A stretch of DNA of 64,000 nt from Maridesulfovibrio ferrireducens (lineage in GTDB: Bacteria; Desulfobacterota; Desulfovibrionia; Desulfovibrionales; Desulfovibrionaceae). This document shows, piece after piece, positions 1-64,000 of this stretch. The notes beneath the pieces were generated by a model, which saw nothing but the letters and a program-made list of their open reading frames with translations, was not told the DNA's origin and did not search any database. The position numbers and the translations under genes were made by a program. Each line of letters starts with the position of its first letter. Within the stretch, counting starts at the first letter, position 1. The stretch lies in the NCBI RefSeq assembly GCF_016342405.1, contig NZ_JAEINN010000015.1, positions 1 to 64,000 on the forward strand, in the 5' to 3' direction.

Positions 1-63
1 AGCAATAGAAAAGTTGGCGCAAGAGAGTTCTCAAGGATAAGGGCGCAGGAAGAAGCTTATTAA
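1..63 (+). other. Possible 3' end of an upstream plus-strand gene
   Basis: Two plus-strand frames are open from the window edge. One ends with TAA at 38-40 and the other with TAA at 61-63. The bidirectional terminator that follows fits a plus-strand gene ending here, but too little sequence is visible to choose the frame or name the product. Confidence 0.3.
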
Positions 64-66
64 AAG

Positions 67-100
67 AAAAGCCCTCGACATAACGCCGAGGGCTTTCTTG
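67..100. terminator. Bidirectional Rho-independent terminator
   Basis: A 7-bp GC-rich stem (71-77 with 87-93) is flanked by an A-rich run on the left and a T-rich run on the right. It can therefore end transcription on both strands: the gene entering from the left edge and the minus-strand outer-membrane gene that ends at 185. Confidence 0.75.
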
Positions 101-184
101 ATCGTAAACTTCCATATTAAAGAATAGTTGTCATAACATGCTTAATTTAAATAAATAGTTTTCTTGATTGTGAATTGATAACTC

Positions 185-802
185 CTAAAAAGTGAACCTA
201 ATCCCGCCAGTAACTCTGTTGGATAGATAGTCCCCCTTAACTCCGTCATAGTCCAATTCCTTGAGTCCTACTTTCAACTTATAATCGAGGTCCAAAGATA
301 TGTTCTCAGTAAGTCTGTACCCTATGCCGACAATTGGTTGAACAAGAGGGATGCTTGTTGATCCGTCTGCGCTTAGGCTCCAATATTTAATCTCTGAGTC
401 TGACCACCCATATCCTACGCCAGCCCCGAGGTATGAAAACAATCTTGTTTCTGTTCCTGAAAATTCATACAGCACGTTTCCCATAATTGACTTCATATCG
501 AGAGATCCATCAACGTCTATTGACTTGTCGTCCTCTTTCCCGCGCCCTAAATCTGAAGTGAAGTAACTGCCTTCTAATTCTACTCGCCAACCCTGCTTCC
601 ATTTATAACCAGCGGCAACAGTCCCACCATACCCTACGTCGAAGGTCAAGCTATAGGGAGTTTTACTGATATCAGTTTCTGCTATATACTGACCACCAAC
701 TCCGGCAGAAACATATGGTCCAGCCTTAAAGTAATTATCGAAAGCTTGAGCTGGAACAGAGAAAAGCAGAATAGCCGCAAATGCCAAAAGTAGTTTTTTC
801 AC
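185..802 (-). CDS. Outer-membrane beta-barrel protein
   Basis: A 205-residue exported protein. Residues 1-20 form a classic Sec signal peptide (KK, hydrophobic core, AQA cleavage motif). The rest alternates polar and hydrophobic residues in short strands rich in Gly, Tyr and Phe, and ends in the sequence ITF-like 'GGIRFTF', the terminal-Phe signal typical of BAM substrates. The size and the 'GAGVGYGWSDSE' loop fit the small OmpA/OmpW/opacity-type 8-strand barrels. The start is a GTG preceded by AGGGGA at good spacing. It is transcribed alone and ends at the bidirectional terminator near 71-93. No ligand or specific role can be assigned. Confidence 0.85.
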   Translation of the reverse strand: MKKLLLAFAAILLFSVPAQAFDNYFKAGPYVSAGVGGQYIAETDISKTPYSLTFDVGYGGTVAAGYKWKQGWRVELEGSYFTSDLGRGKEDDKSIDVDGSLDMKSIMGNVLYEFSGTETRLFSYLGAGVGYGWSDSEIKYWSLSADGSTSIPLVQPIVGIGYRLTENISLDLDYKLKVGLKELDYDGVKGDYLSNRVTGGIRFTF

Positions 803-1007
803 AATTTCCCCTAAAGTTAAGATCTCATTAAGAAGTATAATTATTGCATAAGTTTTATACTTAAAATCACAATAAAGGTGTTTTGTCTATACTGGCTAGG
901 ATAAATTTGTGATCAAAGTATCGCGTGATAGCATGTGAAATGTAATTGATTTGCAGGTGAGATAAATATAATGAATGAGGAAGGAAATAATTCCGCTACC
1001 CAACAGT

Positions 1008-1044
1008 AAAGCCCTCGTTTCTCATTGTGAGATTCGGGGGCTTT
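1008..1044 (+). terminator. Orphan terminator-like hairpin
   Basis: The hairpin has a G/C-rich outer stem (about 1008-1017 with 1035-1044), an inner TCTCA/TGAGA stem and a 3' TTT. It lies downstream of no recognised plus-strand gene and may end a small RNA or the 12-codon ORF at 971-1009. Confidence 0.45.
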
Positions 1045-1082
1045 GCTTATGTGCAAAAAAAGGAAGTGTAGACCAGAGTGTA

Positions 1083-1126
1083 TACCAAAAGAAAAGGGTT
1101 TAGCTAATTGTGTTAGCTAAACCCTT
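1083..1126 (-). terminator. Terminator of tRNA-Pro
   Basis: A 14-bp perfect inverted repeat (1094-1107 with 1113-1126) is followed on the minus strand by a T-rich tract, immediately 3' of the tRNA-Pro CCA end. Confidence 0.8.
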
Positions 1127-1134
1127 GATTTCTA

Positions 1135-1211
1135 TGGTCGGGGCGAAGAGATTCGAACTCCCGGCATCCTGCTCCCAAAGCAGGCGCGCTACCAAACTGC
1201 GCCACGCCCCG
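1135..1211 (-). tRNA. tRNA-Pro (TGG anticodon)
   Basis: A cloverleaf can be folded on the minus strand. The 7-bp acceptor stem pairs 1205-1211 with 1139-1145, and the anticodon loop TTTGGGA carries TGG. A TTCGAAT T-loop is present, the discriminator is A, and the 3' CCA is genomically encoded (1135-1137). It reads CCN proline codons and is followed by its own terminator. Confidence 0.95.
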
Positions 1212-1371
1212 ACTGATATAATTTGCTGCACTAGCGCTGTGCACAAAAAAGGGGATAGTTGAAACGTATGTGCTTGGCAAGTGTTAATTTCATAAAAATG
1301 AAAATAAATTTAAGTCTTTTAGGTTTTATTGTTTATTTTCAGGTGTTTATTGTTTTTAATTTATTTTTCAA

Positions 1372-2400
1372 TTAATTGGACTTGTTCTCAAAAACCCCAT
1401 TTGCGTGGCATCCGCAGTATTTACACATGCCATGATCAACTCCCATATTTTCCATTGAAAAGCCTAATCTGCGGATAATTTCTTTGTTGCAGGAAGGGCA
1501 GAACGTTGAGGAAAATTCATTTCCAGGAACATTACCTATATATATGTACTTGAGTCCCGCGTCGTTCCCTGCTTGTCGGGCAAGGGTCAGAGATGTCATA
1601 GGGGTTACCGGACAATCCTGCATCATATAGTCGGGATGAAAGCGGGAGATATGCCACGGGACTTCTTCGCCAAGTTCTGTAGCTATGAAGTTTGCCAGTT
1701 GTTTCAGTTCAGATATCTCATCATTTTTGCCGGGAATGAGCAGGGTTGTTACTTCCAGCCACCAGCCCAGTTTTTTAATGTGCTTGAGCGTTTCGAGTAC
1801 AGGGTTCAGTTTGCCTTTGCAGATTTCCTTATAAAACGTGTTGTTGAAACTTTTTAGATCAATGTTGGCAGCATCAATTAAGGGGGCAAGTTCTTCGAGA
1901 CATTCAGGACTTTGAAATCCGTTTGAAACTATGATGTTTTTTAAACCGTGATCGTGAGCAAGTTTTGCAGTGTCCTGCATAAGCTCAAAAAATATAGTCG
2001 GTTCTGAATAGGTGTAGGATATGGACTTACATTTGTGGGATATAGCAAGCTCGACCAGTGTTTCGGGCGTTACTTTCTGTCCTGTTACCTCGCGGCCCGA
2101 TTTTGGGTGTTGTGATAACGAGGCATTTTGGCAGAATTCACAGCCGAAATTACAACCTTGCGTGCCTAGTGAAAAAGTACTGGTGCCGGGCAGAAAGTGA
2201 TAGAGCGGTTTTTTTTCAACGGGGTCAATGTTGATCGCTGCGACCAAGTCGTATGTTTTTGTCATCAGCGAACCGTCAATGTTCTGCCGGACTCCGCATA
2301 TTCCATGATTGTCAGGCTCTATAATACAAAAATGATTACAGAGACGGCATTGGACTTTTCCGTTTTTCAATTCTTTCCATAGTCGTGCAGGGTGTAGCAT
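1372..2400 (-). CDS. amrS: AmmeMemoRadiSam-system radical SAM enzyme
   Basis: A 342-residue radical SAM protein. The cluster motif CxxxCxxC sits at C83-C87-C90. The N-terminus has additional cysteines (C18, C21, C25, C35) and the C-terminus has a zinc-ribbon-like CPSC...CKYCGC segment. This architecture, with a PflA-like core and the 'LGTQGCNFGCEFCQN' context, is that of AmrS, the radical SAM member of the AmmeMemoRadiSam set, whose partners are a Memo-like and an AMMECR1-like protein. Neither partner is visible in this window. It reads downstream of a small exported protein (12-bp gap), suggesting co-transcription. The substrate is not known from the sequence; pyruvate-formate-lyase-activase-like annotations would be an alternative name. 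Confidence 0.85.
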   Translation of the reverse strand: MLHPARLWKELKNGKVQCRLCNHFCIIEPDNHGICGVRQNIDGSLMTKTYDLVAAINIDPVEKKPLYHFLPGTSTFSLGTQGCNFGCEFCQNASLSQHPKSGREVTGQKVTPETLVELAISHKCKSISYTYSEPTIFFELMQDTAKLAHDHGLKNIIVSNGFQSPECLEELAPLIDAANIDLKSFNNTFYKEICKGKLNPVLETLKHIKKLGWWLEVTTLLIPGKNDEISELKQLANFIATELGEEVPWHISRFHPDYMMQDCPVTPMTSLTLARQAGNDAGLKYIYIGNVPGNEFSSTFCPSCNKEIIRRLGFSMENMGVDHGMCKYCGCHANGVFENKSN

Positions 2401-2412
2401 TTTTGGAAGTCC

Positions 2413-2676
2413 TTATCTTTTAATTTCAGGGACAATAAGAATAGGGCCGATGTTCGGCGTGTCCTTTTCATCCTTTTCTTTTGGTCTGGTGCTCATTATA
2501 TTAGACTTGTTTCCGGACTCAATTGAGATTTCATTGTTGTCTTGTCTTGTTCCCATGCGAATATTTTCCCGGTCTTTGGCAGTGTCCTTATTAATAAATT
2601 TAGTTCCAGCCAAAGCAGCCCCTGAGAAAATAAGTCCAAAAATAATAAATCCGAATATTAAAGTTTTCTTGTACAT
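2413..2676 (-). CDS. Small exported or membrane-anchored protein, unknown
   Basis: 87 residues when started at the ATG at 2676, which has GGAG eight bases upstream; a longer in-frame start at 2694 lacks a comparable ribosome-binding site. Residues 1-23 form a signal peptide or anchor (KK followed by a Phe/Ile/Gly-rich hydrophobic run ending ALAG). The mature part is short, charged and low in complexity, and it ends in a hydrophobic 'IGPILIVPEI' segment. No family is recognised. It precedes amrS by 12 bp on the same strand, so the two may share a transcript, but nothing in the sequence links them functionally. Confidence 0.65.
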   Translation of the reverse strand: MYKKTLIFGFIIFGLIFSGAALAGTKFINKDTAKDRENIRMGTRQDNNEISIESGNKSNIMSTRPKEKDEKDTPNIGPILIVPEIKR

Positions 2677-2974
2677 GATATTTCTCCGTGTCATACTGTA
2701 CCAGACTGTTCAGAATTTGGCACCTTCTTAGTTACTCCGAAAACTAAAAGAGTAGAACATGTTAACCATTCGTATCTTTTGAGTTTTATAGCTGATCATC
2801 ATCTATATTTTAACTATAGTGAATGATTCTGCTTCTTCGTCAGGTCGTGTAAATCAATGCAAGCTGCGGACCTTAGTTGTTTTATCATCGATAAAAGGTG
2901 CAATGATGCGCCTTGAACTCTTATCGATTTCAGCATATACAATCCATTCTTAGAGATTGTTAGGAGATAAATAT

Positions 2975-4021
2975 ATGGCAAGTCGTTCTGATGCTTACAA
3001 GGCCGCCGGTGTTAATATCGACGCGGCAAATGATTTTATAGGTCGCATTAAAGGTATGGTGGGTTCCACCTTTACCAAAGGTGTAGTCACGGATATCGGT
3101 GGTTTCGGCGGGCTTTTCAAGCTTGACCTGACCCAAATGGAAGAGCCTGTTCTTGTAGCAGGAACCGATGGCGTGGGTACTAAATTAAAACTGGCTTTCG
3201 CGTTAGACAAACACGATACCATCGGTATTGATCTTGTCGCTATGAGCGTGAATGACATCTTGGTACAGGGCGCAAAGCCTTTGTTTTTCCTTGATTATTT
3301 TGCAACAGGAAAGCTGGAAGTAGGCGTAGCTGAAACAGTCCTTTCCGGAATAGTTGAAGGGTGTAAAATGTCATCCTGCGCTCTGCTTGGCGGAGAAACC
3401 GCAGAAATGCCCGGATTTTATGCCGATGGCGAATATGACCTGTCCGGCTTCTGCGTCGGTATGGTTGATAACGCAAATATTGTTGATGGTTCTTCCATTA
3501 CAATCGGTGATTCAATCATCGGCCTTGCTTCCTCAGGTGTCCATTCAAACGGATATTCTCTGGTTCGTAAACTGTATGATGAATCCGGTCTTGCAGCAGA
3601 TGACCTTCTGCCCGGTACGGATCAAAAAATCGGAGAAGCTCTTATTACTCCGACTAAAATTTATGCAGACGCTGTACGCAATATTATCCGCGAAATCGAA
3701 GTTAAGGGAATGGTTCATGTTACCGGCGGCGGTTTCTATGACAATCTGCCTAGAATTCTGCCTCAGCAGGTTACAGCAGAAATTAATTTCGGAACATGGG
3801 AAGTTCTTCCTGTGTTTAACTGGATGAAAGAACAGGGTAATCTCAGTTGGCCTGAAATGTTACAGATTTTCAACTGTGGTATCGGTTACATCATGGTTGT
3901 TAAAGGTGACAGAGAAGAAGACGTTATCAATAGACTTAATGGCATGGACATTAAATCTTGGAAAATCGGAGAAATAACTGCCAGAGATGGTGATTCCGAA
4001 CAGGTAAACGTTAATTTCTAA
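2975..4021 (+). CDS. purM: Phosphoribosylformylglycinamidine cyclo-ligase (AIR synthetase)
   Basis: 348 residues, the usual PurM length. It catalyses ATP-dependent closure of the imidazole ring of FGAM to give AIR, step five of de novo purine synthesis, in the cytoplasm. Family hallmarks are the early 'GGFGGLF' segment, the 'GTDGVGTKLK' motif, 'NDILVQGAKPLFFLDY', 'GGETAEMPG' and 'HVTGGGFYDNLPR', all seen intact. The ATG at 2975 is preferred because AGGAG lies eight bases upstream; an in-frame start at 2957 has no such site. It is monocistronic, ending at a strong terminator (4043-4076). A 7-bp inverted repeat (2880-2886/2890-2896) lies in its upstream region; its meaning is unknown. Confidence 0.97.
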   Translation: MASRSDAYKAAGVNIDAANDFIGRIKGMVGSTFTKGVVTDIGGFGGLFKLDLTQMEEPVLVAGTDGVGTKLKLAFALDKHDTIGIDLVAMSVNDILVQGAKPLFFLDYFATGKLEVGVAETVLSGIVEGCKMSSCALLGGETAEMPGFYADGEYDLSGFCVGMVDNANIVDGSSITIGDSIIGLASSGVHSNGYSLVRKLYDESGLAADDLLPGTDQKIGEALITPTKIYADAVRNIIREIEVKGMVHVTGGGFYDNLPRILPQQVTAEINFGTWEVLPVFNWMKEQGNLSWPEMLQIFNCGIGYIMVVKGDREEDVINRLNGMDIKSWKIGEITARDGDSEQVNVNF

Positions 4022-4042
4022 ATCCTGATCAAGATTAAAATT

Positions 4043-4079
4043 AAAAACCCCTGAAACTAAAGTTTCAGGGGTTTTTTTT
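4043..4079. terminator. Bidirectional terminator between purM and ydbL-like gene
   Basis: A 16-bp near-perfect stem (4043-4058 with 4061-4076) is flanked by A and T runs. It serves purM on the plus strand and the DUF1318 gene on the minus strand. Confidence 0.9.
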
Positions 4080-4101
4080 GTAATTAAATTATCAAGCTGA
4101 A

Positions 4102-4701
4102 TTATTTCTTTTTCCAGTTGCCTGACGCATCTTGAATCCACCATCCTGCGGGTGCTTTTTTCTGCCATACCTCGGTGAAGATGTTTGTGACTTTCACAAT
4201 TTCACTTCCGGGAATGTTCATTGATGCTGCAACTTCTGCGTATAGTTTTTTTCTCGTACTGTTATCCTGTGAAATTAATCTGCGGACTGCTGCGGTGTCA
4301 GGAAGACTTAAACCACTCTTATTTATCAGTTCCAGATATCCACTGTTGTTGATGCCTATATTCCCGGCATTGTAATAGGGGATAAGTTGCTGGTGGTTTG
4401 CCGCGATATTTTGTTTCAAGCCTCTGATCGCAGAGTTGGACTGTTTAAGTCCTTCAATGTCGGATTCGGTAACGTCCTGTGCATATGCGGCAGATGGCGT
4501 TATGAATGCAAGAAAAGACCGTAGAGACGAGCTGTCTTTGTTATTTACGGGTTGTTGAGAATCGGAACCGTAAATGTCATCGACGATATCTTCAGCCGCT
4601 TTTTCGACCTGCGCTGCCGGAAAATATATGTTTACAGTGACGCAGGCTGCAAAGGCAAAAAGAGTCATCAACGTTAAAACCTGAGCGGTTTTTTTGATCA
4701 T
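4102..4701 (-). CDS. YdbL-family (DUF1318) lipoprotein
   Basis: 199 residues. The N-terminus is a signal peptide ending in a lipobox-like FAAC, after which comes the conserved 'VNIYFPAA' of DUF1318 proteins, a low-complexity linker (about residues 45-75) and the helical YdbL domain ending in the conserved Trp-rich 'GWWIQDASGNWKKK'. YdbL acts with the inner-membrane-anchored YdbH bridge and the outer-membrane lipoprotein YnbE in anterograde phospholipid transport in enterobacteria. It sits 21 bp behind the YdbH-like gene, as in E. coli, but no separate ynbE is seen. The lipidated segment here might take that role (inference). GGAG lies eight bases before the ATG. Confidence 0.8.
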   Translation of the reverse strand: MIKKTAQVLTLMTLFAFAACVTVNIYFPAAQVEKAAEDIVDDIYGSDSQQPVNNKDSSSLRSFLAFITPSAAYAQDVTESDIEGLKQSNSAIRGLKQNIAANHQQLIPYYNAGNIGINNSGYLELINKSGLSLPDTAAVRRLISQDNSTRKKLYAEVAASMNIPGSEIVKVTNIFTEVWQKKAPAGWWIQDASGNWKKK

Positions 4702-4722
4702 AATTATCTCCTGTTAAGGAAT

Positions 4723-6837
4723 TTAGCGCGACCCTGATATTCTTTTCAATCTTTTCAGCATGTCGGAAAAGCTGATGAGGTTTTCAGGGTTGCTGTTAAT
4801 AACATTTATACCGAATAATGGCGGCCTCTTAATTATATACTCGATTCCGTCCTCTCTGATCAAGCCTCGTATTTTAAACAAGTCGTGGTCTAAAGTACAC
4901 TCAAGACCCAGTCCTGCATAACTGAATTCCTGGAAAAATTGTGAAAACATACCAACTCCGACACCTGTAAGGCCTGAACCTGTTCCAATCACAGATAAGG
5001 TGTTAACGGCTTTGAGACTGATTGCCTGATCAGTGTCCGAATCAGGGACTGTAACAGCGTAAAGCTTAAATTTAGCAGGTTGGTCGTACGCTATGACTAA
5101 GTCTGTCAGATCAAGGTTCATTCTACCTGTGATGCGCCCGATATCAAGAGCTTCACTGAGTGGCTTGAGTTTCAGTGTTCCAATATTGAAATCTGCCCCG
5201 TACTGTCGGGATTTTGAAAAAGGATTATCAGCAAATATCTCTGATATTTTTATTTTGCCGCCGTATACTTCTCCCGAAAAACTTCCAAGTGTTGATAACC
5301 GCTTTTCAAGTAGCCAGAATTCGATATTACCGTCTATTTGACCGTCAACAGGCAGAGACGCGGGCGAAAGGGGCAATAGATTGACATCCTTTGCGTTTAG
5401 TTTGCCATGCAGAGCAAAGCCGCTGGAAAAAGGATTATCTACAGTAAGTTTTGAAAGTTTAATTTTCCCGCCGCCAAGAGGAATTTCATCTAGGTTTCCG
5501 AACACAGCTTTGTTTGAAGAAAGGGTTATCGGAATATTGAAATCTGACAACTGAAGCTGTCCCGCCTCGAGTTTGCCAATTTTTATAAAACCTTGCTTAG
5601 GTGCGGTTAAATCTTTGTCTGGTTGCGGATATAAATTTGTGTCGAGTGAAGCGGAAAACGGAATATTTGCTGTTATTGATTTTGAGGTAATAATTGAAGA
5701 ATTAAAATCTCCCTTTGTCAGGTTTATGTTTCCAGACAGAATTGTTTTTTCAGGACTTCCTTTGAAGTTGCATAAAAGGGCAAGAGTTCCGTTAGCGGAA
5801 AGTTGTTCAAGTGAAAAAGGTTCAACCGCAAGAGTTTTAAACGGTGCCGCTAAAGCCGGGATTTGCAAGAGGACTTCCCCTGAATAATTAAGTCCGTTTT
5901 TAGTCTTTTTGATCAGCGTCTTTGCAGTAATATTTCCCATTTTTTCCCATTGCGTATTTATTCGGGAAGAAATGTTTCCTTGTTTATCCGGCAGGGTTGA
6001 AATCAGGGTTGTTTTCAGTGGATGCTTGTTAAGATTTAAATATAAAGTGTCAAAAAGAGCTTCACCTGAATTAATTTCTAAAGTCGTTTTAATCTGCGGT
6101 TTGTTGACGGGAATAGTAGACTTTAGCGTACCTGAAAAGTTATCAATTAAGTAAAGACCATCTGGTGAAGCTATCGAAAGTTCGCTGAATTTAAGTAAAA
6201 AACTTGATTCCGGTTTAGTTTTGATTTTGCGGAGTGTGAGTGACAGAGCAAGTTTACCTTGTTTTTCCCAGTCAGACTTTACTTCGCTTAGCAGTTTGTT
6301 TGCTATTTTTTCCAGCAGTGGGAGGGGATCAATAATATTTAATGACAGGGTTCCATCAAAAGCCGGTGAATAATTTAAATTCGTTTTTATCAGAGGAAGG
6401 TTGCCGACTGCTATAGAAATATTTTTAAACTGGGCAGATCCTTTTTCTGTAAAGAATCTACCGTTTCCTTTAATTGAAATGTCGGGGTTTTGTAATTCAA
6501 GTTCGGGGAGACTTATTCCGAGTTTTTTGATTTGGATGGATAAGTTCCGAAAAGCAACACTTCCTTCTTCTAAGCGAACCTCAGTATTTATTCTGATTTT
6601 AGCGGTTTTCAGTGGGCTTTTTTGCGGTATAAATTCTCCGATGAAATGGAAGTTTGTCGTTTTGATATGTTTAAGAGATCCTTTGAGAACGCCGGATAGA
6701 CCCGCTTGAGGGATATTTACCGCAAACTGCCAGTTCACACCGAAAGAGTTTACTTTTTCGGCGTAAGCAGAGTGAGGCGATATGAGCATCAGCAGTAAAA
6801 AAAAGCTGATCAGCATTGATAGTGGGCGGCGATTCAT
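4723..6837 (-). CDS. ydbH: YdbH-like intermembrane phospholipid transport protein
   Basis: About 704 residues when started at the ATG at 6837, which places a clean signal anchor (residues 1-29, ending AYA) at the N-terminus; an upstream TTG at 6927 would add 30 residues that bury it. The body is the repetitive beta-strand pattern of AsmA/TamB-like bridge proteins, with a C-terminal YdbH-type domain (features such as 'GTGSGLTGVGVGMFSQF'). In enterobacteria YdbH is one of three redundant AsmA-like proteins thought to carry phospholipids from the inner to the outer membrane. The following gene is its usual partner YdbL. It starts just downstream of the terminator of the previous operon. Confidence 0.75.
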   Translation of the reverse strand: MNRRPLSMLISFFLLLMLISPHSAYAEKVNSFGVNWQFAVNIPQAGLSGVLKGSLKHIKTTNFHFIGEFIPQKSPLKTAKIRINTEVRLEEGSVAFRNLSIQIKKLGISLPELELQNPDISIKGNGRFFTEKGSAQFKNISIAVGNLPLIKTNLNYSPAFDGTLSLNIIDPLPLLEKIANKLLSEVKSDWEKQGKLALSLTLRKIKTKPESSFLLKFSELSIASPDGLYLIDNFSGTLKSTIPVNKPQIKTTLEINSGEALFDTLYLNLNKHPLKTTLISTLPDKQGNISSRINTQWEKMGNITAKTLIKKTKNGLNYSGEVLLQIPALAAPFKTLAVEPFSLEQLSANGTLALLCNFKGSPEKTILSGNINLTKGDFNSSIITSKSITANIPFSASLDTNLYPQPDKDLTAPKQGFIKIGKLEAGQLQLSDFNIPITLSSNKAVFGNLDEIPLGGGKIKLSKLTVDNPFSSGFALHGKLNAKDVNLLPLSPASLPVDGQIDGNIEFWLLEKRLSTLGSFSGEVYGGKIKISEIFADNPFSKSRQYGADFNIGTLKLKPLSEALDIGRITGRMNLDLTDLVIAYDQPAKFKLYAVTVPDSDTDQAISLKAVNTLSVIGTGSGLTGVGVGMFSQFFQEFSYAGLGLECTLDHDLFKIRGLIREDGIEYIIKRPPLFGINVINSNPENLISFSDMLKRLKRISGSR

Positions 6838-6951
6838 TTCTTTCTTATACACTTCAGGTTGAATGGTGAAAAGTGAAGCTTCAACATATCCTGAGATTAT
6901 TTTTTTATTATTTAGAATGTCTAACAATAAAGTTCGCGGTTATTCAGATAT

Positions 6952-6989
6952 TAAAAAGCCGTCAAAAAACGATTTGTTTTCTGACGGCT
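6952..6989 (-). terminator. Terminator of the EAL-HDOD/kinase/radical-SAM operon
   Basis: A 14-bp stem with one mismatch (6957-6970 with 6976-6989) is followed on the minus strand by TTTTT, 30 bp after the radical SAM stop codon. Confidence 0.85.
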
Positions 6990-7019
6990 AAGTAATAGCT
7001 GGAGATAAGGAATAATTTA

Positions 7020-8285
7020 TCAGTCGCCCAGATAAGGGTTAAAATATCCGAAACCGATCCAAGGGCATTCCGATTTAATTCTTTTGCGGAAATTAACGAA
7101 TCCCATTCCGGGGCCGAGATCATTATCTTCGACCAGTTCCATATAAAGGTCAGGGTCTATGTTGAGATTGCGAAGCTGAATGAAGTCGAACTTTGATTCT
7201 GTTGCGGCTTTAATAAGTGCATTCACTTCATTTTCTGTATCGCTTACTCCTGGGAAATAGAGGTAGTTGAGAGATACATGCAGTCCAAGTTCTTTGGCAG
7301 TGTGGATGGTCGCAAGTACGTCTTCAAACTTATACCCTTTGGGACGGTAATAAGCATTGTATACTGGTTCCAGAAAGCTGTTCAAACTTACTCTGATAGA
7401 GGTAAGCCCTGCTTCTGAGAGAGGCTTCATTGTCGCGGTCAAAGAACCATTGGTATTTATGTTAACAGTTCCCTTGCCGCCTTCGTCGCGATATCTCTGT
7501 ACGGCTTCGCAAAGTAGCTTAGCCTCAGTCAATGGTTCGCCTTCGCAACCTTGACCGAATGAAAAAATCGGCTTTGATTCGCGTTTGGCGTGATAGTGCA
7601 TTATTTCCGTGATTTCATCAGCAGTCGGCGTAAATTTGATGCGTTCCTGTGTGGAAGGAAATCCGGAATCTTCGGGTTGTTCAGATATGCAGCCGATGCA
7701 GCGGGCATTGCAGGTCCGGGCAGTTGGAAGCGGTGCTTCAAACCTGCCGAGAGCAAGATTCTTTGCTGCGGGGCAGCCGTAAGTCAGAGCGCAGTTTGCA
7801 AGGTGTTTCACCAAGCGGTTTTCAGGCATGTCTTTCATCAGCCTTTTTGCGCCGGACTCAACTTTCTGCTGTGGTATTTTAGTAAAAATCTGGCGTTTAT
7901 CTTCATCTACAACCTTGGCTGTAATCCAGAATCTGCCGTTGGCATAACCGACTGCGCCATAGGCGAACATCGGTAAGATAGGTGCGTCTTCGGTATTTGC
8001 ATAGGCAGCTAGTCCGGTCAGTGTGTGGCCGGGACAGGCAAATGCGGCTACGGCTAACCCTTCAACTTCTTCAACTTCACCGGTTTCGGAGTTTAGCCCA
8101 AGCGGGATTCTTCCAGGCAGTAAGAAAAATTCACTGTCAGGAGGCAGCGGGATATATTCTTCGGGTTTGGGTTGAGCCAGCTCATCCCCTCTGCGGCAAA
8201 TCATTTCAAATTCAGGGTGATCGAATATTTGACCGTCTTTATCCGCGTAAACGAGGAGAGGACGCGGTTTCTTTTTTGAAGACAT
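7020..8285 (-). CDS. Radical SAM protein of unknown substrate
   Basis: 421 residues. The radical SAM cluster motif C192-x3-C196-x2-C199 lies unusually far in, behind a roughly 190-residue N-terminal region that contains two further cysteines (C165, C171) close to the core. Downstream are 'SFGQGCEGEPLTE' (GEP-like SAM-binding segment) and 'NINTNGSL', both typical of the family. There is no C-terminal SPASM-like cysteine cluster. It is the last gene of a three-gene operon, starting 4 bp after the histidine kinase (AGGA ribosome-binding site inside that gap). The link to a signalling pair suggests a regulated or regulatory reaction, but no substrate can be named. Confidence 0.8.
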   Translation of the reverse strand: MSSKKKPRPLLVYADKDGQIFDHPEFEMICRRGDELAQPKPEEYIPLPPDSEFFLLPGRIPLGLNSETGEVEEVEGLAVAAFACPGHTLTGLAAYANTEDAPILPMFAYGAVGYANGRFWITAKVVDEDKRQIFTKIPQQKVESGAKRLMKDMPENRLVKHLANCALTYGCPAAKNLALGRFEAPLPTARTCNARCIGCISEQPEDSGFPSTQERIKFTPTADEITEIMHYHAKRESKPIFSFGQGCEGEPLTEAKLLCEAVQRYRDEGGKGTVNINTNGSLTATMKPLSEAGLTSIRVSLNSFLEPVYNAYYRPKGYKFEDVLATIHTAKELGLHVSLNYLYFPGVSDTENEVNALIKAATESKFDFIQLRNLNIDPDLYMELVEDNDLGPGMGFVNFRKRIKSECPWIGFGYFNPYLGD

Positions 8286-8289
8286 TAAA

Positions 8290-9717
8290 TTAATTCCTGT
8301 TCAAATTTTCTGGAGGTTTTGGGAGGGTGGTGATCAGGGTCGTTCCCTGATTCCATGAGCTTGTAAAAGAAATATCTCCGCCTGAAACTTTAGCGATCAG
8401 TTTCGAGCTGTATGTTCCCAGTCCTGTCCCGTTCCGTTTGCCGTGGGTTGCATAACGATCGAAAAAGCTGTTTTTAATAGAACTCGGAACTTCACCGAGA
8501 TTATGAATTTCAGTGATTATCGATTGTTCCGTGTCATGGAGGCGAACCGTTATAGTCGAATTCTCAGGAGCTGCCTCTGCGGAGTTTTTAATCAGGTTCG
8601 AGAACATGGTGATGATGAGGGACGCTTCGCCGTAACAAACAAGCGGACATTCATCCTGAAGAGGTTCATCCTCTAAAAAGCAGAGAATTTCAAGCTTCTT
8701 ATCATCAACTAACTGACTTATATCACCGATTGCGGCTGTGATTGCTCTAAAAAGGTTGAACGGATGTGAGTCCGCAACAAGAGAACCTGTTTCGAGTCTT
8801 ATTAGTGTTAAAGATGTGTCAATTTGACGAATCATCCTTTCACTTGTTTTGCGCACTATTTCCGCGAGTCGCTGGTAGTCATCACTAAGATCAGCTTCTG
8901 TTTCAAGTATGCGGGACATGCCTACAATTGTAGCTGTAGGAGACCTCAAGTCGTGTCTGGCGATGCGTTCCATTTCTTCTCTGAGCTGGAGCTGCTTGCG
9001 TTGCTCGGTAACATCAAGTGCCAGAAGTAAAAAAACAGAAGGAGCGACTTGTTCAATGGTGAGATCCCAGAATCTTTCATATGCGCAAACAGATTTTAGT
9101 GAATGAATGCGGTATGCTTCCTGATCAGTGAAGAGGTTATTGCGAACATCCTCAGCAAGAAAAGATATAAAAGGTATGCTGGATTTGGAGCTTTTAATCG
9201 GTAACGTCTCTAAGGCAGATTTATTTGCCATAATGGTTTTTCCGGTACAAGAGCCAACTAAAAGAGCAGGAAAAGGAAGTCCTTGAAGAATTAAATCGTA
9301 GAGTTTTGAGTTTTCATCTGTCTCTCTATTGCGAATAATCTTTTTGTGATATTCGGAAATATTTGAAATGATGCTTGTCGCTGATGCCGTGGATGGTATG
9401 AACGAGACATTATGAAAATCAAAAAGAGATTCAAACGAGTTAGGATTATTTACGTCTATAATGAATATAGCTTCCGCGTCCTGATTTATTTCCCGGATAG
9501 ATGAGAACGTTTCGTAAGGACGGTCAAAATCCGCAAAAATTATTAGGTCCGGTTGCTGACTGGCATAGATAAAAAGAGTTTCTCTGGGATTTTTTGCAAT
9601 AGAAATAGAATGGCCGAGGTTGTGAAGCTCAAGCATTAAAGAATGCAGTAATGTGCTTTTCCCGGTTATAAGGATGTTCAGTCTTTTTCGGGAATCGTCA
9701 AAACAACAGTCTTTCAT
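8290..9717 (-). CDS. Histidine kinase with N-terminal receiver-like domain
   Basis: 475 residues, no membrane segment, so cytoplasmic. Residues 12-125 resemble a receiver domain (alternating hydrophobic strands and 'QPDLIIFADFDRP' where the phospho-Asp would lie). Next comes a PAS-like region (about 140-235), then the HisKA helix with phospho-acceptor H255 in RHDLRSP, and an HATPase domain with N-box 'NLIKNSAEAA' and G-box 'GTGLGTYSSKLI'. The HDLRSP form is that of kinases of the HisKA_3-free, SpoIIAB-unlike class often found with two-component hybrids. It lies 15 bp after the EAL-HDOD gene and 4 bp before a radical SAM gene. The cognate regulator is not in the window. Confidence 0.85.
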   Translation of the reverse strand: MKDCCFDDSRKRLNILITGKSTLLHSLMLELHNLGHSISIAKNPRETLFIYASQQPDLIIFADFDRPYETFSSIREINQDAEAIFIIDVNNPNSFESLFDFHNVSFIPSTASATSIISNISEYHKKIIRNRETDENSKLYDLILQGLPFPALLVGSCTGKTIMANKSALETLPIKSSKSSIPFISFLAEDVRNNLFTDQEAYRIHSLKSVCAYERFWDLTIEQVAPSVFLLLALDVTEQRKQLQLREEMERIARHDLRSPTATIVGMSRILETEADLSDDYQRLAEIVRKTSERMIRQIDTSLTLIRLETGSLVADSHPFNLFRAITAAIGDISQLVDDKKLEILCFLEDEPLQDECPLVCYGEASLIITMFSNLIKNSAEAAPENSTITVRLHDTEQSIITEIHNLGEVPSSIKNSFFDRYATHGKRNGTGLGTYSSKLIAKVSGGDISFTSSWNQGTTLITTLPKPPENLNRN

Positions 9718-9732
9718 ATTGCCTCCAACTTC

Positions 9733-10986
9733 TTATACTGAACCGGGTGTCTGGAAAAAACTGTTCGCCCAGCGCATTGAGTCATAATAGTTACGTGAAA
9801 CTGAGACCGGGTTCAGCCCGAGTTCAAGAATCGTTTCTTCGAGTTTGTCCCATTGTGCTGCTTCGAAATAGTCTATCAATTCAAGGTGTTTGCGATAAAT
9901 ATTTTCTTCACCGCATAATGCAGCTCTGAGATCTTCATCAAGGGGTAAATACTTGGTTACGACATTCATAGGCATATCGAACATTGCCCCCAACAGGGAG
10001 AATAGACCAAGTAAAAACATGGATTCAGCAGGAATATTATGGTTTGAGTCTAACGTTACCATCTCAAGAAATTTTGCGCGCTGAGTTGCCAGTTGCGGAA
10101 GCTCGGTACTTTTCTTGTTGGAAATAAGATCCGTCAAAAGTATAACTCTCAGCCAGTTTTTTATAAGTTTCCAGCCAGCAAGAACTATTGCCTGCTTTAT
10201 TGAAGTTATTTTTTGCGAGAATCCGAATGTCGGAGAGTTGAGTAGTGTAAGCAGTCTGTAGCAGATAGATACATCGTTTTGCAGAGCTTCAGCCAGAGCT
10301 TCAAAATCCTGCGAGGGATCTTCAATCAGTTTGAAAAGTTTGAGTTTTACAACTTCACTGGGGCGTAGTTTTCTGCCTGCAATATTCTCAGGACGTTTAA
10401 AATAAAATCCTTGAAAAAAAGCAAAGCCGAATTTTTGAGCCAATTGGTAATGGCTCATGTCTTCAACTCTTTTCGCTATTAACTTCACACCCTCTTTTTG
10501 GGCGATACAATGTATCCGGTGAAGTTGGTCCTCGTTAGCGGATTTGATGTCTACTATCACGACATCTGCATATTTTATTAAAATATCACCTTGTGGGCGT
10601 CCTTCAAAATCGTCGATGGCAACTGTATATCCATCTTTTGAAAGATCTTGAAGTGCTCTTATGAGATTTGGAGTCGGAGGAGTCATTTCCGGTATTTGAA
10701 CAACTGTGTTCTTTGCCGGTAATGAATATGGAATTTTTTCTATAATAGATTTATGAGAAAAATTGATAACAAGCTTAACATCACCGGGGAGTTCTTCTCC
10801 CGGAATAGAGCATGAATCTGCGGCAACGTTTAAGGTTGCTTTATAATCATCAGATATAATGGCGGTTGTCGCTGAACTGCTGTTACGAAAAAACAGCTCA
10901 TATCCCCATAGTGATTGGTCCGGCTGAAGAATCGGCTGCCGGGCGAAAAATATTTGATCGTAGAGCGGGGTGTTTGTTATAGCCAT
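9733..10986 (-). CDS. EAL-HDOD (YuxH-type) signalling protein
   Basis: 417 residues. The N-terminal half is an EAL-like domain, but the catalytic EAL triplet reads YELFFR and the later metal/Asp motif reads 'AIDDFEG', so it is probably a non-hydrolytic c-di-GMP sensor or scaffold. The C-terminal half (from about residue 200) is a HDOD domain ('DVSICYRLLTLLNSPTFGFSQKITSIKQAIVLAG'), the HD-related output module lacking the HD doublet. YuxH-type proteins couple second-messenger or stress signals to partners and are common in aquatic deltaproteobacteria. It is the first gene of a compact operon with a histidine kinase and a radical SAM protein. No strong ribosome-binding site is visible before the ATG. 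Confidence 0.9.
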   Translation of the reverse strand: MAITNTPLYDQIFFARQPILQPDQSLWGYELFFRNSSSATTAIISDDYKATLNVAADSCSIPGEELPGDVKLVINFSHKSIIEKIPYSLPAKNTVVQIPEMTPPTPNLIRALQDLSKDGYTVAIDDFEGRPQGDILIKYADVVIVDIKSANEDQLHRIHCIAQKEGVKLIAKRVEDMSHYQLAQKFGFAFFQGFYFKRPENIAGRKLRPSEVVKLKLFKLIEDPSQDFEALAEALQNDVSICYRLLTLLNSPTFGFSQKITSIKQAIVLAGWKLIKNWLRVILLTDLISNKKSTELPQLATQRAKFLEMVTLDSNHNIPAESMFLLGLFSLLGAMFDMPMNVVTKYLPLDEDLRAALCGEENIYRKHLELIDYFEAAQWDKLEETILELGLNPVSVSRNYYDSMRWANSFFQTPGSV

Positions 10987-11150
10987 TATTTACTGTTGTT
11001 TGTTACAGATTTTAACGAGGTCATAAGTAAATATATTTTTTCTTTCGCATTGACCAGTGCTTAATGATCTATCCTTGTTATTTGTAAGTCAAAAACACAT
11101 TTTCAGGATAAAAGTTGATTTGTTAATCAATGTGATGCTATAAGCAGGAA

Positions 11151-11179
11151 AAGGCGGAATCGTAAAACGATTCCGCCTG
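11151..11179 (-). terminator. Terminator of rplM-rpsI
   Basis: A 12-bp perfect stem (11152-11163 with 11167-11178) is followed by TTTTCC on the minus strand, 31 bp after the rpsI stop. Confidence 0.8.
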
Positions 11180-11209
11180 AATAAATCCAAATGTAAGTCG
11201 TAATTCGAC

Positions 11210-11602
11210 TTAACGCTTTGAGTACTGGAACTTTGCGCGAGCGCCTGGCTGACCAGGTTTTTTACGTTCTTTCTTACGTGCGTCACGAGTCAGAAGACCT
11301 GCGCGTTTAAGAAGAGTACGAAGCTCTGGGTCCATAGCGAGAAGTGCGCGAGAAATACCGTGTCTGACAGCCTGTGCCTGACCAGCTACTCCGCCACCGT
11401 CTGCGTTTACTTTAATATCAAACTTACCAACGTTTTTAGTAAGTTTAAGAGGCTGCTGAACAATCATCTGGAGAGTTTTACGAGGAAAGTAATCTTCGTA
11501 AGCTTTTCCGTTGACTGTGATTACGCCTGTACCTGGGTACATACGTGTGCGTGCTACAGCATTCTTTCTTTTGCCAGTACCGTAAATGAAATCTTGGCTC
11601 AT
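11210..11602 (-). CDS. rpsI: 30S ribosomal protein S9
   Basis: 130 residues, the normal length. S9 sits in the head of the small subunit, and its C-terminal tail reaches the P-site tRNA. The sequence shows the family start '[12 protein letters not shown]', the '[10 protein letters not shown]' strand, '[15 protein letters not shown]' and the universal basic C-terminus ending in KR ('[10 protein letters not shown]'). It follows rplM by 18 bp with GGGTGG as ribosome-binding site; the L13-S9 pair is an almost universal bacterial operon. Confidence 0.99.
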
Positions 11603-11620
11603 TTTATTTCCACCCTGTAA

Positions 11621-12049
11621 TTAAAATTCGAAAGGCTTAGGCAGCTGTGCTTCGTGTGGATGATCTGTACCAGTGTAAACTTTAAGTTTTTTGATCATCT
11701 GTCTGCCGAGGCTACTCTTAGGAAGCATGCCGCGTACAGCTGTTTCGATAACAACTTCAGGTTTCTTCTCAAGCATTACTTTCAAAGTCCTGGATTTGAT
11801 GCCGCCAGGGTGGTTGGTGTGCTTGTAGTAAGTCTTCTGATCTAGCTTGTTGCCGGTAACTCTGATTTTGTCAGCGTTCAGAACGATGACGAAATCGCCG
11901 GTGTCAGCGTGAGGTGTGAACATAGCTTTGTCCTTGCCTCTGAGCTTTGTGGCGATTCTGGTTGCCAGGCGTCCAAGTACCATGTCGGTTGCATCAACTA
12001 CGTACCATTCGCGGCTGATGTCCTCACTTTTTGGAATATATGTTTTCAT
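11621..12049 (-). CDS. rplM: 50S ribosomal protein L13
   Basis: 142 residues from the ATG at 12049, chosen because AAGGAG lies eight bases upstream and the protein then begins MKTYIPK as L13 does; 24 extra in-frame residues upstream are not part of the family. L13 is an early-assembly protein of the large subunit. Signature segments '[14 protein letters not shown]', '[24 protein letters not shown]' and '[13 protein letters not shown]' are intact. It has its own sigma-70 promoter (12086-12115) downstream of alaS and is followed by rpsI. Confidence 0.99.
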
Positions 12050-12085
12050 TTTGAAATGCTCCTTACGTAGAATCTGGGAATGGGA

Positions 12086-12115
12086 CTTATACATATAATG
12101 ACGACTTGCTGTCAA
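12086..12115 (-). promoter_or_regulatory. Sigma-70 promoter of rplM-rpsI
   Basis: On the minus strand a perfect -35 TTGACA (12110-12115) and a -10 TATAAG (12086-12091) are separated by 18 bp. Transcription would start about 30 bases before the rplM ATG. Confidence 0.8.
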
Positions 12116-12142
12116 GGGCAAATCTTCCCTTCCTAGTTTTAA

Positions 12143-14785
12143 TTACGACTCAGCAATAACCTTTTTCAGGGTTGCCAAAGCCTTGTCAATTCCTTTGGGG
12201 TCGGTACCGCCGGCTTGAGCCATATCAGGCCTGCCGCCGCCACCTCCACCTACCTCAGCTGCAACGGGTTTAATCAGCGCACCGGCTTTGAACCTGTTTG
12301 TCAGGTCTTTAGTCACTGCGATAATTAAGGAAACTTTATTATCTTCGACCTCGGCTATCAGGCAGATGATACCGGAATCCAGTTTGGATTTCAGTGCGTC
12401 TGTCTGGTCGCGTAAGGCCTTAACATTCGTCAATTCAAGCTTGGCAGCAAGAACTTTGATCCCTGCGATCTCTTCTATAGAGCTCATCAGGTCCGCTCCT
12501 GCGCCGGAAGCAAGCTTGGCTTGAAGTTGTTCATTTTGGCGAGTCAATTCTTTATTCTGAGCTATGAGCGCCGCGATTTTGTCAGAAACCTGACCTGGGG
12601 CGGCTCTAAGTAAGTCCTGAGACTTGCTTATCTCGTCACGTTGTCCTTGCAGGAATGTGAGGGCGTTCCATCCCGTTGCCGCTTCAATCCGGCGTATGCC
12701 TGCGGCAACTCCGGATTCGGACAATATTACAAAGGTTCCGGCCTCGCCTGTTGATTTCAGGTGAGTACCTCCGCATAGCTCCATGCTTTCTCCGGTGATA
12801 TCGACGACTCTTACGACATCTCCGTATTTTTCTCCGAACAGTGCAGTAGCACCTTTTTCAGCAGCTTCTTTGTTGCTGAGCTCTTGGACGTCAACTTTCG
12901 TAGCTGTCAGAATGGCGCGGTTAACTTCATTTTCAACCTGCCGGACTTCTGCGGGAGTCATGGCTGCAATGTGAGTGAAATCGAACCTGAGTCTATTCGG
13001 GCCGACTAGTGATCCAGACTGCTTTACATGGTCTCCGAGAGTTTTTCTCAGAGCGGCATGCAGCAGGTGAGTCACTGTGTGATTGCGCTCTGTTGCTAAC
13101 CTGATTTCGTCATCTACTTCCAGCTTGGCTTCTTGTTCTAGGAGAAGTTCGCCTTCGTTTACAAAAATTTTACAAGCTGTGAGTTCAGGGGAAGCTTTAA
13201 CTGATTCCAGTATGTCCGCGTTTCCTGTCAAAGTGCCGACTGTGCCAGAATCCCCCATCTGTCCACCGGATTCTCCGTAGAAAGGAGTAGCGGCAGTGAT
13301 AAGCCATCCTCCTGACCCCTGAGAAATGCGGTCTAGATGATCTCCGCTTTCGGAAAGAAGATTTATGATTCGGGAGTCAGTCACCAATTCACCATATCCG
13401 GTGAAACGGTTTTTAAGTCCAGCTTCAAGAACTGTGCGGAATATTGCCGCAGTATCTTTTTCTCCGGACCCTTTCCATGCTTTTTTGGCTCTTGTCTTCT
13501 GTTCTTTCATAGCTGCTTTGAAGCCGACTTCATCTACAGTGAACCCGTGTTTCTCAGTAACGTCATTGACGATATCGAGCGGGAATCCGAAAGTGTCATA
13601 AAGTTTAAAAGCCAGTTCGCCGGAAATAGTATTTTTGCCTTCTTTTTTAAGTTCTTCCATCTCGTCTTCGAGAATTATAAGACCCTTATCTAAAGTCTGG
13701 CTGAATCTTTCTTCTTCTTCACGAACCATGCGGGCCATGAATTCTTTATTATCTTCGAGTTCCGGGAACTGTCCGCTCATTTCAGAAACAACCATTCTGA
13801 CTGTTTCATGAAGGAAAGGATCGGTAAGTCCAATAAGGCGTCCGAAACGGAAAGCTCTTCTGATCAAGCGACGGAGCACATAACCACGCCCTTCGTTTGA
13901 AGGAAGGATCTGGTCTGTGATCAGAAACGCAATAGAGCGCGAGTGGTCGGCAATGACCTGTAGCGCGGTGTCTATTTCGCCGTCTTCTTTATATTTTACA
14001 CCGGCTTTTTTGGCGATAGCCTGAATCATCGGCTGAAACAGGTCTGTTTCATAATTTGATTGTACGCCCTGACATACAGCGGTAATTCTTTCCAGTCCCA
14101 TGCCTGTATCAATGGAAGGGCGTGGAAGCGGAACTCGATTACCTTCTCCATCCTGGTCGTACTGCATGAAAACGAGGTTCCATATTTCAAGGAAGCGGTC
14201 ACAATCACATTTTCCGATCCCGCAATTGGGGCCGCAAGTCATGTTCTCGCCCTGATCAATATGTACTTCGGAGCAAGGACCACAAGGACCAGTGTCACCC
14301 ATGGACCAGAAGTTTTCTTTTTCGCCCAGTTTGAAGATTCGGTCAGCCGGGACATTAACAACTTTCTGCCAGAGTTCTCCGGCTTCATCGTCATCTTTAT
14401 AAATGGTTATATAAAGTTTGTCTTTGGGCAGTTTCAATTCTTCAGTGAGGAATTTCCAGCAAAATTTGATAGCGTCTTCTTTAAAGTAGTCGCCAAAAGA
14501 AAAATTGCCGAGCATTTCAAAAAAAGTGTGGTGACGGGCAGTACGGCCTACATTTTCGAGGTCGTTGTGCTTTCCGCCGACGCGCAAACATTTCTGTGAA
14601 GTTGTTGCGCGGACATAGTCTCTTTGTTCCTGTCCAAGAAAAGTCTTTTTAAACTGGACCATTCCTGCGTTGGTGAACAGCAGGGACGGATCGTCTTTTG
14701 GGACTAGGGATGAACTTGAAACAATTTCATGTCCGTTATTTTTGAAAAAAGTAAGGAATCTTTCTCTGATTTCACTGGCCTTCAT
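12143..14785 (-). CDS. alaS: Alanine-tRNA ligase
   Basis: 880 residues, the usual AlaRS length. It charges tRNA-Ala with alanine and edits mischarged Ser/Gly. Domains in order: class II aminoacylation core (about 1-240, with '[15 protein letters not shown]', '[19 protein letters not shown]' and '[10 protein letters not shown]'), tRNA-recognition helices, the editing domain with its zinc-binding motif '[11 protein letters not shown]...CGGTH', and a C-terminal C-Ala/DHHA1 domain ending in the glycine-rich '[15 protein letters not shown]'. A short CxC insert (about residues 184-196, '[12 protein letters not shown]') is present, as in several anaerobes. GGAG lies eight bases before the ATG. It lies between recA and rplM, all on the same strand but apparently separate units. 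Confidence 0.99.
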
Positions 14786-14837
14786 GGGCTGTCTCCGTAA
14801 AAAACTCTAATATCGTGAATATTCTAAGTGAGCATAT

Positions 14838-14861
14838 TTAAAACCCCGGGAGGCCGAGGTT
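14838..14861 (-). terminator. Weak terminator of recA
   Basis: An 8-bp GC-rich stem (14842-14849 with 14854-14861, one G-T pair, 4-base loop) is followed by TTTAAAT on the minus strand, between recA and alaS. Confidence 0.55.
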
Positions 14862-14884
14862 ATTTATCATCGGGCCAACAGGCT

Positions 14885-15940
14885 TTACTCGTCAGAAGTA
14901 GTTGCGTCAACCTTCACCTCAGGGGCTTCTTTCATGCCGAGATGAACGAGGATTTTGTCTTCTATCTCCTGTCGTAATTCAGGAGTGTCTATCAAGAATT
15001 GGCGGACATTTTCCTTGCCCTGTCCAAGTCTCTCTGAGCCGTAAGCATACCATGCTCCACTTTTGTCAATAATTCCGTAATCCACGCCGAGATCAAGAAT
15101 TTCGCCTTCGCGGGACATTCCTGTTCCATAAAGTATGTCTACAAGAGCTTCTCTGAAAGGCGGTGCAACTTTATTTTTAACAATTTTGATACGGGTGCGT
15201 GAACCGAAAACTTCCTCTTTATCTTTGAGGGTCTGGATTCTGCGGATATCAAAACGTACCGATGCGTAGAATTTAAGGGCGTTACCACCGGATGTTGTTT
15301 CGGGGTTTCCGTATCCGGCCATACCGATTTTCATACGGATCTGGTTGATAAACAATACAACAGAATTAGATTTATGGATAGTACCGGTCAGCTTTCTAAG
15401 GGCATGAGACATAAGTCTTGCCTGTCCGCCGACCTGAGTTTCACCCATGTTGCCTTCAAGTTCAGCCTGCGGAATAAGAGCCGCAACGGAGTCGATTACG
15501 ACGATATCAACTGCGCCGGAACGAACCAGCAGGTCAGTGATTTCCAAAGCCTGTTCGCCGTAGTCCGGCTGAGAAATAAGTAGTTCGTCGGTGTTTACAC
15601 CGAGTCTTTGAGCATATTTAACATCAAGAGCGTGTTCTGCATCAACAAAGGCAGCGGTTCCACCGTTTTTCTGACATTCTGCAATTACATGCAGGGCCAG
15701 TGTTGTCTTACCTGATGATTCCGGTCCGTAAACTTCGGTGACTCTACCTTTAGGAATCCCGCCGATACCCAAAGCCAGATCAAGGCTTATAGAACCTGTC
15801 GGGATGACCGGGATAGCTTGTATAGCACCTGAATCAAGGCGCATGATTGAGCCTTTACCGAACTTGCGTTCAATAGTTGTAAGTGCTGTGTTCAGTGCTT
15901 CTTTACGGAGCTCTTCGGGGTTTGCGGCTTTTCTGCTCAT
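14885..15940 (-). CDS. recA: Recombinase A
   Basis: 351 residues. RecA is the ATP-dependent strand-exchange protein and co-protease for LexA-type repressors. It shows the Walker A 'GPESSGKTT', the '[11 protein letters not shown]' Walker B region, the L1/L2 DNA-binding loops ('[15 protein letters not shown]', '[18 protein letters not shown]') and an acidic C-terminal tail. GGAG precedes the ATG at normal spacing. No LexA-type operator could be recognised with confidence in the upstream 150 bp, although LexA sites differ among deltaproteobacteria. A short coding-like ORF on the same strand (16013-16096) lies in its leader. Confidence 0.99.
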
Positions 15941-16012
15941 GTATTCTCCAGTTTGGGGTTGGACGTTTCAACGCATTTTTTTTCCAGTGATTGTCACATG
16001 CACAAGAAGCCT

Positions 16013-16096
16013 TTACGGCGAGATGCGGTGGTCTCCGTCCAGACGAATCAAGCAACTGCTTCCGATACCAAATAGCTCGTAATAAGGCAATCTCAA
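16013..16096 (-). CDS. Possible 27-residue leader ORF upstream of recA
   Basis: An open frame from a TTG at 16096 (or 16090) to TAA at 16013 encodes a peptide containing 'YYELFGIGSSCLIRLDG' and ending HRISP. The composition looks like real protein rather than random translation, and it lies 70 bp before recA on the same strand. There is no ATG and no strong ribosome-binding site, so it could also be a fragment of a decayed gene. No family is recognised. Confidence 0.3.
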   Translation of the reverse strand: MRLPYYELFGIGSSCLIRLDGDHRISP

Positions 16097-16235
16097 ACGT
16101 TCATATTAATTATTATGCGATTATTTAATTTGGTTATAGAAAAACGCAGAATCAGCCTTTTACGGGGGGGTGTCAGCACTTTTCGAGCTTGATGATCAGT
16201 TGCAGTTTACTTCGAATGAGGTTACAAGCCGCCCC

Positions 16236-17348
16236 ATGAACACTCGATATGACGCTTTAGCTCTCTTTTCAGGGGGCCTCGATAGTATACTGGCATGCAA
16301 GGTTATTCAGGATCAGGGACTTAAGGTTCTAGGTATTCATTTCATCACTCCTTTTTTCGGCAATCCTGAGAAGATTGAAGATTGGCAGGAAATTTATGGT
16401 GTTGATATACTTCCTGTTGATATAAGCTCTAAATATATAAAAATGATGCTTGATGTTCCCGCTCACGGCATGGGTAAACTTGTTAATCCCTGTGTGGATT
16501 GCAAGATTATGATGCTTCGTCATGCCCATTCTCTGATGGATGAATTCGGAGCAAAATTTATTATTTCCGGTGAAGTTGTAGGGCAGAGGCCTATGTCGCA
16601 ACGGCAGGAAGCGCTAAATTCAATCAGAAATGATGCGGCAGTTAAAGACGTATTGCTGCGCCCTTTATGTGCGAAAAGTCAGTTAATCACTCCTTGTGAA
16701 GAATCCGGCCTTGTAGACAGGGAGAAGCTTCCGCATATCAGCGGCCGCGGACGTAAAGAGCAGCTTGCAATGGCCAAAGCATATGGATTTAAGGTTATTC
16801 CTACACCTGCGGGAGGCTGTAAGCTTACTGAATATGAAAATGCAGCTCGCTTTCTGCCGCTTCTGCGGAATCTTAAAGAACCTGATGTTAATTTTTTCAA
16901 GCTGACGACAGTCGGTCGGCAGTATTGGGCCGGTAATAAATTGCTCGCAATCGGCAGGAATCAAGACGACAATGAGAATATTGAAAAATTATTCAATGAT
17001 GGGGATTATGTTTTTGAAGTAAAGGATTTCCCTGGTCCTTTAAGCCTTGGACGCGCTCTCAATTCTGAAGGATGGACCGAGCGTGAGATTCTCGATGCAG
17101 CAGCTATGACGGCTTCTTTTTCACCGAAGGCTCGTAATTCCGGCGGTGAAGTGGTTGTGAATGTCATCGGTCCGAATGGAAATAAAGATGTTTCGGTTTT
17201 ACCCTCCAGAGAGACTGAGACCGTTTTTGCGGGACCTAATCTTGAGGGACTTAAAGAATGGAAGATCGAACGCGAAAATTTTAGACTTAAAAATATTGAG
17301 CTTAAAAAAAATGAAGGTGATAATTTGGCGCTGGGAAAAAATGACTAA
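16236..17348 (+). CDS. PP-loop ATPase, ThiI/MnmA-like tRNA thiolation family
   Basis: About 370 residues. The N-terminus carries the PP-loop 'ALFSGGLDS', the ATP-pyrophosphatase signature of adenylating enzymes such as ThiI, MnmA and TilS. Following it are 'NPCVDCKIMML' with a CxxC pair and 'ISGEVVGQRPMSQ', typical of a ThiI/MnmA-like subgroup in Desulfovibrio and Thermotogae often labelled tRNA thiouridylase. A role in sulfur transfer to tRNA is likely but the modified position cannot be told. The ATG at 16236 is preferred; a GTG at 16170 gives a longer frame but sits directly against a G run with no usable spacing. The C-terminal 150 residues are not assigned. The antiporter gene follows 41 bp later. 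Confidence 0.75.
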   Translation: MNTRYDALALFSGGLDSILACKVIQDQGLKVLGIHFITPFFGNPEKIEDWQEIYGVDILPVDISSKYIKMMLDVPAHGMGKLVNPCVDCKIMMLRHAHSLMDEFGAKFIISGEVVGQRPMSQRQEALNSIRNDAAVKDVLLRPLCAKSQLITPCEESGLVDREKLPHISGRGRKEQLAMAKAYGFKVIPTPAGGCKLTEYENAARFLPLLRNLKEPDVNFFKLTTVGRQYWAGNKLLAIGRNQDDNENIEKLFNDGDYVFEVKDFPGPLSLGRALNSEGWTEREILDAAAMTASFSPKARNSGGEVVVNVIGPNGNKDVSVLPSRETETVFAGPNLEGLKEWKIERENFRLKNIELKKNEGDNLALGKND

Positions 17349-17389
17349 TTTTGGTAACATAATAGCTTATCCCAATGCCGGAGGATTTA

Positions 17390-18331
17390 ATGGTTTCTAA
17401 CGCAATATATTTTCTTCTTAGTATTTTTCTACTTTGGTTCGGAGCTGACTGGATTGTTGAGTCTGCGTCTAAGATCGCTAAAAAATATAAAGTTTCCGAC
17501 CTTGTTGTAGGCTTGACCATTGTTGCTTTCGGAACATCTGCTCCTGAATTTTTGGTTACAGCCACCGCAGCGTTTAAGGGACTTTCGGATTTATCCTTAT
17601 CCAATGTAGTCGGTTCGAATATTTTTAATCTAGGTTTTATTTTAGGGTTGATGGCTTTAATTAAGCCGCTTCCCACAACTCGCGCGCTGGCTTTGCGTGA
17701 TACTCCGTTGCTGCTTGCGACAACTGCTTTGATTCTGGGGCTTGCCTATTTCGGTAATCTCGGACGCGGAGCAGGAGTGTTGCTGATCTCTATTCTGCTC
17801 GGATATATTGTCTATCTGATTGTGCATAGTAAACGGGCGGCCAAAGCTATGTCCGGCATTCCGCAGATAGAGGAAGAAGTGTGCGAAATCCGTGTAATTG
17901 ACTGGGTGAAATTAGCTGCCGGATTTGTAGGAATTGCGCTCGGCGGTGACTTTATGGTTGAATCCGCTTCTGTCATTGCAACTCATTTCGGTGTTTCCAA
18001 CTGGGTTATAGGTATGACTATTGTTGCAGCCGGAACATCTTTGCCGGAACTGGTAACCTGTCTTGCCGCATCCTTAAAAGGTCGTAACGAAATGTTGCTT
18101 GGTAATCTTATCGGCAGTGACTTCTTTAACTTTGCCGGAGTGCTGGGGCTTACCTGTATATTGCGGCCACTTGAGGTTTCTCCTGAAGCTATGCCGGGTC
18201 TAACCATACTTGTTGCCATGGTCGCTTTGGTACTTCTGTTTATTCGTACAGGGTGGAAAGTTTCCCGTACGGAAGGGGCGATTCTTATTACGCTAAGTAT
18301 GCTTCGCTGGGTTCAGGATTTTATGACTTAG
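17390..18331 (+). CDS. Calcium/sodium antiporter (CaCA, YrbG type)
   Basis: 313 residues from the ATG at 17390, which has GGAGG six bases upstream; the in-frame ATG at 17375 overlaps that site. About ten membrane helices are arranged as two inverted halves. Each half has the alpha-repeat signature: 'VAFGTSAPEF' near residue 48 and 'VAAGTSLPEL' near residue 215, whose Glu residues bind the cations. The family exchanges Na+ or H+ for Ca2+ across the inner membrane. It follows the PP-loop gene by 41 bp, and a strong bidirectional terminator follows. Confidence 0.93.
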   Translation: MVSNAIYFLLSIFLLWFGADWIVESASKIAKKYKVSDLVVGLTIVAFGTSAPEFLVTATAAFKGLSDLSLSNVVGSNIFNLGFILGLMALIKPLPTTRALALRDTPLLLATTALILGLAYFGNLGRGAGVLLISILLGYIVYLIVHSKRAAKAMSGIPQIEEEVCEIRVIDWVKLAAGFVGIALGGDFMVESASVIATHFGVSNWVIGMTIVAAGTSLPELVTCLAASLKGRNEMLLGNLIGSDFFNFAGVLGLTCILRPLEVSPEAMPGLTILVAMVALVLLFIRTGWKVSRTEGAILITLSMLRWVQDFMT

Positions 18332-18360
18332 TCCTGACTTTTTAAATTTAGATTGAACAA

Positions 18361-18400
18361 ATAAAATCCTCCGTCCGAATACCGGGCGGAGGATTTGTTG
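18361..18400. terminator. Bidirectional terminator
   Basis: A 14-bp stem with one G-T pair (18364-18377 with 18383-18396) is flanked by A and T runs. It separates the antiporter from the convergent molbindin gene. Confidence 0.85.
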
Positions 18401-18407
18401 TATGGTG

Positions 18408-18617
18408 CTAGTCTTTAGCTACCATGACGCTGGATGCCTTGATCATGGCATTGATTGTGTCGCCTTTTTTAAGGCCCATTCTTTCGACAGAGCTTTTGGT
18501 GATGACAGAGGCCACTTCAACTCCGGGTGCAATTGTGATGATTACCTCAGCGCTGACCATGCCGATGGTAATTTCTTTGACTGTGCCGGGGATAAGATTG
18601 CGTGCGCTAATTTGCAT
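18408..18617 (-). CDS. Molbindin-type TOBE (Mop) protein
   Basis: 69 residues, a complete single Mop/TOBE domain: 'ISARNLIPGTVKEI' then 'VSAEVIITIAPGVEVASVITKSSVERMGLKKGDTINAMIKASSVMVA'. These small proteins assemble as hexamers that bind molybdate or tungstate in the cytoplasm and buffer or deliver the oxyanion. Sulfate reducers depend on Mo/W formate dehydrogenases, which fits. It is monocistronic; no modABC transporter lies nearby. Confidence 0.93.
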   Translation of the reverse strand: MQISARNLIPGTVKEITIGMVSAEVIITIAPGVEVASVITKSSVERMGLKKGDTINAMIKASSVMVAKD

Positions 18618-18853
18618 GTTTTTTCCTTTTATCAGTTATAGGTTAATAATATTATTGAATAACAATGCTACATGTCTATCTATGTTTGTTGTTATGTTGA
18701 TATTATTTTTAAAGTCAATGTATTAATATTAAGCGGATATTATCTTCTGTTCGTCTTTTCATTCTTAAGTTGATCTGATCCGACACTCGCATTTTAGACT
18801 TATCTGTCGTATAAGCTTGCATATATTCATATAAAGACCTCCGAGGAGAGATT

Positions 18854-20302
18854 ATGTCTGAAAGTTCTGTGAGCCCGTTTAAGCACCCTAAGCCTTTTTA
18901 TTTACTGTTCTCAATCGAGATGTGGGAAAGGTTCGGTTACTATGGAATGCAGGCTCTTCTGGTCCTGTTTATGGTCAATAAACTGGGGTTCAGCGATGAT
19001 CTGGCTGACACTACTTTCAGTGCTTTTGCGGCGCTTGTTTATGCCTTTATTTGTCTCGGCGGATATGTCGGTGATAAAATTCTGGGGAACAGGCGGACCA
19101 TGTTTTTCGGTGCTGTTGTTCTGACGGTTGGTTACGGACTTCTCGGAATTGATTGCGATAAATTTTTATATCCAGCCCTCGGTATAATTATTGCCGGGAA
19201 CGGCCTTTTTAAGGCGAATCCTTCCGCTCTGGTTTCCAAGCTTTATGAGAAAGGTGACTCCCGTGTGGACGGTGCGTTTACTCTTTATTACATGGCGATA
19301 AATATCGGCTCATTTGCGGCGATGTCTCTTTGTCCGGTTATACAGAAAATGTATGGTTGGAATGCCGGATTTCTTGTTTGCTTCATCGGCATGGGGATAG
19401 CGATAGGTAACTATATAATATTTAGAAGCATACTTGATCCCATCGGATCGGAAGCAGATTTTAAACCTCTTAGTGTGCGGAATTTAGGTCTGACATTGCT
19501 GGGCACTATTTTTGTTGCTTCTATTTCCGCTCTGCTGTTGAAACATTTAGTTGTAGCTCATGAATTGCTTTATGTGGCGGTATTAGTCGTTGCCGGACTT
19601 TTTATGCGCGAAATTTACAGAGCGGAGCCGCATGAGCGTTCTAATTTAATTATTTGCCTGATCCTGATGGTTGAGGCTGTCGTTTTTTTCGCTTTGTATC
19701 AACAGATGCCTACTTCTCTTAATCTTTTTGCCGCAAGAAATGTTCATCTTTCAATTTTCGGAATTCCGGTACAGGCGGCTTCTTTTCAGGCTTTAAATCC
19801 ATTCTGGATAATGGTTATAAGTCCTTTTCTTGCAATGCTTTATACAAAACTTGATAAGTCAGGGAAGGATCTTTCTCTGCCCGGTAAGTTCGCGCTCGGA
19901 ATGATTATGTGTTGTGCGTCTTTTCTGACCTTGGCGCTGGTTGCGCGCTACAGGGCGGATGCCGCCGGATATGTGTCCGGGAACTGGCTGGTTTTAAGTT
20001 ATTGCTTTCAGAGCATAGGGGAACTTTTGGTCAGCGGGCTCGGGTTGGCTATGGTTTCACGCCTTACTCCTGAACGCTCAATGGGGTTTATGATGGGAGC
20101 GTGGTTCATGTTCCAATCAGTCGCGATGGTCCTCGGAGGGTACATCGCAACGCTGGCAAGTGTTCCTAATGGCGGTATTCATGCTACCAAATCTCTTGTT
20201 ATTTATGGCGATTTATTTATGCGTATCGGACTTGTTACCGGCGCTATCGCTCTTGTTATGACGCTTTTTGTTCCGGTGTTGAAAAAATATATTCGGGAGT
20301 GA
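18854..20302 (+). CDS. POT-family proton-coupled oligopeptide transporter
   Basis: 482 residues with 12-14 predicted membrane helices. The first helix carries the POT signature 'ExxERFxYYG' (E22, E25, R26), required for proton coupling. 'FTLYYMAINIGSF' and 'NPFWIMVISPFLA' are further conserved segments of the PTR2/DtpA family. It imports di- and tripeptides with protons across the inner membrane. GGAG lies six bases before the ATG. It is transcribed alone, with a roughly 180-bp gap after it. Confidence 0.93.
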   Translation: MSESSVSPFKHPKPFYLLFSIEMWERFGYYGMQALLVLFMVNKLGFSDDLADTTFSAFAALVYAFICLGGYVGDKILGNRRTMFFGAVVLTVGYGLLGIDCDKFLYPALGIIIAGNGLFKANPSALVSKLYEKGDSRVDGAFTLYYMAINIGSFAAMSLCPVIQKMYGWNAGFLVCFIGMGIAIGNYIIFRSILDPIGSEADFKPLSVRNLGLTLLGTIFVASISALLLKHLVVAHELLYVAVLVVAGLFMREIYRAEPHERSNLIICLILMVEAVVFFALYQQMPTSLNLFAARNVHLSIFGIPVQAASFQALNPFWIMVISPFLAMLYTKLDKSGKDLSLPGKFALGMIMCCASFLTLALVARYRADAAGYVSGNWLVLSYCFQSIGELLVSGLGLAMVSRLTPERSMGFMMGAWFMFQSVAMVLGGYIATLASVPNGGIHATKSLVIYGDLFMRIGLVTGAIALVMTLFVPVLKKYIRE

Positions 20303-20488
20303 TTCCTATTTATATATGATAATTTAGTACTATTCTAAATGTCTTGCCTGTTTCGTAGAAGGTGACTATCTTTAGTACTTAGAAACTTGTTGAATATTAG
20401 CGGAGATTCCCCAAAGAATCCGAACGCGGGTGAAAATAAGGGCTCTGCTTGAACTTACTTAGATAAAATTAATTGTGAGGAGAAAATT

Positions 20489-21220
20489 ATGAGTAGATTT
20501 GGTTCTGCCGGTGCAGTGAGATCTAAACCGGAAATCCTTAATGCTTTTATGCGTGGGGTTTATAACTGGATGAGTCTGGGCCTTTTGATGACAGCCGCTG
20601 TTGCATGGTTTACCGCGTCAACTCCAGCTGTTCTTAATCTGGTTTTTGCTCAGAATGCTGCCGGAGTATATGGGCCGACTATGTTGTTCTGGGTTGCTCT
20701 TGTTGGCGAAATCGGGCTTGTTTTTTATCTGAGCGCCCGCATTAGCAGTCTTTCTGCCAGCGCGGCAACGGGTCTTTTTATGGCCTACAGCGGACTTAAC
20801 GGTTTGACTTTGTCTGTGCTTTTGCTCGCTTACACAGCTTCTTCTATTTTCCAGACATTTCTGGTTACCGCCGGAATGTTTGCGGCTTTGAGTCTTTATG
20901 GTTTGACCACCAAAAAAGATCTTACCGGAATGGGTTCCTTTATGTTTATGGGGCTTTTCGGGATCATTATCGCTTCTGTCGTGAACATGTTTATGCAGAG
21001 TTCTGCTATGGATTTTGTAATTTCTGTTATCGGAGTAATCGTGTTCGCAGGACTTACTGCTTACGATTCTCAGAAACTTAAAGTTATGGGTGAATCGGTT
21101 CCTTCTGGTGACGAAACAGCCCTTAGACGCGGAACAATCATGGGCGCTTTGACGCTCTATCTTGATTTTATCAACTTGTTCCTCTTCCTCTTAAGATTCA
21201 TGGGGACTGCTCGCGATTAG
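20489..21220 (+). CDS. Bax inhibitor-1/YccA-family membrane protein
   Basis: 243 residues and seven hydrophobic helices. Family segments include the N-terminal 'FMRGVYNWMSLGLLMTAAVAWF', 'AYSGLNGLTLS' and the C-terminal 'ALTLYLDFINLFLFLLRFMG' with its conserved Asp. Bacterial homologues (YbhL, YccA, BsYetJ) are pH-dependent calcium leak channels or FtsH modulators. It has a good ribosome-binding site (GAGGAG), is monocistronic and ends at a strong terminator just before lpxK. Confidence 0.93.
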   Translation: MSRFGSAGAVRSKPEILNAFMRGVYNWMSLGLLMTAAVAWFTASTPAVLNLVFAQNAAGVYGPTMLFWVALVGEIGLVFYLSARISSLSASAATGLFMAYSGLNGLTLSVLLLAYTASSIFQTFLVTAGMFAALSLYGLTTKKDLTGMGSFMFMGLFGIIIASVVNMFMQSSAMDFVISVIGVIVFAGLTAYDSQKLKVMGESVPSGDETALRRGTIMGALTLYLDFINLFLFLLRFMGTARD

Positions 21221-21276
21221 TCTTGAATCTGTATTAACGGTGCTGTTTACAGCCGATTCAGGTCAATAATAATATT

Positions 21277-21310
21277 ATCAAAGGGAACCGTCAGGTTCCC
21301 TTTGATTTTT
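21277..21310 (+). terminator. Terminator of the Bax-inhibitor gene
   Basis: A 13-bp perfect stem (21277-21289 with 21294-21306) is followed by TTTTT, only 15 bp before the lpxK start. lpxK transcription past it would need its own promoter or read-through. Confidence 0.85.
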
Positions 21311-21324
21311 CAGGTGATGAAATA

Positions 21325-22437
21325 ATGTCTTTTTTACGTATCGCGCAAAATATTTTAAGTCCTGTTCTTGCCCCTGCCGGGTATGCCTACGGCTCTGTGA
21401 TGGCTTGCCGTGCAAAGCTCTACAAGAGAGATTCTTTCACCCGTTTTAATCCTGCATGTCCGTGTATCTCTGTAGGAAATATCGGTTCCGGCGGAAGCGG
21501 CAAAACTCCCTTGGCAGGTTGGCTTTTAGCTTGGGCGAATAGTCTGGGAATGCAGTCTGTGCTTCTTAGTCGCGGTTATGGAGCATCTCCTTCAAAGCTT
21601 CCTTATCTGGTCACAGCTGAAAGTTCTGTTGAAGAATCCGGGGACGAGCCTTTGATGCTTGCTTCTGAAAATCCTTATGCGCGGGTTGTTGTTGATCCTA
21701 TCCGTATTCGTTCAGGTAAATGGGCGACTGATCAATTTAAGCCGGATTTAATGGTGCTTGATGACGGATTTCAGCATATGGCTGTCCGGCGTGATTTGGA
21801 TTTTGTTTTAATGACACCGGATGATTTTAGCGATGGATGGAATAAGGTTATTCCGCGCGGAACATGGCGCGAAGGTCAAAAGGCACTTGGGCGGGCAGAT
21901 GTCTTTTTTGTTAAGAGTCCGGCTGGCGATTTCAATTCCATGAAAGATCTTATAAAAGAGAAACTCGGTAAATATAAAAAACCTGTTTTCCAATTTAATT
22001 TGCAAGCCGAGGGACTTAGACTTTTGAATGGTGAAGATTCACTTCCGTTTGGTAGTGATAAGTATTTGCTGGTTTCAGGTATCGGCAAACCTGAACAGTT
22101 CAGTAGAGACAGCAGTGAATTTATGGGTCAAATCGCTTCAGAACATATGATATTTAAGGATCATCATCCGTATAATGCGCAGGATGTTAAGATGATCAGG
22201 CAGAAAGCCGTGCAAGTCGGCGCTGCAAAAATAATATGCACTCCGAAAGATGCAGTTAAGCTTCGTAAATTAGGTTGCGAAGAATTTTATACTATTAATC
22301 TGCATGTAGAATTTGAAGAATCAATTTTCTTTGACGGAACCAAGTCTTGTGCCCCTAATATCGGGCCGGTCAGCTTTGCCGGCTGGTGGAACAGAGAACG
22401 GCTTGCACAAGCGTATAAAAGTAGAAACAGACAATAA
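21325..22437 (+). CDS. lpxK: Tetraacyldisaccharide 4'-kinase
   Basis: 370 residues. LpxK phosphorylates the 4' position of the lipid A disaccharide at the inner membrane, the sixth step of the Raetz pathway. The Walker A 'GNIGSGGSGKTPL' (about residues 51-62) and the following 'LLSRGYGA' are diagnostic, as are 'VLDDGFQHMAVRRDLD' and the C-terminal 'KDHHPYNAQD'. An N-terminal hydrophobic helix gives membrane association. The stop codon is doubled (TAATAA), and the in-frame sequence after it still looks coding for 24 codons. rnr follows 113 bp later on the same strand. Confidence 0.96.
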   Translation: MSFLRIAQNILSPVLAPAGYAYGSVMACRAKLYKRDSFTRFNPACPCISVGNIGSGGSGKTPLAGWLLAWANSLGMQSVLLSRGYGASPSKLPYLVTAESSVEESGDEPLMLASENPYARVVVDPIRIRSGKWATDQFKPDLMVLDDGFQHMAVRRDLDFVLMTPDDFSDGWNKVIPRGTWREGQKALGRADVFFVKSPAGDFNSMKDLIKEKLGKYKKPVFQFNLQAEGLRLLNGEDSLPFGSDKYLLVSGIGKPEQFSRDSSEFMGQIASEHMIFKDHHPYNAQDVKMIRQKAVQVGAAKIICTPKDAVKLRKLGCEEFYTINLHVEFEESIFFDGTKSCAPNIGPVSFAGWWNRERLAQAYKSRNRQ

Positions 22438-22550
22438 TAAGAACGTATCAAAATAGAAATTACTAAAGAAATTTTTAAAGAAATTCAAAAATATGCGGCC
22501 AAAAGAGCTGCTTAATAAAATCAAAACAATTTAGAATCAGGATATATATC

Positions 22551-24818
22551 ATGGGTAAAAAGAAACATTCCAAGAATCCCGGCGTAATTAAGCCGTTTGA
22601 AGTAGTGAAAATTTTACGCAAAAGCGAGAAACCTCTTTCAGGTGGTGAAATTCAGAAAAGGCTGGGATTGACAAAACGTCATCGTAAGTTTGTGAAAGAG
22701 TTGCTTGTTGCACTGGTTGATGAAGGAAAAATAGTCAAGGCTGGAAGTGCTTACGGCCTCCTTGAAAAGATGAATATGATTACCGGAAAGCTTCAGGTTC
22801 AGAGGTCCGGTGCGGCTTTTGTTCTGCCGGATGAAAAAGGGCGCAAGGATATTTTCATTCGTCCTAAATCAATGAATGAAGCATGGCACGGAGATAGAGT
22901 TTCGGTTGCAATTTTAAGCGCCAATAGTGGTGGTAAAAATCCCGAAGGGCGTGTTCTCAGTGTGCTTGAAAGAGGGAAACAGGTTTTCCCTGTAAGAGTT
23001 GTCCGTGCGACCGGAGCAACTGCGTTGCTTTGTAATCCCACAGATCCGAAGCTCAATTTCGGGATAGTGGTTGAACCGAGCGAAGCTGTAAAAAGTCCAT
23101 CATTGGCGAGCGCAAAGTTAGAAAAATCCGTCCTTAATAAAGCAGGTGTTGACTCAACTGTAGCTTCATCAAAGGAACAGTCTTTTGACTATTCAAAGGT
23201 TTCCCGCGGAGATATTTTACTCGTTGCTCCCGGTGAACGGATTCATGCAAATTTGTGGAAAGGTAAAATTCTTAAGTATCTTGGACGTGAAGATGATGTT
23301 CTTGTGCAGGAAGCGATAGTTAAGGCTAATAATGGAGTTCCGACCGAATTTCCTGAAAAAGCGTTGGAACAGGCTGGTTCTCTACCGGATCGTCCGAGTG
23401 AGGAAGATTTTAAATCCCGCGAAGATATGCGCGAGATTCAGTTTGTCACTATTGACGGCGCGACCGCAAAAGATTTTGACGATGCTATTCATGTTGAAAC
23501 AACAGCGAAGGGTTACAGACTCAGAGTCGCAATTGCGGACGTAAGCCATTACGTTGCAATGAATTCTCCGATGGATCGAGAAGCAGGTAAACGCGCTAAT
23601 TCCTATTATTTCCCTAAATCTGTTGAACCTATGTTCCCTGAAGCACTCAGTAACGGGCTTTGCAGTCTTAATCCGAATGTTGAACGGCTTGCGATGAATG
23701 CAACAATTGAGTTCGACAAAAACGGTGTTCCGCTATCTTCGAAATTTGCTTCGGTGGTAATCCGCAGTCATGCACGATTGACCTACAATCAGGTCTACAA
23801 AGCAATTATTCAGGGAGATGAAGAGGAACGCGCTAAGATTTCTGATGTTGTTCCTATGCTGGAAGTTGCGGAAAAACTGGCCCTTCAAATCAATGCAAGA
23901 AGGAAGGAACGGGGCAGTCTTGATTTTGATCTGCCAGAGCCGGAAATTCTTTTTAATTTGCAGGGTGAAACAGTGGATATCTGCCCGAGAGTCCGCAACT
24001 TTGCACATCAGATAATTGAAGAGTTTATGATCGCAGCTAACGAAGCTGTGGCTGAATTTTTGACTGCGCGTGAAATGCCTTGCCTATATCGCGTGCATCC
24101 CGGTCCTGATCCTCAGAAGTTGACCAATTTCTTTAAGGTATTGAAGAAAATGGGTGTCGCCAACGATATCCCTGACCCCATAACTCCACAATCTTTGCAG
24201 AAGGTTCTTCAGAGCGCAGACGGGGCGGATCAGGAATTTCTGGTGAGCAGAATGCTGATAAGATCCATGAAGCAGGCTAAGTACGAACCTGGAAATGAAG
24301 GTCATTTCGGGCTGGCTTCAGATTGTTACTGTCATTTCACTTCGCCGATCAGACGTTATGCCGACCTTGCCGTGCACAGATCGTTGAAGGTTGCTCTCGG
24401 TGATCAGCATCAACCGATGCATGCTCAAAAGCAATTGACAGGCCTTGGGTCACATCTGAGCGCACGTGAGCGTGTTGCAATGGAAGCTGAGCGTGAAATC
24501 CTTAAGCGTCTGACCATTATTTTTCTTAAAGATAAAGTCGGAGAACAATTTACCGGCATTATTTCATCTATGGCAGAGTTCGGATTCTGGGTAGAATTCC
24601 AAGAAGTTATGGCAGAAGGTATGATCAGACTGGCTAGTCTAAGTGATGACTATTATACTTTCTGGGCTGACCGTCAGATGATTGTGGGTGAACGTTCGGG
24701 TAAGGCTTTCAGATTGGGACAGAAAGTTATTGTAAAGCTTGACTCTGTGAGTCTTGAGTTACTTGAAGCCAACTTGTCGATAGTGGAAGGCGGAGAAAAT
24801 TTTAAAAAGTTTGTCTAG
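22551..24818 (+). CDS. rnr: Ribonuclease R
   Basis: 755 residues. RNase R is a processive 3'-5' exoribonuclease that degrades structured RNA and takes part in rRNA and tmRNA-linked decay. Domains in order: winged-helix N-terminus (about 10-75), cold-shock OB domains (about 80-250), the RNB catalytic domain beginning near residue 285 with the metal-binding 'IDGATAKDFDDAIHVE', and a C-terminal S1 domain (about 660-740). The terminal Lys-rich tail of E. coli RNase R is missing. Its stop codon shares bases with the stop of the convergent small gene. Confidence 0.97.
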   Translation: MGKKKHSKNPGVIKPFEVVKILRKSEKPLSGGEIQKRLGLTKRHRKFVKELLVALVDEGKIVKAGSAYGLLEKMNMITGKLQVQRSGAAFVLPDEKGRKDIFIRPKSMNEAWHGDRVSVAILSANSGGKNPEGRVLSVLERGKQVFPVRVVRATGATALLCNPTDPKLNFGIVVEPSEAVKSPSLASAKLEKSVLNKAGVDSTVASSKEQSFDYSKVSRGDILLVAPGERIHANLWKGKILKYLGREDDVLVQEAIVKANNGVPTEFPEKALEQAGSLPDRPSEEDFKSREDMREIQFVTIDGATAKDFDDAIHVETTAKGYRLRVAIADVSHYVAMNSPMDREAGKRANSYYFPKSVEPMFPEALSNGLCSLNPNVERLAMNATIEFDKNGVPLSSKFASVVIRSHARLTYNQVYKAIIQGDEEERAKISDVVPMLEVAEKLALQINARRKERGSLDFDLPEPEILFNLQGETVDICPRVRNFAHQIIEEFMIAANEAVAEFLTAREMPCLYRVHPGPDPQKLTNFFKVLKKMGVANDIPDPITPQSLQKVLQSADGADQEFLVSRMLIRSMKQAKYEPGNEGHFGLASDCYCHFTSPIRRYADLAVHRSLKVALGDQHQPMHAQKQLTGLGSHLSARERVAMEAEREILKRLTIIFLKDKVGEQFTGIISSMAEFGFWVEFQEVMAEGMIRLASLSDDYYTFWADRQMIVGERSGKAFRLGQKVIVKLDSVSLELLEANLSIVEGGENFKKFV

Positions 24819-25114
24819 TTTTTGGCATTTTTTTCTAAGTATCTGACTATTTTGCAAAAAATTGTTAAAGTGCATATCTTTTCGTCTACTTCACAGTTGA
24901 ATACGTCGTCAGCTTCGGCCACGGTGTTAAGAGCTTCATACACTTTAACGAGAGATTCCTGCGTATCATTACCGAATAGGTCTTTAATCATGCGCAGGAG
25001 CTCCGGTGGAGCTTCTGGGGTTAGATTCAGGATTACCCCGGAATCTCCGAAGTCAAAGTCGAAGTATCCTGCGTATTCGGCTGCAATATCTTGCATGTCT
25101 CTATCCTTGGTCAT
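24815..25114 (-). CDS. Small acidic cytoplasmic protein, unknown
   Basis: 99 residues, rich in Asp/Glu, with no signal or membrane segment. The central part reads 'EAPPELLRMIKDLFGNDTQESLVKVYEALNTV' and the end carries two cysteines ('FNCEVDEKICTLTIFCKIV'). No family is recognised. GGAG lies eight bases before the ATG at 25114; an ATG at 25096 also has an acceptable AAGGA site, so the start is uncertain. It converges on rnr, the two stop codons overlapping in a single CTAG. Confidence 0.65.
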   Translation of the reverse strand: MTKDRDMQDIAAEYAGYFDFDFGDSGVILNLTPEAPPELLRMIKDLFGNDTQESLVKVYEALNTVAEADDVFNCEVDEKICTLTIFCKIVRYLEKNAKN

Positions 25115-25223
25115 GAAATAAACTCCAAGTAATTTTTCTTTTGATATAAAAAGACATTACTACAACCCTAGATGTTTGAAAAGTGCTCTATCGTTATAAA
25201 ATGGTTGCGATATTGTTTTGTCT

Positions 25224-25244
25224 AAGTTAACTATAAGTGAACTT
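25224..25244. promoter_or_regulatory. Candidate operator of the S24 repressor
   Basis: An imperfect palindrome of two 8-base arms around TATAA (7 of 8 arm positions symmetric) lies 33 bp before the repressor ATG. It overlaps a TATAAG that could be its -10 box. Autoregulation through this site is an inference. Confidence 0.4.
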
Positions 25245-25276
25245 GTATGTTAAACTTTGATTGATTTGAGGGCGTA

Positions 25277-25933
25277 ATGCAAACCAAAGATTTTGATTCA
25301 TTTTTTGAGAGGCTGCGGGAGCAGACAGATATTTCAACTCAGGCTCAGTTGGCTCGCGAACTCGGAGTCGGGCGAGCTGCGGTGTCCTTGGTTAAAAAAA
25401 AAGGGGCCGTTCCTCCTCGTTGGATATTGGATTTGTCGGTGCGCTATAATATAGATTCAACATGGCTTGAATCGGGGCTTGGCTTGCCTCATTCCGAAGA
25501 AAGCGCAGAAGCGTTTGCGGAAGACTTTACGAGAGTTCCGAAAGTTGCGGCCCGACTGTCAGCCGGCGGCGGATCTTTTGAGACAGGTGGGGAAATTGAA
25601 GGTTATTACGCATTTCATAAAAACTGGATAAGTTCTAAGGGTAACCCCGCTAATATGGTTTTGATGGAAGTGTACGGAAACAGCATGGAGCCCGAACTTA
25701 AAGCGGGAGATATCGTGCTGCTTGATCAATCCAAGCAGAGCATTCTTGCGGGTGGTATTTATGCCATCGGCGTTGAAGATACTGTAATGGTTAAGCGGGT
25801 TGAAAAGCGCCCGGGACAGGTTGTTCTTCATAGTGATAACACCGACTATTCGCCTATTTTTCTTGGCGGAGATGAGCTTGAAAATGTAAGAGTTCTCGGT
25901 CAGGTTGTCTGGGCGTCACGCGAATATCAGTAA
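25277..25933 (+). CDS. CI/LexA-like repressor with S24 peptidase domain
   Basis: 218 residues. The N-terminus (about 1-70) is a phage-CI-type helix-turn-helix ('STQAQLARELGVGRAAVSLVKKKG'). Residues 120-215 are a LexA/CI peptidase domain with catalytic S136 in 'GNSMEP' and K173 in 'VMVKRVEK', and a plausible Ala-Gly autocleavage bond at A96-G97. RecA-stimulated self-cleavage would relieve repression of its targets during DNA damage. No integrase or phage genes lie nearby, so it is probably a domesticated or host-level regulator. GAGGG precedes the ATG. A terminator follows at 25961. Confidence 0.88.
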   Translation: MQTKDFDSFFERLREQTDISTQAQLARELGVGRAAVSLVKKKGAVPPRWILDLSVRYNIDSTWLESGLGLPHSEESAEAFAEDFTRVPKVAARLSAGGGSFETGGEIEGYYAFHKNWISSKGNPANMVLMEVYGNSMEPELKAGDIVLLDQSKQSILAGGIYAIGVEDTVMVKRVEKRPGQVVLHSDNTDYSPIFLGGDELENVRVLGQVVWASREYQ

Positions 25934-25960
25934 AATAATCGTTTTTTTTTAATTTTGTTT

Positions 25961-26003
25961 AAGCGGGATTGTTAAGCTGTTGAGCTGCAATCTCGCTTTT
26001 TTT
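25961..26003 (+). terminator. Terminator of the S24 repressor gene
   Basis: An 11-bp stem with one G-T pair (25961-25971 with 25988-25998), containing a small internal AGCT/AGCT stem, is followed by a run of seven T. Confidence 0.85.
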
Positions 26004-26056
26004 ATGGATATTTTTTTAGAGTAGTTAAATATTTTAATTGTTGTGTTTATTTTTAG

Positions 26057-26085
26057 TTGACACCTGTGTTGTGTTATGGTTGATT
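26057..26085 (+). promoter_or_regulatory. Candidate promoter of the zinc-ribbon gene
   Basis: A perfect -35 TTGACA (26057-26062) lies 17 bp before a weak -10 (TTGATT, 26080-26085), about 80 bp before the ATG. Confidence 0.4.
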
Positions 26086-26163
26086 TGAGTCGTCACATGT
26101 CAAGAGTTTCGGAGGGAGGGTGATTCCTTCCATGTAAAAAAAATCACGGTCAGGAGAGTTGTT

Positions 26164-26331
26164 ATGCAGGAAAGATATTGCAAGTGCGGAAATCAGGTCA
26201 TTGTTCAGTATCAGAATAAAAGATCTGAAGATTGGTTTACACGTTTCTGGATAATGGGGTCCACTTTCGGCAAAACTGTAAGAGTTTGTCCGCATTGTGG
26301 AAACCCGCTTAATATTGACAGCCTAAAGTAA
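26164..26331 (+). CDS. 55-residue zinc-ribbon microprotein
   Basis: A short gene with a good ribosome-binding site (AGGAGAG, six bases before ATG). The protein begins MQERYCKCGNQ and ends near CPHCGNPLNI, giving two CxC/CxxC knuckles (C6, C8 and C45, C48) about 37 residues apart, as in small zinc ribbons. The region between is polar with two Trp residues. Its binding partner is unknown. It stands alone between the S24 repressor terminator and the UPF0489 gene. Confidence 0.7.
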   Translation: MQERYCKCGNQVIVQYQNKRSEDWFTRFWIMGSTFGKTVRVCPHCGNPLNIDSLK

Positions 26332-26633
26332 GAACTTTTTTAAATTGAATTTTAAAAGAAAATAAAAATTTATAAATTTTCGGTAAACTTCCCCCCTGTT
26401 GTTTACCGGGAAAGTGACTGCCACTTATATTCCTTACACTCCGGTTCTATTTTCTTTCTGATTAGTATGCCGTCGTTCTGGCGGCATACTAATTGAGCCG
26501 GTATTTTAAGAAGTTTATATCGTACAGTCTGCTTTCAAGAGATTGTGTTTATCTATTTGAATAATCTAACCCTTTCCTTTTCAATCTCCCAAATGTATGA
26601 ATTAAAAAAGTAGATATGATTTTGGAGGAATAT
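26332..26633. other. Gap with two hairpins
   Basis: A 302-bp AT-rich gap. It holds an 8-bp inverted repeat with a C-rich loop (26381-26388 with 26401-26408) and a perfect 12-bp stem (26461-26472 with 26482-26493). Neither has a T run, so they are not typical intrinsic terminators. The last 100 bp should carry the promoter of the UPF0489 gene. No ORF is credible. Confidence 0.5.
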
Positions 26634-27368
26634 ATGGGCGAGTGGATAGTATATTTTCAGGGGCGTAATCATTCAACCGCAATAAAGCTTAATTTTTTGT
26701 GGAAAGATCATAATATCTTTATAATGGATAATCACCGGGCTGCGCTTTGGTGCTGGCTTTCCAGTATAAAAGATCATCCAGATGTTGGCTTGTTTCATGT
26801 TGATAGACATTATGACGCTTTATTTTCTGTGAAAGATTATGTTCATTTTCCTCACGAAGATTTTAATTCGCTTAGCATTGATGAATATCTTTCCTGTGGT
26901 TATGATAATGATTTTTTTGCGGTAACACCGCTTTTCAGGTGGGATAACTATCTGGGTTTATTTATTGAAAAATATCGTAATCAAGTTAGGGAGTGGGCTT
27001 TCGCCACGCATGGAAAAGGTGCCGCTCCAAAAGATATTCCTTTCGCAGCATACGAACCTTGGGAGTTTCCTGCGGGGCTTTATGAACTGAAGGGAAAATG
27101 GATTTTCAATCTTGATCTTGATTATTTTTTTGGAAGAATGAGCAGCGGTAAGATGGAAAGGTTGTTTACTGATGTGTATGTTCGGGATTTTTCCAAAGCC
27201 TTACGTGCCGGTCTTGATTCTGGTGTAATTGTGGCCTTGACGGTGAGTTTAAGCCCTGAATGCGCTGGAGGATGGGAAGGAACAGAAGAAGTCCTTAAGC
27301 TGATCACCGAAGGACTTGAAATAGATTTCAGCCTGCCTGCATCTCCTGATCTCGAACATTCAATATGA
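26634..27368 (+). CDS. UPF0489-family protein
   Basis: 244 residues from the ATG at 26634, which has GGAGG six bases upstream; an earlier in-frame ATG at 26616 would lie before that site. It shows the UPF0489 pattern: 'MDNHRAALWCW', 'LFHVDRHYDAL' and 'FNLDLDYFFG', His/Asp clusters placed like the metal ligands of the arginase/deacetylase fold. A metal-dependent hydrolase activity is therefore plausible, but none is established for the family. The C-terminal part continues 'VALTVSLSPECAGGWEGTEEVL'. It is monocistronic. Confidence 0.75.
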   Translation: MGEWIVYFQGRNHSTAIKLNFLWKDHNIFIMDNHRAALWCWLSSIKDHPDVGLFHVDRHYDALFSVKDYVHFPHEDFNSLSIDEYLSCGYDNDFFAVTPLFRWDNYLGLFIEKYRNQVREWAFATHGKGAAPKDIPFAAYEPWEFPAGLYELKGKWIFNLDLDYFFGRMSSGKMERLFTDVYVRDFSKALRAGLDSGVIVALTVSLSPECAGGWEGTEEVLKLITEGLEIDFSLPASPDLEHSI

Positions 27369-27391
27369 ATAAAGGTAAAAAAACTAAAAAT

Positions 27392-27730
27392 TTAGTCTTT
27401 ATTCCATACTTTAAACTTATGAGTTGAAAAGAATTCGTTATACAGTTTTTCCGCTTTTTTCTTGAAGTTTTTATCGTGCATAATCAGCACGCTTAATGCT
27501 TCATATTTAAAATAAGCCACAACATCATCCCAGTCGATTTCGTCATTATCTGCTTTGTGTCTGAATCCCTGTAAGCCCGGTTCCACTAATTTTTGCTTCA
27601 AGGGATCATCGACACCGGCATCTTTGAAAAAAGCACATATTTCTTTTTTTACATTTTCAGGCCAATCTGTTTCTCCTAAGGGAATAAGGTCCTGAAATTT
27701 ATTTTCCTGTCCTTTTTTTAATATATACAT
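27392..27730 (-). CDS. Conserved-looking hypothetical protein
   Basis: 112 residues from the ATG at 27730 (GGAG at good spacing); the longer frame to 27784 lacks a site. It has no signal peptide. The sequence is mostly helical and Lys/Glu rich, with aromatic patches ('WPENVKKEICAFFKDAG', 'WDDVVAYFKYEAL'). No domain is recognised. It is convergent with UPF0489, with a weak AT-rich inverted repeat (about 27378-27402) between them. Confidence 0.6.
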   Translation of the reverse strand: MYILKKGQENKFQDLIPLGETDWPENVKKEICAFFKDAGVDDPLKQKLVEPGLQGFRHKADNDEIDWDDVVAYFKYEALSVLIMHDKNFKKKAEKLYNEFFSTHKFKVWNKD

Positions 27731-27843
27731 CCCGATAACTCCGATTTTGAAATAGTGATTGATACAGATTTTAGTATGATCCAAAAAAGTTAAATTTACA
27801 AGAATTTAGGTGGGGTGCTGTGGTTTGCAATTAGATGTAGATA

Positions 27844-28407
27844 TTACTTAGTTCGATTAAATCTACCAATTATCTGTCCCGTAGCAGACATAGATTTCGA
27901 GTCATCAAATTCGGTTTTTAGAAATGTGAGGGCTGATAAATCAGGACTGAAAACTAATGTCCTGATTTGAGAGTTCCCGCCGGATTTTTCATAATCTATA
28001 ATGTCTGTTATATAAAAAGTGTTTCCGGAAACGGTTACTGACCTTCGTACTTTCATCTTATCTAAATTCCATTCGTATTCCATAAATGTTTCATCGCTAG
28101 GGATTACGTAATAGTCATAATGACTTTTATTTATATTTTGCATGTCAGAATTTATGGTTAGACTGGCTGTCGTTGTTACCATTTTATTCGTGTAATGAAC
28201 GGTTACTTCTCCTGCAAACACACCACAAAAACGAGAATTATTCAAAGCTATTACTTTTTTACCGGGAGTAGTTTTTTGTGTTGTTTCGGGTAGTCGTAAA
28301 TTGAATTCAGGTCTTTTAAGGTCATTTAGAGAGGAAGATTCTTTTCCTGAAGCTGTCGAGACGGTGAGAGCTAGTATCGCCACGATCAGGAGTAATGTTT
28401 TTTTCAT
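27844..28407 (-). CDS. Exported hypothetical protein
   Basis: 187 residues. The N-terminus is a typical Sec signal peptide (KK, hydrophobic core to about residue 20, 'TASG'). The mature part is predicted to be mainly beta-strand, with 'FCGVFAGEVTVHYTNKMVTTTASLTI' and a C-terminal 'MSATGQIIGRFNRTK', and has a single Cys. No family is recognised. GGTGG precedes the ATG. It is divergent from the SUEL-lectin-like gene, the two starts being 86 bp apart, and both products are exported. Confidence 0.6.
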   Translation of the reverse strand: MKKTLLLIVAILALTVSTASGKESSSLNDLKRPEFNLRLPETTQKTTPGKKVIALNNSRFCGVFAGEVTVHYTNKMVTTTASLTINSDMQNINKSHYDYYVIPSDETFMEYEWNLDKMKVRRSVTVSGNTFYITDIIDYEKSGGNSQIRTLVFSPDLSALTFLKTEFDDSKSMSATGQIIGRFNRTK

Positions 28408-28493
28408 GATATTTTAGCCACCTATTCGTTTTGCTGGTACGTATTGTTGAATTAATATATGAAGTTAAAAAATGATTTCAAAAGGAGATTAAC

Positions 28494-28991
28494 ATGATTC
28501 GTCTTGTCAGGAAAATATTTCTTTTAGTGTTTATTTTGTCGGCTGTGATTTATGTGCCCACTCTCAGCGCGGAAATGAAAATTACTTTGAAAGACGGAAA
28601 GGTCATCGAAGTTCCTGTTTCGCGTGAAAATGTTAAATCTATCGAATATGGTGATTCTGTAGTCTCCAGTGCGGCCGGGGAGTCTGGCGATAAAGAGACT
28701 CAGATAGTTTATGGCAAGAATACTATTCGAATCGAAAGTGCTAAATATGGAAATGTCAGTTTTGAATTAGGAAACGAGTTGGGATATAAGCAATATTTTT
28801 GTGATGCTAAAGATGCATTGATCGAAAAGTGTGATGGTAAGGATCGTTGTAAAATTATTGTCGGAAGCCAGATCTGTGGTGATCCATATCCTGGGAAAGG
28901 TAAGTACTTGTATGTTGAGTACTCATGCGGTGAAAAGCTTAAAAGAGCTAAAAATACTCAGACTGAAATTATGCTTTTGAAGTGCCCGTAG
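28494..28991 (+). CDS. Exported protein with SUEL-lectin-like domain
   Basis: 165 residues. A signal peptide (about 1-26, ending LSA) is followed by 'MKITLKDGKVIEVPVSRENVKSIEY' (a short beta region) and, from about residue 78, a domain matching the SUEL/rhamnose-binding-lectin pattern. That pattern is seen as 'SAKYGN', C103, 'CDGKDRC' (C113-C119) and 'CGDPYPGKGKYLYVEYSC' (C128-C145). Six cysteines allow disulfides in the periplasm or outside the cell. SUEL domains bind galactose or rhamnose and are best known from animals, so the assignment rests on motif spacing only. It is followed by a small membrane protein gene. Confidence 0.65.
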   Translation: MIRLVRKIFLLVFILSAVIYVPTLSAEMKITLKDGKVIEVPVSRENVKSIEYGDSVVSSAAGESGDKETQIVYGKNTIRIESAKYGNVSFELGNELGYKQYFCDAKDALIEKCDGKDRCKIIVGSQICGDPYPGKGKYLYVEYSCGEKLKRAKNTQTEIMLLKCP

Positions 28992-29072
28992 ATATTATCT
29001 TTATAACCTTGATGGGTTCGCTTTTTGCATCAAAAAGCGGATAAGAAAAATAATCCCCATCGGAGGTTGTTA

Positions 29073-29246
29073 ATGCGGAAGATTTTGGCTTTGGGATTAG
29101 TTGTTGTAAGCGGTATTATGTTGTTTCAGTCGGGAATCGCGGTTTATTATTCTCTGAATTCGCAAAAGATTCAAAAACCGCAGGTTGTTGAGCTTGACAG
29201 GGTAGAAGGCATAAATTGCCCTTTCTTTTTTCCAAAGGAGCAATAG
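29073..29246 (+). CDS. Small single-pass membrane or exported protein
   Basis: 57 residues from the ATG at 29073 (GGAGG six bases upstream). The N-terminal hydrophobic segment (about residues 4-27) would anchor or export it. The remainder is short and polar and ends in 'NCPFFFPKEQ' with one Cys. No family is recognised. A perfect 9-bp hairpin (29019-29027 with 29031-29039) separates it from the lectin-like gene. Confidence 0.5.
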   Translation: MRKILALGLVVVSGIMLFQSGIAVYYSLNSQKIQKPQVVELDRVEGINCPFFFPKEQ

Positions 29247-29255
29247 TTAAATTTT

Positions 29256-30059
29256 TTATTTGTGTTGAACAGTGTGTTTAATGGTAGGAATTTTATTCTT
29301 TGTAATGAATATATTAAAATCTTCTAGAAAGTCAGTTTTGCTTCTTTTTATGAGTAGGTGCAAATTATATTCGTAAAGTGGTTTTTCTATAATACGAAAT
29401 GAATTAATGGAATGGCTGGACCGGCTCATAAGTTTCGGTAAGGTCATTTCATTGCAAATGGCGCCTTCAACTCTCCGCTTTGTGACCAGTTCAAGTATTT
29501 GCGATGTGCGATAGACAGAGTGCTTGTGTATTATGTCTTTATCAAAATATTCATCCAATGGCCCGTAGCCATTACCGTGCAGTACTGCTATTCGTTTTCC
29601 TCTTAAATCCTCAATATTATTGTCTATAATGTCCGAATTTTTTCTTACCAGCAAATGGTCTCCGATCTTCCATAAAGGGAGTGAAGGAGCAAATTTGCTG
29701 TTAATTTCTTTCGAGACAAACATCGGGTCCGTCAATGCGAAAGCGTCTGCATTTTCTGCTGCGAGAACTTTATTAATTCGTCCTCGGGGTAAACATTTGT
29801 ATTCAAGCTTGTATTGTGGATGGCTCTTTGTAAAATTTTCTAATATGTCTATGAAAAGCCCTTTAAGATTTTGGCTGGATTCGTTGCTTTTGTTGATTGA
29901 ATAGAATGGCGGAAATCTATGACCGAACAAAATAACGATTTTTTCTTTTTGAATCTCTTTGGCATAAGATCCGCCAGTAGCAGAAATAGATAATATTACA
30001 GTTATAAAAATTATTTTACATATTGCTCTTAATATTTTTCTTCGATGAAAGGATATCAT
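29256..30059 (-). CDS. Periplasmic substrate-binding protein (SBP_bac_3-like)
   Basis: 267 residues with an N-terminal signal (about 1-33, ending SYA). The mature part has the two-lobed pattern of family-3 solute-binding proteins: 'VILFGHRFPPFYSI', 'GLFIDILENF', 'ADAFALTDP' and 'DLRGKRIAVLHGNGYG', and the late 'EGAICNEMTLPKLM'. Such stand-alone proteins in Desulfovibrio often serve amino-acid uptake or sensory kinases. No ABC permease or ATPase lies next to it, so it may feed a sensor. It is convergent with the small membrane gene and divergent from the EEP hydrolase. The ribosome-binding site is weak. Confidence 0.8.
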   Translation of the reverse strand: MISFHRRKILRAICKIIFITVILSISATGGSYAKEIQKEKIVILFGHRFPPFYSINKSNESSQNLKGLFIDILENFTKSHPQYKLEYKCLPRGRINKVLAAENADAFALTDPMFVSKEINSKFAPSLPLWKIGDHLLVRKNSDIIDNNIEDLRGKRIAVLHGNGYGPLDEYFDKDIIHKHSVYRTSQILELVTKRRVEGAICNEMTLPKLMSRSSHSINSFRIIEKPLYEYNLHLLIKRSKTDFLEDFNIFITKNKIPTIKHTVQHK

Positions 30060-30103
30060 ATTATTTTAACTGCTTTTTTTAAATAATAAATTTAGGGGTT
30101 GGA

Positions 30104-31156
30104 ATGAATTCAGTCTATACTTTTTTTAAACCCTTGGCATTGATTTTATTAATTTTACTGTGCGTGGTCATTTTTTGGTTTATTTTTAAGTGGTTTAACG
30201 ATCCTGAATATAAAATCGAACAGATTCAGGAAGGTTTTGTTCTGAATTTAAATGATAGAGCTGAAAAAATGAATTTGAAAAATAATTCATTAACGGTAAT
30301 CAGCTACAATTTGGGTTTTGCTGCCGGACCGATGCAGAACACTTTAGCCGATGATCACCCCGAGTCTTTTTATTCTCGAAACCTTGATGACTTTATCAGT
30401 ATGGTCAAAGAAAAAGATGCAGAGATTCTTCTATTGCAAGAAGTTGACTTGAATTCAAAACGTTCAGGGTATGTTAACCAGTTGGACTATATAATGACCA
30501 GACTGGGATGGAGTTATGCTGCTCCTGTTGTGGACTGGGATTTTTATTTTCCACTTCGCAAGGAACATAAAATTGTTAAAGCAACAGTTGTTATTTCTAA
30601 ATTTCCTATAATTTCTAATGAGTATACTCTTACTTCCGGTAAACCCAATTTTAAGAACAAATTAATAAATATTTTTTATTATCCGTTGTTGTGGAAGTCT
30701 ACTATGCAGCAAGTGAAAGTTATGGTTGGAGAGATCTCAATATCACTTTATAATGTACATCTTTGTGTATGGAATAGAGAAGCCAGAATGGGGCAGATAA
30801 AATACTTGTCAGAATGGATAAATAAAGATCAGGATTCTGACGGGTTTATTGTCGGAGGCGATTTTAACTTTCAGGCTTATATAAGAGGAACACCCATACC
30901 GGTCGATGATATGTCTCAACCACCGATTTTTAATGTTCTCTGGAATGAATTGCCGGGAATTAGAGAACTGTTGATCGACAGTACTTTAGACACAGACATG
31001 ATTCATAAACATTTTACATTTCCAGAAAGAAAACATCGGTATGATTTTTTGTTTTATTCGAAGAACTTTAACAGTGTAGAATGCGAAATTGTGCATGATT
31101 TGCAGTCTTCGGATCATCTTCCACTTGTAGGTGTTTTTAAAATATTTCAACAGTAG
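30104..31156 (+). CDS. Membrane-anchored endonuclease/exonuclease/phosphatase-family protein
   Basis: 350 residues. A single N-terminal helix (about 8-31) anchors it in the inner membrane, followed by the EEP fold: 'VISYNLGFA', 'ILLLQEVDLNSKRSG' (the metal-binding Glu), 'ISLYNVHLCVW', 'GGDFNFQ' and the C-terminal 'SSDHLPLVGVF' with the catalytic Asp-His pair. Members hydrolyse phosphodiesters or phosphates in nucleic acids, sphingomyelin or inositol phosphates. With a membrane anchor the substrate could be a lipid phosphodiester, but this is not shown. AGGGG lies five bases before the ATG. Confidence 0.85.
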   Translation: MNSVYTFFKPLALILLILLCVVIFWFIFKWFNDPEYKIEQIQEGFVLNLNDRAEKMNLKNNSLTVISYNLGFAAGPMQNTLADDHPESFYSRNLDDFISMVKEKDAEILLLQEVDLNSKRSGYVNQLDYIMTRLGWSYAAPVVDWDFYFPLRKEHKIVKATVVISKFPIISNEYTLTSGKPNFKNKLINIFYYPLLWKSTMQQVKVMVGEISISLYNVHLCVWNREARMGQIKYLSEWINKDQDSDGFIVGGDFNFQAYIRGTPIPVDDMSQPPIFNVLWNELPGIRELLIDSTLDTDMIHKHFTFPERKHRYDFLFYSKNFNSVECEIVHDLQSSDHLPLVGVFKIFQQ

Positions 31157-31299
31157 AGACTTTTAGTCTTATTATTGCGTTAATAATTTTATTTTGATGT
31201 ATGTTTAACTTTTGAATGACGTAAAAGATGCTACACTGAGCCACTTTATTGTGTTTGTAGAGGGGGGAGACCCACTCAATCTCGAAATGTGGAGCCGAC

Positions 31300-32355
31300 A
31301 TGGATAAAATGTTCCTTTTCTGTCTGAAGGTGTGTCTCGGTTTTCTTTGTATGTGTTCCGGTGCTTTGGCTGCGGACATCGGAATCAAGAAAGTATTTAT
31401 CGTTAGCAGCTATGCTCAAGATAATATTTGCGGACTTCCTCAGTCTCAGGGCGTTCTTGAAGCTCTATCTTTGGCAGGGTATAAAGCTGATAAGAACATT
31501 AAAATCTATACGTATGCTATGGATAGCAAAAAAGTTAATAATACTCCTGATTTGATTGAGGCTCAGGCTGAAATAGTTTTATCAAAAATTAAAGATATTC
31601 ATCCCGATGTTCTAGTTGTTTTGGATGATAATGCCTTCCGGGCCGTTGCTCTTAAACTTGTGGACTCCGATATATCAATTGTTTTTTCAGGACTCAATGG
31701 GCAGCCTGAAGATTATAATAGTATAGCAAAATGGATGAATTCCCGAGAGAAACCGGGACACAACATAACAGGCGTTTACGAAAAACTTCACTTTGTTGAC
31801 GCATTTAAAGTTCAGAAGAAAATTATACCGGATTTAAGCCGAGCGCTAATTATTACAGACAATTCTCCCACAGGGACGGCTATGTTAAAGCAGGTTGAGC
31901 GTGAGCTATCTGAAGAATCAATAGATGTTGCTTTTGATATTGAGATAGCTTTGTCGTGGGAAAATTATAAAGATATTATTTTAAAAGGGTGTTCTGATCC
32001 AGTCATAGGGACCATATATCCGGCAGCAACTCTTTTAAAAGATAAAAACGGTGTTACTCATTCCACTTCAGAAATCATTCTCTGGACTATTAAAAATTGT
32101 CGAAAACCGGCGCTTCCGGTGAACTATGCCTTTGTACAGCTCGGTATGCTTGGCGGAGCTGGCGTTGATTTTATCTCAATGGGACGGCAAGCGGGACGAA
32201 TGGTTGTTATGATTTTAAGTGGAAAGAGGGCCGGAGAGCTTCCTGTCGAAGACGCAAAGAGGTATGCTCTTGTTTTTAATCTTAAAAGAGCCGAAGAGCT
32301 GGGAATAACTATTCCCAATGATGTCTTAATGGCTTCCGATGCTATCTACAGGTAA
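31300..32355 (+). CDS. ABC-type substrate-binding protein coupled to a sensor kinase
   Basis: 351 residues with a signal peptide (about 1-25, ending ALAA). The mature protein resembles the ABC_sub_bind (TrpX-like) family: 'VFIVSSYAQDNICGLPQSQGV', 'IHPDVLVVLDDNAF', 'FSGLNGQPEDY' and 'GVDFISMGRQAGRMVVMILSGKRAGELP'. It ends only 4 bp before a hybrid histidine kinase, and no permease lies nearby, so it most likely presents a ligand to that sensor rather than to a transporter. GGAG lies six bases before the ATG. Confidence 0.82.
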   Translation: MDKMFLFCLKVCLGFLCMCSGALAADIGIKKVFIVSSYAQDNICGLPQSQGVLEALSLAGYKADKNIKIYTYAMDSKKVNNTPDLIEAQAEIVLSKIKDIHPDVLVVLDDNAFRAVALKLVDSDISIVFSGLNGQPEDYNSIAKWMNSREKPGHNITGVYEKLHFVDAFKVQKKIIPDLSRALIITDNSPTGTAMLKQVERELSEESIDVAFDIEIALSWENYKDIILKGCSDPVIGTIYPAATLLKDKNGVTHSTSEIILWTIKNCRKPALPVNYAFVQLGMLGGAGVDFISMGRQAGRMVVMILSGKRAGELPVEDAKRYALVFNLKRAEELGITIPNDVLMASDAIYR

Positions 32356-32359
32356 TTAA

Positions 32360-35300
32360 TTGTTTAATTGGGTTAACAACATTAAACGTAGAAATTGTTA
32401 TAGATTGTCTACTCTTATGGCCGCATCGATTTGCGGCATTGCGCTTATTTCTGCCCTCGCGTTTGGAGGCGTTCTTTCTTATAGTTATATCACAAGCTTG
32501 CGAGCTGAATTTTATGATCGGGTACGTGCAGAAGGAGAAGGACATAGTTTAGAGGTCTATAGTTTTTTAAATAGGGCAATGTCCCGTCTTGGTGAGCTTA
32601 GCAGAGATAATTCGATTCGGGTTACAATGATGCTTGGAGTTGATTATCCGCTTTCCGAAAAGCTGGCTGAGTATGATCAGACTCCATCCGGGGTGGATTA
32701 TTTTATTTTGCGTGAAGGTGATGACAAGATTTTTTCGTCTACTTCAAAAAAATATGATGAAACTCTTGTTAGGGATGCTCTTCTTAATCCTCCGTTTCGT
32801 TGTACTTTTTGCCGATCTTCCGACGGTAAGTTTGTTACTGTTTTTTCCGTTCCAATTCAAAGTAGATCTCAAGTTGTCGGTAGTGCGGCCTGTCTTGTAG
32901 ATCTTTCTTGGTCTGGTCTCGATCCTCTGTTTGAAAGTATTACGAACGGGAAACTTATTTTGTTTGCGCAGGGCGGTGCATTTGATTTGATATCAGGTGA
33001 AGTTCTACCGCTGGTAATGGGCGAAGCTATTTCTGATAAAATCATGCATGCCCGTCTTGGAGAAAACCTTGATGGAGTGCTTTTCCGTAGTTTTCTTGTG
33101 CCGGGGCTTGCGTATTTTATTTCTGACGTGCGACTTAATAAGGCTATAACGAAAACTTTTTTACTTTCCATGCCCTTTTTTGTTGCAGTAACTTGTCTTT
33201 GTTTTTTCGTTGCTCTTTTGCTGAGTAATAAGCTTGGCAAACCTCTTCGTGTTATCAGTGATGCGGCTGAAGATATTTCAAAGGGATTGGATGTCGATAT
33301 ACAGACGAAGGGCAGTCATATTTATGAGATTAATACTCTTGAGAAGTCCTTGTCTTCTATGCTCAGTAGCTTACGCAGAACGAAAGGGTTGGAAGAGTAT
33401 CAGTTCTTTTTTGATAACGTGGGGGACCTTGTTTGTATTACTGATATAGATGGTCTCTTTTTAGAAGCAAACTGCCGTATCTCCTCACAGTTAGGATATT
33501 CCCGTGAAGAACTGCTGGGAAAAACTCTTTTTGAGCTGGTTCCGACCTCTGAACGAGCCTCTTTGCGCAGTGTTTTGAATGATATTTTGAGTGGTAGCTC
33601 CACGGATAGTTTTGAGTGTCCTATGGTTACGAAATCCGGGCTGACAGTTCACTCGGAGGTTCGTTCCCGAAAGATAGTATATCACGGAGCAGATGTTCTT
33701 CTCAGTGTCGTTCGTGATGTTACTGATAGAAAGAGGGACGAAGAGGAGTTGCAGCGATATGCCTCCGAATTATTGAGAGCTAAAAAGGTGGAGGAACGGA
33801 ATTCTGCGCATATGTCTGAAACGCTGAGGCAGTTGGAAGATGCAATGGCGCGTGCTGAGGTTGCAAGTCGGACAAAAAGTGAATTTCTTGCACAGATGAG
33901 TCATGAAATCCGTACACCTATGAACTCAATTCTAGGCATGTCTGATATGCTTAGAGATACGCCTCTTTCCGCAGAACAAAAAAGCTATGTCACTATTTTT
34001 CGTGATTCAGGTAAAGCTCTTATGGAGCTGATTGACGGTATATTGGATTTGTCCAAGATTGAATCTGGAAAATTGTCTCTTGAAAAAACCGAGTTCAATT
34101 TAGATAATTTGATAGATGAAATCTCTGGGATAATGTCTGTAACTGCTTGGAAAAAAGGACTTATTTTTGCCTGTCATGTTGCCCCTGCAACCCCTGCAAC
34201 TTTTGTTGGCGACCCTACCAGAATCAAACAAATTATAGTTAATCTTTTGAGCAATGCGATCAAGTTTACCGCTGAAGGGACAGTTTGTCTGGATATATCA
34301 AGCCGCGTTATGGATGGTGGCAAGGTTTTTCTATTTATCAATGTTACTGACTCCGGTATTGGCATTTCAGAAGATAAAGTTGAATTAATTTTTGAAAATT
34401 TTACGCAGGCTGACTCATCTACAACCCGTAAATTCGGCGGAACAGGGCTTGGATTGGCTATTACTCGAAATCTTGTAAAGCTCATGGATGGTAATATTGA
34501 GGCTTGTAACATTAAAAATGGCGGGGCTCTTTTCAAGACTGAAATTATTCTGGATAAATCTGAAAATGTTGATCTGCTGGACAGTAGAGTCAGAAGAATT
34601 ATTCAGGGCTTGAATATTTTTGTGGTTGATAAAAATCTTATTGTCCGCAGTTATATTTGCGAATGTCTATCTAATTGGGGAGGGGTTTGTTTTCACGCAG
34701 AAAACAGTTCTCTCGCTTTAGAACAGCTTGAGTTTGGCGAAAAGAATATCGATCTTGTAATTATTTCCGAAAAGCTCGGCGAAGAAGATGGGCTTAGCGA
34801 AGTTGAAGTAATTAAAGAACATTTGAAATCGTCTTCTCCTGCTGTTTGCTTATTGTCTTCTTCTCCCGGAGACAGTGGTAATCGACCTGAAATTAATAAG
34901 CTTTTCGGAGTGATGGGAAGTGCGCGGTGGCCTCTTACTCGTGGAGCTTTACAGAAGGCACTACTTAATCTTTTTGCGAAGACAGATATGGAAGAGGGAT
35001 ACTTAGCTCCGGAAAAAAGGCTTCTACCAACTCGAATTTTGTTAGCTGAAGATTCAGAGAATAATCGCATGTTGATTGAGTTTTATCTTAAAGATACACC
35101 GTTTAGAATTACGTTTGTAAGGGATGGTGTCGAAGCTGTTGCAATGTATAAAAAGCGCAATTTCGATTTGGTTTTGATGGATATTCAGATGCCTAATCTG
35201 GATGGATATGGGGCAACTAAAGAAATTCGAGCTTATGAAAGAATGAATGGCTATCCTGAAACTCCAATCGTTGCTTTAACTGCGAATGCTTATGATCAAG

Positions 35301-35398
35301 ATCGGCAGCACAGCCTTGATGTCGGTTGCAGCGGTTATCTGACAAAACCGATTAAAAAGATTACTTTAATTAAGAATATTTTAAAATTTACTGCTTAA
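32360..35398 (+). CDS. Membrane hybrid histidine kinase
   Basis: 1012 residues, TTG start with AGG seven bases upstream, 4 bp behind the binding-protein gene. Layout: membrane helix (about 19-42), periplasmic sensor region, second helix (about 269-293), HAMP-like linker, PAS domain (about 345-455), coiled coil, HisKA with phospho-acceptor H515 in 'SHEIRTPMNS', HATPase ('NLLSNAIKFT', 'GGTGLGLAI'), a degenerate receiver (about 750-880, lacking an obvious DxxMP motif) and an intact receiver with D941 in 'LMDIQMP'. The upstream binding protein probably supplies its signal. There is no separate response regulator nearby, so phosphate transfer must leave the locus. Confidence 0.92.
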   Translation: MFNWVNNIKRRNCYRLSTLMAASICGIALISALAFGGVLSYSYITSLRAEFYDRVRAEGEGHSLEVYSFLNRAMSRLGELSRDNSIRVTMMLGVDYPLSEKLAEYDQTPSGVDYFILREGDDKIFSSTSKKYDETLVRDALLNPPFRCTFCRSSDGKFVTVFSVPIQSRSQVVGSAACLVDLSWSGLDPLFESITNGKLILFAQGGAFDLISGEVLPLVMGEAISDKIMHARLGENLDGVLFRSFLVPGLAYFISDVRLNKAITKTFLLSMPFFVAVTCLCFFVALLLSNKLGKPLRVISDAAEDISKGLDVDIQTKGSHIYEINTLEKSLSSMLSSLRRTKGLEEYQFFFDNVGDLVCITDIDGLFLEANCRISSQLGYSREELLGKTLFELVPTSERASLRSVLNDILSGSSTDSFECPMVTKSGLTVHSEVRSRKIVYHGADVLLSVVRDVTDRKRDEEELQRYASELLRAKKVEERNSAHMSETLRQLEDAMARAEVASRTKSEFLAQMSHEIRTPMNSILGMSDMLRDTPLSAEQKSYVTIFRDSGKALMELIDGILDLSKIESGKLSLEKTEFNLDNLIDEISGIMSVTAWKKGLIFACHVAPATPATFVGDPTRIKQIIVNLLSNAIKFTAEGTVCLDISSRVMDGGKVFLFINVTDSGIGISEDKVELIFENFTQADSSTTRKFGGTGLGLAITRNLVKLMDGNIEACNIKNGGALFKTEIILDKSENVDLLDSRVRRIIQGLNIFVVDKNLIVRSYICECLSNWGGVCFHAENSSLALEQLEFGEKNIDLVIISEKLGEEDGLSEVEVIKEHLKSSSPAVCLLSSSPGDSGNRPEINKLFGVMGSARWPLTRGALQKALLNLFAKTDMEEGYLAPEKRLLPTRILLAEDSENNRMLIEFYLKDTPFRITFVRDGVEAVAMYKKRNFDLVLMDIQMPNLDGYGATKEIRAYERMNGYPETPIVALTANAYDQDRQHSLDVGCSGYLTKPIKKITLIKNILKFTA

Positions 35399-35418
35399 AT
35401 ATTTTTATAAGATATACG

Positions 35419-35456
35419 AATAAACCCCGCTTTTTTGCAAAAGAGCGGGGTTTTAG
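35419..35456. terminator. Bidirectional terminator
   Basis: A GC-rich stem (35422-35431 with 35444-35453), extended inward by a TTTT/AAAG stem, is flanked by A and T runs. It lies between the hybrid kinase and the convergent NifU-like gene. Confidence 0.85.
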
Positions 35457-35492
35457 CTCTAATTAAGTTAAGTCTTTTAAAGCGTTTAAACG

Positions 35493-35924
35493 TTACACCT
35501 TTTTTTTAAGCCATGATCCAAGAGCTTCTTGCAGAGCGGATGAAGCCAGATGAGCACAATGCTTTTTGTCTTCGGGAATTTTGCCGAGAAGTTGAACAAT
35601 ATCTTCTCCGTCAATTTCAGACGCTTCATCAATTGTTTTTCCACAGGATAATTCGCAAGCTGCATCCGCACTCACGATGCTGGCACCGCATCCATCTGTA
35701 TAAAAAGATGCTTTGCATATTTTATTGTCATCAAATTTAAGAAATATTTTTATGCAGTCCCCGCAAGTTCCTTTCATATCTCCAACTGAATCCGGGTTTT
35801 CCATGATTGCGGCAAATGAAGGATTTTTCCATCTGGAGGTTGTTTCTTTTCCGAACATATCTACAGCCGCGTCATCACAGCTTTGCTGAATTGTTGATAG
35901 TAAGTTATTAAACGGATCAGTCAC
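35493..35924 (-). CDS. Fe-S cluster scaffold, NifU-N/IscU-like
   Basis: 143 residues. The three cluster-binding positions of the IscU/NifU N-terminal family are present: C54 in 'GTCGDC', C79 in 'TDGCGASIVS' and C123 in 'HCAHLASSAL'. The canonical Asp next to the first Cys is also present (GDC). C57, C90 and C94 are additional. It would assemble Fe-S clusters in the cytoplasm for transfer to apo-proteins, as expected in a strict anaerobe rich in Fe-S enzymes. It stands alone; no cysteine desulfurase is adjacent. It is divergent from a LysR gene, the shared intergenic region being about 195 bp. Confidence 0.88.
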   Translation of the reverse strand: MTDPFNNLLSTIQQSCDDAAVDMFGKETTSRWKNPSFAAIMENPDSVGDMKGTCGDCIKIFLKFDDNKICKASFYTDGCGASIVSADAACELSCGKTIDEASEIDGEDIVQLLGKIPEDKKHCAHLASSALQEALGSWLKKKV

Positions 35925-36119
35925 TTTGTTCTCCTTGTTTTATTACTAGTTAGCAAAAAAAATCAGTTACATCTATTATTGCGGTTCGGATAAAAATTAA
36001 TAGCTTTCGCGAATAAGTTCTATTTGGTAATATTAACTAGAAATTGTTTCGCAGTATGAGAATGGCTCGTTAATGAGTCAGGGGTAAAGAAGTATGATTT
36101 TCATCGAGTGTGTATACAA

Positions 36120-37031
36120 ATGGAATTAAGACAGCTTAGATATTTTATAGCAGTTGCTGAAGAACTTCATTTCGGGCGTGCCGCGCAAAGAGTTCATATC
36201 GCTCAACCTCCTTTTTCTCAACAGATAAAATCTCTTGAAGAGGAAATTGGAGCAAAGCTTCTGGAGCGAAATAGTCGTAAAGTGCGACTCACTGAAGAGG
36301 GACGATATTTTTATGAACAGGCTGTTTCGATCTTAGAACAGACTGATCTTGCGGTTTCAACGGTCAGTAGAATGGCAAAAGGTGAGAGTGGAAGCGTTAA
36401 GGTCGGATTTATGGAGATTGCCATGGACAGTCTTTTACCTGAAGCAATCAGAGCTTTTCGCCATAAACATTCTGATGTTTCTGTTCTTATAAGCCAGTTA
36501 GGAGCTTCGGCTCAACTTGAGCGTATTCGTTCAGATGAGCTTGATGTCGGATTTTCTACTGTATTTATGCATGGAATGGAGGGTCTTGCGTCAATTAGAT
36601 TGTTTTCCAAGAAGCATGTGCTTGCTGTTCCCGATGATCATGCTTTCACGCGTAAAAAGAGTTTGTCGCTTAAAGAGATTGCTAAGGAAAAGTTGATTAT
36701 GTTCCCACGGGCTGGGCAACCAGATTTGCATGATTCTATAATGCAGGCCTTTAGCAAAAGAGGATTAGTGCCGATAATCAGTCAGGAAGTTTCTGGTCTT
36801 TCCGGAGCTGCAGCTTTGATTTCTTCTGGAATGGGAGTAGCTTTTCTGCTTGATAACAGCCATGTTTCACGTACTGGAATAACGTTGATTCCTGTAATTG
36901 AAGAGTTTCCATCAATGGATATTTTTATGGTATGGAATAAGGATTCCTGTTCTAATACCGCAAAAGTTTTTATGGAGAGAGTTGCGGATTATTTTTCGGT
37001 TTCTAAAATAATATTTAATGGAACAAGCTAA
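36120..37031 (+). CDS. LysR-family transcriptional regulator
   Basis: 303 residues from the ATG at 36120, where the protein starts MELRQLRYF as the family does; a GTG at 36108 would add four residues. The N-terminus is the LysR winged helix ('AVAEELHFGRAAQRVHIAQPPFSQQIKSLEEEIGAKLLER'). The rest is the periplasmic-binding-like effector domain. It belongs to the CatR/BenM-like branch, whose usual ligands are aromatic acids, but no such pathway is near. An 11-codon ORF starting at 36094 overlaps the start codon and might couple translation. The FemAB/GNAT-like gene follows 12 bp later. Confidence 0.92.
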   Translation: MELRQLRYFIAVAEELHFGRAAQRVHIAQPPFSQQIKSLEEEIGAKLLERNSRKVRLTEEGRYFYEQAVSILEQTDLAVSTVSRMAKGESGSVKVGFMEIAMDSLLPEAIRAFRHKHSDVSVLISQLGASAQLERIRSDELDVGFSTVFMHGMEGLASIRLFSKKHVLAVPDDHAFTRKKSLSLKEIAKEKLIMFPRAGQPDLHDSIMQAFSKRGLVPIISQEVSGLSGAAALISSGMGVAFLLDNSHVSRTGITLIPVIEEFPSMDIFMVWNKDSCSNTAKVFMERVADYFSVSKIIFNGTS

Positions 37032-37043
37032 TAAAATAAGGTT

Positions 37044-38237
37044 ATGTGCTACTCAAAACATCAAATAATGACTGATATTCTAAAAGGTTATGAAATATCG
37101 TGGATCGATTCAGTTTCCAACGTGGACAGGGATGAGTGGAATGAACTTGCGTCCCTTATAAATTTTCCATTTTTGGAGTGGGACTGGCTGCGTCTGCTTG
37201 AAGAAAGTGGATGTGTTCGTCTCGAAACTGGTTGGCTCAGTGCCCACATGCTTGTTCGCCACGAAGGGCGGTTGGTTGCGGCTGTGCCTCTTTATGTTCG
37301 TGATCAAAGTGATGGAGAATTTATTTTCGATCGCGTCTGGTATGAGGTTGCTCAGAAAGGAGGCATTACTTATTACCCTAAAGTAGTGGGAATGAGTCCT
37401 TATACTCCGGCTTCAGGTTATCGTTTTTTGATTGCTCCGGATGCTAATGCTGATGTTATTGTGAGGCTTGTCTGTCAGACGCTGGACAGATTTTGCACGG
37501 CTAATAACCTTGGAAGCAGTGCCTTTAATTTTGTGGACCCGGATTGGACCAAAGAAATGGAAGCCTATGGTTACGCGACATGGCAGCATCAAGGATATGT
37601 TTGGGAAAATCACGATTACAAGGATTTTGAGCAATGGATGGGATCGCTCAACGGTAACCGGAGAAAAACTGTTCGCCGTGAACGTAAATCTTTGAAAGCT
37701 GAAAAAATCCGAGTTGAAATTTTGGTGGGAGACGAAATCCCTGATCATTATTTTTTGTTGATGTACAAATGTTATGTATCCACCAATGACAAGTTCGGCG
37801 TTTGGAGTTGTAAGTACCTCAATGAAGAATTTTTTGAGGGACTAAGCAAATATATGCGGAAAAACATATTTTTTCCCGTTGCATTCAGGGAAGGTGAGAA
37901 AGAGCCGATAGCTATGGCTATGTTCGTTTTTTCAGGGGACCGGCTTTGGGGACGGTACTGGGGCTGTTTTGAAGAAGTGCGGTTTTTACATTTTGAACTT
38001 TGTTATTACGCACCGATAGAGTGGGCTATCACTAACGATATTCGTTTATACGATCCGGGTATGGGTGGTGAACATAAGGCCAGACGTGGATTTTTTTCGT
38101 CTCCCTGCTATAGTCTGCACAGATTCAGCGATTCCTCTATGGATCTTACTTTCAAGACTTATATTCTTGAAGTTAATACTCTTGAAAACGGCTATATCAA
38201 CGAAATGAATGACATGATGCCAATCGTTAAAAGTTAG
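37044..38237 (+). CDS. FemAB/GNAT-like protein (PF04339 type)
   Basis: 397 residues, cytoplasmic. The order 'FPFLEWDWLRLLEESGCV', 'GWLSAHMLVRHEGRLVAAVPLYV', 'SPYTPASGYRFL' and 'NRRKTVRRERKSLKAEKI' followed by 'YDPGMGGEHKARRGF' matches the 'peptidogalycan biosynthesis' DUF482 family, whose fold is a double GNAT domain like FemABX. Those relatives transfer aminoacyl groups from tRNA to cell-envelope precursors, so an acyl- or aminoacyl-transferase role is likely. The start is uncertain: ATG 37044 has AAGG only three bases upstream and ATG 37068 has none. It probably shares a transcript with the LysR gene and overlaps the convergent esterase by 4 bp. Confidence 0.8.
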   Translation: MCYSKHQIMTDILKGYEISWIDSVSNVDRDEWNELASLINFPFLEWDWLRLLEESGCVRLETGWLSAHMLVRHEGRLVAAVPLYVRDQSDGEFIFDRVWYEVAQKGGITYYPKVVGMSPYTPASGYRFLIAPDANADVIVRLVCQTLDRFCTANNLGSSAFNFVDPDWTKEMEAYGYATWQHQGYVWENHDYKDFEQWMGSLNGNRRKTVRRERKSLKAEKIRVEILVGDEIPDHYFLLMYKCYVSTNDKFGVWSCKYLNEEFFEGLSKYMRKNIFFPVAFREGEKEPIAMAMFVFSGDRLWGRYWGCFEEVRFLHFELCYYAPIEWAITNDIRLYDPGMGGEHKARRGFFSSPCYSLHRFSDSSMDLTFKTYILEVNTLENGYINEMNDMMPIVKS

Positions 38238-38833
38238 TTTTTTAATAGAAAATTTCTTACTTTCCGGTTGTTTTCTGTCACTTTGTCATAACCTGTAAAG
38301 TGATGATCAGTTTCAAATGAAACGATTTCAACTCCCAGCTTCTTTAGTAATCCTTTCATTACGTTTTGATCTAATACTTCGTCCTGTTCACCTAGCAGAG
38401 CCAAGACTTTATCTTTTTTAACTAGACCCTCGCAAATAGCTTTTTCAATTTCACTTTCGACTTTGGCAAATTTATCAACATGTTCAGATGTGATAATAAT
38501 CTGTTTTCCATTTTTGAAATCGTATGTTTCGCCTACGCGTTTTTCCACAAGTGATGCCGGAGTGAGTGCCGGATTGATAAGGAGTGCAGGTATTTTGTGA
38601 CGAATATGCATGACCAGAGCGTAGAGTCCGCCCATAGATGATCCCTGCATGATCAGCGGACGATTACTGTTTTCAGCAATTATGCTTTCAAGAATGGTTA
38701 AGCATTCTTCCGGGTCTGCCGGGAGATCCGGGCTGATAAGTTCATGGGTTGGAAAAGCACAGGCAAGAGCCGCTGCTTTTGAGTTTTTTCCTGATGAACC
38801 GAATCCGTGGATATTTAAAAAAATGTTGTTCAT
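38234..38833 (-). CDS. YqiA/YcfP-type alpha/beta-hydrolase esterase
   Basis: 199 residues, the size of YqiA. It shows the nucleophile elbow 'GSSMGG', a candidate catalytic Asp in 'ALLGEQDEVLD' and the catalytic His in 'ETDHHFTGYDK', together with the oxyanion start 'FLNIHGFGSSG'. Members hydrolyse short-chain esters; the natural substrate is unknown. Stop codons of this gene and the preceding convergent gene overlap. No clear ribosome-binding site precedes the ATG. Confidence 0.85.
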   Translation of the reverse strand: MNNIFLNIHGFGSSGKNSKAAALACAFPTHELISPDLPADPEECLTILESIIAENSNRPLIMQGSSMGGLYALVMHIRHKIPALLINPALTPASLVEKRVGETYDFKNGKQIIITSEHVDKFAKVESEIEKAICEGLVKKDKVLALLGEQDEVLDQNVMKGLLKKLGVEIVSFETDHHFTGYDKVTENNRKVRNFLLKN

Positions 38834-38901
38834 TCTATTATCTTTAATATTATAAGTGAATGGAAATTGAAAAAATGTTTTATAAGTTACAAAAGTAATT
38901 A

Positions 38902-38997
38902 CGGCAATGCGACTTTTAAAGTCAAAGGGTAATTGCCGGAAGTTATTTTATGGCTGTAGACGAAATTCTGATTTGAAGGCATAGTTATTACAGCCAT
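38902..38997 (+). promoter_or_regulatory. Structured leader of the CofD-like gene
   Basis: Two inverted repeats lie in series. The first is a 7-bp outer stem (38902-38908 with 38932-38938) enclosing a perfect 6-bp stem (38911-38916 with 38918-38923). The second is an 8-bp pair (38950-38957 with 38990-38997). They end 37 bp before the CofD-like start and could form alternative RNA folds. No known riboswitch class was recognised. Confidence 0.4.
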
Positions 38998-39033
38998 TAT
39001 GGCTTGATAAATTTTTGTTATAAGGAGACCGGA

Positions 39034-40173
39034 GTGGGGAAGGATCATCCTGGCATTGTTTTTTTTAGCGGCGGAACAGCTCTTGCCGGGCTTTCTGGAA
39101 GACTCGCCGAAGTCAATCCGGAATGTTCATATATTATAACTACTTTCGATTCAGGAGGCAGTTCCGCGCAACTTAGAAAAGTTTTTGATATGCCGGCTGT
39201 CGGAGATATTCGTAATAGATTAATATCTCTTGCCGATATTAGATCTCCGGAAAAAGCGGAGATTGTAAGGCTGCTGGCTACCCGTTTTCCTAAATACGGA
39301 GACAAATCTGCGTTGACAGGGGAGTTGCAACACCTCGCAAACGGTACACATCCACTCATGGAAAATATTTCGGACATTGTGCGTAAGATACTTTCGGATC
39401 TTTTCGCTCTCTTTATTGAGTTGGCTGGTGACGAATTTGATCCGGCGAATGCCTGTCTCGGGAATATCATTCTTGCCGCAGGATTTATGGTTCATAAGCG
39501 GGTGCTGGCTCCTCCTATTGCTCAATTTTCAAGACTTATCAGGGCAAGGGGGATTGTTCGTGCCGCTTCATTGGATAGCGGTCATTTGGCAGTCCGTTTA
39601 CAGAACGGTGAAATTATAGCAGGGCAGCATCTTTTTACAGGTAAAGAAGTTCCGCCGATTCCCTCTCCTATTGACGGCATGTGGGCCTGTTCTGGCGTAA
39701 ACGACCCGTGGCCGCATTCAATACATGCTTCATCTCTTGCTATGATGCTTATTAAGGAAGCTGATTTGATTGTTTATCCTATGGGTAGCTTCTATTCCAG
39801 TATCCTGGCTTCTCTGACTCCGAAAGGTATGGGACAGGCTGTTTCTCGAAATCCTTGTCCGAAAATTTTTATTCCTAATCTGGGATATGACCCGGAACTT
39901 CTCGGGCATGATGTTCCTTTGCAAATCGAAAAACTTTTAGAAGTACTGCGCATGGATAATCCGGCAGAGATAAAAAAAGAGTCTGTTTTAAACACTGTTT
40001 TAATTGATTCAGTGAATGGATATTATCAAGACGGACTGAATCTCGAAGCCTTGAAAAAAGTGGATGTAAAGATAATCGACCGGAAACTTGTTTCCGATAA
40101 ATCCGATGGACTTATTGATCCGGATTTGCTGGCACCTATACTTATGGAATTTGCCCGGCAGGAAAAAATTTAA
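39034..40173 (+). CDS. GAK-system CofD-like protein
   Basis: 379 residues from a GTG at 39034 with AAGGAG at normal spacing; an upstream TTG at 39004 lies before this site. The N-terminus has the CofD/YvcK glycine-rich nucleotide-binding start 'IVFFSGGTALAGLSGRL', then 'ITTFDSGGSSAQLRK' and 'GDIRNRL', as in 2-phospho-lactate transferases. It matches the CofD-related proteins assigned to the GAK system, whose other members form the operon at 46.5-52 kb here. CofD itself transfers phospholactate to the deazaflavin of F420, but an F420 role is not implied. The nfo gene follows 18 bp later, an unexpected partner. Confidence 0.8.
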   Translation: MGKDHPGIVFFSGGTALAGLSGRLAEVNPECSYIITTFDSGGSSAQLRKVFDMPAVGDIRNRLISLADIRSPEKAEIVRLLATRFPKYGDKSALTGELQHLANGTHPLMENISDIVRKILSDLFALFIELAGDEFDPANACLGNIILAAGFMVHKRVLAPPIAQFSRLIRARGIVRAASLDSGHLAVRLQNGEIIAGQHLFTGKEVPPIPSPIDGMWACSGVNDPWPHSIHASSLAMMLIKEADLIVYPMGSFYSSILASLTPKGMGQAVSRNPCPKIFIPNLGYDPELLGHDVPLQIEKLLEVLRMDNPAEIKKESVLNTVLIDSVNGYYQDGLNLEALKKVDVKIIDRKLVSDKSDGLIDPDLLAPILMEFARQEKI

Positions 40174-40191
40174 AGAAGGATCACAATTTTT

Positions 40192-41046
40192 ATGTATATA
40201 GGTGCGCACATGCCCATTACCGGGGGCATTGATAAAGCAGTGGACAGAATAATGTCTATAAACGGGACTGCCTTACAGATTTTTACTCATAATCAGCGGC
40301 AGTGGAAGGTTCATCCTCTTGAAAACGAGACTGTGGAGGCTTTTAAAAAGCGTCGGCAGGAGTGGGGCAATTATCCTGTCTCTGTGCATGATTCATATTT
40401 GGTAAATTTAGCGTCTCCGAAGCCGGAAAACGCTTTAAAATCTGTCAAAGCTTTTGCTCAGGAATTGGCACGAACAGAACGTCTGGGTATCGAGTATGTC
40501 GTGACTCATCCCGGTTCTCATTTGGGCTCCGGAAAAGTTGAAGCTCTGGAGCGCTATGTAGCAAACCTTAATCTTGCTATAGCAATGTCTGAAACCGAAG
40601 AGGTCATGGTTCTTATAGAGAATACAGCCGGACAGGGTACAAATTTGGGCAGTAGATTCGGAGAACTTGCCACTATTCTGGAAGATTCCGGTTACACTGA
40701 CAGAATGGGTGTCTGCTTTGATACCTGTCACGCTTTTTCCGCAGGATATGATTTGCGTTCTCCTGAAACTTATAATCAGGTTTTCGATAGATTCAATCAA
40801 CTTATCGGACTGGATTTTATCCGTTTTTTCCATCTTAATGATTGTAAAGAAGATTTAGGTGCACACAAAGACCGGCATGAGAATATCGGTAAAGGTAAAA
40901 TTGGGATTGAAGGTTTTAGAAGCCTGATTAATGATGTCAGGTTTTCAACTATCCCCAAGGTTATTGAAACTCCGAAAGGCGAAGATATAAATTTTGAATC
41001 AGATAGAATGAACATCGACCTTCTTCGTTCACTTAAGGTTGAATAA
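40192..41046 (+). CDS. nfo: Deoxyribonuclease IV (AP endonuclease)
   Basis: 284 residues. Endonuclease IV cleaves at abasic sites in base-excision repair using three Zn ions. The ligand motifs are visible: 'SVHDSYLVNLASP', 'VTHPGSH', 'VLIENTAGQGTNLG', 'VCFDTCHAFSAGYD', 'FFHLNDCKEDLGAHKDRHENIGKG' and 'VIETP'. It follows the CofD-like gene by 18 bp with an AAGGA site, so both are probably one operon. Confidence 0.97.
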   Translation: MYIGAHMPITGGIDKAVDRIMSINGTALQIFTHNQRQWKVHPLENETVEAFKKRRQEWGNYPVSVHDSYLVNLASPKPENALKSVKAFAQELARTERLGIEYVVTHPGSHLGSGKVEALERYVANLNLAIAMSETEEVMVLIENTAGQGTNLGSRFGELATILEDSGYTDRMGVCFDTCHAFSAGYDLRSPETYNQVFDRFNQLIGLDFIRFFHLNDCKEDLGAHKDRHENIGKGKIGIEGFRSLINDVRFSTIPKVIETPKGEDINFESDRMNIDLLRSLKVE

Positions 41047-41055
41047 AATTAAGTC

Positions 41056-41331
41056 TTATAATTTTTCAAGGCAATTTTTGAGAGTTGAAACTCCGCATGA
41101 GTGATACATGTGCAGAGGAATGTTTTTTGCTTTAGTATATTTTACGATATCAATTTTAGCTGCATGTGATATTTGATTGGTAAAAATGATTACGTGGTCC
41201 GCTTTACCGAGCATTGCAGATACTTTGTTTTCTTTACCGGTGAAGACTTTTAACTTGAATCCTTTTTGTTTCGCAGATGTTATATAATTTTGTTTCAGCC
41301 GATCCATTCCGCCTATAAGAGCTGCGCACAT
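41056..41331 (-). CDS. DUF2325 protein, probably Fur-regulated
   Basis: 91 residues, a single DUF2325 domain: 'ALIGGMDRLKQNYITSAKQKGFKLKVFTG' (Rossmann-like start), 'MLGKADHVIIFTNQISHAAKIDIVKYTKAKNIPLHMYHSCGVSTLK' and one Cys near the end. The function of the domain is unknown; in Desulfovibrio such genes are often near iron-uptake genes. GGGAG precedes the ATG. A near-consensus Fur box lies about 40 bp upstream (41373-41391), which predicts iron repression. It converges on nfo. Confidence 0.82.
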   Translation of the reverse strand: MCAALIGGMDRLKQNYITSAKQKGFKLKVFTGKENKVSAMLGKADHVIIFTNQISHAAKIDIVKYTKAKNIPLHMYHSCGVSTLKNCLEKL

Positions 41332-41369
41332 AATGTCTCCCTTGTTTTGGTTTACTTCCGTATATTTTT

Positions 41370-41394
41370 ATTGAAAATGAATTTCATTGTCAAT
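41370..41394 (-). promoter_or_regulatory. Fur box
   Basis: The 19-base segment 41373-41391 matches the classical Fur consensus at 14 of 19 positions. It lies inside a 25-base palindrome in which 11 of 12 arm positions are symmetric. Its place just upstream of the DUF2325 start fits iron-dependent repression. Confidence 0.7.
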
Positions 41395-41608
41395 AACTAT
41401 TTGAGGTTTATAAGTCTGGTAGATATATAGTTTCAATTTCGCATAGGCCTTGGATTTTATTATATTATGCAGGATGAGGATAATATATTAATGTTTTTTT
41501 TGACGCTTTTGAAGTATGCAGAAATACAGGTGACGAGGTTTGTTTGTTAAAAAAAATATATTTTAAGTATGTCTTACTAAAAACAGAGCATTTAGCTTAT
41601 TATAGATT

Positions 41609-44600
41609 ATGAACCGAGATATAGTATATGGGGATTCTTCTCCAAATTATTTTCGCTTTCGCCTGATTTTTATTAGTGCGGTCATCGTGTTTGCAGGACT
41701 TATTGGATATGTCCTCTGGACCAGCTATTGCTCACAGTTACAGGTTAGAAAGACTGCCAGATCTTTTTTTGTCGGAGAATCCGCCAAAAGAGCTATGGCT
41801 GTCAGTTTTTTCTTTTCCGGCAGACTTAATGAACTTAATGGTCTTGCTTCAAGTGCGCCTCTTAAATCATTTATATCAATGCAGGCTGATCCTGATTTTA
41901 ACGTTAATGAGCCGGGTTGCTCGGCAACATTTCATAATATCTGCAAAAATATATCAGACACAGTCTCTAATAAATATTGCGGGCAAGAGCAGGTCTTTTC
42001 AAAAATTGTTGTTTTGGACAGTAAGGGTGAGCTGCTTGTTGATACTGACAGTGAATGTGTATTGATCAGAGGCAATGATTCGTATGCAGGGTATGCGGTA
42101 AAAGCCAAAGATCCTCTTTTCAGTACCGGGGAGTCCGGCGGTGTTTTTTCTATAGTTGTCGGTGTGCCTGTAAAAGGGGATCGCGGTGAGTCCGGAACAA
42201 TCCTTGGATGGGTACGGGTTGAAAGTTTGTTCGAAAGCCTTGGAGATATGACGGCTTCTCCTTCTGTCGGTAGCGATTTTCTTCTCATTGGACGCACCGT
42301 GTTTGCTATCTCTGATAATTCAGCGCGAGAAAGCGGACAATTATTGTTGATGGATGTTCTGGGGGGAGATTGGAGAGGATTAACTCTTCTTAAAGCTGGA
42401 AAATCAGGAAGAGAGGTTGATTATCTTGCCATCTCTTCTCCTGTGCAAAGGACATCGCTGCATATAGTCAGTTTGGTTGAGGAACAAAAACTTTTTGGTT
42501 TGTTAGGACCGCAAAAGCTACTTTTGTTTTCAATTGTACTATTTTTAGCCATCGCTGCCGGCTGTTATTATTTAGTTAGAGCCACAATTATGCGCCAAGT
42601 CTATGAGGCCCGCATTTCTGAGGCTAGAAGACGTGAAGAGGCAATTAATCTGCAACGTCTTGAACTGAAACATGAAATGGAGAGAAGAGAGCTTGCTGAC
42701 AGCTTGAGGATTAAGGCGGAGAGTCGGTATAGAGATATTTTTGACAATGCACCTATGGGGATTTTTCAGGTAAGTTTGGATGGTCATTATTTAACCGTTA
42801 ACTCGGCATACGTATCTATTTTAGGATATGCGGACGCAGAAGATTTTATTGTGTCTGTTTCGAATGCTCGAAATCAAATTTATCTCAAGGCTGAGGATTT
42901 CGATGATATTATCAGTCAGCTTCATCTTTTCGGCCGGGTGTCAGGATACGAAGTACAGTGTGTACGAAAAGACGGCTCTACAGTGTGGACACGTCGTGAT
43001 TTTAGACTTGTTGATTCGGGGGCTGATTTGCCCCGTTATATTGAGGGTTTTGTTATTGATATCACCGCTCGTAAAAAAGTTGAAGAAAAATTGCTTAATA
43101 ATCAAAAGCGGCTTCGTTCCCTTTTTGAAAATTCACCTGTTGCATTGTGGGAACTGGATTTTTCAGCGCTGAAGAAAAAAATTGATTCATGCGGTGAAAC
43201 AACTGTTCAGAATATCCGGGATAAGGTTTTAAAAGATCAGAACAATGTTTTTCAATGTGTCGAGCTTATTAAGGTGCTTGCCGCAAATAATATTGCCGTG
43301 GATTTTATTGGGGCTAAATCACGCGAAGAGCTTTTGGCGTCGGGGTTCTCGTCATATGTTGTAAAGAACTCTTGGAAATATTTCAGATCTATTCTTTTGG
43401 ATTTAGTTTCAGGTGCAATGCGGCATAGGAGTGAATTTTATTTCGTTCGCAGTGATGGAAAAGAACAATATTTTATCGTGAATTGCACAATTGCTCCTGA
43501 ATATGAAGATTCGTGGGAGAGAGTTCTGGCGACTGTAGAAGATATTTCAGAGCTTAAGCGAATTGAAAAAGAATTGCGTATAAGTAAGGAAGAAGCGCAA
43601 AAAGCTAATGAGGCAAAGGGGCAGTTTCTTGCAAATATGACTCATGAATTCAGAACTCCCATGAACGCTATTAAGGGCATGGTTCAGCTTATTCAGGCTA
43701 CTGAATTGACTACTGAACAAAATGAAAATTTAAGGCTTATAAAGTCTTCCGTGGATAGCCTGCTTGTCATTGCAAACGATATTCTGGATTTTTCAAAAAT
43801 AGATTCCGGACATATGGAATTGCAGACTGAATCTTTGGATCTTCCTATGTTCTTGAAAGAGATGCGCGATGTTATGGATATCGGAGCAATGAACAAGGAT
43901 TTGAAGGTCATCCTTAAAACTGAGAATATTCCAACCTGTGTTGAAATTGACAGCATGAGACTTCGTCAAATTCTGGTTAATCTGCTAGGAAATGCTGTTA
44001 AATTTACAAGTTCTGGTGCTGTTACTCTTACAGCTAAATTAGTACCGGACGTTGAATCCGGGAGAAAAAGGAATGTTTATTTTGAGGTTTCTGATACCGG
44101 TATTGGGTTGCCGGATAATGGAGCAGAGAACCTTTTTAAATCATTTGTGCAGGCTGATCTTTCGATTACCCGTAAGTACGGCGGAACAGGGCTGGGGCTT
44201 GCTATTTGTCACAGGCTGGTAAAGCTCATGGGCGGTGAACTCAAAGGGGGTAATAATTCAGAGGGAGGAGCTGTCTTTTCGTTTGTTTTACCACTTATGG
44301 AATGCCCTCTTGATGATGTCGGAATTGAAGAAACATCCGCAAATGATAAAGATGTAAAGAATAATTTTTCTAAAGTTAAAGTGCTGGTAGCAGAAGACAG
44401 TAAAATGAATCAGATTCTTTTGCGTAAAATTTTCGAAAAAAATGGTTTGGATAATTTTGTAATTGTTGAAAATGGTAAAGAAGCCGTTGATGCGTTTATT
44501 GCGTCAGACGATTTTGATATAATATTCATGGATATCCAGATGCCGGTTATGGATGGATTTGAAGCTACTCGTGCTATACGCAAACTTCATTCCCCTGTAA

Positions 44601-44731
44601 GAATTGTAGCTCTTACAGCAAACAGTGATTCAGAGTACTGGCGACGTTGTAAGGATTGCGGCATGGATACCCGCATCACCAAGCCGTTCAATATTGAAGA
44701 TTTATTAGCTGAACTTAAAAAAGTGTCCTGA
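41609..44731 (+). CDS. Membrane hybrid histidine kinase with two PAS regions
   Basis: 1040 residues. Membrane helices at about 17-40 and 303-325 bracket a periplasmic sensor region that looks Cache-like and contains several Cys. Then follow a coiled coil, a PAS/PAC domain (about 372-490, 'MGIFQVSLDGHYLTVNSAY'), a second PAS region (about 500-660), HisKA with H679 in 'THEFRTPMNA', HATPase ('NLLGNAVKFT', 'GGTGLGLAI') and one receiver with D975 in 'FMDIQMPVMDG'. No output regulator is adjacent. It is transcribed alone from an AT-rich upstream region of about 280 bp. Confidence 0.92.
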   Translation: MNRDIVYGDSSPNYFRFRLIFISAVIVFAGLIGYVLWTSYCSQLQVRKTARSFFVGESAKRAMAVSFFFSGRLNELNGLASSAPLKSFISMQADPDFNVNEPGCSATFHNICKNISDTVSNKYCGQEQVFSKIVVLDSKGELLVDTDSECVLIRGNDSYAGYAVKAKDPLFSTGESGGVFSIVVGVPVKGDRGESGTILGWVRVESLFESLGDMTASPSVGSDFLLIGRTVFAISDNSARESGQLLLMDVLGGDWRGLTLLKAGKSGREVDYLAISSPVQRTSLHIVSLVEEQKLFGLLGPQKLLLFSIVLFLAIAAGCYYLVRATIMRQVYEARISEARRREEAINLQRLELKHEMERRELADSLRIKAESRYRDIFDNAPMGIFQVSLDGHYLTVNSAYVSILGYADAEDFIVSVSNARNQIYLKAEDFDDIISQLHLFGRVSGYEVQCVRKDGSTVWTRRDFRLVDSGADLPRYIEGFVIDITARKKVEEKLLNNQKRLRSLFENSPVALWELDFSALKKKIDSCGETTVQNIRDKVLKDQNNVFQCVELIKVLAANNIAVDFIGAKSREELLASGFSSYVVKNSWKYFRSILLDLVSGAMRHRSEFYFVRSDGKEQYFIVNCTIAPEYEDSWERVLATVEDISELKRIEKELRISKEEAQKANEAKGQFLANMTHEFRTPMNAIKGMVQLIQATELTTEQNENLRLIKSSVDSLLVIANDILDFSKIDSGHMELQTESLDLPMFLKEMRDVMDIGAMNKDLKVILKTENIPTCVEIDSMRLRQILVNLLGNAVKFTSSGAVTLTAKLVPDVESGRKRNVYFEVSDTGIGLPDNGAENLFKSFVQADLSITRKYGGTGLGLAICHRLVKLMGGELKGGNNSEGGAVFSFVLPLMECPLDDVGIEETSANDKDVKNNFSKVKVLVAEDSKMNQILLRKIFEKNGLDNFVIVENGKEAVDAFIASDDFDIIFMDIQMPVMDGFEATRAIRKLHSPVRIVALTANSDSEYWRRCKDCGMDTRITKPFNIEDLLAELKKVS

Positions 44732-44860
44732 TTATGGTTAAGTCAGTTGATTATTTTTAAAATATATCCCGTTATTTCATATTCTTATATCCCTAATAAA
44801 TCTCTTTAAAGAACAGCTTGAAGACAATTGATTCCAATGCTAATTTCCTATTCTTAGCGG

Positions 44861-45397
44861 ATGAAATTAATAAGCGTAATTGGCTATGGGAAAAATTTGA
44901 TGATAAAGGACTTTGCCTTAAGGCATAATAATTATTTGCGAGTAGCTCCTTTGCCGCATTTTGTTCTCGGGCTGTGCATCGGTATGATTGTAACTCTTGG
45001 CTGGCTTGCCGCTGAATTTTACAGGGACGGGCATAGTCTGGGGTTTGCAACATCGGTAGCGATTGCTCTCAGTTGGACAACCGGAGCATTTTTTTCAGTG
45101 GCGGATATTATCAGTAGGCATAGAGAATATTTACGAATAAGAAAGATGCTTGCGGATAAAGGATATAGCGAAAAAATATTTAAAGCAGTTGCGGCTTCCC
45201 GTTGTCAGAGAGATGCTGCAATCTGGGCCGCGAAACAGACTGGATATGGTTGTATGGCTAAAAAAGTTTATCACAGCCTAGGGTATCGCTGGTATCATTT
45301 GATGCCCGATGTGCTGGTTAAAAACCCATTTCGGGTTTTTACTCCTTCATTCTTGAAAACAGCTTTTCGTCCGGGTAAAAATCTCAAAGGTGAATAA
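44861..45397 (+). CDS. Small inner-membrane protein, unknown
   Basis: 178 residues with two hydrophobic helices (about 35-55 and 62-83) and a basic C-terminal half containing 'SRCQRDAAIWAAKQTGYGCMAKKVYHSLGYRWYHLMPD'. No family could be named. The start may be the ATG at 44861 or 44900; neither has a strong ribosome-binding site. It ends at a strong bidirectional terminator shared with the nitroreductase. Confidence 0.65.
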   Translation: MKLISVIGYGKNLMIKDFALRHNNYLRVAPLPHFVLGLCIGMIVTLGWLAAEFYRDGHSLGFATSVAIALSWTTGAFFSVADIISRHREYLRIRKMLADKGYSEKIFKAVAASRCQRDAAIWAAKQTGYGCMAKKVYHSLGYRWYHLMPDVLVKNPFRVFTPSFLKTAFRPGKNLKGE

Positions 45398-45437
45398 CAG
45401 AAAGCCTCCAGTTTAATCAAACTGGAGGCTTTTATTT
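45398..45437. terminator. Bidirectional terminator
   Basis: A 14-bp perfect stem (45401-45414 with 45419-45432) has a TATTTTT tail on the plus strand and an A-rich left flank. Confidence 0.88.
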
Positions 45438-46304
45438 TTAATTATGCTCGTTTTTACGGGCAGGGAAAATAAACCCTGCGCTTGATTTTTCACCGGCAGC
45501 TTTGTGGCGAGGCGGGATGTTTTTATATTTTATCGAAGGGTGTCCAAGAAGCAAGGCTCCGTGAAGAGTGTGATGTTCCGGTACATTGAGGAACGTTCTG
45601 ACCGGTTCACTGAATTTGGCTGCCATTACCACATATCCGGCCCAGCAGGCTCCAAAACCTTTGGAGTGTGCCGCAAGCTCAAGATGGGCGGTAGAAATTA
45701 TTGAATCAGTATCCGGGGTAATCCCTTCGTTAGGAGCCCAGCTTACAGCCAGTGCCGGAGCATCGCGGCAAATCATGTCCTGTCCGTGAGTAAATGCTCT
45801 GGCTATTCCTGAAAGGAACAATTTTTTCGCTATCGGATGTTTTTTGGCTGCGAGTTCATTCATAAAGTCCGCAACAAGGGCTGCGAGTTCCTGAACTTTT
45901 TCAGGTTGGTCCAGAACAGTCCACGAAACCGGCTGAGTGTTGTGTCCGGAAGGGGCATAAGCGGACAGATGGATTAGTTCAGCTATTTCATCAACAGAAA
46001 GAGGGGTCTTTTTGAACTTGCGAACAGAGCGTCTGCTTTTAAAAAATATTTCAATTGATTCAGGGTCGGCAATTTTTTCTGATGGATATGGAGTGGCGTT
46101 TTGATCCGCAAATGCGTTCAAAGTAATGGCATTTGTCGGACATATTGCAACGCAATGTCCGCAGTTGATGCAGAAGCCCGCTTTTTTAGGATTGACGATC
46201 GGAGCTTGCCCTTTTTCGACTATTTTAAGAATTCCCAGCGGGCAGTCTCTTACGCAGAGTTCATCAGATTTACAAAGATCAATATTGATAGTTACCGGCA
46301 TCAT
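45438..46304 (-). CDS. Nitroreductase-family protein with 2[4Fe-4S] ferredoxin domain
   Basis: 288 residues. Residues 1-60 carry two cluster motifs (C10...C16-C20, and 'FCINCGHCVAICP'), followed by an FMN-dependent nitroreductase domain ('SRRSVRKFKKTPLSVDEIAELIHLSAYAPSGHNTQPVSWTV'). Such fusions are common in anaerobes and probably take electrons from ferredoxin for flavin-dependent reductions. The substrate is unknown. AGGA lies at good spacing before the tandem ATGATG. It is monocistronic. Confidence 0.9.
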   Translation of the reverse strand: MMPVTINIDLCKSDELCVRDCPLGILKIVEKGQAPIVNPKKAGFCINCGHCVAICPTNAITLNAFADQNATPYPSEKIADPESIEIFFKSRRSVRKFKKTPLSVDEIAELIHLSAYAPSGHNTQPVSWTVLDQPEKVQELAALVADFMNELAAKKHPIAKKLFLSGIARAFTHGQDMICRDAPALAVSWAPNEGITPDTDSIISTAHLELAAHSKGFGACWAGYVVMAAKFSEPVRTFLNVPEHHTLHGALLLGHPSIKYKNIPPRHKAAGEKSSAGFIFPARKNEHN

Positions 46305-46394
46305 TTTAAAATTCCTGTATATAGGGTTAAACGCTCGGAGCTGTCTCGATCCAGTTGGACAAATTGTAAGTTAATTTGAGCGTTATATGAAGAT

Positions 46395-46483
46395 TATAAT
46401 TACTTAAGTTCTTTTGTTAAGTGTATTTTGTAGATAATTTAAAAGTCTAATCGATCAAGTGGCTGACTTGATGAGTTTTTTTT
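46395..46483 (+). ncRNA. Candidate small RNA between nitroreductase and GAK operon
   Basis: A perfect TATAAT (46395-46400, with only a weak TTAATT -35 18 bp upstream) is followed about 54 bp later by a 7-bp stem (46454-46460 with 46466-46472) and a run of eight T (46476-46483). No plus-strand gene ends here, so the unit would give a transcript of about 75 bases. Prediction only. Confidence 0.4.
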
Positions 46484-46523
46484 AGGGGTGTCGACCACAA
46501 AAGATGATGTGGCAGGCAGAGAG

Positions 46524-47612
46524 CTAAAGCGTTCCAAGCTTCATAAATTTAAGGCAGGCGTCGGCTACTCTATCAAAATCCACACCGCCGCTGATTTCTA
46601 TGAGTGTTGTTTTAGAAAGTATCGTTGCGTATGTGTTTATATCAGGATCTTTTATTTTGTCAGGTGAATCAGGAAGGTAGAATAATCCTGATTCTTTCAT
46701 GAAAGCAGGGAGCAGATCTTTGCGTTTCATTGGATCAACGATTTTAATGACCGTTTCGTTTTCATTTCTCTGCCAATTCAAAATAACTAATCCGCACATT
46801 GGAGCGCGAAGAATAAATTTGTTTTTGCCGTAACATTCATCAATCAAAGCATCATATTTATGTTCGAGATTCCATAGCTCCGCTTTTGGAAGAGCCATGA
46901 ATTTTTTTTTGTCATTTTCAGCAACAACGTGGATTAAATCGGGGTTGTTCAAGGCTGTTCCGGGATTTATTCTGGGCTGTTTAGCAACACCGTAGACAGT
47001 TATTTCAGAGTCGTTATCTTCAATCATGACTCTGTCATTGCTGATAAAAGTTGTACCTTTACTCATTAAGTGCAGAGCCAGAGTAGACTTTCCCATTCCT
47101 GAAAAACCGGCAATGCCGATGCCGCGTCCGTTTTTAAGAACTCCCGCAGCGTGCCCCAGCAGGCAGCCCTGATTGAGTTTGTATTCTATAAAGCGATTAT
47201 TGATGAAGTTTATGACCTGATTGGAATTTTCAATGCAGGGACCGATAGCAATGTTTTCCCCGTGTCCGAAGGCGAAGATCATTCCGGTTAGACTTTTGTA
47301 AACAACTCTTCCGTCAGCAAGGTCTGCATGTTCATTTTTAATTTTTGTTTTTCCAGCATCGGGTTGTTTAACAACATATTTAATTCCAAGATCAATGGGC
47401 AGGCACTCATGAGCAGTGATAAGAATTTCTGCTTCTGCATCCTCAATCAGGAATTCTTTAAAATAATTTTTGAGGTATGCAAGCAGTGCAGTGCTGTTTA
47501 CTCTAGTTTCAATTACACAGCCGTCGAAATCGATGAAAAGAGATTCTGTTGCCGGAAATTCTTTGCGATATTTTTTTACTATTTCAGCTATTGTGATTGT
47601 ATTTCCATTCAT
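46524..47612 (-). CDS. HprK-related kinase B (GAK system)
   Basis: 362 residues. The second half has the HPr-kinase-like fold: Walker A 'GFSGMGKST' (169-177) followed by 'TFISNDRVMIE', the position of the HprK Asp-Asp pair, and 'KQPRINPG' resembling the nucleotide capping loop. The first 150 residues are family-specific. HprK enzymes phosphorylate Ser in partner proteins; no HPr or PTS gene lies here, so the substrate differs. This family (HprK-related B) is named for its co-occurrence with an ATP-grasp enzyme in the GAK system. Its ATG overlaps the stop of that ATP-grasp gene by one base, indicating translational coupling. It is last in the operon. Confidence 0.82.
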   Translation of the reverse strand: MNGNTITIAEIVKKYRKEFPATESLFIDFDGCVIETRVNSTALLAYLKNYFKEFLIEDAEAEILITAHECLPIDLGIKYVVKQPDAGKTKIKNEHADLADGRVVYKSLTGMIFAFGHGENIAIGPCIENSNQVINFINNRFIEYKLNQGCLLGHAAGVLKNGRGIGIAGFSGMGKSTLALHLMSKGTTFISNDRVMIEDNDSEITVYGVAKQPRINPGTALNNPDLIHVVAENDKKKFMALPKAELWNLEHKYDALIDECYGKNKFILRAPMCGLVILNWQRNENETVIKIVDPMKRKDLLPAFMKESGLFYLPDSPDKIKDPDINTYATILSKTTLIEISGGVDFDRVADACLKFMKLGTL

Positions 47613-48484
47613 TATTTTAATTTCTCAATTACATAATCAGCATACATGGACGCTGCGTCTATTCCCCGCGCATCAAGCAGTCCCCTGAATCCTCCGAAGG
47701 CTGATACTTCAAAAATGAAAGGTCCTTCATCAGTGAGTGCAACATCCACGCAGGTGAAGTCGAGGTTAAACAGAGATTGTGCTTTGCGGGCAAGTTCGAT
47801 TATTTCTGCTGGAGGATCAACTGGAGCGTATTTTCCGCCGCTTAACGTAGTGGTATTCCATGCGTCATTTGTTTTACAGCGGGCATATGTTGTTACATAT
47901 TTTCCGTCTAAAAAGACTATCCCAAGATCTCTGTTTTTGAGATCGATAGTCTTTTGAATGTACATGGTTTTGTATTTTTTGCTGTACTTTTCGATAGTTT
48001 CGCGGGCTTGCGGGTTAGGCTTAAGCAGAAACATGCCGCGGGCCTTGGTGCTGTATAGAGGTTTGAAAACTGCTTCGCCGTATTCCTCAACTGCCGCAAG
48101 TGCATGGTCAATATCTTCGGTGATAGTTGTCGGGGGCATTGGAATATTACCCAACTGCAACGATATCGTACAGGTCAGCCTGTCCAGCACTCTTAATATA
48201 CTGTACGGGGATGAAAATATTTTAACTCCCCGTCCTTCGAGCAAACGAAGCATTTCGAGGCGGTCAAGCAGCACCGGCGAATACTGCTTGCCTATTTTTT
48301 TTATGATAATTCCGTCAAGTTCAGAAAGATTCACTCCGTCAACAACAGCTTTGCCGGAAGGAAGATCGAGGCGCACGTCTTCCATCTCGAAGAGCATTTT
48401 ATCTTGACCGGTTTTGCTGGCGACAACTTCGGCCAGTTGTTCGGATGACCATGCCCCTTTTATTCCGATTACTCCAATTTTCAT
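47612..48484 (-). CDS. ATP-grasp ligase of the GAK system
   Basis: 290 residues, RimK/DdlB-like ATP-grasp fold. Visible are the N-terminal 'IGVIGIKGAWSSEQL', the ATP-binding lysine segment 'GEAVFKPLYSTKARGMFLL', 'YIQKTID' and the metal-binding 'FTCVDVALTDEGPFIFEVSAFGGFRGL'. Such enzymes join an amine to an acyl phosphate, for example adding amino acids to proteins or small molecules. Here the acceptor is unknown; the small XXXCH protein encoded in the same operon is one candidate. It starts 24 bp after the PhoU-APH gene and overlaps the HprK-like gene. Confidence 0.85.
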   Translation of the reverse strand: MKIGVIGIKGAWSSEQLAEVVASKTGQDKMLFEMEDVRLDLPSGKAVVDGVNLSELDGIIIKKIGKQYSPVLLDRLEMLRLLEGRGVKIFSSPYSILRVLDRLTCTISLQLGNIPMPPTTITEDIDHALAAVEEYGEAVFKPLYSTKARGMFLLKPNPQARETIEKYSKKYKTMYIQKTIDLKNRDLGIVFLDGKYVTTYARCKTNDAWNTTTLSGGKYAPVDPPAEIIELARKAQSLFNLDFTCVDVALTDEGPFIFEVSAFGGFRGLLDARGIDAASMYADYVIEKLK

Positions 48485-48508
48485 AATATATCCGTTACGT
48501 TGCTTGGG

Positions 48509-50161
48509 TTAGTAATGAAGAATATCTTCAGGCAGTACAAAGTCGTTCCAGTTACCGTTATAGCGGTTTATTTTTTCAAGAAGGAATATGGAGCGATTAA
48601 ACATTTCTTTTGCAAATCCGTAATTGAATTCGAAGCGTGTCGACGTATAGAAGGAGCGTGCTAATGCGAGAGTTAGTCTTGCTTTCCATGTAGCATCTTC
48701 ATTTTCCAATGCAAATTCTTCTGTAAAACTGTAAAATCTCGATATTACAGCATTGATTTTATTTCTTATGGGCCTGTCGAATATGGGCATGCGGAAGCTT
48801 GATACAAGAAATACAGAAATATCCTGAATATAGTCAAAGTCTCTTGATCTATGGAGATCAATGAATCTGATTCGTTCATCTGCATTGCTGTAAACAACGT
48901 TGTTGCAGTTGAAATCTCCGTGGATAAAAACGGTGAACGGAGCGGGAAGATTCTTCTCAACAGACATTGCTTTATTAATGAGATCTGTTGCGGAAGTTAT
49001 GTCTACAGCCCCCTGTGATCCGGCAAGGGTGTTGAATTCGGGATGAACTTGCAAAACGCCGGGCTGGCGGGATTTGAGCTGTTCCATATAGGTGGTTGGA
49101 AACGGACCTGTCTTAATGGTTTTTTTCCAGATATGGCGCAGGGTCTGTTCCAGAGTGAACAGTCCGTTTTCAAGATCGGCATCGTCAGATGTGAGGATCA
49201 TTGTGTCTAATGTGCAACCCGGCAAAAATTCCACTAACATCGAGCCTTTATTTTCATCAGGAGATTCGTGATAGCCGAAAATGTCAGGAACCATGCCCGG
49301 GAAATTATTATTCCAGAGTTTGAGGTTGTCGCGTTCCTGTTTGATTTTTGCCAGATTTCCTTCTTTATAAATACTTCCCTGCGCAACCGGAGGACCGTTT
49401 TCTTTATCTTTTGCCTGTACATGTCCGATACGGCATCCGGAGCGGGAGCCCCATATTCCTTGAAAATCAATGTCTGAAAACGAGCCGTCAAAGCCTGAAA
49501 CCGTCAAGGTATGCTGTAGCGATTCAAATTGTTCAATCTTGATGCGTTCTCCTAAAATAGAGAAGATAATTGCTTCCCCGATGTTAAGGAGAGAGTCGCC
49601 GATTCTTTCAAGGTATCGGAATATGAAAAGGACTGTAACTAAGTCCGGGATATTTTTTCCGCTTCCCATCTCCGCCATGATGCGATTGAAATTGTCTTTA
49701 TACAGAGAGTCGAGGCTGTACTCTGATTTACAAATTTCAAGAGCTAAAGGCATATTATCTTCGTTGAAACCTTTTTCAATTAGAGCGGTGGTTTCTTCGA
49801 TTATATCGAATGCTTCCGGGTTTTCGAATCGGTTTACAAAATTTTTGTCTTCAAGATAAGCCATCTGGTTGACTATGTTGACGCAGTAGTCACCGATTCG
49901 CTCAAGGTTGACTGATGCGAGTTGTATTGCTCTGATTTTATTCAGAGATTTGTCGTCCAGTTCAGTATCTTTGTTTATGCGTGAATAACTTTTGTTTTCG
50001 ATGATGGTTTTAAGGTTATCAATATGGTCATCTCGCGAGGTAATTTTACGAAAAAGTGCGCGAGAGGGGGAGTTCACAAATTTTCTAGTCGCGCCGATCT
50101 GGGTTTTTACTTCAAGGACAAGAAATTTAAAATTTTCATCTAAACCTTCAAATGTCATCAT
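48509..50161 (-). CDS. PhoU-domain/aminoglycoside-phosphotransferase-like fusion
   Basis: 550 residues. Residues 1-215 are two PhoU-like helical bundles ('NLERIGDYCVNIVNQ' and 'YLERIGDSLLNIGEA', each with the PhoU metal-binding E/D pattern). The remaining part is a protein-kinase-like APH fold with catalytic loop 'HGDFNCNN' (H414, D416, N421) and a DFG-like 'FIDLHRS' (D435). PhoU domains usually sense phosphate status through metal clusters, while the APH fold phosphorylates small molecules or proteins. The fusion suggests phosphate-gated kinase activity within the GAK operon. Two ATGs lie in tandem at the start. Confidence 0.85.
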   Translation of the reverse strand: MMTFEGLDENFKFLVLEVKTQIGATRKFVNSPSRALFRKITSRDDHIDNLKTIIENKSYSRINKDTELDDKSLNKIRAIQLASVNLERIGDYCVNIVNQMAYLEDKNFVNRFENPEAFDIIEETTALIEKGFNEDNMPLALEICKSEYSLDSLYKDNFNRIMAEMGSGKNIPDLVTVLFIFRYLERIGDSLLNIGEAIIFSILGERIKIEQFESLQHTLTVSGFDGSFSDIDFQGIWGSRSGCRIGHVQAKDKENGPPVAQGSIYKEGNLAKIKQERDNLKLWNNNFPGMVPDIFGYHESPDENKGSMLVEFLPGCTLDTMILTSDDADLENGLFTLEQTLRHIWKKTIKTGPFPTTYMEQLKSRQPGVLQVHPEFNTLAGSQGAVDITSATDLINKAMSVEKNLPAPFTVFIHGDFNCNNVVYSNADERIRFIDLHRSRDFDYIQDISVFLVSSFRMPIFDRPIRNKINAVISRFYSFTEEFALENEDATWKARLTLALARSFYTSTRFEFNYGFAKEMFNRSIFLLEKINRYNGNWNDFVLPEDILHY

Positions 50162-50258
50162 AATCTGGGCCTAATGTTTAAGGTTTTCGTTGTGACATCG
50201 TCAGACTTTTTTTCAACGGTCATTTGAGGTCTCCATGCGTTCCACAATCGGGAATAAT

Positions 50259-51401
50259 TTATCCAGCCAGCCTTGCTCTGTATTCATCTATCACAGTTTG
50301 TCTGTCTATTCCGGCTATGATCAGTCTTTTTCTGATATTCAGGTCGTTCCATGCCGGTTGCAAACCTATTTCGCGGGCTGCTTTTGCCGTGTCCTGCGTG
50401 TCTATCGGTTTGGTTTTTTCACTCATGTGGCAATCGTCGCCCATGAAAATTAATATTTCTTTGCTTCCGGTCCGGCGGTTAATGTTTTGCTCGTTTACAA
50501 CTGAGATCAGGAAATCTGTATAACGCTGGGACTGAGGATTCCAGGCTTCAATTCCATCAACGTCATACTTGGCAAGCAGTATGGGCCAGAATTCTTCGGG
50601 ATGGGGAATTACAACACAACCTCCGAGTGAACGGGCTTCTTCAATTACTTCGGTTGCTCTGTAGAAAAATTTTAAGGAAAAGTCATTTTTCACAAGTATT
50701 TTAACTGCTTTTAAGTAGGCCTGAATTCTATTGATGACGGTGTTGCCGAATTTCGGGCGCAGTGCATCAAAATAGTTTTTAATGAGCTTATTTTTGATTG
50801 AAGCTTTTGGAACATCCGACCAGTTTTCGTCAAGCATGGTTTGAATTTTGGTTACATAAATTCTAACCATTTCAACCAGCGCATCGTCTGCTCCGGTTTC
50901 GCGTGCGGCTTCATGCACTCTTTTTTCATTGGGTTGAGTGATAGAATCCATAAATTCGAATAATTGCGATGTGCGGTACTTGAACGTGTGCGCCAGCATG
51001 GATTTTAAAACGTGAGCGTTTTCAACTTTCTCATTTTCAAAGTGAAGCAGTAATTGAACTTTCTGATTGAACCCGCTGGCATAACAGTCAACCTCAACAC
51101 CTGTATAAGGACCGTAGCTCATGAGTTCATTATGCTGCGTGGGGATTAACAGATCATCCGTTCTATTAGGGAACATAGCTTCTATTCGCTGCGAGATGAG
51201 GTTCATGGGAACAAATTCAGGGTGCCAGTGCACGGCGAGAACCTTTTCCTGTCTGTGGTGGATTTGAGAAGGAGTTACGATTTGTTTAATCTGCCATTCG
51301 GCTAAATCAACGGAAATAACCGCAGAGAAAATTTCATGATCTTCATCTGTTATTTCCGGGGAAATCTCAATCTCTTCAACGCACACTTGTTTTGTATTCA
51401 T
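50259..51401 (-). CDS. PHP-type metal-dependent hydrolase (GAK operon)
   Basis: 380 residues. Metal-ligand motifs of the PHP fold occur in order: 'VHWHPE' (H58, H60), 'TQHNE' (H90), 'GVEVDCY' (E103), 'VIPHPEEF' (H267), 'DGIEAWN' (E285) and 'MGDDCHMSE' (D323, H325). A helical insert fills residues 115-250. PHP enzymes hydrolyse phosphoesters, such as histidinol phosphate or tyrosine phosphates in proteins. Placed next to two kinases it could reverse a phosphorylation, which is an inference. It lies 97 bp before the PhoU-APH gene and 10 bp after the XXXCH gene. Confidence 0.82.
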   Translation of the reverse strand: MNTKQVCVEEIEISPEITDEDHEIFSAVISVDLAEWQIKQIVTPSQIHHRQEKVLAVHWHPEFVPMNLISQRIEAMFPNRTDDLLIPTQHNELMSYGPYTGVEVDCYASGFNQKVQLLLHFENEKVENAHVLKSMLAHTFKYRTSQLFEFMDSITQPNEKRVHEAARETGADDALVEMVRIYVTKIQTMLDENWSDVPKASIKNKLIKNYFDALRPKFGNTVINRIQAYLKAVKILVKNDFSLKFFYRATEVIEEARSLGGCVVIPHPEEFWPILLAKYDVDGIEAWNPQSQRYTDFLISVVNEQNINRRTGSKEILIFMGDDCHMSEKTKPIDTQDTAKAAREIGLQPAWNDLNIRKRLIIAGIDRQTVIDEYRARLAG

Positions 51402-51411
51402 TTTAATCTTC

Positions 51412-51942
51412 TTATTTATGTTGAGAATGGCAGTGGGCTTTAATGTTGTTTAAACTGTCACATGCTTTGTGAGCTTCTTCAATATTATTGTTCTCGACAG
51501 CATTTTTAAAAGTGTCACAGGCGGTGATGTATTCTTCATAATATTCATCACCGTAACCTTCGTAGGTAACCATCAGTTTAGAGTCTTCTATGAACTGGCT
51601 GACAGTCTCTCCGGGAGGAAATGAACCTGCGTGAATGGTTTTAAATATTATTTTAAAAGAATCTCCCATTCGCTTTTTAAGACTGCTGTATTTGAGTCTG
51701 CCGGAAATACCGTCATCCGTTTTCTGTTCTTCCGATTCGTAAGCAGGTTTGGCTTTAATTTTGATAGTTGTTTGTTCTAAATTGTGACTGATATTGATTT
51801 TAAGTTTTTTAAAGCCAGCCATGAAAGTGAAGCCGGGCATGTCCTCTGATTTTCCGGTTTCGATAGCCTCAGCCATTTTACGAAGGAAGTCAGGAAGCTC
51901 ATCCGGCTTTATGAATTTTTCAATCTTGTTTTCTTTACCCAT
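51412..51942 (-). CDS. XXXCH-domain protein of the GAK system
   Basis: 176 residues from the ATG at 51942 (GAGGTGA eight bases upstream); the frame is open to 51972 without a site. Residues 5-65 resemble the amphi-Trp domain found in GAK clusters ('ELPDFLRKMAEAIETG', then alternating strands). The C-terminus ends in a helix with 'KACDSLNNIKAHCHSQHK': a Cys-His pair placed like CxxCH of cytochromes but lacking the first Cys, as in the XXXCH domain. It has no signal peptide, so covalent heme by the Ccm route is unlikely. It is the first gene of the operon and a plausible substrate of the enzymes encoded behind it. Confidence 0.78.
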   Translation of the reverse strand: MGKENKIEKFIKPDELPDFLRKMAEAIETGKSEDMPGFTFMAGFKKLKINISHNLEQTTIKIKAKPAYESEEQKTDDGISGRLKYSSLKKRMGDSFKIIFKTIHAGSFPPGETVSQFIEDSKLMVTYEGYGDEYYEEYITACDTFKNAVENNNIEEAHKACDSLNNIKAHCHSQHK

Positions 51943-52067
51943 ATGTAATTCACCTCTTAAAAAAAATCTCAAAATAAGCCGTGATGATAATATTACACTG
52001 AAACAGATGAGAATTGCTATCCCTAATATTGTAGGCGGCAGGTTGAATAGATGCGTGGAAATATATA

Positions 52068-52103
52068 AAAAAAAGCCCGGAATCTCATTTGAAAGATCCG
52101 GGC
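52068..52103 (-). terminator. Terminator between the HD-like gene and the GAK operon
   Basis: A stem with one bulge (52075-52085 with 52094-52103) is followed on the minus strand by eight T. It separates the gene at 52161-52697 from the GAK operon. Confidence 0.88.
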
Positions 52104-52160
52104 CGTGAAAGGTTTATTTTGAACTGATAAATTCATCTTCTTGTAATTACGAATATCGGT

Positions 52161-52697
52161 TTAGTTCTCTGCGATGGCCAGTTCTTCCAGATTCTTTTCA
52201 GTTTCGTGCTCGATTGTTGTTTTGATCTTCATGGCAATTTCTTTTTTGCGTTTAAGATCAGCAACTTCCTGCGGGTTGTTTTTTGCGGCTTCTATTTTAA
52301 AATCATACTTATAAGCAACACTGATGATTTGATCTTTTTCTACCAATTTAGTGGCGATGAAAACGATTTCCTTTTCTGAAACAGGTAACTCTTCTGAAAA
52401 ATCAAGTTCCCAGTGTGTGTCAGCTATATCAGCCACTTCTGGATATCCGAGCTTTCTGAGTTTTATTCCCGCAAGTTTGTCATGGTTCGGGCCATGTCCT
52501 GCAACGTGGCACAGCAGAGCACCAGCTTTGATCAAAGATATGTTCGGTCCACTGTCACGCAGCCATTTAAGATCACGCCCTATCCGTAAAGCAACTGTTT
52601 TAACAAGTCTGGCACTTGCAAGCTGATCTTCAGGAAGTTTGAAAACCTCAGTTAGCAACCTTTCGCATTCTTCTTCACTTGGAATATTTTTTTTCAT
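52161..52697 (-). CDS. Degenerate HD-domain protein
   Basis: 178 residues with the sequence layout of small HD-domain proteins ('KAGALLCHVAGHGPNHDKLAGIKLRKLGYPEVADIADTHWEL'). The metal-binding His-Asp doublet is replaced by C63-H64, and the first His of the fold is also missing, while H72 and H95 remain. It is therefore unlikely to be an ordinary HD phosphohydrolase and may bind a nucleotide or metal without turnover. A charged helical tail follows from residue 125. It is separated from the GAK operon by a strong terminator. GGGTGG precedes the ATG. Confidence 0.7.
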   Translation of the reverse strand: MKKNIPSEEECERLLTEVFKLPEDQLASARLVKTVALRIGRDLKWLRDSGPNISLIKAGALLCHVAGHGPNHDKLAGIKLRKLGYPEVADIADTHWELDFSEELPVSEKEIVFIATKLVEKDQIISVAYKYDFKIEAAKNNPQEVADLKRKKEIAMKIKTTIEHETEKNLEELAIAEN

Positions 52698-52840
52698 GTT
52701 CCACCCTTAGTTCAATTTAGTGCGCGAAGACTCTCAAAAAAAAGGGCTGGTATCAAGCAAAATAAGAGGTGTGGCGACAATTGAAAAATCTTTTTAGTTC
52801 TCTGATTTAATTAAGGTTTAATGGATATATAATGTTATAC

Positions 52841-53728
52841 TTATTCTCTGGATTGTTCTTTATAAAAAGATAGAAAGTTATCAATCAGCGGTGTTACCCT
52901 ATTGGGGTTCCATATCATCCCGACTTCAAACGGAGGGAGATCTGCCTCGATCGGTCTTAGGGCAACTCCTTGTGGCATTGTGCGTTCGGAACCGTCATTA
53001 ATGATTGTCCAGCCTAAGCCCGCGGCAACAAAGACTGTGCCAGTGTGTTTTCGCCGATATTTCATGCCTAGTTTTAATTCCAGTCCCGCCTTCAAAAAGA
53101 GTTTTTCCATCTCTTTCACTCTCATTTTACAATAAGATTCCCGACTGCATATGTAAGGAAAATCAGCCAGATCTTCTAAGGTCAGGATTTCTTTCTGTGC
53201 CAGCGGATGGTTGGTCGGGATAGCTGCGCGGGGATTGGTGCACTGCACCACAACGTGGGAGAGATCTTGAAGATCCATCAGATTGAGTGTGACAAATCCT
53301 ACGTGGCGTGATCCGTCGCGGACCGCTTCAATTTGCTCATAGCTGGTTTCGTCATGTAGTTCGACATCAATGGCAGTATACTTCCGTATAAAGCGTCCTA
53401 CAATGTCAGGAAAGGCCGACGAGAGCACAAGGTATACAAATCCGACATGAAGTTTTCCGGCTGTCCCGTCTCCCATAGCTTGAAGAGTAGCCCGTGCCCG
53501 TGAGTCTTTTTTCAGCATCTCCTTAGCTTCATCCAGAAAATATTTTCCAGCTTCGGTCAGCTCAACCTTTCTATTTGTGCGGTTGAATAACTGTGTTCCA
53601 AGCTCTTCTTCAAGGCTTTGAATCTGTCTGCTTAGCGGTGGTTGCTGTATATGTAGACGTTCGGCAGCTTTCCCGAAGTGAAGTTCTTCCGCGACCGCTT
53701 CAAAGTAACGTAGTTGGCGCATTCTCAT
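52841..53728 (-). CDS. LysR-family transcriptional regulator
   Basis: 296 residues from the ATG at 53728 with AAGG upstream; the first 25 residues of the longer frame to 53803 are not part of the family. The N-terminus has the winged helix ('FEAVAEELHFGKAAERLHIQQPPLSRQIQSLEEELGTQLFNR'), followed by an effector domain of the CynR/CatM-like branch. It is divergent from a small exported protein gene, the starts being 94 bp apart, and LysR proteins often control such neighbours. A short inverted repeat (ATACCT/AGGTAT) lies just before its start. Confidence 0.92.
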   Translation of the reverse strand: MRMRQLRYFEAVAEELHFGKAAERLHIQQPPLSRQIQSLEEELGTQLFNRTNRKVELTEAGKYFLDEAKEMLKKDSRARATLQAMGDGTAGKLHVGFVYLVLSSAFPDIVGRFIRKYTAIDVELHDETSYEQIEAVRDGSRHVGFVTLNLMDLQDLSHVVVQCTNPRAAIPTNHPLAQKEILTLEDLADFPYICSRESYCKMRVKEMEKLFLKAGLELKLGMKYRRKHTGTVFVAAGLGWTIINDGSERTMPQGVALRPIEADLPPFEVGMIWNPNRVTPLIDNFLSFYKEQSRE

Positions 53729-53821
53729 ATGATACCTTTTAGGTATTAATAAATCGTTAAATGGTATTGGATTTGTATTATAGCGTGCCATACAACATAT
53801 CAAACAGCAAGGAGGAGTCTA

Positions 53822-54241
53822 ATGAGTTCAAGAAGTTTGAGAATTATTGTTAAGTGCCTAATCTCCTGCATGATTGTCATTGTTATGGTATGTTCAGCTT
53901 TTGCAGGAGAAGAAAATAATATTACGGGGATGCTCGTAGCTAATGGTAAAAAATGTAACTACATCGCGGAGCAGGTCGAGGGTAAAGTTTATATTGTGTA
54001 TGCGGATGGCGAGAGAATTCTTCTGGCAGAGGGTTTCGGGGTAATTACCGGGCTGGCTGTTTCTCCGAATGAATCTCTATATGTACTTTCGCAGTCGAAA
54101 AAAAGGCTTTTCAGGATAGATCCGCAAGGTAAAGTTCAAATGGTAAAAAAAATGGATGAAGCGGTGCGTGCTATATGGGTGGACCGGGATGGAGTTGTGA
54201 AGTTTGTTACTGATGCAGGAGAGAGTTTTACGGCCCAGTAA
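53822..54241 (+). CDS. Small exported protein, unknown
   Basis: 139 residues. The signal peptide (about 1-28, ending AFA) is followed by about 110 residues with beta-propeller-like repeats ('VYIVYADGERILLAEGFGVITGLAVSPNESLYVLSQSKKRLFRIDPQGKVQMV'), which look like two to three NHL/SMP-30-type strands, too few for a full propeller. GGAGG precedes the ATG. It is divergent from LysR and possibly controlled by it. It ends at a very strong terminator. Confidence 0.68.
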   Translation: MSSRSLRIIVKCLISCMIVIVMVCSAFAGEENNITGMLVANGKKCNYIAEQVEGKVYIVYADGERILLAEGFGVITGLAVSPNESLYVLSQSKKRLFRIDPQGKVQMVKKMDEAVRAIWVDRDGVVKFVTDAGESFTAQ

Positions 54242-54281
54242 TTGAATCTTTTAAGATTCTATCTTTTATATATGAATGGGC

Positions 54282-54328
54282 AAAAAAGAAAGCTCCTTAC
54301 GTTTAAAACGTAAGGAGCTTTCTTTTTT
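54282..54328. terminator. Strong bidirectional terminator
   Basis: A 22-bp perfect stem (54282-54303 with 54307-54328) with A6 and T6 flanks. It ends the exported-protein gene on the plus strand and the first tRNA Gln-Glu unit on the minus strand. Confidence 0.92.
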
Positions 54329-54330
54329 AG

Positions 54331-54408
<78 letters not shown>

Positions 54409-54429
54409 GCATTATCAAAAACATGTTGC

Positions 54430-54504
54430 TGGTAGGGACACAAGGACTCGAACCTTGATTGACGGAATCAGAATCCGCTGTCCTGCCAATTGAACGATGT
54501 CCCT
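54430..54504 (-). tRNA. tRNA-Gln (CTG), copy 1
   Basis: Minus-strand cloverleaf: acceptor AGGGACA/TGTCCCT, discriminator A, encoded CCA (54430-54432), anticodon loop TTCTGAT reading CAG. It is the first gene of a Gln-Glu unit. Confidence 0.95.
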
Positions 54505-54517
54505 GCAACGAGAAGTT

Positions 54518-54546
54518 TTTCTATGTGGATTGTGTCCTTCTGTCAA
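54518..54546 (-). promoter_or_regulatory. Promoter of tRNA Gln-Glu unit 1
   Basis: On the minus strand a perfect TTGACA (54541-54546) and TAGAAA (54518-54523) are separated by 17 bp, placing the start about 8 bases before tRNA-Gln. Confidence 0.78.
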
Positions 54547-54786
54547 CAACTTATATTATTAATTTTGAAGAAATGTGAAAGTTAGTTAATCTAAATAATA
54601 TTAGCGGGTTGTCTGTAATGTTAAAAATCGATTCTAAGCAGTTTTAGTTGTGATATGGGGTTATGGCTCATTCTGTGTATATTCCAGAAGAGGGTAGGGG
54701 GTTTTGAGCCTGTGAGCAGGGAGTGGCGTCGTGGATAGGTTGGTTGCTTTTACGTTGTAAGCCTTGAAAGCTTTCCGGCTGCAAAA

Positions 54787-54821
54787 CGAAGAAAGGACTG
54801 AATCTTGCGATTCAGTCCTTT
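54787..54821 (-). terminator. Terminator of the second tRNA unit
   Basis: A 13-bp perfect stem (54792-54804 with 54809-54821) is followed on the minus strand by TTTCTTCGTTTT. Confidence 0.82.
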
Positions 54822-54831
54822 TTCAAATTCG

Positions 54832-54909
54832 TGGCGTCCCCAAGGGGATTTGAACCCCTGTCGCCGGCGTGAAAGGCCGGTGTCCTGGGCCAGGCTAGAC
54901 GATGGGGAC
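54832..54909 (-). tRNA. tRNA-Glu (TTC), copy 2
   Basis: Identical to copies 1 and 3 except for one base in the D-arm region. CCA is encoded at 54832-54834. There is no good promoter directly upstream, so it is probably the third tRNA of the unit that starts at 55233. Confidence 0.94.
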
Positions 54910-55017
54910 GCATCTTAAATATCGTACCTGCTTCTGTGAGCCTGATCACATTGTTGAAGCGGGTTGTGTTGCTGTCAGCACGACTCTATTGGCTTAGCGA
55001 GTCTTCATGTTTTTGAT

Positions 55018-55095
<78 letters not shown>

Positions 55096-55116
55096 GCATT
55101 ATCAAAAACATGTTGC

Positions 55117-55191
55117 TGGTAGGGACACAAGGACTCGAACCTTGATTGACGGAATCAGAATCCGCTGTCCTGCCAATTGAACGATGTCCCT
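55117..55191 (-). tRNA. tRNA-Gln (CTG), copy 2
   Basis: Identical to copy 1 (anticodon CTG, encoded CCA at 55117-55119). It is the first gene of a Gln-Glu-Glu unit. Confidence 0.95.
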
Positions 55192-55204
55192 GCAACGAGA
55201 AGAG

Positions 55205-55233
55205 TGTTTATTTGGATTAGCTCTCGCTGTCAA
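55205..55233 (-). promoter_or_regulatory. Promoter of tRNA Gln-Glu-Glu unit
   Basis: On the minus strand TTGACA (55228-55233) and TAAACA (55205-55210) are separated by 17 bp, at the same distance from tRNA-Gln as in the other copy. Confidence 0.75.
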
Positions 55234-55263
55234 TAACAATCTTCAAATATTTTAAAAATAAGC

Positions 55264-55611
55264 TTAAACTGCTCTTGCCATAGCGCGAGTGCGTTTTTTA
55301 AGCTTGTTGATTTTGCGACGTAAAAGAGTGCGATCCTTGCGTGATTCAACTTTGACTTTGTCTTCACGCATGGTTTTGATCTGACCTTTGATGGTAAGGA
55401 TCTGATCTTTATAAGGGGAGACTGCGCCTTCTTCTTCAACGATTTCAAGAAATTCTTTAACGTTGGTGATGATGGTATCTTTGTCCATTCCAGAAACGCC
55501 GGCAATCAAAGGCATCTTGTTGATGCAGAGTTCGCGGAGTTCTTTGGTGGTCAATTTGTCAAGGGGTTTCTTAAGTGCAAGACTTTCGAGTGTTACTTTT
55601 TCTTCGCTCAT
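55264..55611 (-). CDS. Rho_N/SAP-like domain protein with basic coiled-coil tail
   Basis: 115 residues. Residues 18-55 ('KLTTKELRELCINKMPLIAGVSGMDKDTIITNVKEFL') resemble the Rho_N/SAP fold that binds single-stranded nucleic acid. Residues 68-115 are a charged helix strongly basic at the end ('RTLLRRKINKLKKRTRAMARAV'), suggesting RNA or DNA binding. The whole arrangement is not a named family I recognise. AAGGAG precedes the ATG. It lies 36 bp behind the DciA-like gene on the same strand, so both may be expressed together. Confidence 0.72.
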   Translation of the reverse strand: MSEEKVTLESLALKKPLDKLTTKELRELCINKMPLIAGVSGMDKDTIITNVKEFLEIVEEEGAVSPYKDQILTIKGQIKTMREDKVKVESRKDRTLLRRKINKLKKRTRAMARAV

Positions 55612-55647
55612 GATATTCTCCTTAGTGCCGTCTCCGGCTATGAAATC

Positions 55648-56151
55648 TTATGAATTTTCAAACAGACGGACGTACTTCAGATAACATCTGCCGACCGCCG
55701 ATTCTGGATCAAATTTGTCTTTCATCCCGCCAATATTTTCGGGCTTCTTGATCTTGGGTCTTTGGATAGGGGTTCGCTTTAATTTGTACCCGTCCAATGG
55801 AACCCTGCCGTTTAACAGCTCGAATAGTACTTTGTCAAAGACTTCTTCACCAAAAAATGAATTAATTCTTAATAGAATCTCCGGGGCGAAGTAAGAAAGC
55901 TCTTGCGCCGCGACTGAATCTTCTGCTGCAAGGATCAGGGTAGTCTTGCGGTGACCAAGTGGTTTCGCAAATTCCGCAAGTTCTCCCATCAGTTCCGGCC
56001 AAGCTTTCCACAGCTTTGGAATCATGAGCTTGTGGTTGCCGTCAAGGACGGAAACAAAGTCGCTCATGGCCTCGCCCATAGTGCGTAGCGCACGTTGGCG
56101 TGGATGGAAGTGCCTTTTTCTTGGGCCGGTGTATTTTGCTTTTCTAACCAT
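55648..56151 (-). CDS. DciA-like DUF721 protein
   Basis: 167 residues. The central part (about 25-120) matches DUF721: 'LWKAWPELMGELAEFAKPLGHRKTTLILAAEDSVAAQELSYFAPEILLRINSFFGEEVFDKVLFEL', the KH-like fold of DciA, which loads or operates the replicative helicase DnaB in bacteria lacking DnaC. The N-terminus is very basic ('RKAKYTGPRKRHFHPRQR'). The C-terminal 45 residues are family-variable. It is followed by the Rho_N-like gene. The ribosome-binding site is weak. Confidence 0.8.
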   Translation of the reverse strand: MVRKAKYTGPRKRHFHPRQRALRTMGEAMSDFVSVLDGNHKLMIPKLWKAWPELMGELAEFAKPLGHRKTTLILAAEDSVAAQELSYFAPEILLRINSFFGEEVFDKVLFELLNGRVPLDGYKLKRTPIQRPKIKKPENIGGMKDKFDPESAVGRCYLKYVRLFENS

Positions 56152-56250
56152 AGTCTAGTCGTTAAAAAAATGTTAATTCAATAAAGATTGTCTATACATT
56201 AAATGCGCTGATTGCAATGTATTCCATGCTGTTTTGCTTATCAAAATAAG

Positions 56251-56264
56251 CATCATATATGATG
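56251..56264. promoter_or_regulatory. 14-bp palindrome upstream of sahR
   Basis: A perfect 14-base palindrome (CATCATATATGATG) lies about 140 bp before the sahR start. It may be the operator of this ArsR-type regulator; I could not match it to a remembered consensus, so this is inference. Confidence 0.4.
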
Positions 56265-56401
56265 GGAAATGTTACAGCGATGTATATTTTATTTATTTCT
56301 GCTTGACGGTTCTTTGGGGGATGGGTATTGCTTACAAATATTGCTATATAAAGATGTTGTTATATTGTTACTTTTTATGTCGTTGCATGGTGAGGTTGAG
56401 G

Positions 56402-57313
56402 ATGGAAATATTAAAATTCAGCAAAGCGTTGTCCGATGAAATCAGAGTCAGATTGCTGGCTATGCTTCGTGATAACGAGCTAAACGTTGGTGAGGTCGTC
56501 CAGGTTCTCGGGATGTCTCAGCCACGGGTTTCGCGCCATCTTAAGATTCTTCATGAGAGCGGTTTGCTGGAATCCAGAAGAGAAGGTTTGTGGAATTTTT
56601 ATCGTCTTGCTCAGTCCGGTGCAGGTCAGCGTTTTTCTGATTCTATCAGCTGGCTGATTGAAAATGAGACTGAAGTTTTAGCTGATAAGCGCCGTGTTAT
56701 TGAAGTTCTGGCTGAACGCAACATGGAAACACGCAAGTTTTTTGATGAAATTGCTGAGGACTGGGAACATCTTCAACGTAATGTTTTTGGTGATTTCAAT
56801 CTTAATTCCGAATTGCTCGGTTTTATGAAAGACTGTTCGGTCGGGGTTGATCTCGGATGCGGTAACGGAGCTTTTCTTGGCGATATGCTGGTAAAGTGTA
56901 AATCTGTTATTGGTGTCGACAGTTCCCGCAAAATGCTGGAGCTCGCTTCCAATCGTATTGGTGAGATGCCTGATGTCAGTCTTCGTATAGGTGAGCTTAC
57001 TCATTTGCCGCTTCGGGACTTGGAAGCTGATTTCGCTGTTATTTCAATGGTTCTGCATCATTTGCCCAATCCTGACAGGGCTGTTTCGGAGGCTGCAAGG
57101 GTTCTGACTAGCGGTGGCAGGTTGGTTGTTGCAGATTTTGTCATACACTCTAATGAAAAGATGCGCACCGAATATGGTGACCGCAGACTTGGTTTTTCAG
57201 AAGAGGAACTTCGAGGGTGGATGGATGAGGCCGGACTCGGCACGATTACAACTCATCTCTTTCCTGTGAAGGAAGGACTTACTGTCTTGGTTTACGTCGC
57301 AGAAAAACAATAG
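56402..57313 (+). CDS. sahR: SahR: ArsR-type regulator fused to SAM methyltransferase domain
   Basis: 303 residues from the ATG at 56402 (GAGG-rich upstream); 56 extra in-frame residues before it lack family similarity. Residues 1-90 are an ArsR winged helix ('[51 protein letters not shown]'). Residues 140-300 are a class I methyltransferase fold with '[13 protein letters not shown]', the SAM/SAH-binding loop. SahR in Desulfovibrionales senses S-adenosylhomocysteine and represses methionine-cycle genes. The ahcY gene follows 37 bp later, exactly the expected context. Confidence 0.88.
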
Positions 57314-57350
57314 TGGGCGTGTAGCCCGTAAAAAAAACTTGGAGGATACA

Positions 57351-58769
57351 ATGCTTAAACTAGATCCTAAAATGGATAACAAAGTCGCTGACATGTCTCT
57401 TGCTGAATGGGGCAACAAAGAAATGCAGCTTTCCGAACGTGAAGTGCCGGGTCTTATGGCTCTGCGTGAAAAGTTCGGTACGGAAAAACCTCTTAAAGGT
57501 CTTAAGATCATGGGCAGCCTGCACATGACTATCCAGACAGCAATGCTCATCGAGACTCTTGCTGAACTCGGCGCTGATCTTCGTTGGGCTTCTTGTAATA
57601 TTTTTTCTACTCAGGACCACGCAGCAGCTGCCATTGCAGCAAACGGAACTTCTAAAGTTTTTGCCTGGAAGGGTGAAAGTCTTGAAGAATTCTGGTGGTG
57701 TACTGAACAGGCTTTGACATGGCCCGACGGTTCCGGTCCTGACCTCATCGTAGATGACGGCGGCGACGCAACTCTTATGGTTCATAAAGGTGTTCAGGCT
57801 GAGAAAGATCCTTCCATGCTTGAAAAGAAATACGACAACAAAGAATTTCAGCTTGTTATCAATCGTTTGAAAGCTTCTGTTGCTGAAAATCCATCTAAAT
57901 GGACTGATATAGCTAAAAAAATTCAGGGTGTTTCTGAAGAAACAACCACAGGTGTACATCGTCTGTATCAGATGCAGGCAGCAGGCGAACTTCTTTTCCC
58001 TGCAATCAATGTTAACGATTCTGTGACCAAGTCCAAGTTTGATAACCTTTACGGTTGCCGCGAGTCTCTGGCTGACGGAATCAAACGTGCAACTGATATC
58101 ATGATTGCCGGTAAAATCGTTGTTGTCATCGGTTACGGTGATGTTGGTAAAGGGTGTGCTCAGTCTATGCGCGGCTTTGGTGCTCGTGTCATTATTACAG
58201 AAGTTGACCCGATTTGTGCTCTTCAGGCTGCAATGGAAGGTTATGAAGTCACCCCAATGGCGAAAGCTGTTGAACGCGGAGATGTTTTTGTTACCTGCAC
58301 AGGTAACTACCACGTTATCACGGGTGAACACATTGCTCAGATGAAAGATGAAGCAATTATTTGCAATATCGGTCACTTCGATAATGAAATCGAAATGGCT
58401 TATCTTGAGGACAATCCTAAATCTAAGAAGATTGAAATTAAACCTCAGGTTGATAAATGGGTTCTTGAATCCGGTAAATCTGTAATTGTTCTTGCTGAAG
58501 GACGTCTGGTCAACCTCGGTTGCGCTACCGGTCACCCCAGCTTTGTAATGAGTAACAGCTTCACTAATCAGGTTCTTGCACAGATCGACCTTGCTCAGAA
58601 TACCTATGAGCCATGCGTTATGATTCTTTCTAAGAAGCTTGATGAAGAAGTTGCGCGTCTGCATCTTGAGCGTCTCGGAGTTGAGCTTGAAGTTCTTTCA
58701 AAAGAACAGGCAGACTACATCAGCGTTGATGTTGAAGGTCCTTACAAACCGAATCACTATCGCTACTAA
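57351..58769 (+). CDS. ahcY: Adenosylhomocysteinase
   Basis: 472 residues from the ATG at 57351 with GGAGG six bases upstream (an in-frame ATG at 57339 overlaps this site). It hydrolyses SAH to adenosine and homocysteine, with bound NAD. Motifs include '[16 protein letters not shown]', 'DDGGDATLM', the NAD-binding '[15 protein letters not shown]' and the C-terminal 'YKPNHYRY' with the conserved Lys and Tyr that close the NAD site. It is probably co-transcribed with and repressed by sahR. A hairpin followed by T6 (58833-58896) likely ends the transcript. Confidence 0.98.
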
Positions 58770-59128
58770 TTAAGATAGCGGATTTCATGCTACTTTGAAG
58801 TCCACTTTTTTTAATAATAATTTATATGGTCCATCCGTTCTAAGAGCTTGTTGTTTCAGATAAAAAAGCTCTTGATCGGGTGGATCATTGTTTTTTATAA
58901 AAATTAACCTTGACTTTTGATACAGAATGAGTAGATAGACCTCACCTCAGCGTGACTGGACTCACGGAAATCCTCTTTGCCATTCTTTGGCAAATCTACT
59001 CCGCACCAAGCCGGATTAAGATTAAATTCATGTTCCAGAGCCTCAGATAAATACCCTCCGAAATAATCGGAATACGACCGCCGTCACGCGCCGTCGTTAT
59101 ATATTGTCCTTTCACATCAGGAATACTT
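58770..59128. other. Intergenic region with terminator, promoter and structured helicase leader
   Basis: A 359-bp gap. It holds a hairpin (58842-58849 with 58866-58873, outer arms 58833-58836/58882-58885) with T6 at 58891-58896 that should end ahcY. Next comes a possible promoter (TTGACT 58910-58915, TAGATA 58932-58937, 16-bp spacer). A roughly 190-base leader follows, with small stems at 58951-58966 and 58976-58994 and further GC-rich arms near 59080-59100. Long structured leaders are common on cold-induced helicase mRNAs. Confidence 0.5.
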
Positions 59129-60448
59129 GTGAATTTTGATTCATTTTCTTTTGACCGGCGTTTAGTCACCGGAATCAACTCTTGCGGCTATACTACGCCA
59201 ACTCCTATTCAAGTCCGTGCAATCCCCGAAGTCCTTAAAGGTCGGGATGTTATGGGACTGGCTCAGACAGGAACCGGGAAAACCGCTGCCTTTGCTCTGC
59301 CTATCCTTCAACGTTTGCTGGATAGCAAAGCTCCTAATCAGGGGCCTGTCCGCGCTTTGGTGCTTGCACCTACACGTGAACTCGCTTTGCAGATTCATGA
59401 AAATTTTATTGCTTTGGGAAAACAGTCCGGCATCCGTAGCGCAGCTGTGTTCGGAGGCGTCGGTATCAATCCTCAGATTAAAGCAGCCAACAAAGCGACT
59501 ATTATAGTTGCATGCCCGGGTCGACTTATCGATCTTCTTAATCAGGGCGTGCTCAAACTTGATAAAGTTGATGTTCTGGTGCTTGATGAAGCGGACCGCA
59601 TGCTTGATATGGGTTTTATGCCTGATATCAAAAAAATTATTGCCCGTCTGCCTGTAACTCGTCAGAACTTGTTGTTCTCGGCTACTATGCCTCATGATAT
59701 TCGTGACCTCGCAGGTAAGATTCTTGTGAATCCTGCAACTGTTCAGGTGTCCAATACTGCTCCTGCTGTAAACGTAGGACATGAATTTTATCCTGTGCAT
59801 CCGGGGTTGAAAGCTGCTTTTCTGGAAACTCTTCTTGATGTAACCCGTTACGATAGTGTTCTTATTTTTACGCGTACTAAGCATCGGGCTAAGAACTTAG
59901 CTAGAAAGCTCAGTTTTCGAGGGCATGAAGCAACATTCTTGCAGGGCAACATGAGTCAGAATCAGCGTCAGCGCGCTCTTGACGGATTCAAAGACGGTAC
60001 TTTTAAAGTCATGGTCGCAACTGATATTGCTGCCCGTGGAATTGATTGTGACCGCATCACACATGTTATCAACTTTGATGTGCCTGACACAGCCGAAACT
60101 TATACTCACCGTATTGGCCGTACCGGCCGTGCCGGTCGTAGCGGAATGGCTTTGAGTCTGGTGACAAGTGATGATGAACGCTTGATGCGTGAAATTGAAA
60201 AAATTGTCGGTAAATCTATCGACCGTCGCAAGGTTGCTGAGTTTGATTATGATCAGCCTTGTAAAAGTCAGCCGGCTCTCGATAGACGTCGTCCTGCTCC
60301 TGCCGGAGCGGGTAAGCGTTCTTACGGATCTGATAAAAAACGTACTCCGTCCGATAGTCGCAGGCGTTCAGGCAAGCCATCTGGTAAACCTTCCGGTAAA
60401 CCCGCTGGTAGAGCGTCAGGAAAACCTACTGGCCGTGTAAAACGGTAG
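59129..60448 (+). CDS. DEAD-box RNA helicase (RhlE-like)
   Basis: 439 residues, GTG start with AGGA six bases upstream. Motifs in order: Q motif 'GYTTPTPIQ', Walker A 'AQTGTGKTAAF', 'PTRELALQI', 'VLDEADRMLDMG', 'FSATMP', 'VATDIAARGID' and 'HRIGRTGRAGRSG'. The C-terminal 70 residues are a basic, low-complexity tail of repeated G-K-P-S/A units, suited to non-specific RNA binding, as in RhlE/CsdA types that act in ribosome assembly and cold adaptation. A structured leader precedes it and an RRM gene follows. Confidence 0.95.
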   Translation: MNFDSFSFDRRLVTGINSCGYTTPTPIQVRAIPEVLKGRDVMGLAQTGTGKTAAFALPILQRLLDSKAPNQGPVRALVLAPTRELALQIHENFIALGKQSGIRSAAVFGGVGINPQIKAANKATIIVACPGRLIDLLNQGVLKLDKVDVLVLDEADRMLDMGFMPDIKKIIARLPVTRQNLLFSATMPHDIRDLAGKILVNPATVQVSNTAPAVNVGHEFYPVHPGLKAAFLETLLDVTRYDSVLIFTRTKHRAKNLARKLSFRGHEATFLQGNMSQNQRQRALDGFKDGTFKVMVATDIAARGIDCDRITHVINFDVPDTAETYTHRIGRTGRAGRSGMALSLVTSDDERLMREIEKIVGKSIDRRKVAEFDYDQPCKSQPALDRRRPAPAGAGKRSYGSDKKRTPSDSRRRSGKPSGKPSGKPAGRASGKPTGRVKR

Positions 60449-60540
60449 TAGTGGCAGTAGAGTGAGTTGTGAAAAATTATTTAAAGTTTCTTTTACTTTG
60501 GTAATAATTTGTCTTGACTTCTCTCGATTGTTAGCACATG

Positions 60541-60636
60541 GTCTTCTTTATTGCATCGGTGACCTCTATGAAGGCATCGGTAAAGAAGACAGATATATCA
60601 AGGAGCAGCGTAGCATCTTGAGTGCTGTCCTTTTTT
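60541..60636 (+). ncRNA. Structured, terminated RNA upstream of the RRM gene
   Basis: A perfect 10-bp inverted repeat (60541-60550 with 60581-60590) encloses two copies of GCATCGGT (60553 and 60574). It is followed by a terminator-like hairpin (60600-60609 with 60624-60632) and T6 (60631-60636), then a 7-bp stem (60644-60650 with 60655-60661) close to the RRM ribosome-binding site. It may be a small RNA from the helicase 3' region or an attenuator of the RRM gene. Confidence 0.45.
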
Positions 60637-60690
60637 ATATCAAATGGCACATGGGTGCCATGCATCATCACTTTTTATGGAGAATATTGA

Positions 60691-60954
60691 ATGTCTAAGA
60701 ACATCTATGTAGGCAACTTGCCCTGGTCAGCTAGTGAAGACGACGTCCGCGCAGCTTTTGAAGCTTTCGGTGAAGTCATTTCTGTTAAACTTATTGAAGA
60801 TAGAGAAACAGGCCGCCCACGCGGTTTCGGTTTCGTCGAAATGGACGATGCCGGTGCTCTCGAAGCGATCGATAATCTTGACGGTAAAGATTTTGACGGT
60901 CGTAACCTTAAGGTTAACGAAGCTAAGCCTCGCGCAGAACGCCCACGCTGGTAG
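60691..60954 (+). CDS. RRM-domain RNA-binding protein
   Basis: 87 residues, one complete RNA-recognition motif: RNP2 'IYVGNLPW' near the start and RNP1 'RGFGFVEM' in the middle, with the aromatic residues that stack on RNA. A short basic tail follows. Bacterial proteins of this type (cyanobacterial Rbp-like) bind single-stranded RNA and are often cold-induced. GGAG precedes the ATG. It lies behind a structured region that contains a terminator, so expression may depend on read-through. A strong terminator follows. Confidence 0.95.
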   Translation: MSKNIYVGNLPWSASEDDVRAAFEAFGEVISVKLIEDRETGRPRGFGFVEMDDAGALEAIDNLDGKDFDGRNLKVNEAKPRAERPRW

Positions 60955-60988
60955 TATCCAGTATATAGGCAGTACTTATGCTCTTTTC

Positions 60989-61023
60989 GCCCGCTCCCCT
61001 ATAGGGAAGCGGGCGTTTTTTTT
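60989..61023 (+). terminator. Terminator of the RRM gene
   Basis: A GC-rich stem (60989-60996 with 61008-61015, extended inward by CCC/GGG) is followed by eight T. Confidence 0.9.
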
Positions 61024-61099
61024 GACCTTGCCGTTTTATGTCCGGTATGATTAAACCTGAACGGGTAATAGCTTAGTCTGTAATCTTCTGGAGCTTAAA

Positions 61100-62068
61100 A
61101 TGTTTCGCAAATTATTTTTTATCATTATAGTTGTTTTTGTTTTTCCTACATTATGCAGTGCTGAAACAGCTACTTTAAAGGTCTCGTCTTTTGTTTCTCA
61201 AGCAGACGGGAATTTTTTTAACGCAAGCGTTCTTTCGGATGACGATGCCGCTACTGGATGGATCGTCAACGCAGGAAACAAGGGGACAGGGCAGTGGTTA
61301 CAGTTTTCTTTCCCGCAGGCAGTAGTTGTTGATTCGATTTTTTTCCGTAATGGAATATATTTAGATTCAAAATTTAATCAGGTTAACAGGGTCAAAGGTG
61401 TAGAGGTCTCCTTTGGAGGGGTTCACAGGCAGTCTTTGACACTAAAAAATATTTTTCAAAAGCAAAAGATCGAAGCTGTTAAGTGCATAACTGACAGTCT
61501 CGAACTCACGATTGGTTCGATATATTCTGATGGTGAAAGTGGTAAAGCAGGGTTCTCGGAAGTATTAGTTGAATATCATATTCCTACTGCAGAAGAAAAA
61601 GCCGTCTTGGTGGTCAGTAAAAAAGAGATCGAAAAAAAAACTCAGTTATCCGCTAAGCAAAAAGAATTTCTTGTCGCAAAAATGGTAAAGCTCGAGAAAG
61701 AGCGTATTTTACTTGGAGAAATGAAAACTTTCTTTGATAAATTTTACTCGGCGTTTGTAACTATAAATGAAGATTATCCACACATGTTTGTGGAAGCAGA
61801 ATTTTTACGTGAAAGTTCGTATTTTGAAAGTTTCAGGTCAATGCTTAAAAAACGCGGCGTGCTTAAAAAATATCAGGAAGCCGTGGTTTCCACTTCCGGT
61901 CTCCGGTTTAACATTCGAACTAAAACTGCTAACGAAGTTGAACTGTGGGTTAAAGGTTATTATACTGTGATCTTTGATCTTAAAGATAATAAAGTTACCG
62001 AAAATTCGCTTTATATTCTTAAAAAAGAATATGGCGAGTGGAAGGTTAAAAGCAAATTTGAGTACTAG
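61100..62068 (+). CDS. Exported protein with discoidin-like glycan-binding domain
   Basis: 322 residues. The signal peptide (about 1-21, ending CSA) is followed by a discoidin/F5-8C-like beta-sandwich (about 22-170: 'FNASVLSDDDAATGWIVNAGNKGTGQWLQFSFPQAVVVDSIFFRNGIY'), the arrangement of the so-called NADase-type glycan-binding domain. A central coiled-coil helix (about 175-215) and a C-terminal alpha/beta region ('LRFNIRTKTANEVELWVKGYYTVIF') come next. It is probably periplasmic and binds polysaccharide; no catalytic motif is seen. GGAG precedes the ATG. Confidence 0.72.
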   Translation: MFRKLFFIIIVVFVFPTLCSAETATLKVSSFVSQADGNFFNASVLSDDDAATGWIVNAGNKGTGQWLQFSFPQAVVVDSIFFRNGIYLDSKFNQVNRVKGVEVSFGGVHRQSLTLKNIFQKQKIEAVKCITDSLELTIGSIYSDGESGKAGFSEVLVEYHIPTAEEKAVLVVSKKEIEKKTQLSAKQKEFLVAKMVKLEKERILLGEMKTFFDKFYSAFVTINEDYPHMFVEAEFLRESSYFESFRSMLKKRGVLKKYQEAVVSTSGLRFNIRTKTANEVELWVKGYYTVIFDLKDNKVTENSLYILKKEYGEWKVKSKFEY

Positions 62069-62070
62069 AT

Positions 62071-62134
62071 AAAAATTCAACAAAAAAAGCCCTCCGCAGG
62101 ATTACCTGCGGAGGGCTTTTTTTGTTGAATTTTT
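62071..62134. terminator. Very long bidirectional terminator
   Basis: A 30-bp perfect inverted repeat (62071-62100 with 62105-62134) with a GC core and A7/T7 arms lies between two convergent genes. Confidence 0.93.
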
Positions 62135-62147
62135 TAGAACTTGATTA

Positions 62148-63371
62148 TTAATGCGTGTGATGTGTCCAGTATTCTACGTCCGGACTGATGTGTAACAAAC
62201 CTAATTCCTGTCCAACTTCAATTAAGAATATCGCGCTGAAGCAGAGGATCAGGATTATTCCTGTCATTTTGCGAAAGCTTCCCTCTTTTGAATATTTCCA
62301 AACAATGAAACCCGGGAGAATTCCGAAGATGATACATTCTCCAACTCCGCCGACAAGGTTGATGGCAACGAGGAATATATCAGGGTAGATCAGAGCTACC
62401 AGAAGCGGAGGTATGAATGATAAACACCAGACTAAAGTTTTATTTTTAGTTCCCGCGTATGTGACAGTAAGATCTCTCATGAAACTCATGAGGGCTGTTC
62501 CGTTAGCCATAAATGCTGTGGACATAGCTATTAGAGCAAAAGCGAGGGCTACATAAGTAAATGCCGGAGTTTTGAGCAGCATCTCAAGGGGAATTGTTGC
62601 CGGCTGGTTTTTACCGAAGGCGGTGATCAGGTCAATTCCATCGGGAGATGACAGTGGGAGTGCTCCGAGAACGACAAGCAACCAAGTCAGGTTCATAACC
62701 ATGCCGATGGTTGTTCCGCCGATGATTGCGGTACGAATTTTTTTCCGGTCATGATTAAGAGTTCGGCAGATACTTGGAATTATGTTGTGGAAATGAAAGG
62801 CCATCAACAGAACGGGAAGTCCTGCCGGTACGTAGGTCCAATCAAATTTAGCAAGATTTACAGACGAAACATCCGGGACGACCATAAAAACGAGCATGCC
62901 GAAAGTAATCCACATAGCGGTAACCATGTATGGAGTACACTTTTTCATCATCATCATTCCGAAAGCAGTCATGCCTGTTACCACTAAAAAATAAAGGGTC
63001 ATGACAACGGGTTGTGAGACTGAAGATTGTAAACTCATTATGATGGATGATATTCCGGCAAGATAAGCTACAAGTATGCCGTATAGAAGGATCATGTTTG
63101 CTACGATAGTAACCCATTTACCTATCGAACCTAGTTCCTCTTTAAAAAAAGTGGGCAGGTCAGCGTGCTCATTGGTGGTCAGGCTTTTCTGCTCGGAATA
63201 AATGAGAGCGGTATAGGTCATCAGCAGCCACATCACTATAGTTGCGGCAATTGACGGCAGTAACCCGGCCGCGCATAAATTTACAGGCAGGGCAAGAATT
63301 CCCGCCCCGAGCATGTTACCAACAACTACGAACATCATAGCCATTGCAGATACTGGTTTATCTTGGGTCAT
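62148..63371 (-). CDS. Aromatic amino-acid permease (HAAAP, TyrP/TnaB-like)
   Basis: 407 residues, 11 predicted membrane helices. The N-terminal 'FVVVGNMLGAGILALPVNLCAAGLLPSI' is the conserved substrate-site helix 1 of the family, and 'FHFHNIIPSICRTLNHDRKKI' is another hallmark. These symporters bring tyrosine or tryptophan into the cell with protons. AAGGAG precedes the ATG. It is monocistronic, between aspA and a terminator shared with the exported-protein gene. The substrate could equally be serine or threonine, as in SdaC relatives. Confidence 0.88.
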   Translation of the reverse strand: MTQDKPVSAMAMMFVVVGNMLGAGILALPVNLCAAGLLPSIAATIVMWLLMTYTALIYSEQKSLTTNEHADLPTFFKEELGSIGKWVTIVANMILLYGILVAYLAGISSIIMSLQSSVSQPVVMTLYFLVVTGMTAFGMMMMKKCTPYMVTAMWITFGMLVFMVVPDVSSVNLAKFDWTYVPAGLPVLLMAFHFHNIIPSICRTLNHDRKKIRTAIIGGTTIGMVMNLTWLLVVLGALPLSSPDGIDLITAFGKNQPATIPLEMLLKTPAFTYVALAFALIAMSTAFMANGTALMSFMRDLTVTYAGTKNKTLVWCLSFIPPLLVALIYPDIFLVAINLVGGVGECIIFGILPGFIVWKYSKEGSFRKMTGIILILCFSAIFLIEVGQELGLLHISPDVEYWTHHTH

Positions 63372-63459
63372 TCAGAACTCCTTTAGGGGGCGGTTCATTC
63401 GTAAACGGGAAAATAGGTAAGGATTGCAAGATTTGACCCCTTGCAACCCTTATTAATAA

Positions 63460-64000
63460 TTAGCTGCAGGATGGAACTAGAGTCAGTGGATGCGTGTGGA
63501 TCATGCTTTCCGGTGAAAGAGCTTTATCAAGTTCTTCTTTTGACATGTACCCTTTTTCAATAACAATATCGTAAACTGAACGTTTTGTTTTAAGAGCTTC
63601 GCTAGCGACTTCAGTTGATTTTTCGTAGCCGATATAGGGATTCAGTGCCGTAACAAGCCCTATGCTGTTTTCAACATATCCGCGGCATACATCTTCATTT
63701 GCTGTAATGCCGGATACACAACGATCAGCAAGTGTTTTGAATCCGCGTCTCATAATGGTCAAAGAGTTGAGCAGGCTGGCGGTAATGACAGGTTCCATTA
63801 CGTTAAGCTCAAGTTGTCCAGCTTCAGCCGCCATAGTGACGGTAATATCTCCGCCGATTACAGTGAAAGCGATCTGGTTAATAACTTCAGGAATGATCGG
63901 ATTAACTTTGCCGGGCATGATGGATGATCCCGGAGCCATGCGAGGAAGGTTTATTTCATTCAGTCCGCATCTTGGTCCGGAAGAAAGGAGACGCAGGTCA
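63460..64000 (-). CDS. aspA: Aspartate ammonia-lyase, C-terminal part (cut by window edge)
   Basis: About 180 residues are visible; the gene continues beyond 64000. It catalyses L-aspartate to fumarate plus ammonia. The superfamily signature 'GSSIMPGKVNP' with its catalytic Ser is intact, followed by 'MAAEAGQLELNVMEPVI' and 'GYEKSTEVASEALKTKRSVYDIV'. Alternative: fumarase C, but the 'NVMEPVIT...LLNSLTIMRRGF' segment is aspartase-like. Fumarate supply and nitrogen release fit sulfate-reducer metabolism. The permease downstream could be a separate unit. Confidence 0.92.
   Translation of the reverse strand, partial: DLRLLSSGPRCGLNEINLPRMAPGSSIMPGKVNPIIPEVINQIAFTVIGGDITVTMAAEAGQLELNVMEPVITASLLNSLTIMRRGFKTLADRCVSGITANEDVCRGYVENSIGLVTALNPYIGYEKSTEVASEALKTKRSVYDIVIEKGYMSKEELDKALSPESMIHTHPLTLVPSCS

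Follow-up and report, generated by a model that had tools for sequence, protein, structure and literature searches.

A trimmed GAK gene cassette in Maridesulfovibrio ferrireducens and a possible link to phosphate metabolism

We analysed a window of 64,000 nt from Maridesulfovibrio ferrireducens (contig NZ_JAEINN010000015.1, forward-strand positions 1 to 64,000), in which an initial annotation had placed five same-strand genes at 46524-51942, and all five are present there as open reading frames on the minus strand. In 5'->3' operon order they are separated by gaps of 10, 97 and 24 bp, followed by a 1-bp overlap between the ATP-grasp and HprK-like genes, a spacing that is compatible with a single transcript. 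The features of the locus are:

51412..51942, minus strand: XXXCH protein, 176 aa from the ATG at 51942 (TIGR04358)
50259..51401, minus strand: PHP-fold metal-dependent phosphoesterase-like protein, 380 aa (predicted fold)
50158..50223, minus strand: 21-codon remnant of a deleted amphi-Trp gene (comparison with three sister species)
48509..50161, minus strand: PhoU-APH fusion, 550 aa (PF01895 and PF01636)
47612..48484, minus strand: GAK ATP-grasp enzyme of the RimK/MptN branch, 290 aa (TIGR04356)
46524..47612, minus strand: HprK-related kinase B, 362 aa (TIGR04355)
39004..40173, plus strand: divergent GAK CofD-like protein, outside the operon (TIGR04357)

The XXXCH reading frame in the program-made list begins at a TTG 30 bp upstream of the ATG at 51942. 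Promoter-like sites were near chance (17, with 13.4 expected), terminator-like sites numbered 14 with 5.7 expected, all 14 falling within genes, and the Rfam families detected in 36000-56000 were tRNAs only.

GAK is a named, widespread bacterial cassette that is already known as families (in NCBIfam amphi-Trp, HprK-related B, ATP-grasp, CofD-like and XXXCH), and these model names do not cover the PHP enzyme, the PhoU-APH fusion or the phosphate linkage described below. Applying the curated NCBIfam cut-offs to the TIGR models, and Pfam cut-offs to Pfam domains, we found three operon proteins above the GAK cut-offs, namely XXXCH (111 bits against 40, residues 85-174), ATP-grasp (464 against 300) and HprK-related kinase B (558 against 200). 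The profile search that the initial annotation had proposed supports its GAK assignment, and neither an assignment to unrelated families nor a lack of conserved neighbourhood was encountered. Its five genes were right and its gene set incomplete, as CofD and amphi-Trp are also cassette members. The CofD-like gene, missed earlier, lies 6.4 kb from the operon and scores 415.8 bits against a cut-off of 340; it adjoins an endonuclease-IV-like gene (named by eye). The window holds four of the five GAK families (TIGR04354-TIGR04358) above cut-off, and a profile search for stand-alone amphi-Trp (TIGR04354) returned no match in the organism's own genome. Judged by its sequences, the locus is a GAK cassette, which we file as a trimmed member and not as a complete cassette because the amphi-Trp gene was lost in this strain and is present in its sisters. 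No paper on GAK was found in the literature searched, and within it the earlier statement that no function is established stands.

In three sister genomes the gene order is XXXCH-PHP-amphiTrp-PhoU/APH-grasp-HprK-CofD-amphiTrp. The window operon has the same order as its relatives, but differs in having no stand-alone amphi-Trp match and a CofD that is divergent and away from the operon. At the remnant site the genomes of all three sister species have an amphi-Trp gene of 90 aa that starts with MxxEKK and ends with KTLN[IV]xx, and the window sequence at 50158-50223 retains MTVEKK...KTLNIRPRL. Since this strain has lost the operon CofD as well as the two amphi-Trp genes, the window copy may be weakened. 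It could even be that the cassette is decaying here and does little, with only a divergent CofD left elsewhere, in keeping with the remnant, the rearrangement relative to the sister genomes and the long branch of the window CofD (2.67), which shares 44-45% identity with the CofD encoded within the operon in the three sister species. We regard such decay as very unlikely, given that the five operon frames are open with their motifs conserved, the ATP-grasp enzyme is still 79-82% identical to those of the three sisters and CofD stays above its family cut-off. Across the wider collection the neighbourhood is conserved, as had been anticipated: of the 80 loci retained, 68 have PhoU-APH ahead of ATP-grasp and HprK-B behind it on the same strand, and CofD comes next in 47 of those, many loci ending at contig ends. 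The genus Nitratidesulfovibrio is among those that carry GAK loci.

Upon examining the individual proteins, the next best families for the ATP-grasp enzyme were MptN (147 bits) and RimK (101 bits), and its PDB profile matches were RimK, LysX and alpha-glutamate ligases. HprK-related kinase B scores slightly below the cut-off of the HprK Pfam domain (PF07475, 31.0 against 33.3 bits), and G172-x-G174-K175-S176-T177, H154 and N192-D193-R194 are invariant in 29/29 sequences. The fusion protein matches PF01895 (78.7 bits) and PF01636 (32.0 bits), both above the Pfam cut-offs, as well as PF02958 (32.1 bits), and its translation contains the HGDFNxxN and IDL motifs. The PHP protein has no Pfam or NCBIfam match, and its sole match among PDB sequences has an E-value of 1.5. 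Its predicted model (pLDDT 90.7) aligns to 3o0f with Z 16.0 (245 residues aligned, rmsd 3.6), to 9etk (RNase AM) with Z 15.7 and to 2yb1 with Z 15.0. Residues H58, H60, H90, E103, D105, H120, H267, D323 and H325 are invariant (33/33), and all of these except D105 are putative metal ligands. The modelled fold, together with the conserved putative ligands, places the product of 50259-51401 in the PHP superfamily.

The XXXCH protein combines an N-terminal beta-alpha-beta-beta (amphi-Trp-like) domain with a predicted C-terminal cytochrome-c'-like four-helix domain and ends in ...HCHSQHK, and no export signal was seen by eye. In the alignment His172 is kept in 33/33 and Cys171 in 32/33, and the first Cys of CxxCH is replaced by other residues, mostly Lys, so the complete haem-attachment motif of cytochrome c' is not present. 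Its profile finds cytochrome c' in the PDB at a best E of 0.0046, alongside de novo helical proteins at 0.0042 and 0.0053, and the predicted model (pLDDT 88.9, pTM 0.61) aligns to 2j9b and 6r6o with Z 11.6-11.9 (2j9b 11.6), a range in which helical bundles (Z below 13) may simply share a common arrangement. By profile and model, XXXCH resembles a cytochrome c' minus the first haem Cys: its C-terminal helix appears to match the haem-attachment helix of cytochrome c'/c-556, and the putative haem-ligand His and second Cys of CxxCH are kept, whereas the first Cys is missing and the domain is joined to an amphi-Trp-like one.

The cassette also occurs in alpha- and gammaproteobacteria, where the hydrolases are exchanged. 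In nine such loci, several of them close kin, PHP and XXXCH are absent from 9/9, histidine-phosphatase and ApaH-like genes are present in 9/9, and a NUDIX gene and a SixA-NUDIX gene are each present in 8/9. This swap points to phosphate esters or anhydrides. It also bears on the modification and de-modification cycle first suggested for the operon, acting on XXXCH or on a metabolite: XXXCH as the target is weakened by its absence, and PHP's, from all nine loci, and a metabolite fits better. Furthermore, the invariant His and near-invariant Cys of XXXCH resemble part of a haem motif more than they do an evident site of modification. A broader protein-modification cycle would have HprK-B phosphorylating, and the ATP-grasp enzyme ligating amino acids to, amphi-Trp or XXXCH, with PHP reversing the change and PhoU sensing phosphate. 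Relatives of HprK have proteins or peptides as substrates (HPr, and those of lasso-peptide kinases), the ATP-grasp enzyme is RimK-like, amphi-Trp tracks GAK (13/14 GAK-positive against 2/8 GAK-negative genomes), and the Ser of the 'ESxQD' stretch in amphi-Trp family 6 is kept in 34/40. Nevertheless, the second amphi-Trp family has no such Ser in its consensus, XXXCH is missing from the nine loci described, and the window genome keeps conserved HprK-B and ATP-grasp motifs with zero TIGR04354 matches; we consider the cycle possible, on the unlikely side.

Separately, polyanion binding by amphi-Trp found no support, with net charge medians of +1 and -2. A link to sugars through a neighbouring PHP-glycosyltransferase fusion (glycosyltransferase part by Pfam, PHP part by eye), found near GAK in 12/80 loci, was rejected as GAK-specific because 19/22 genomes have the fusion (13/14 GAK-positive and 6/8 GAK-negative), and the window's genome has none.

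A cofactor pathway of the F420 or methanopterin-tailoring type was also weighed, in which the CofD-like protein would form a phosphodiester, the MptN-like ATP-grasp would add glutamate and the kinases would supply activated precursors. There is a parallel with CofD and CofF of the F420 pathway, in that the CofD-like protein scores 416 bits to TIGR04357 and the nearest named family of the ATP-grasp enzyme is MptN (147 bits). We judge this quite improbable: where two relatives have EVN the window enzyme has EVSA, with EVS invariant in 16/16, four of the nine alpha- and gammaproteobacterial loci have no CofD within the stretch examined, and PhoU, the Pst/PhoU linkage and PPK1 exclusion would go unexplained.

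Next, we examined phosphate genes around the cassette. In 8/59 loci a Pst, PhoU or Pit gene is found on the same strand in the 3 kb upstream of the cassette, and in 0/59 in the 3 kb downstream of it (one-sided Fisher p 0.003), an upstream bias that supports the suggested 'phosphate input'; without the three query-source loci the count is 5 against 0 of 56 (p 0.028), and 51/59 loci have no such gene within 3 kb upstream. Within 9.4 kb, the counts are 9/50 upstream and 2/49 downstream with the query-source loci included, and 6/47 upstream when they are left out, compared with a downstream control of 2/49, a weak contrast. In the D. gigas locus, one of the three query-source loci and added by choice, PstB (TIGR00972, 416 against 343 bits) and PhoU (TIGR02135, 203 against 130 bits) stand immediately before XXXCH, and further upstream is a regulator for which PhoB is the top-scoring family (255 bits, below the cut-off of 296). 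Overall, the evidence on GAK points to phosphate.

When comparing GAK with polyphosphate kinase across 199 sampled Desulfovibrionaceae genomes, we observed a GAK ATP-grasp above cut-off in 97 and PPK1 in 38, with no co-occurrence against 18.5 expected (PPK1 in 0/97 GAK-positive and 38/102 GAK-negative genomes; one-sided Fisher p 1.5e-13). At the genus level, 25 of 44 genera have GAK, 8 have PPK1 and 1 is shared (p 0.0075), and PPK2 was found in 0/14 GAK-positive genomes tested. A phylum sample (n=247; 16 GAK, 23 PPK1, 0 both, 1.5 expected) tells little by itself. Among 30 further hand-picked GAK genomes PPK1 occurs in 8, namely 7/7 alpha- and gammaproteobacteria and Desulfogranum, which rules out a strict replacement of PPK1 by GAK everywhere. 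The exclusion is partly clade structure, of ecology or phylogeny. GAK and PPK1 polyphosphate granules are alike in the proposed phosphate or energy store and in their exclusive distribution in the sampled family, whereas GAK uses other enzymes and coexists with PPK1 outside Desulfobacterota and once inside.

We propose, at a probability of about 0.5, that GAK is a phosphate-regulated pathway for making and degrading a highly phosphorylated small molecule, which would serve as a phosphate or energy store or as a phosphate signal. We infer the small-molecule nature of the product, its phosphorylation and every single catalytic step. Adding phosphoryl or phosphodiester groups would fall to the APH domain, HprK-like kinase, ATP-grasp enzyme and CofD-like transferase, and coupling synthesis to phosphate status to the PhoU domain. 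Phosphate would be removed by the PHP enzyme in anaerobes and by the NUDIX, SixA, histidine-phosphatase and ApaH-like proteins in the alpha- and gammaproteobacterial version. The data themselves show family membership, gene order, the Pst/PhoU linkage in some loci, PPK1 exclusion within the family and the conserved motifs of the PHP, HprK-like and APH proteins. The gene order, the linkage, the exclusion and the exchange of hydrolases speak for the proposed pathway, as do the phosphoesterases among the solved structures nearest to the PHP model. Against it count the ATP-grasp enzyme, which is nearest to amino-acid ligases (MptN, RimK, LysX) rather than to any known kinase of sugars or inositol, the 51/59 loci without a phosphate gene within 3 kb upstream, the share of clade structure in the PPK1 exclusion, the co-occurrence with PPK1 outside the family and the gene losses in the window strain. 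Inositol pyrophosphate metabolism employs an ATP-grasp PPIP5K, a NUDIX DIPP and a histidine phosphatase; the alpha- and gammaproteobacterial loci are alike in pairing ATP-grasp with NUDIX and histidine-phosphatase genes and in their phosphate-sensing tie, but the GAK ATP-grasp differs in belonging to the RimK/MptN branch.

Sulfate-reducing bacteria may possibly use GAK instead of the customary polyphosphate enzyme, and in Desulfovibrionaceae it would stand in for PPK1 polyphosphate. D. gigas polyphosphate is, by its title, the subject of Jones and Chambers 1975. The store of D. gigas is reported to be alpha-glucose 1,2,3,4,6-pentakis(diphosphate), a molecule to which, to our knowledge, no genes are assigned. 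That GAK is specifically the missing pathway for the phosphate granules of sulfate reducers, making and consuming a diphosphorylated sugar store (in D. gigas this molecule) as a polyphosphate alternative that excludes PPK1 in Desulfovibrionaceae, we hold to be unlikely. If GAK is a store or a signal, it would account for the formation of phosphate granules in sulfate reducers that lack PPK, D. gigas among them.

On the minus strand, five open frames run from 51942 to 46524, spaced by 10, 97 and 24 bp, with a 1 bp overlap between the last pair. We found that three of the five proteins exceed the NCBIfam curated cut-offs of GAK models (TIGR04358, TIGR04356 and TIGR04355), and that a GAK CofD-like gene lies elsewhere in the window.

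GAK genes of the window, with model and score where one matched
First gene, minus strand: XXXCH protein, TIGR04358, 111 bits
Second gene, minus strand: PHP protein, from its predicted fold
Third gene, minus strand: PhoU domain fused to an APH-type kinase (PhoU-APH)
Fourth gene, minus strand: GAK ATP-grasp, TIGR04356, 464 bits
Fifth gene, minus strand: HprK-related kinase B (HprK-B), TIGR04355, 558 bits
39004-40173, plus strand: GAK CofD-like protein, TIGR04357, 415.8 bits (cut-off 340)

The frames and the NCBIfam matches bear out the five same-strand GAK genes of the initial annotation, with XXXCH, ATP-grasp and HprK-B all above their cut-offs, but the set was incomplete, the CofD gene and an amphi-Trp remnant having been overlooked. 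Adjoining XXXCH upstream, a gene at 52161-52697 (minus strand) aligns with the DVU_1551 NTP transferase model over its C-terminal 164 positions alone (108 bits, with the cut-off at 315) and has relatives in the corresponding position in three sister genomes. We also observe, at 54331-55191 (minus strand), a tandem array in which tRNA-Glu (ttc) occurs three times and tRNA-Gln (ctg) twice; copies of the same tRNA have identical Rfam scores, and the array looks like a duplicated block.

In three congeneric sister species the operon reads XXXCH, PHP, amphi-Trp, PhoU-APH, ATP-grasp, HprK-B, CofD and a second amphi-Trp. The GAK cassette of the window strain is trimmed and rearranged, because its first amphi-Trp gene is a remnant, the second is gone, and CofD is divergent and outside the operon. 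The remnant frame has 21 codons, and its start (MTVEKK) and end (KTLNI) agree with the two ends of the sister gene; the second amphi-Trp gene is missing from its position in the window, and the amphi-Trp model TIGR04354 has no match over the whole genome. The window CofD is 44-45% identical to the operon copies of the three sisters, compared with 79-82% for ATP-grasp, and a 24-row tree places it on a long branch (2.67) without a supported neighbour. A fusion of PHP to a GT4 glycosyltransferase occurs in 19 of 22 genomes (this one and 21 relatives), the window's own genome being without it.

Searches of Pfam and NCBIfam found no model for the protein of the second gene, and no PDB sequence matched it better than E 1.5. 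Its confidently predicted structure (pLDDT 90.7) gives Z scores of 16.0 to 3o0f, 15.7 to Vibrio RNase AM (9etk) and 15.0 to 2yb1, with PHP proteins at ranks 1 to 8 and unrelated folds (Z ≤4.4) from rank 9 onward, and the model thus assigns it a PHP fold. H58, H60, H90, E103, H120, H267, D323 and H325 are invariant in 33/33 rows. In HprK-B the P-loop, H154 and the NDR motif are invariant in 29/29, and PhoU-APH carries the APH motif HGDFNxxN. The GAK ATP-grasp belongs to the RimK/LysX/MptN branch, with EVS in 16/16 at the position of EVN in two solved relatives.

Against the PDB, the last 40 residues of XXXCH hit cytochrome c' with a best E of 0.0046 and also, via a helix, a de novo protein (0.0042). 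Cytochrome c' has a complete CxxCH, whereas XXXCH retains the haem-ligand His (33/33) and the second Cys (32/33), the first Cys being substituted. Its predicted model combines a beta-alpha-beta-beta domain with a four-helix bundle and reaches Z 11.6-12.1 to cytochromes c' and b562, a range in which helical bundles may agree by chance. In Desulfovibrio gigas, the amphi-Trp model reaches the XXXCH N-terminus with 28 bits, below the cut-off of 31. XXXCH may be a cytoplasmic c'-like protein that either binds haem or has lost it, both being possible.

TIGR04356 scores above its cut-off in 97 of 199 Desulfovibrionaceae genomes and in 16/247 of a phylum-wide sample. A scan of named genomes for ATP-grasp relatives gave at least 511 stretches, not necessarily all GAK, of which the best 80 were kept; these are chiefly from Desulfobacterota, with some other MAG phyla and alpha/gammaproteobacteria (including Labrenzia, Tropicimonas, Onishia and Methylophaga). 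Gene order is conserved: PhoU-APH precedes and HprK-B follows ATP-grasp on the same strand in 68 of these best 80 of at least 511, with CofD downstream in 47. Across 81 loci (the same best 80 and the window), many of them cut by contig ends, relatives cluster as PhoU-APH (75), HprK-B (73), ATP-grasp (69), CofD (59), PHP (58) and XXXCH (37). Cassette-associated amphi-Trp proteins form two families, chiefly ahead of PhoU-APH and behind CofD; three members scanned (two of one family, one of the other) match the Pfam and NCBIfam amphi-Trp models.

Using query genes from three of the loci, we find PstS/A/C/B, PhoU or Pit within 3 kb upstream in 8/59 loci, all in cassette direction, and within 3 kb downstream, on either strand, in 0/59 (one-sided p 0.003). 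Without the three query-supplying loci the count is 5 upstream versus 0 downstream (n=56, p 0.028), and within 9.4 kb it is 9/50 upstream versus 2/49 downstream (6/47 upstream without query loci). Since several loci are closely related, none of these counts represents independent events. In the D. gigas genome, which has a 100% match to the rubredoxin of that species, the order is PhoB-like regulator, PstB, PhoU, XXXCH, PHP, amphi-Trp, PhoU-APH, ATP-grasp, HprK-B, CofD; PstB and PhoU pass NCBIfam cut-offs, and the regulator's best family is PhoB, at 255 bits below the cut-off of 296. Locus L066 has a Pit/PHO4-type phosphate transporter (PF01384; 4504-6774, plus strand) directly upstream of the GAK operon, with a weak, sub-cut-off PhoU match (15.5 bits) in its C-terminal part.

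Among the 199 family genomes, polyphosphate kinase PPK1 (TIGR03705) occurs in 38, GAK in 97 and both in none (expected 18.5; one-sided Fisher p 1.5e-13). At the level of 44 genera, GAK is found in 25, PPK1 in 8 and both, in separate genomes, in one (p 0.0075). Neither PPK1 nor PPK2 was found in 14 GAK-positive genomes examined, D. gigas and the window's own among them, and two of 8 GAK-negative genomes have PPK1, one also PPK2. The phylum sample (247; GAK 16, PPK1 23, overlap 0, expected 1.5) is not telling alone. A simple exclusion is contradicted by PPK1 in 8 of 30 further GAK genomes, hand-picked among the best 80 of at least 511 loci: seven alpha/gammaproteobacteria (all tested, from nine such loci) and Desulfogranum; no PPK1 exceeded the cut-off in the remaining 22, of unstated completeness. 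The exclusion may be partly explained by ecology and shared descent. In Desulfogranum japonicum (L058), whose genome has PPK1, a SixA-NUDIX-like gene (9081-10004) lies within a PHP-type GAK operon, flanked by PhoU-APH and ATP-grasp; it is 38% identical to that of locus L102 and matches nothing in NCBIfam at 1e-10.

PHP and XXXCH are absent from all nine alpha/gamma loci, profile search included; Onishia taeanensis strains account for three of these loci. With hydrolase queries from L102, we find histidine-phosphatase and ApaH-like genes in 9/9, NUDIX in 8/9 and SixA-NUDIX in 8/9, and CofD in 5/9 within the sequenced stretch examined. Because one phosphohydrolase set replaces another between locus forms, a common GAK product bearing phosphate esters or anhydrides is suggested.

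The nearest rival account is that GAK acts by modifying the small proteins of the cassette. We prefer a phosphate-regulated pathway that would make and degrade a phosphorylated metabolite, which would serve as a store or signal. In the boldest version the GAK metabolite would be the glucose pentakis(diphosphate) of D. gigas granules. The paper describing the D. gigas genome (PMC4287179) has no word beginning with "polyphosph" or "granule" in its main text. The GAK protein families are already named in NCBIfam, and no paper with the system name or model accessions was found in the literature searched. Nor did that literature yield a published account of the phosphate linkage, of the exclusion of PPK1 in the family, of the hydrolase exchange or of XXXCH as a cytochrome-c'-like protein.
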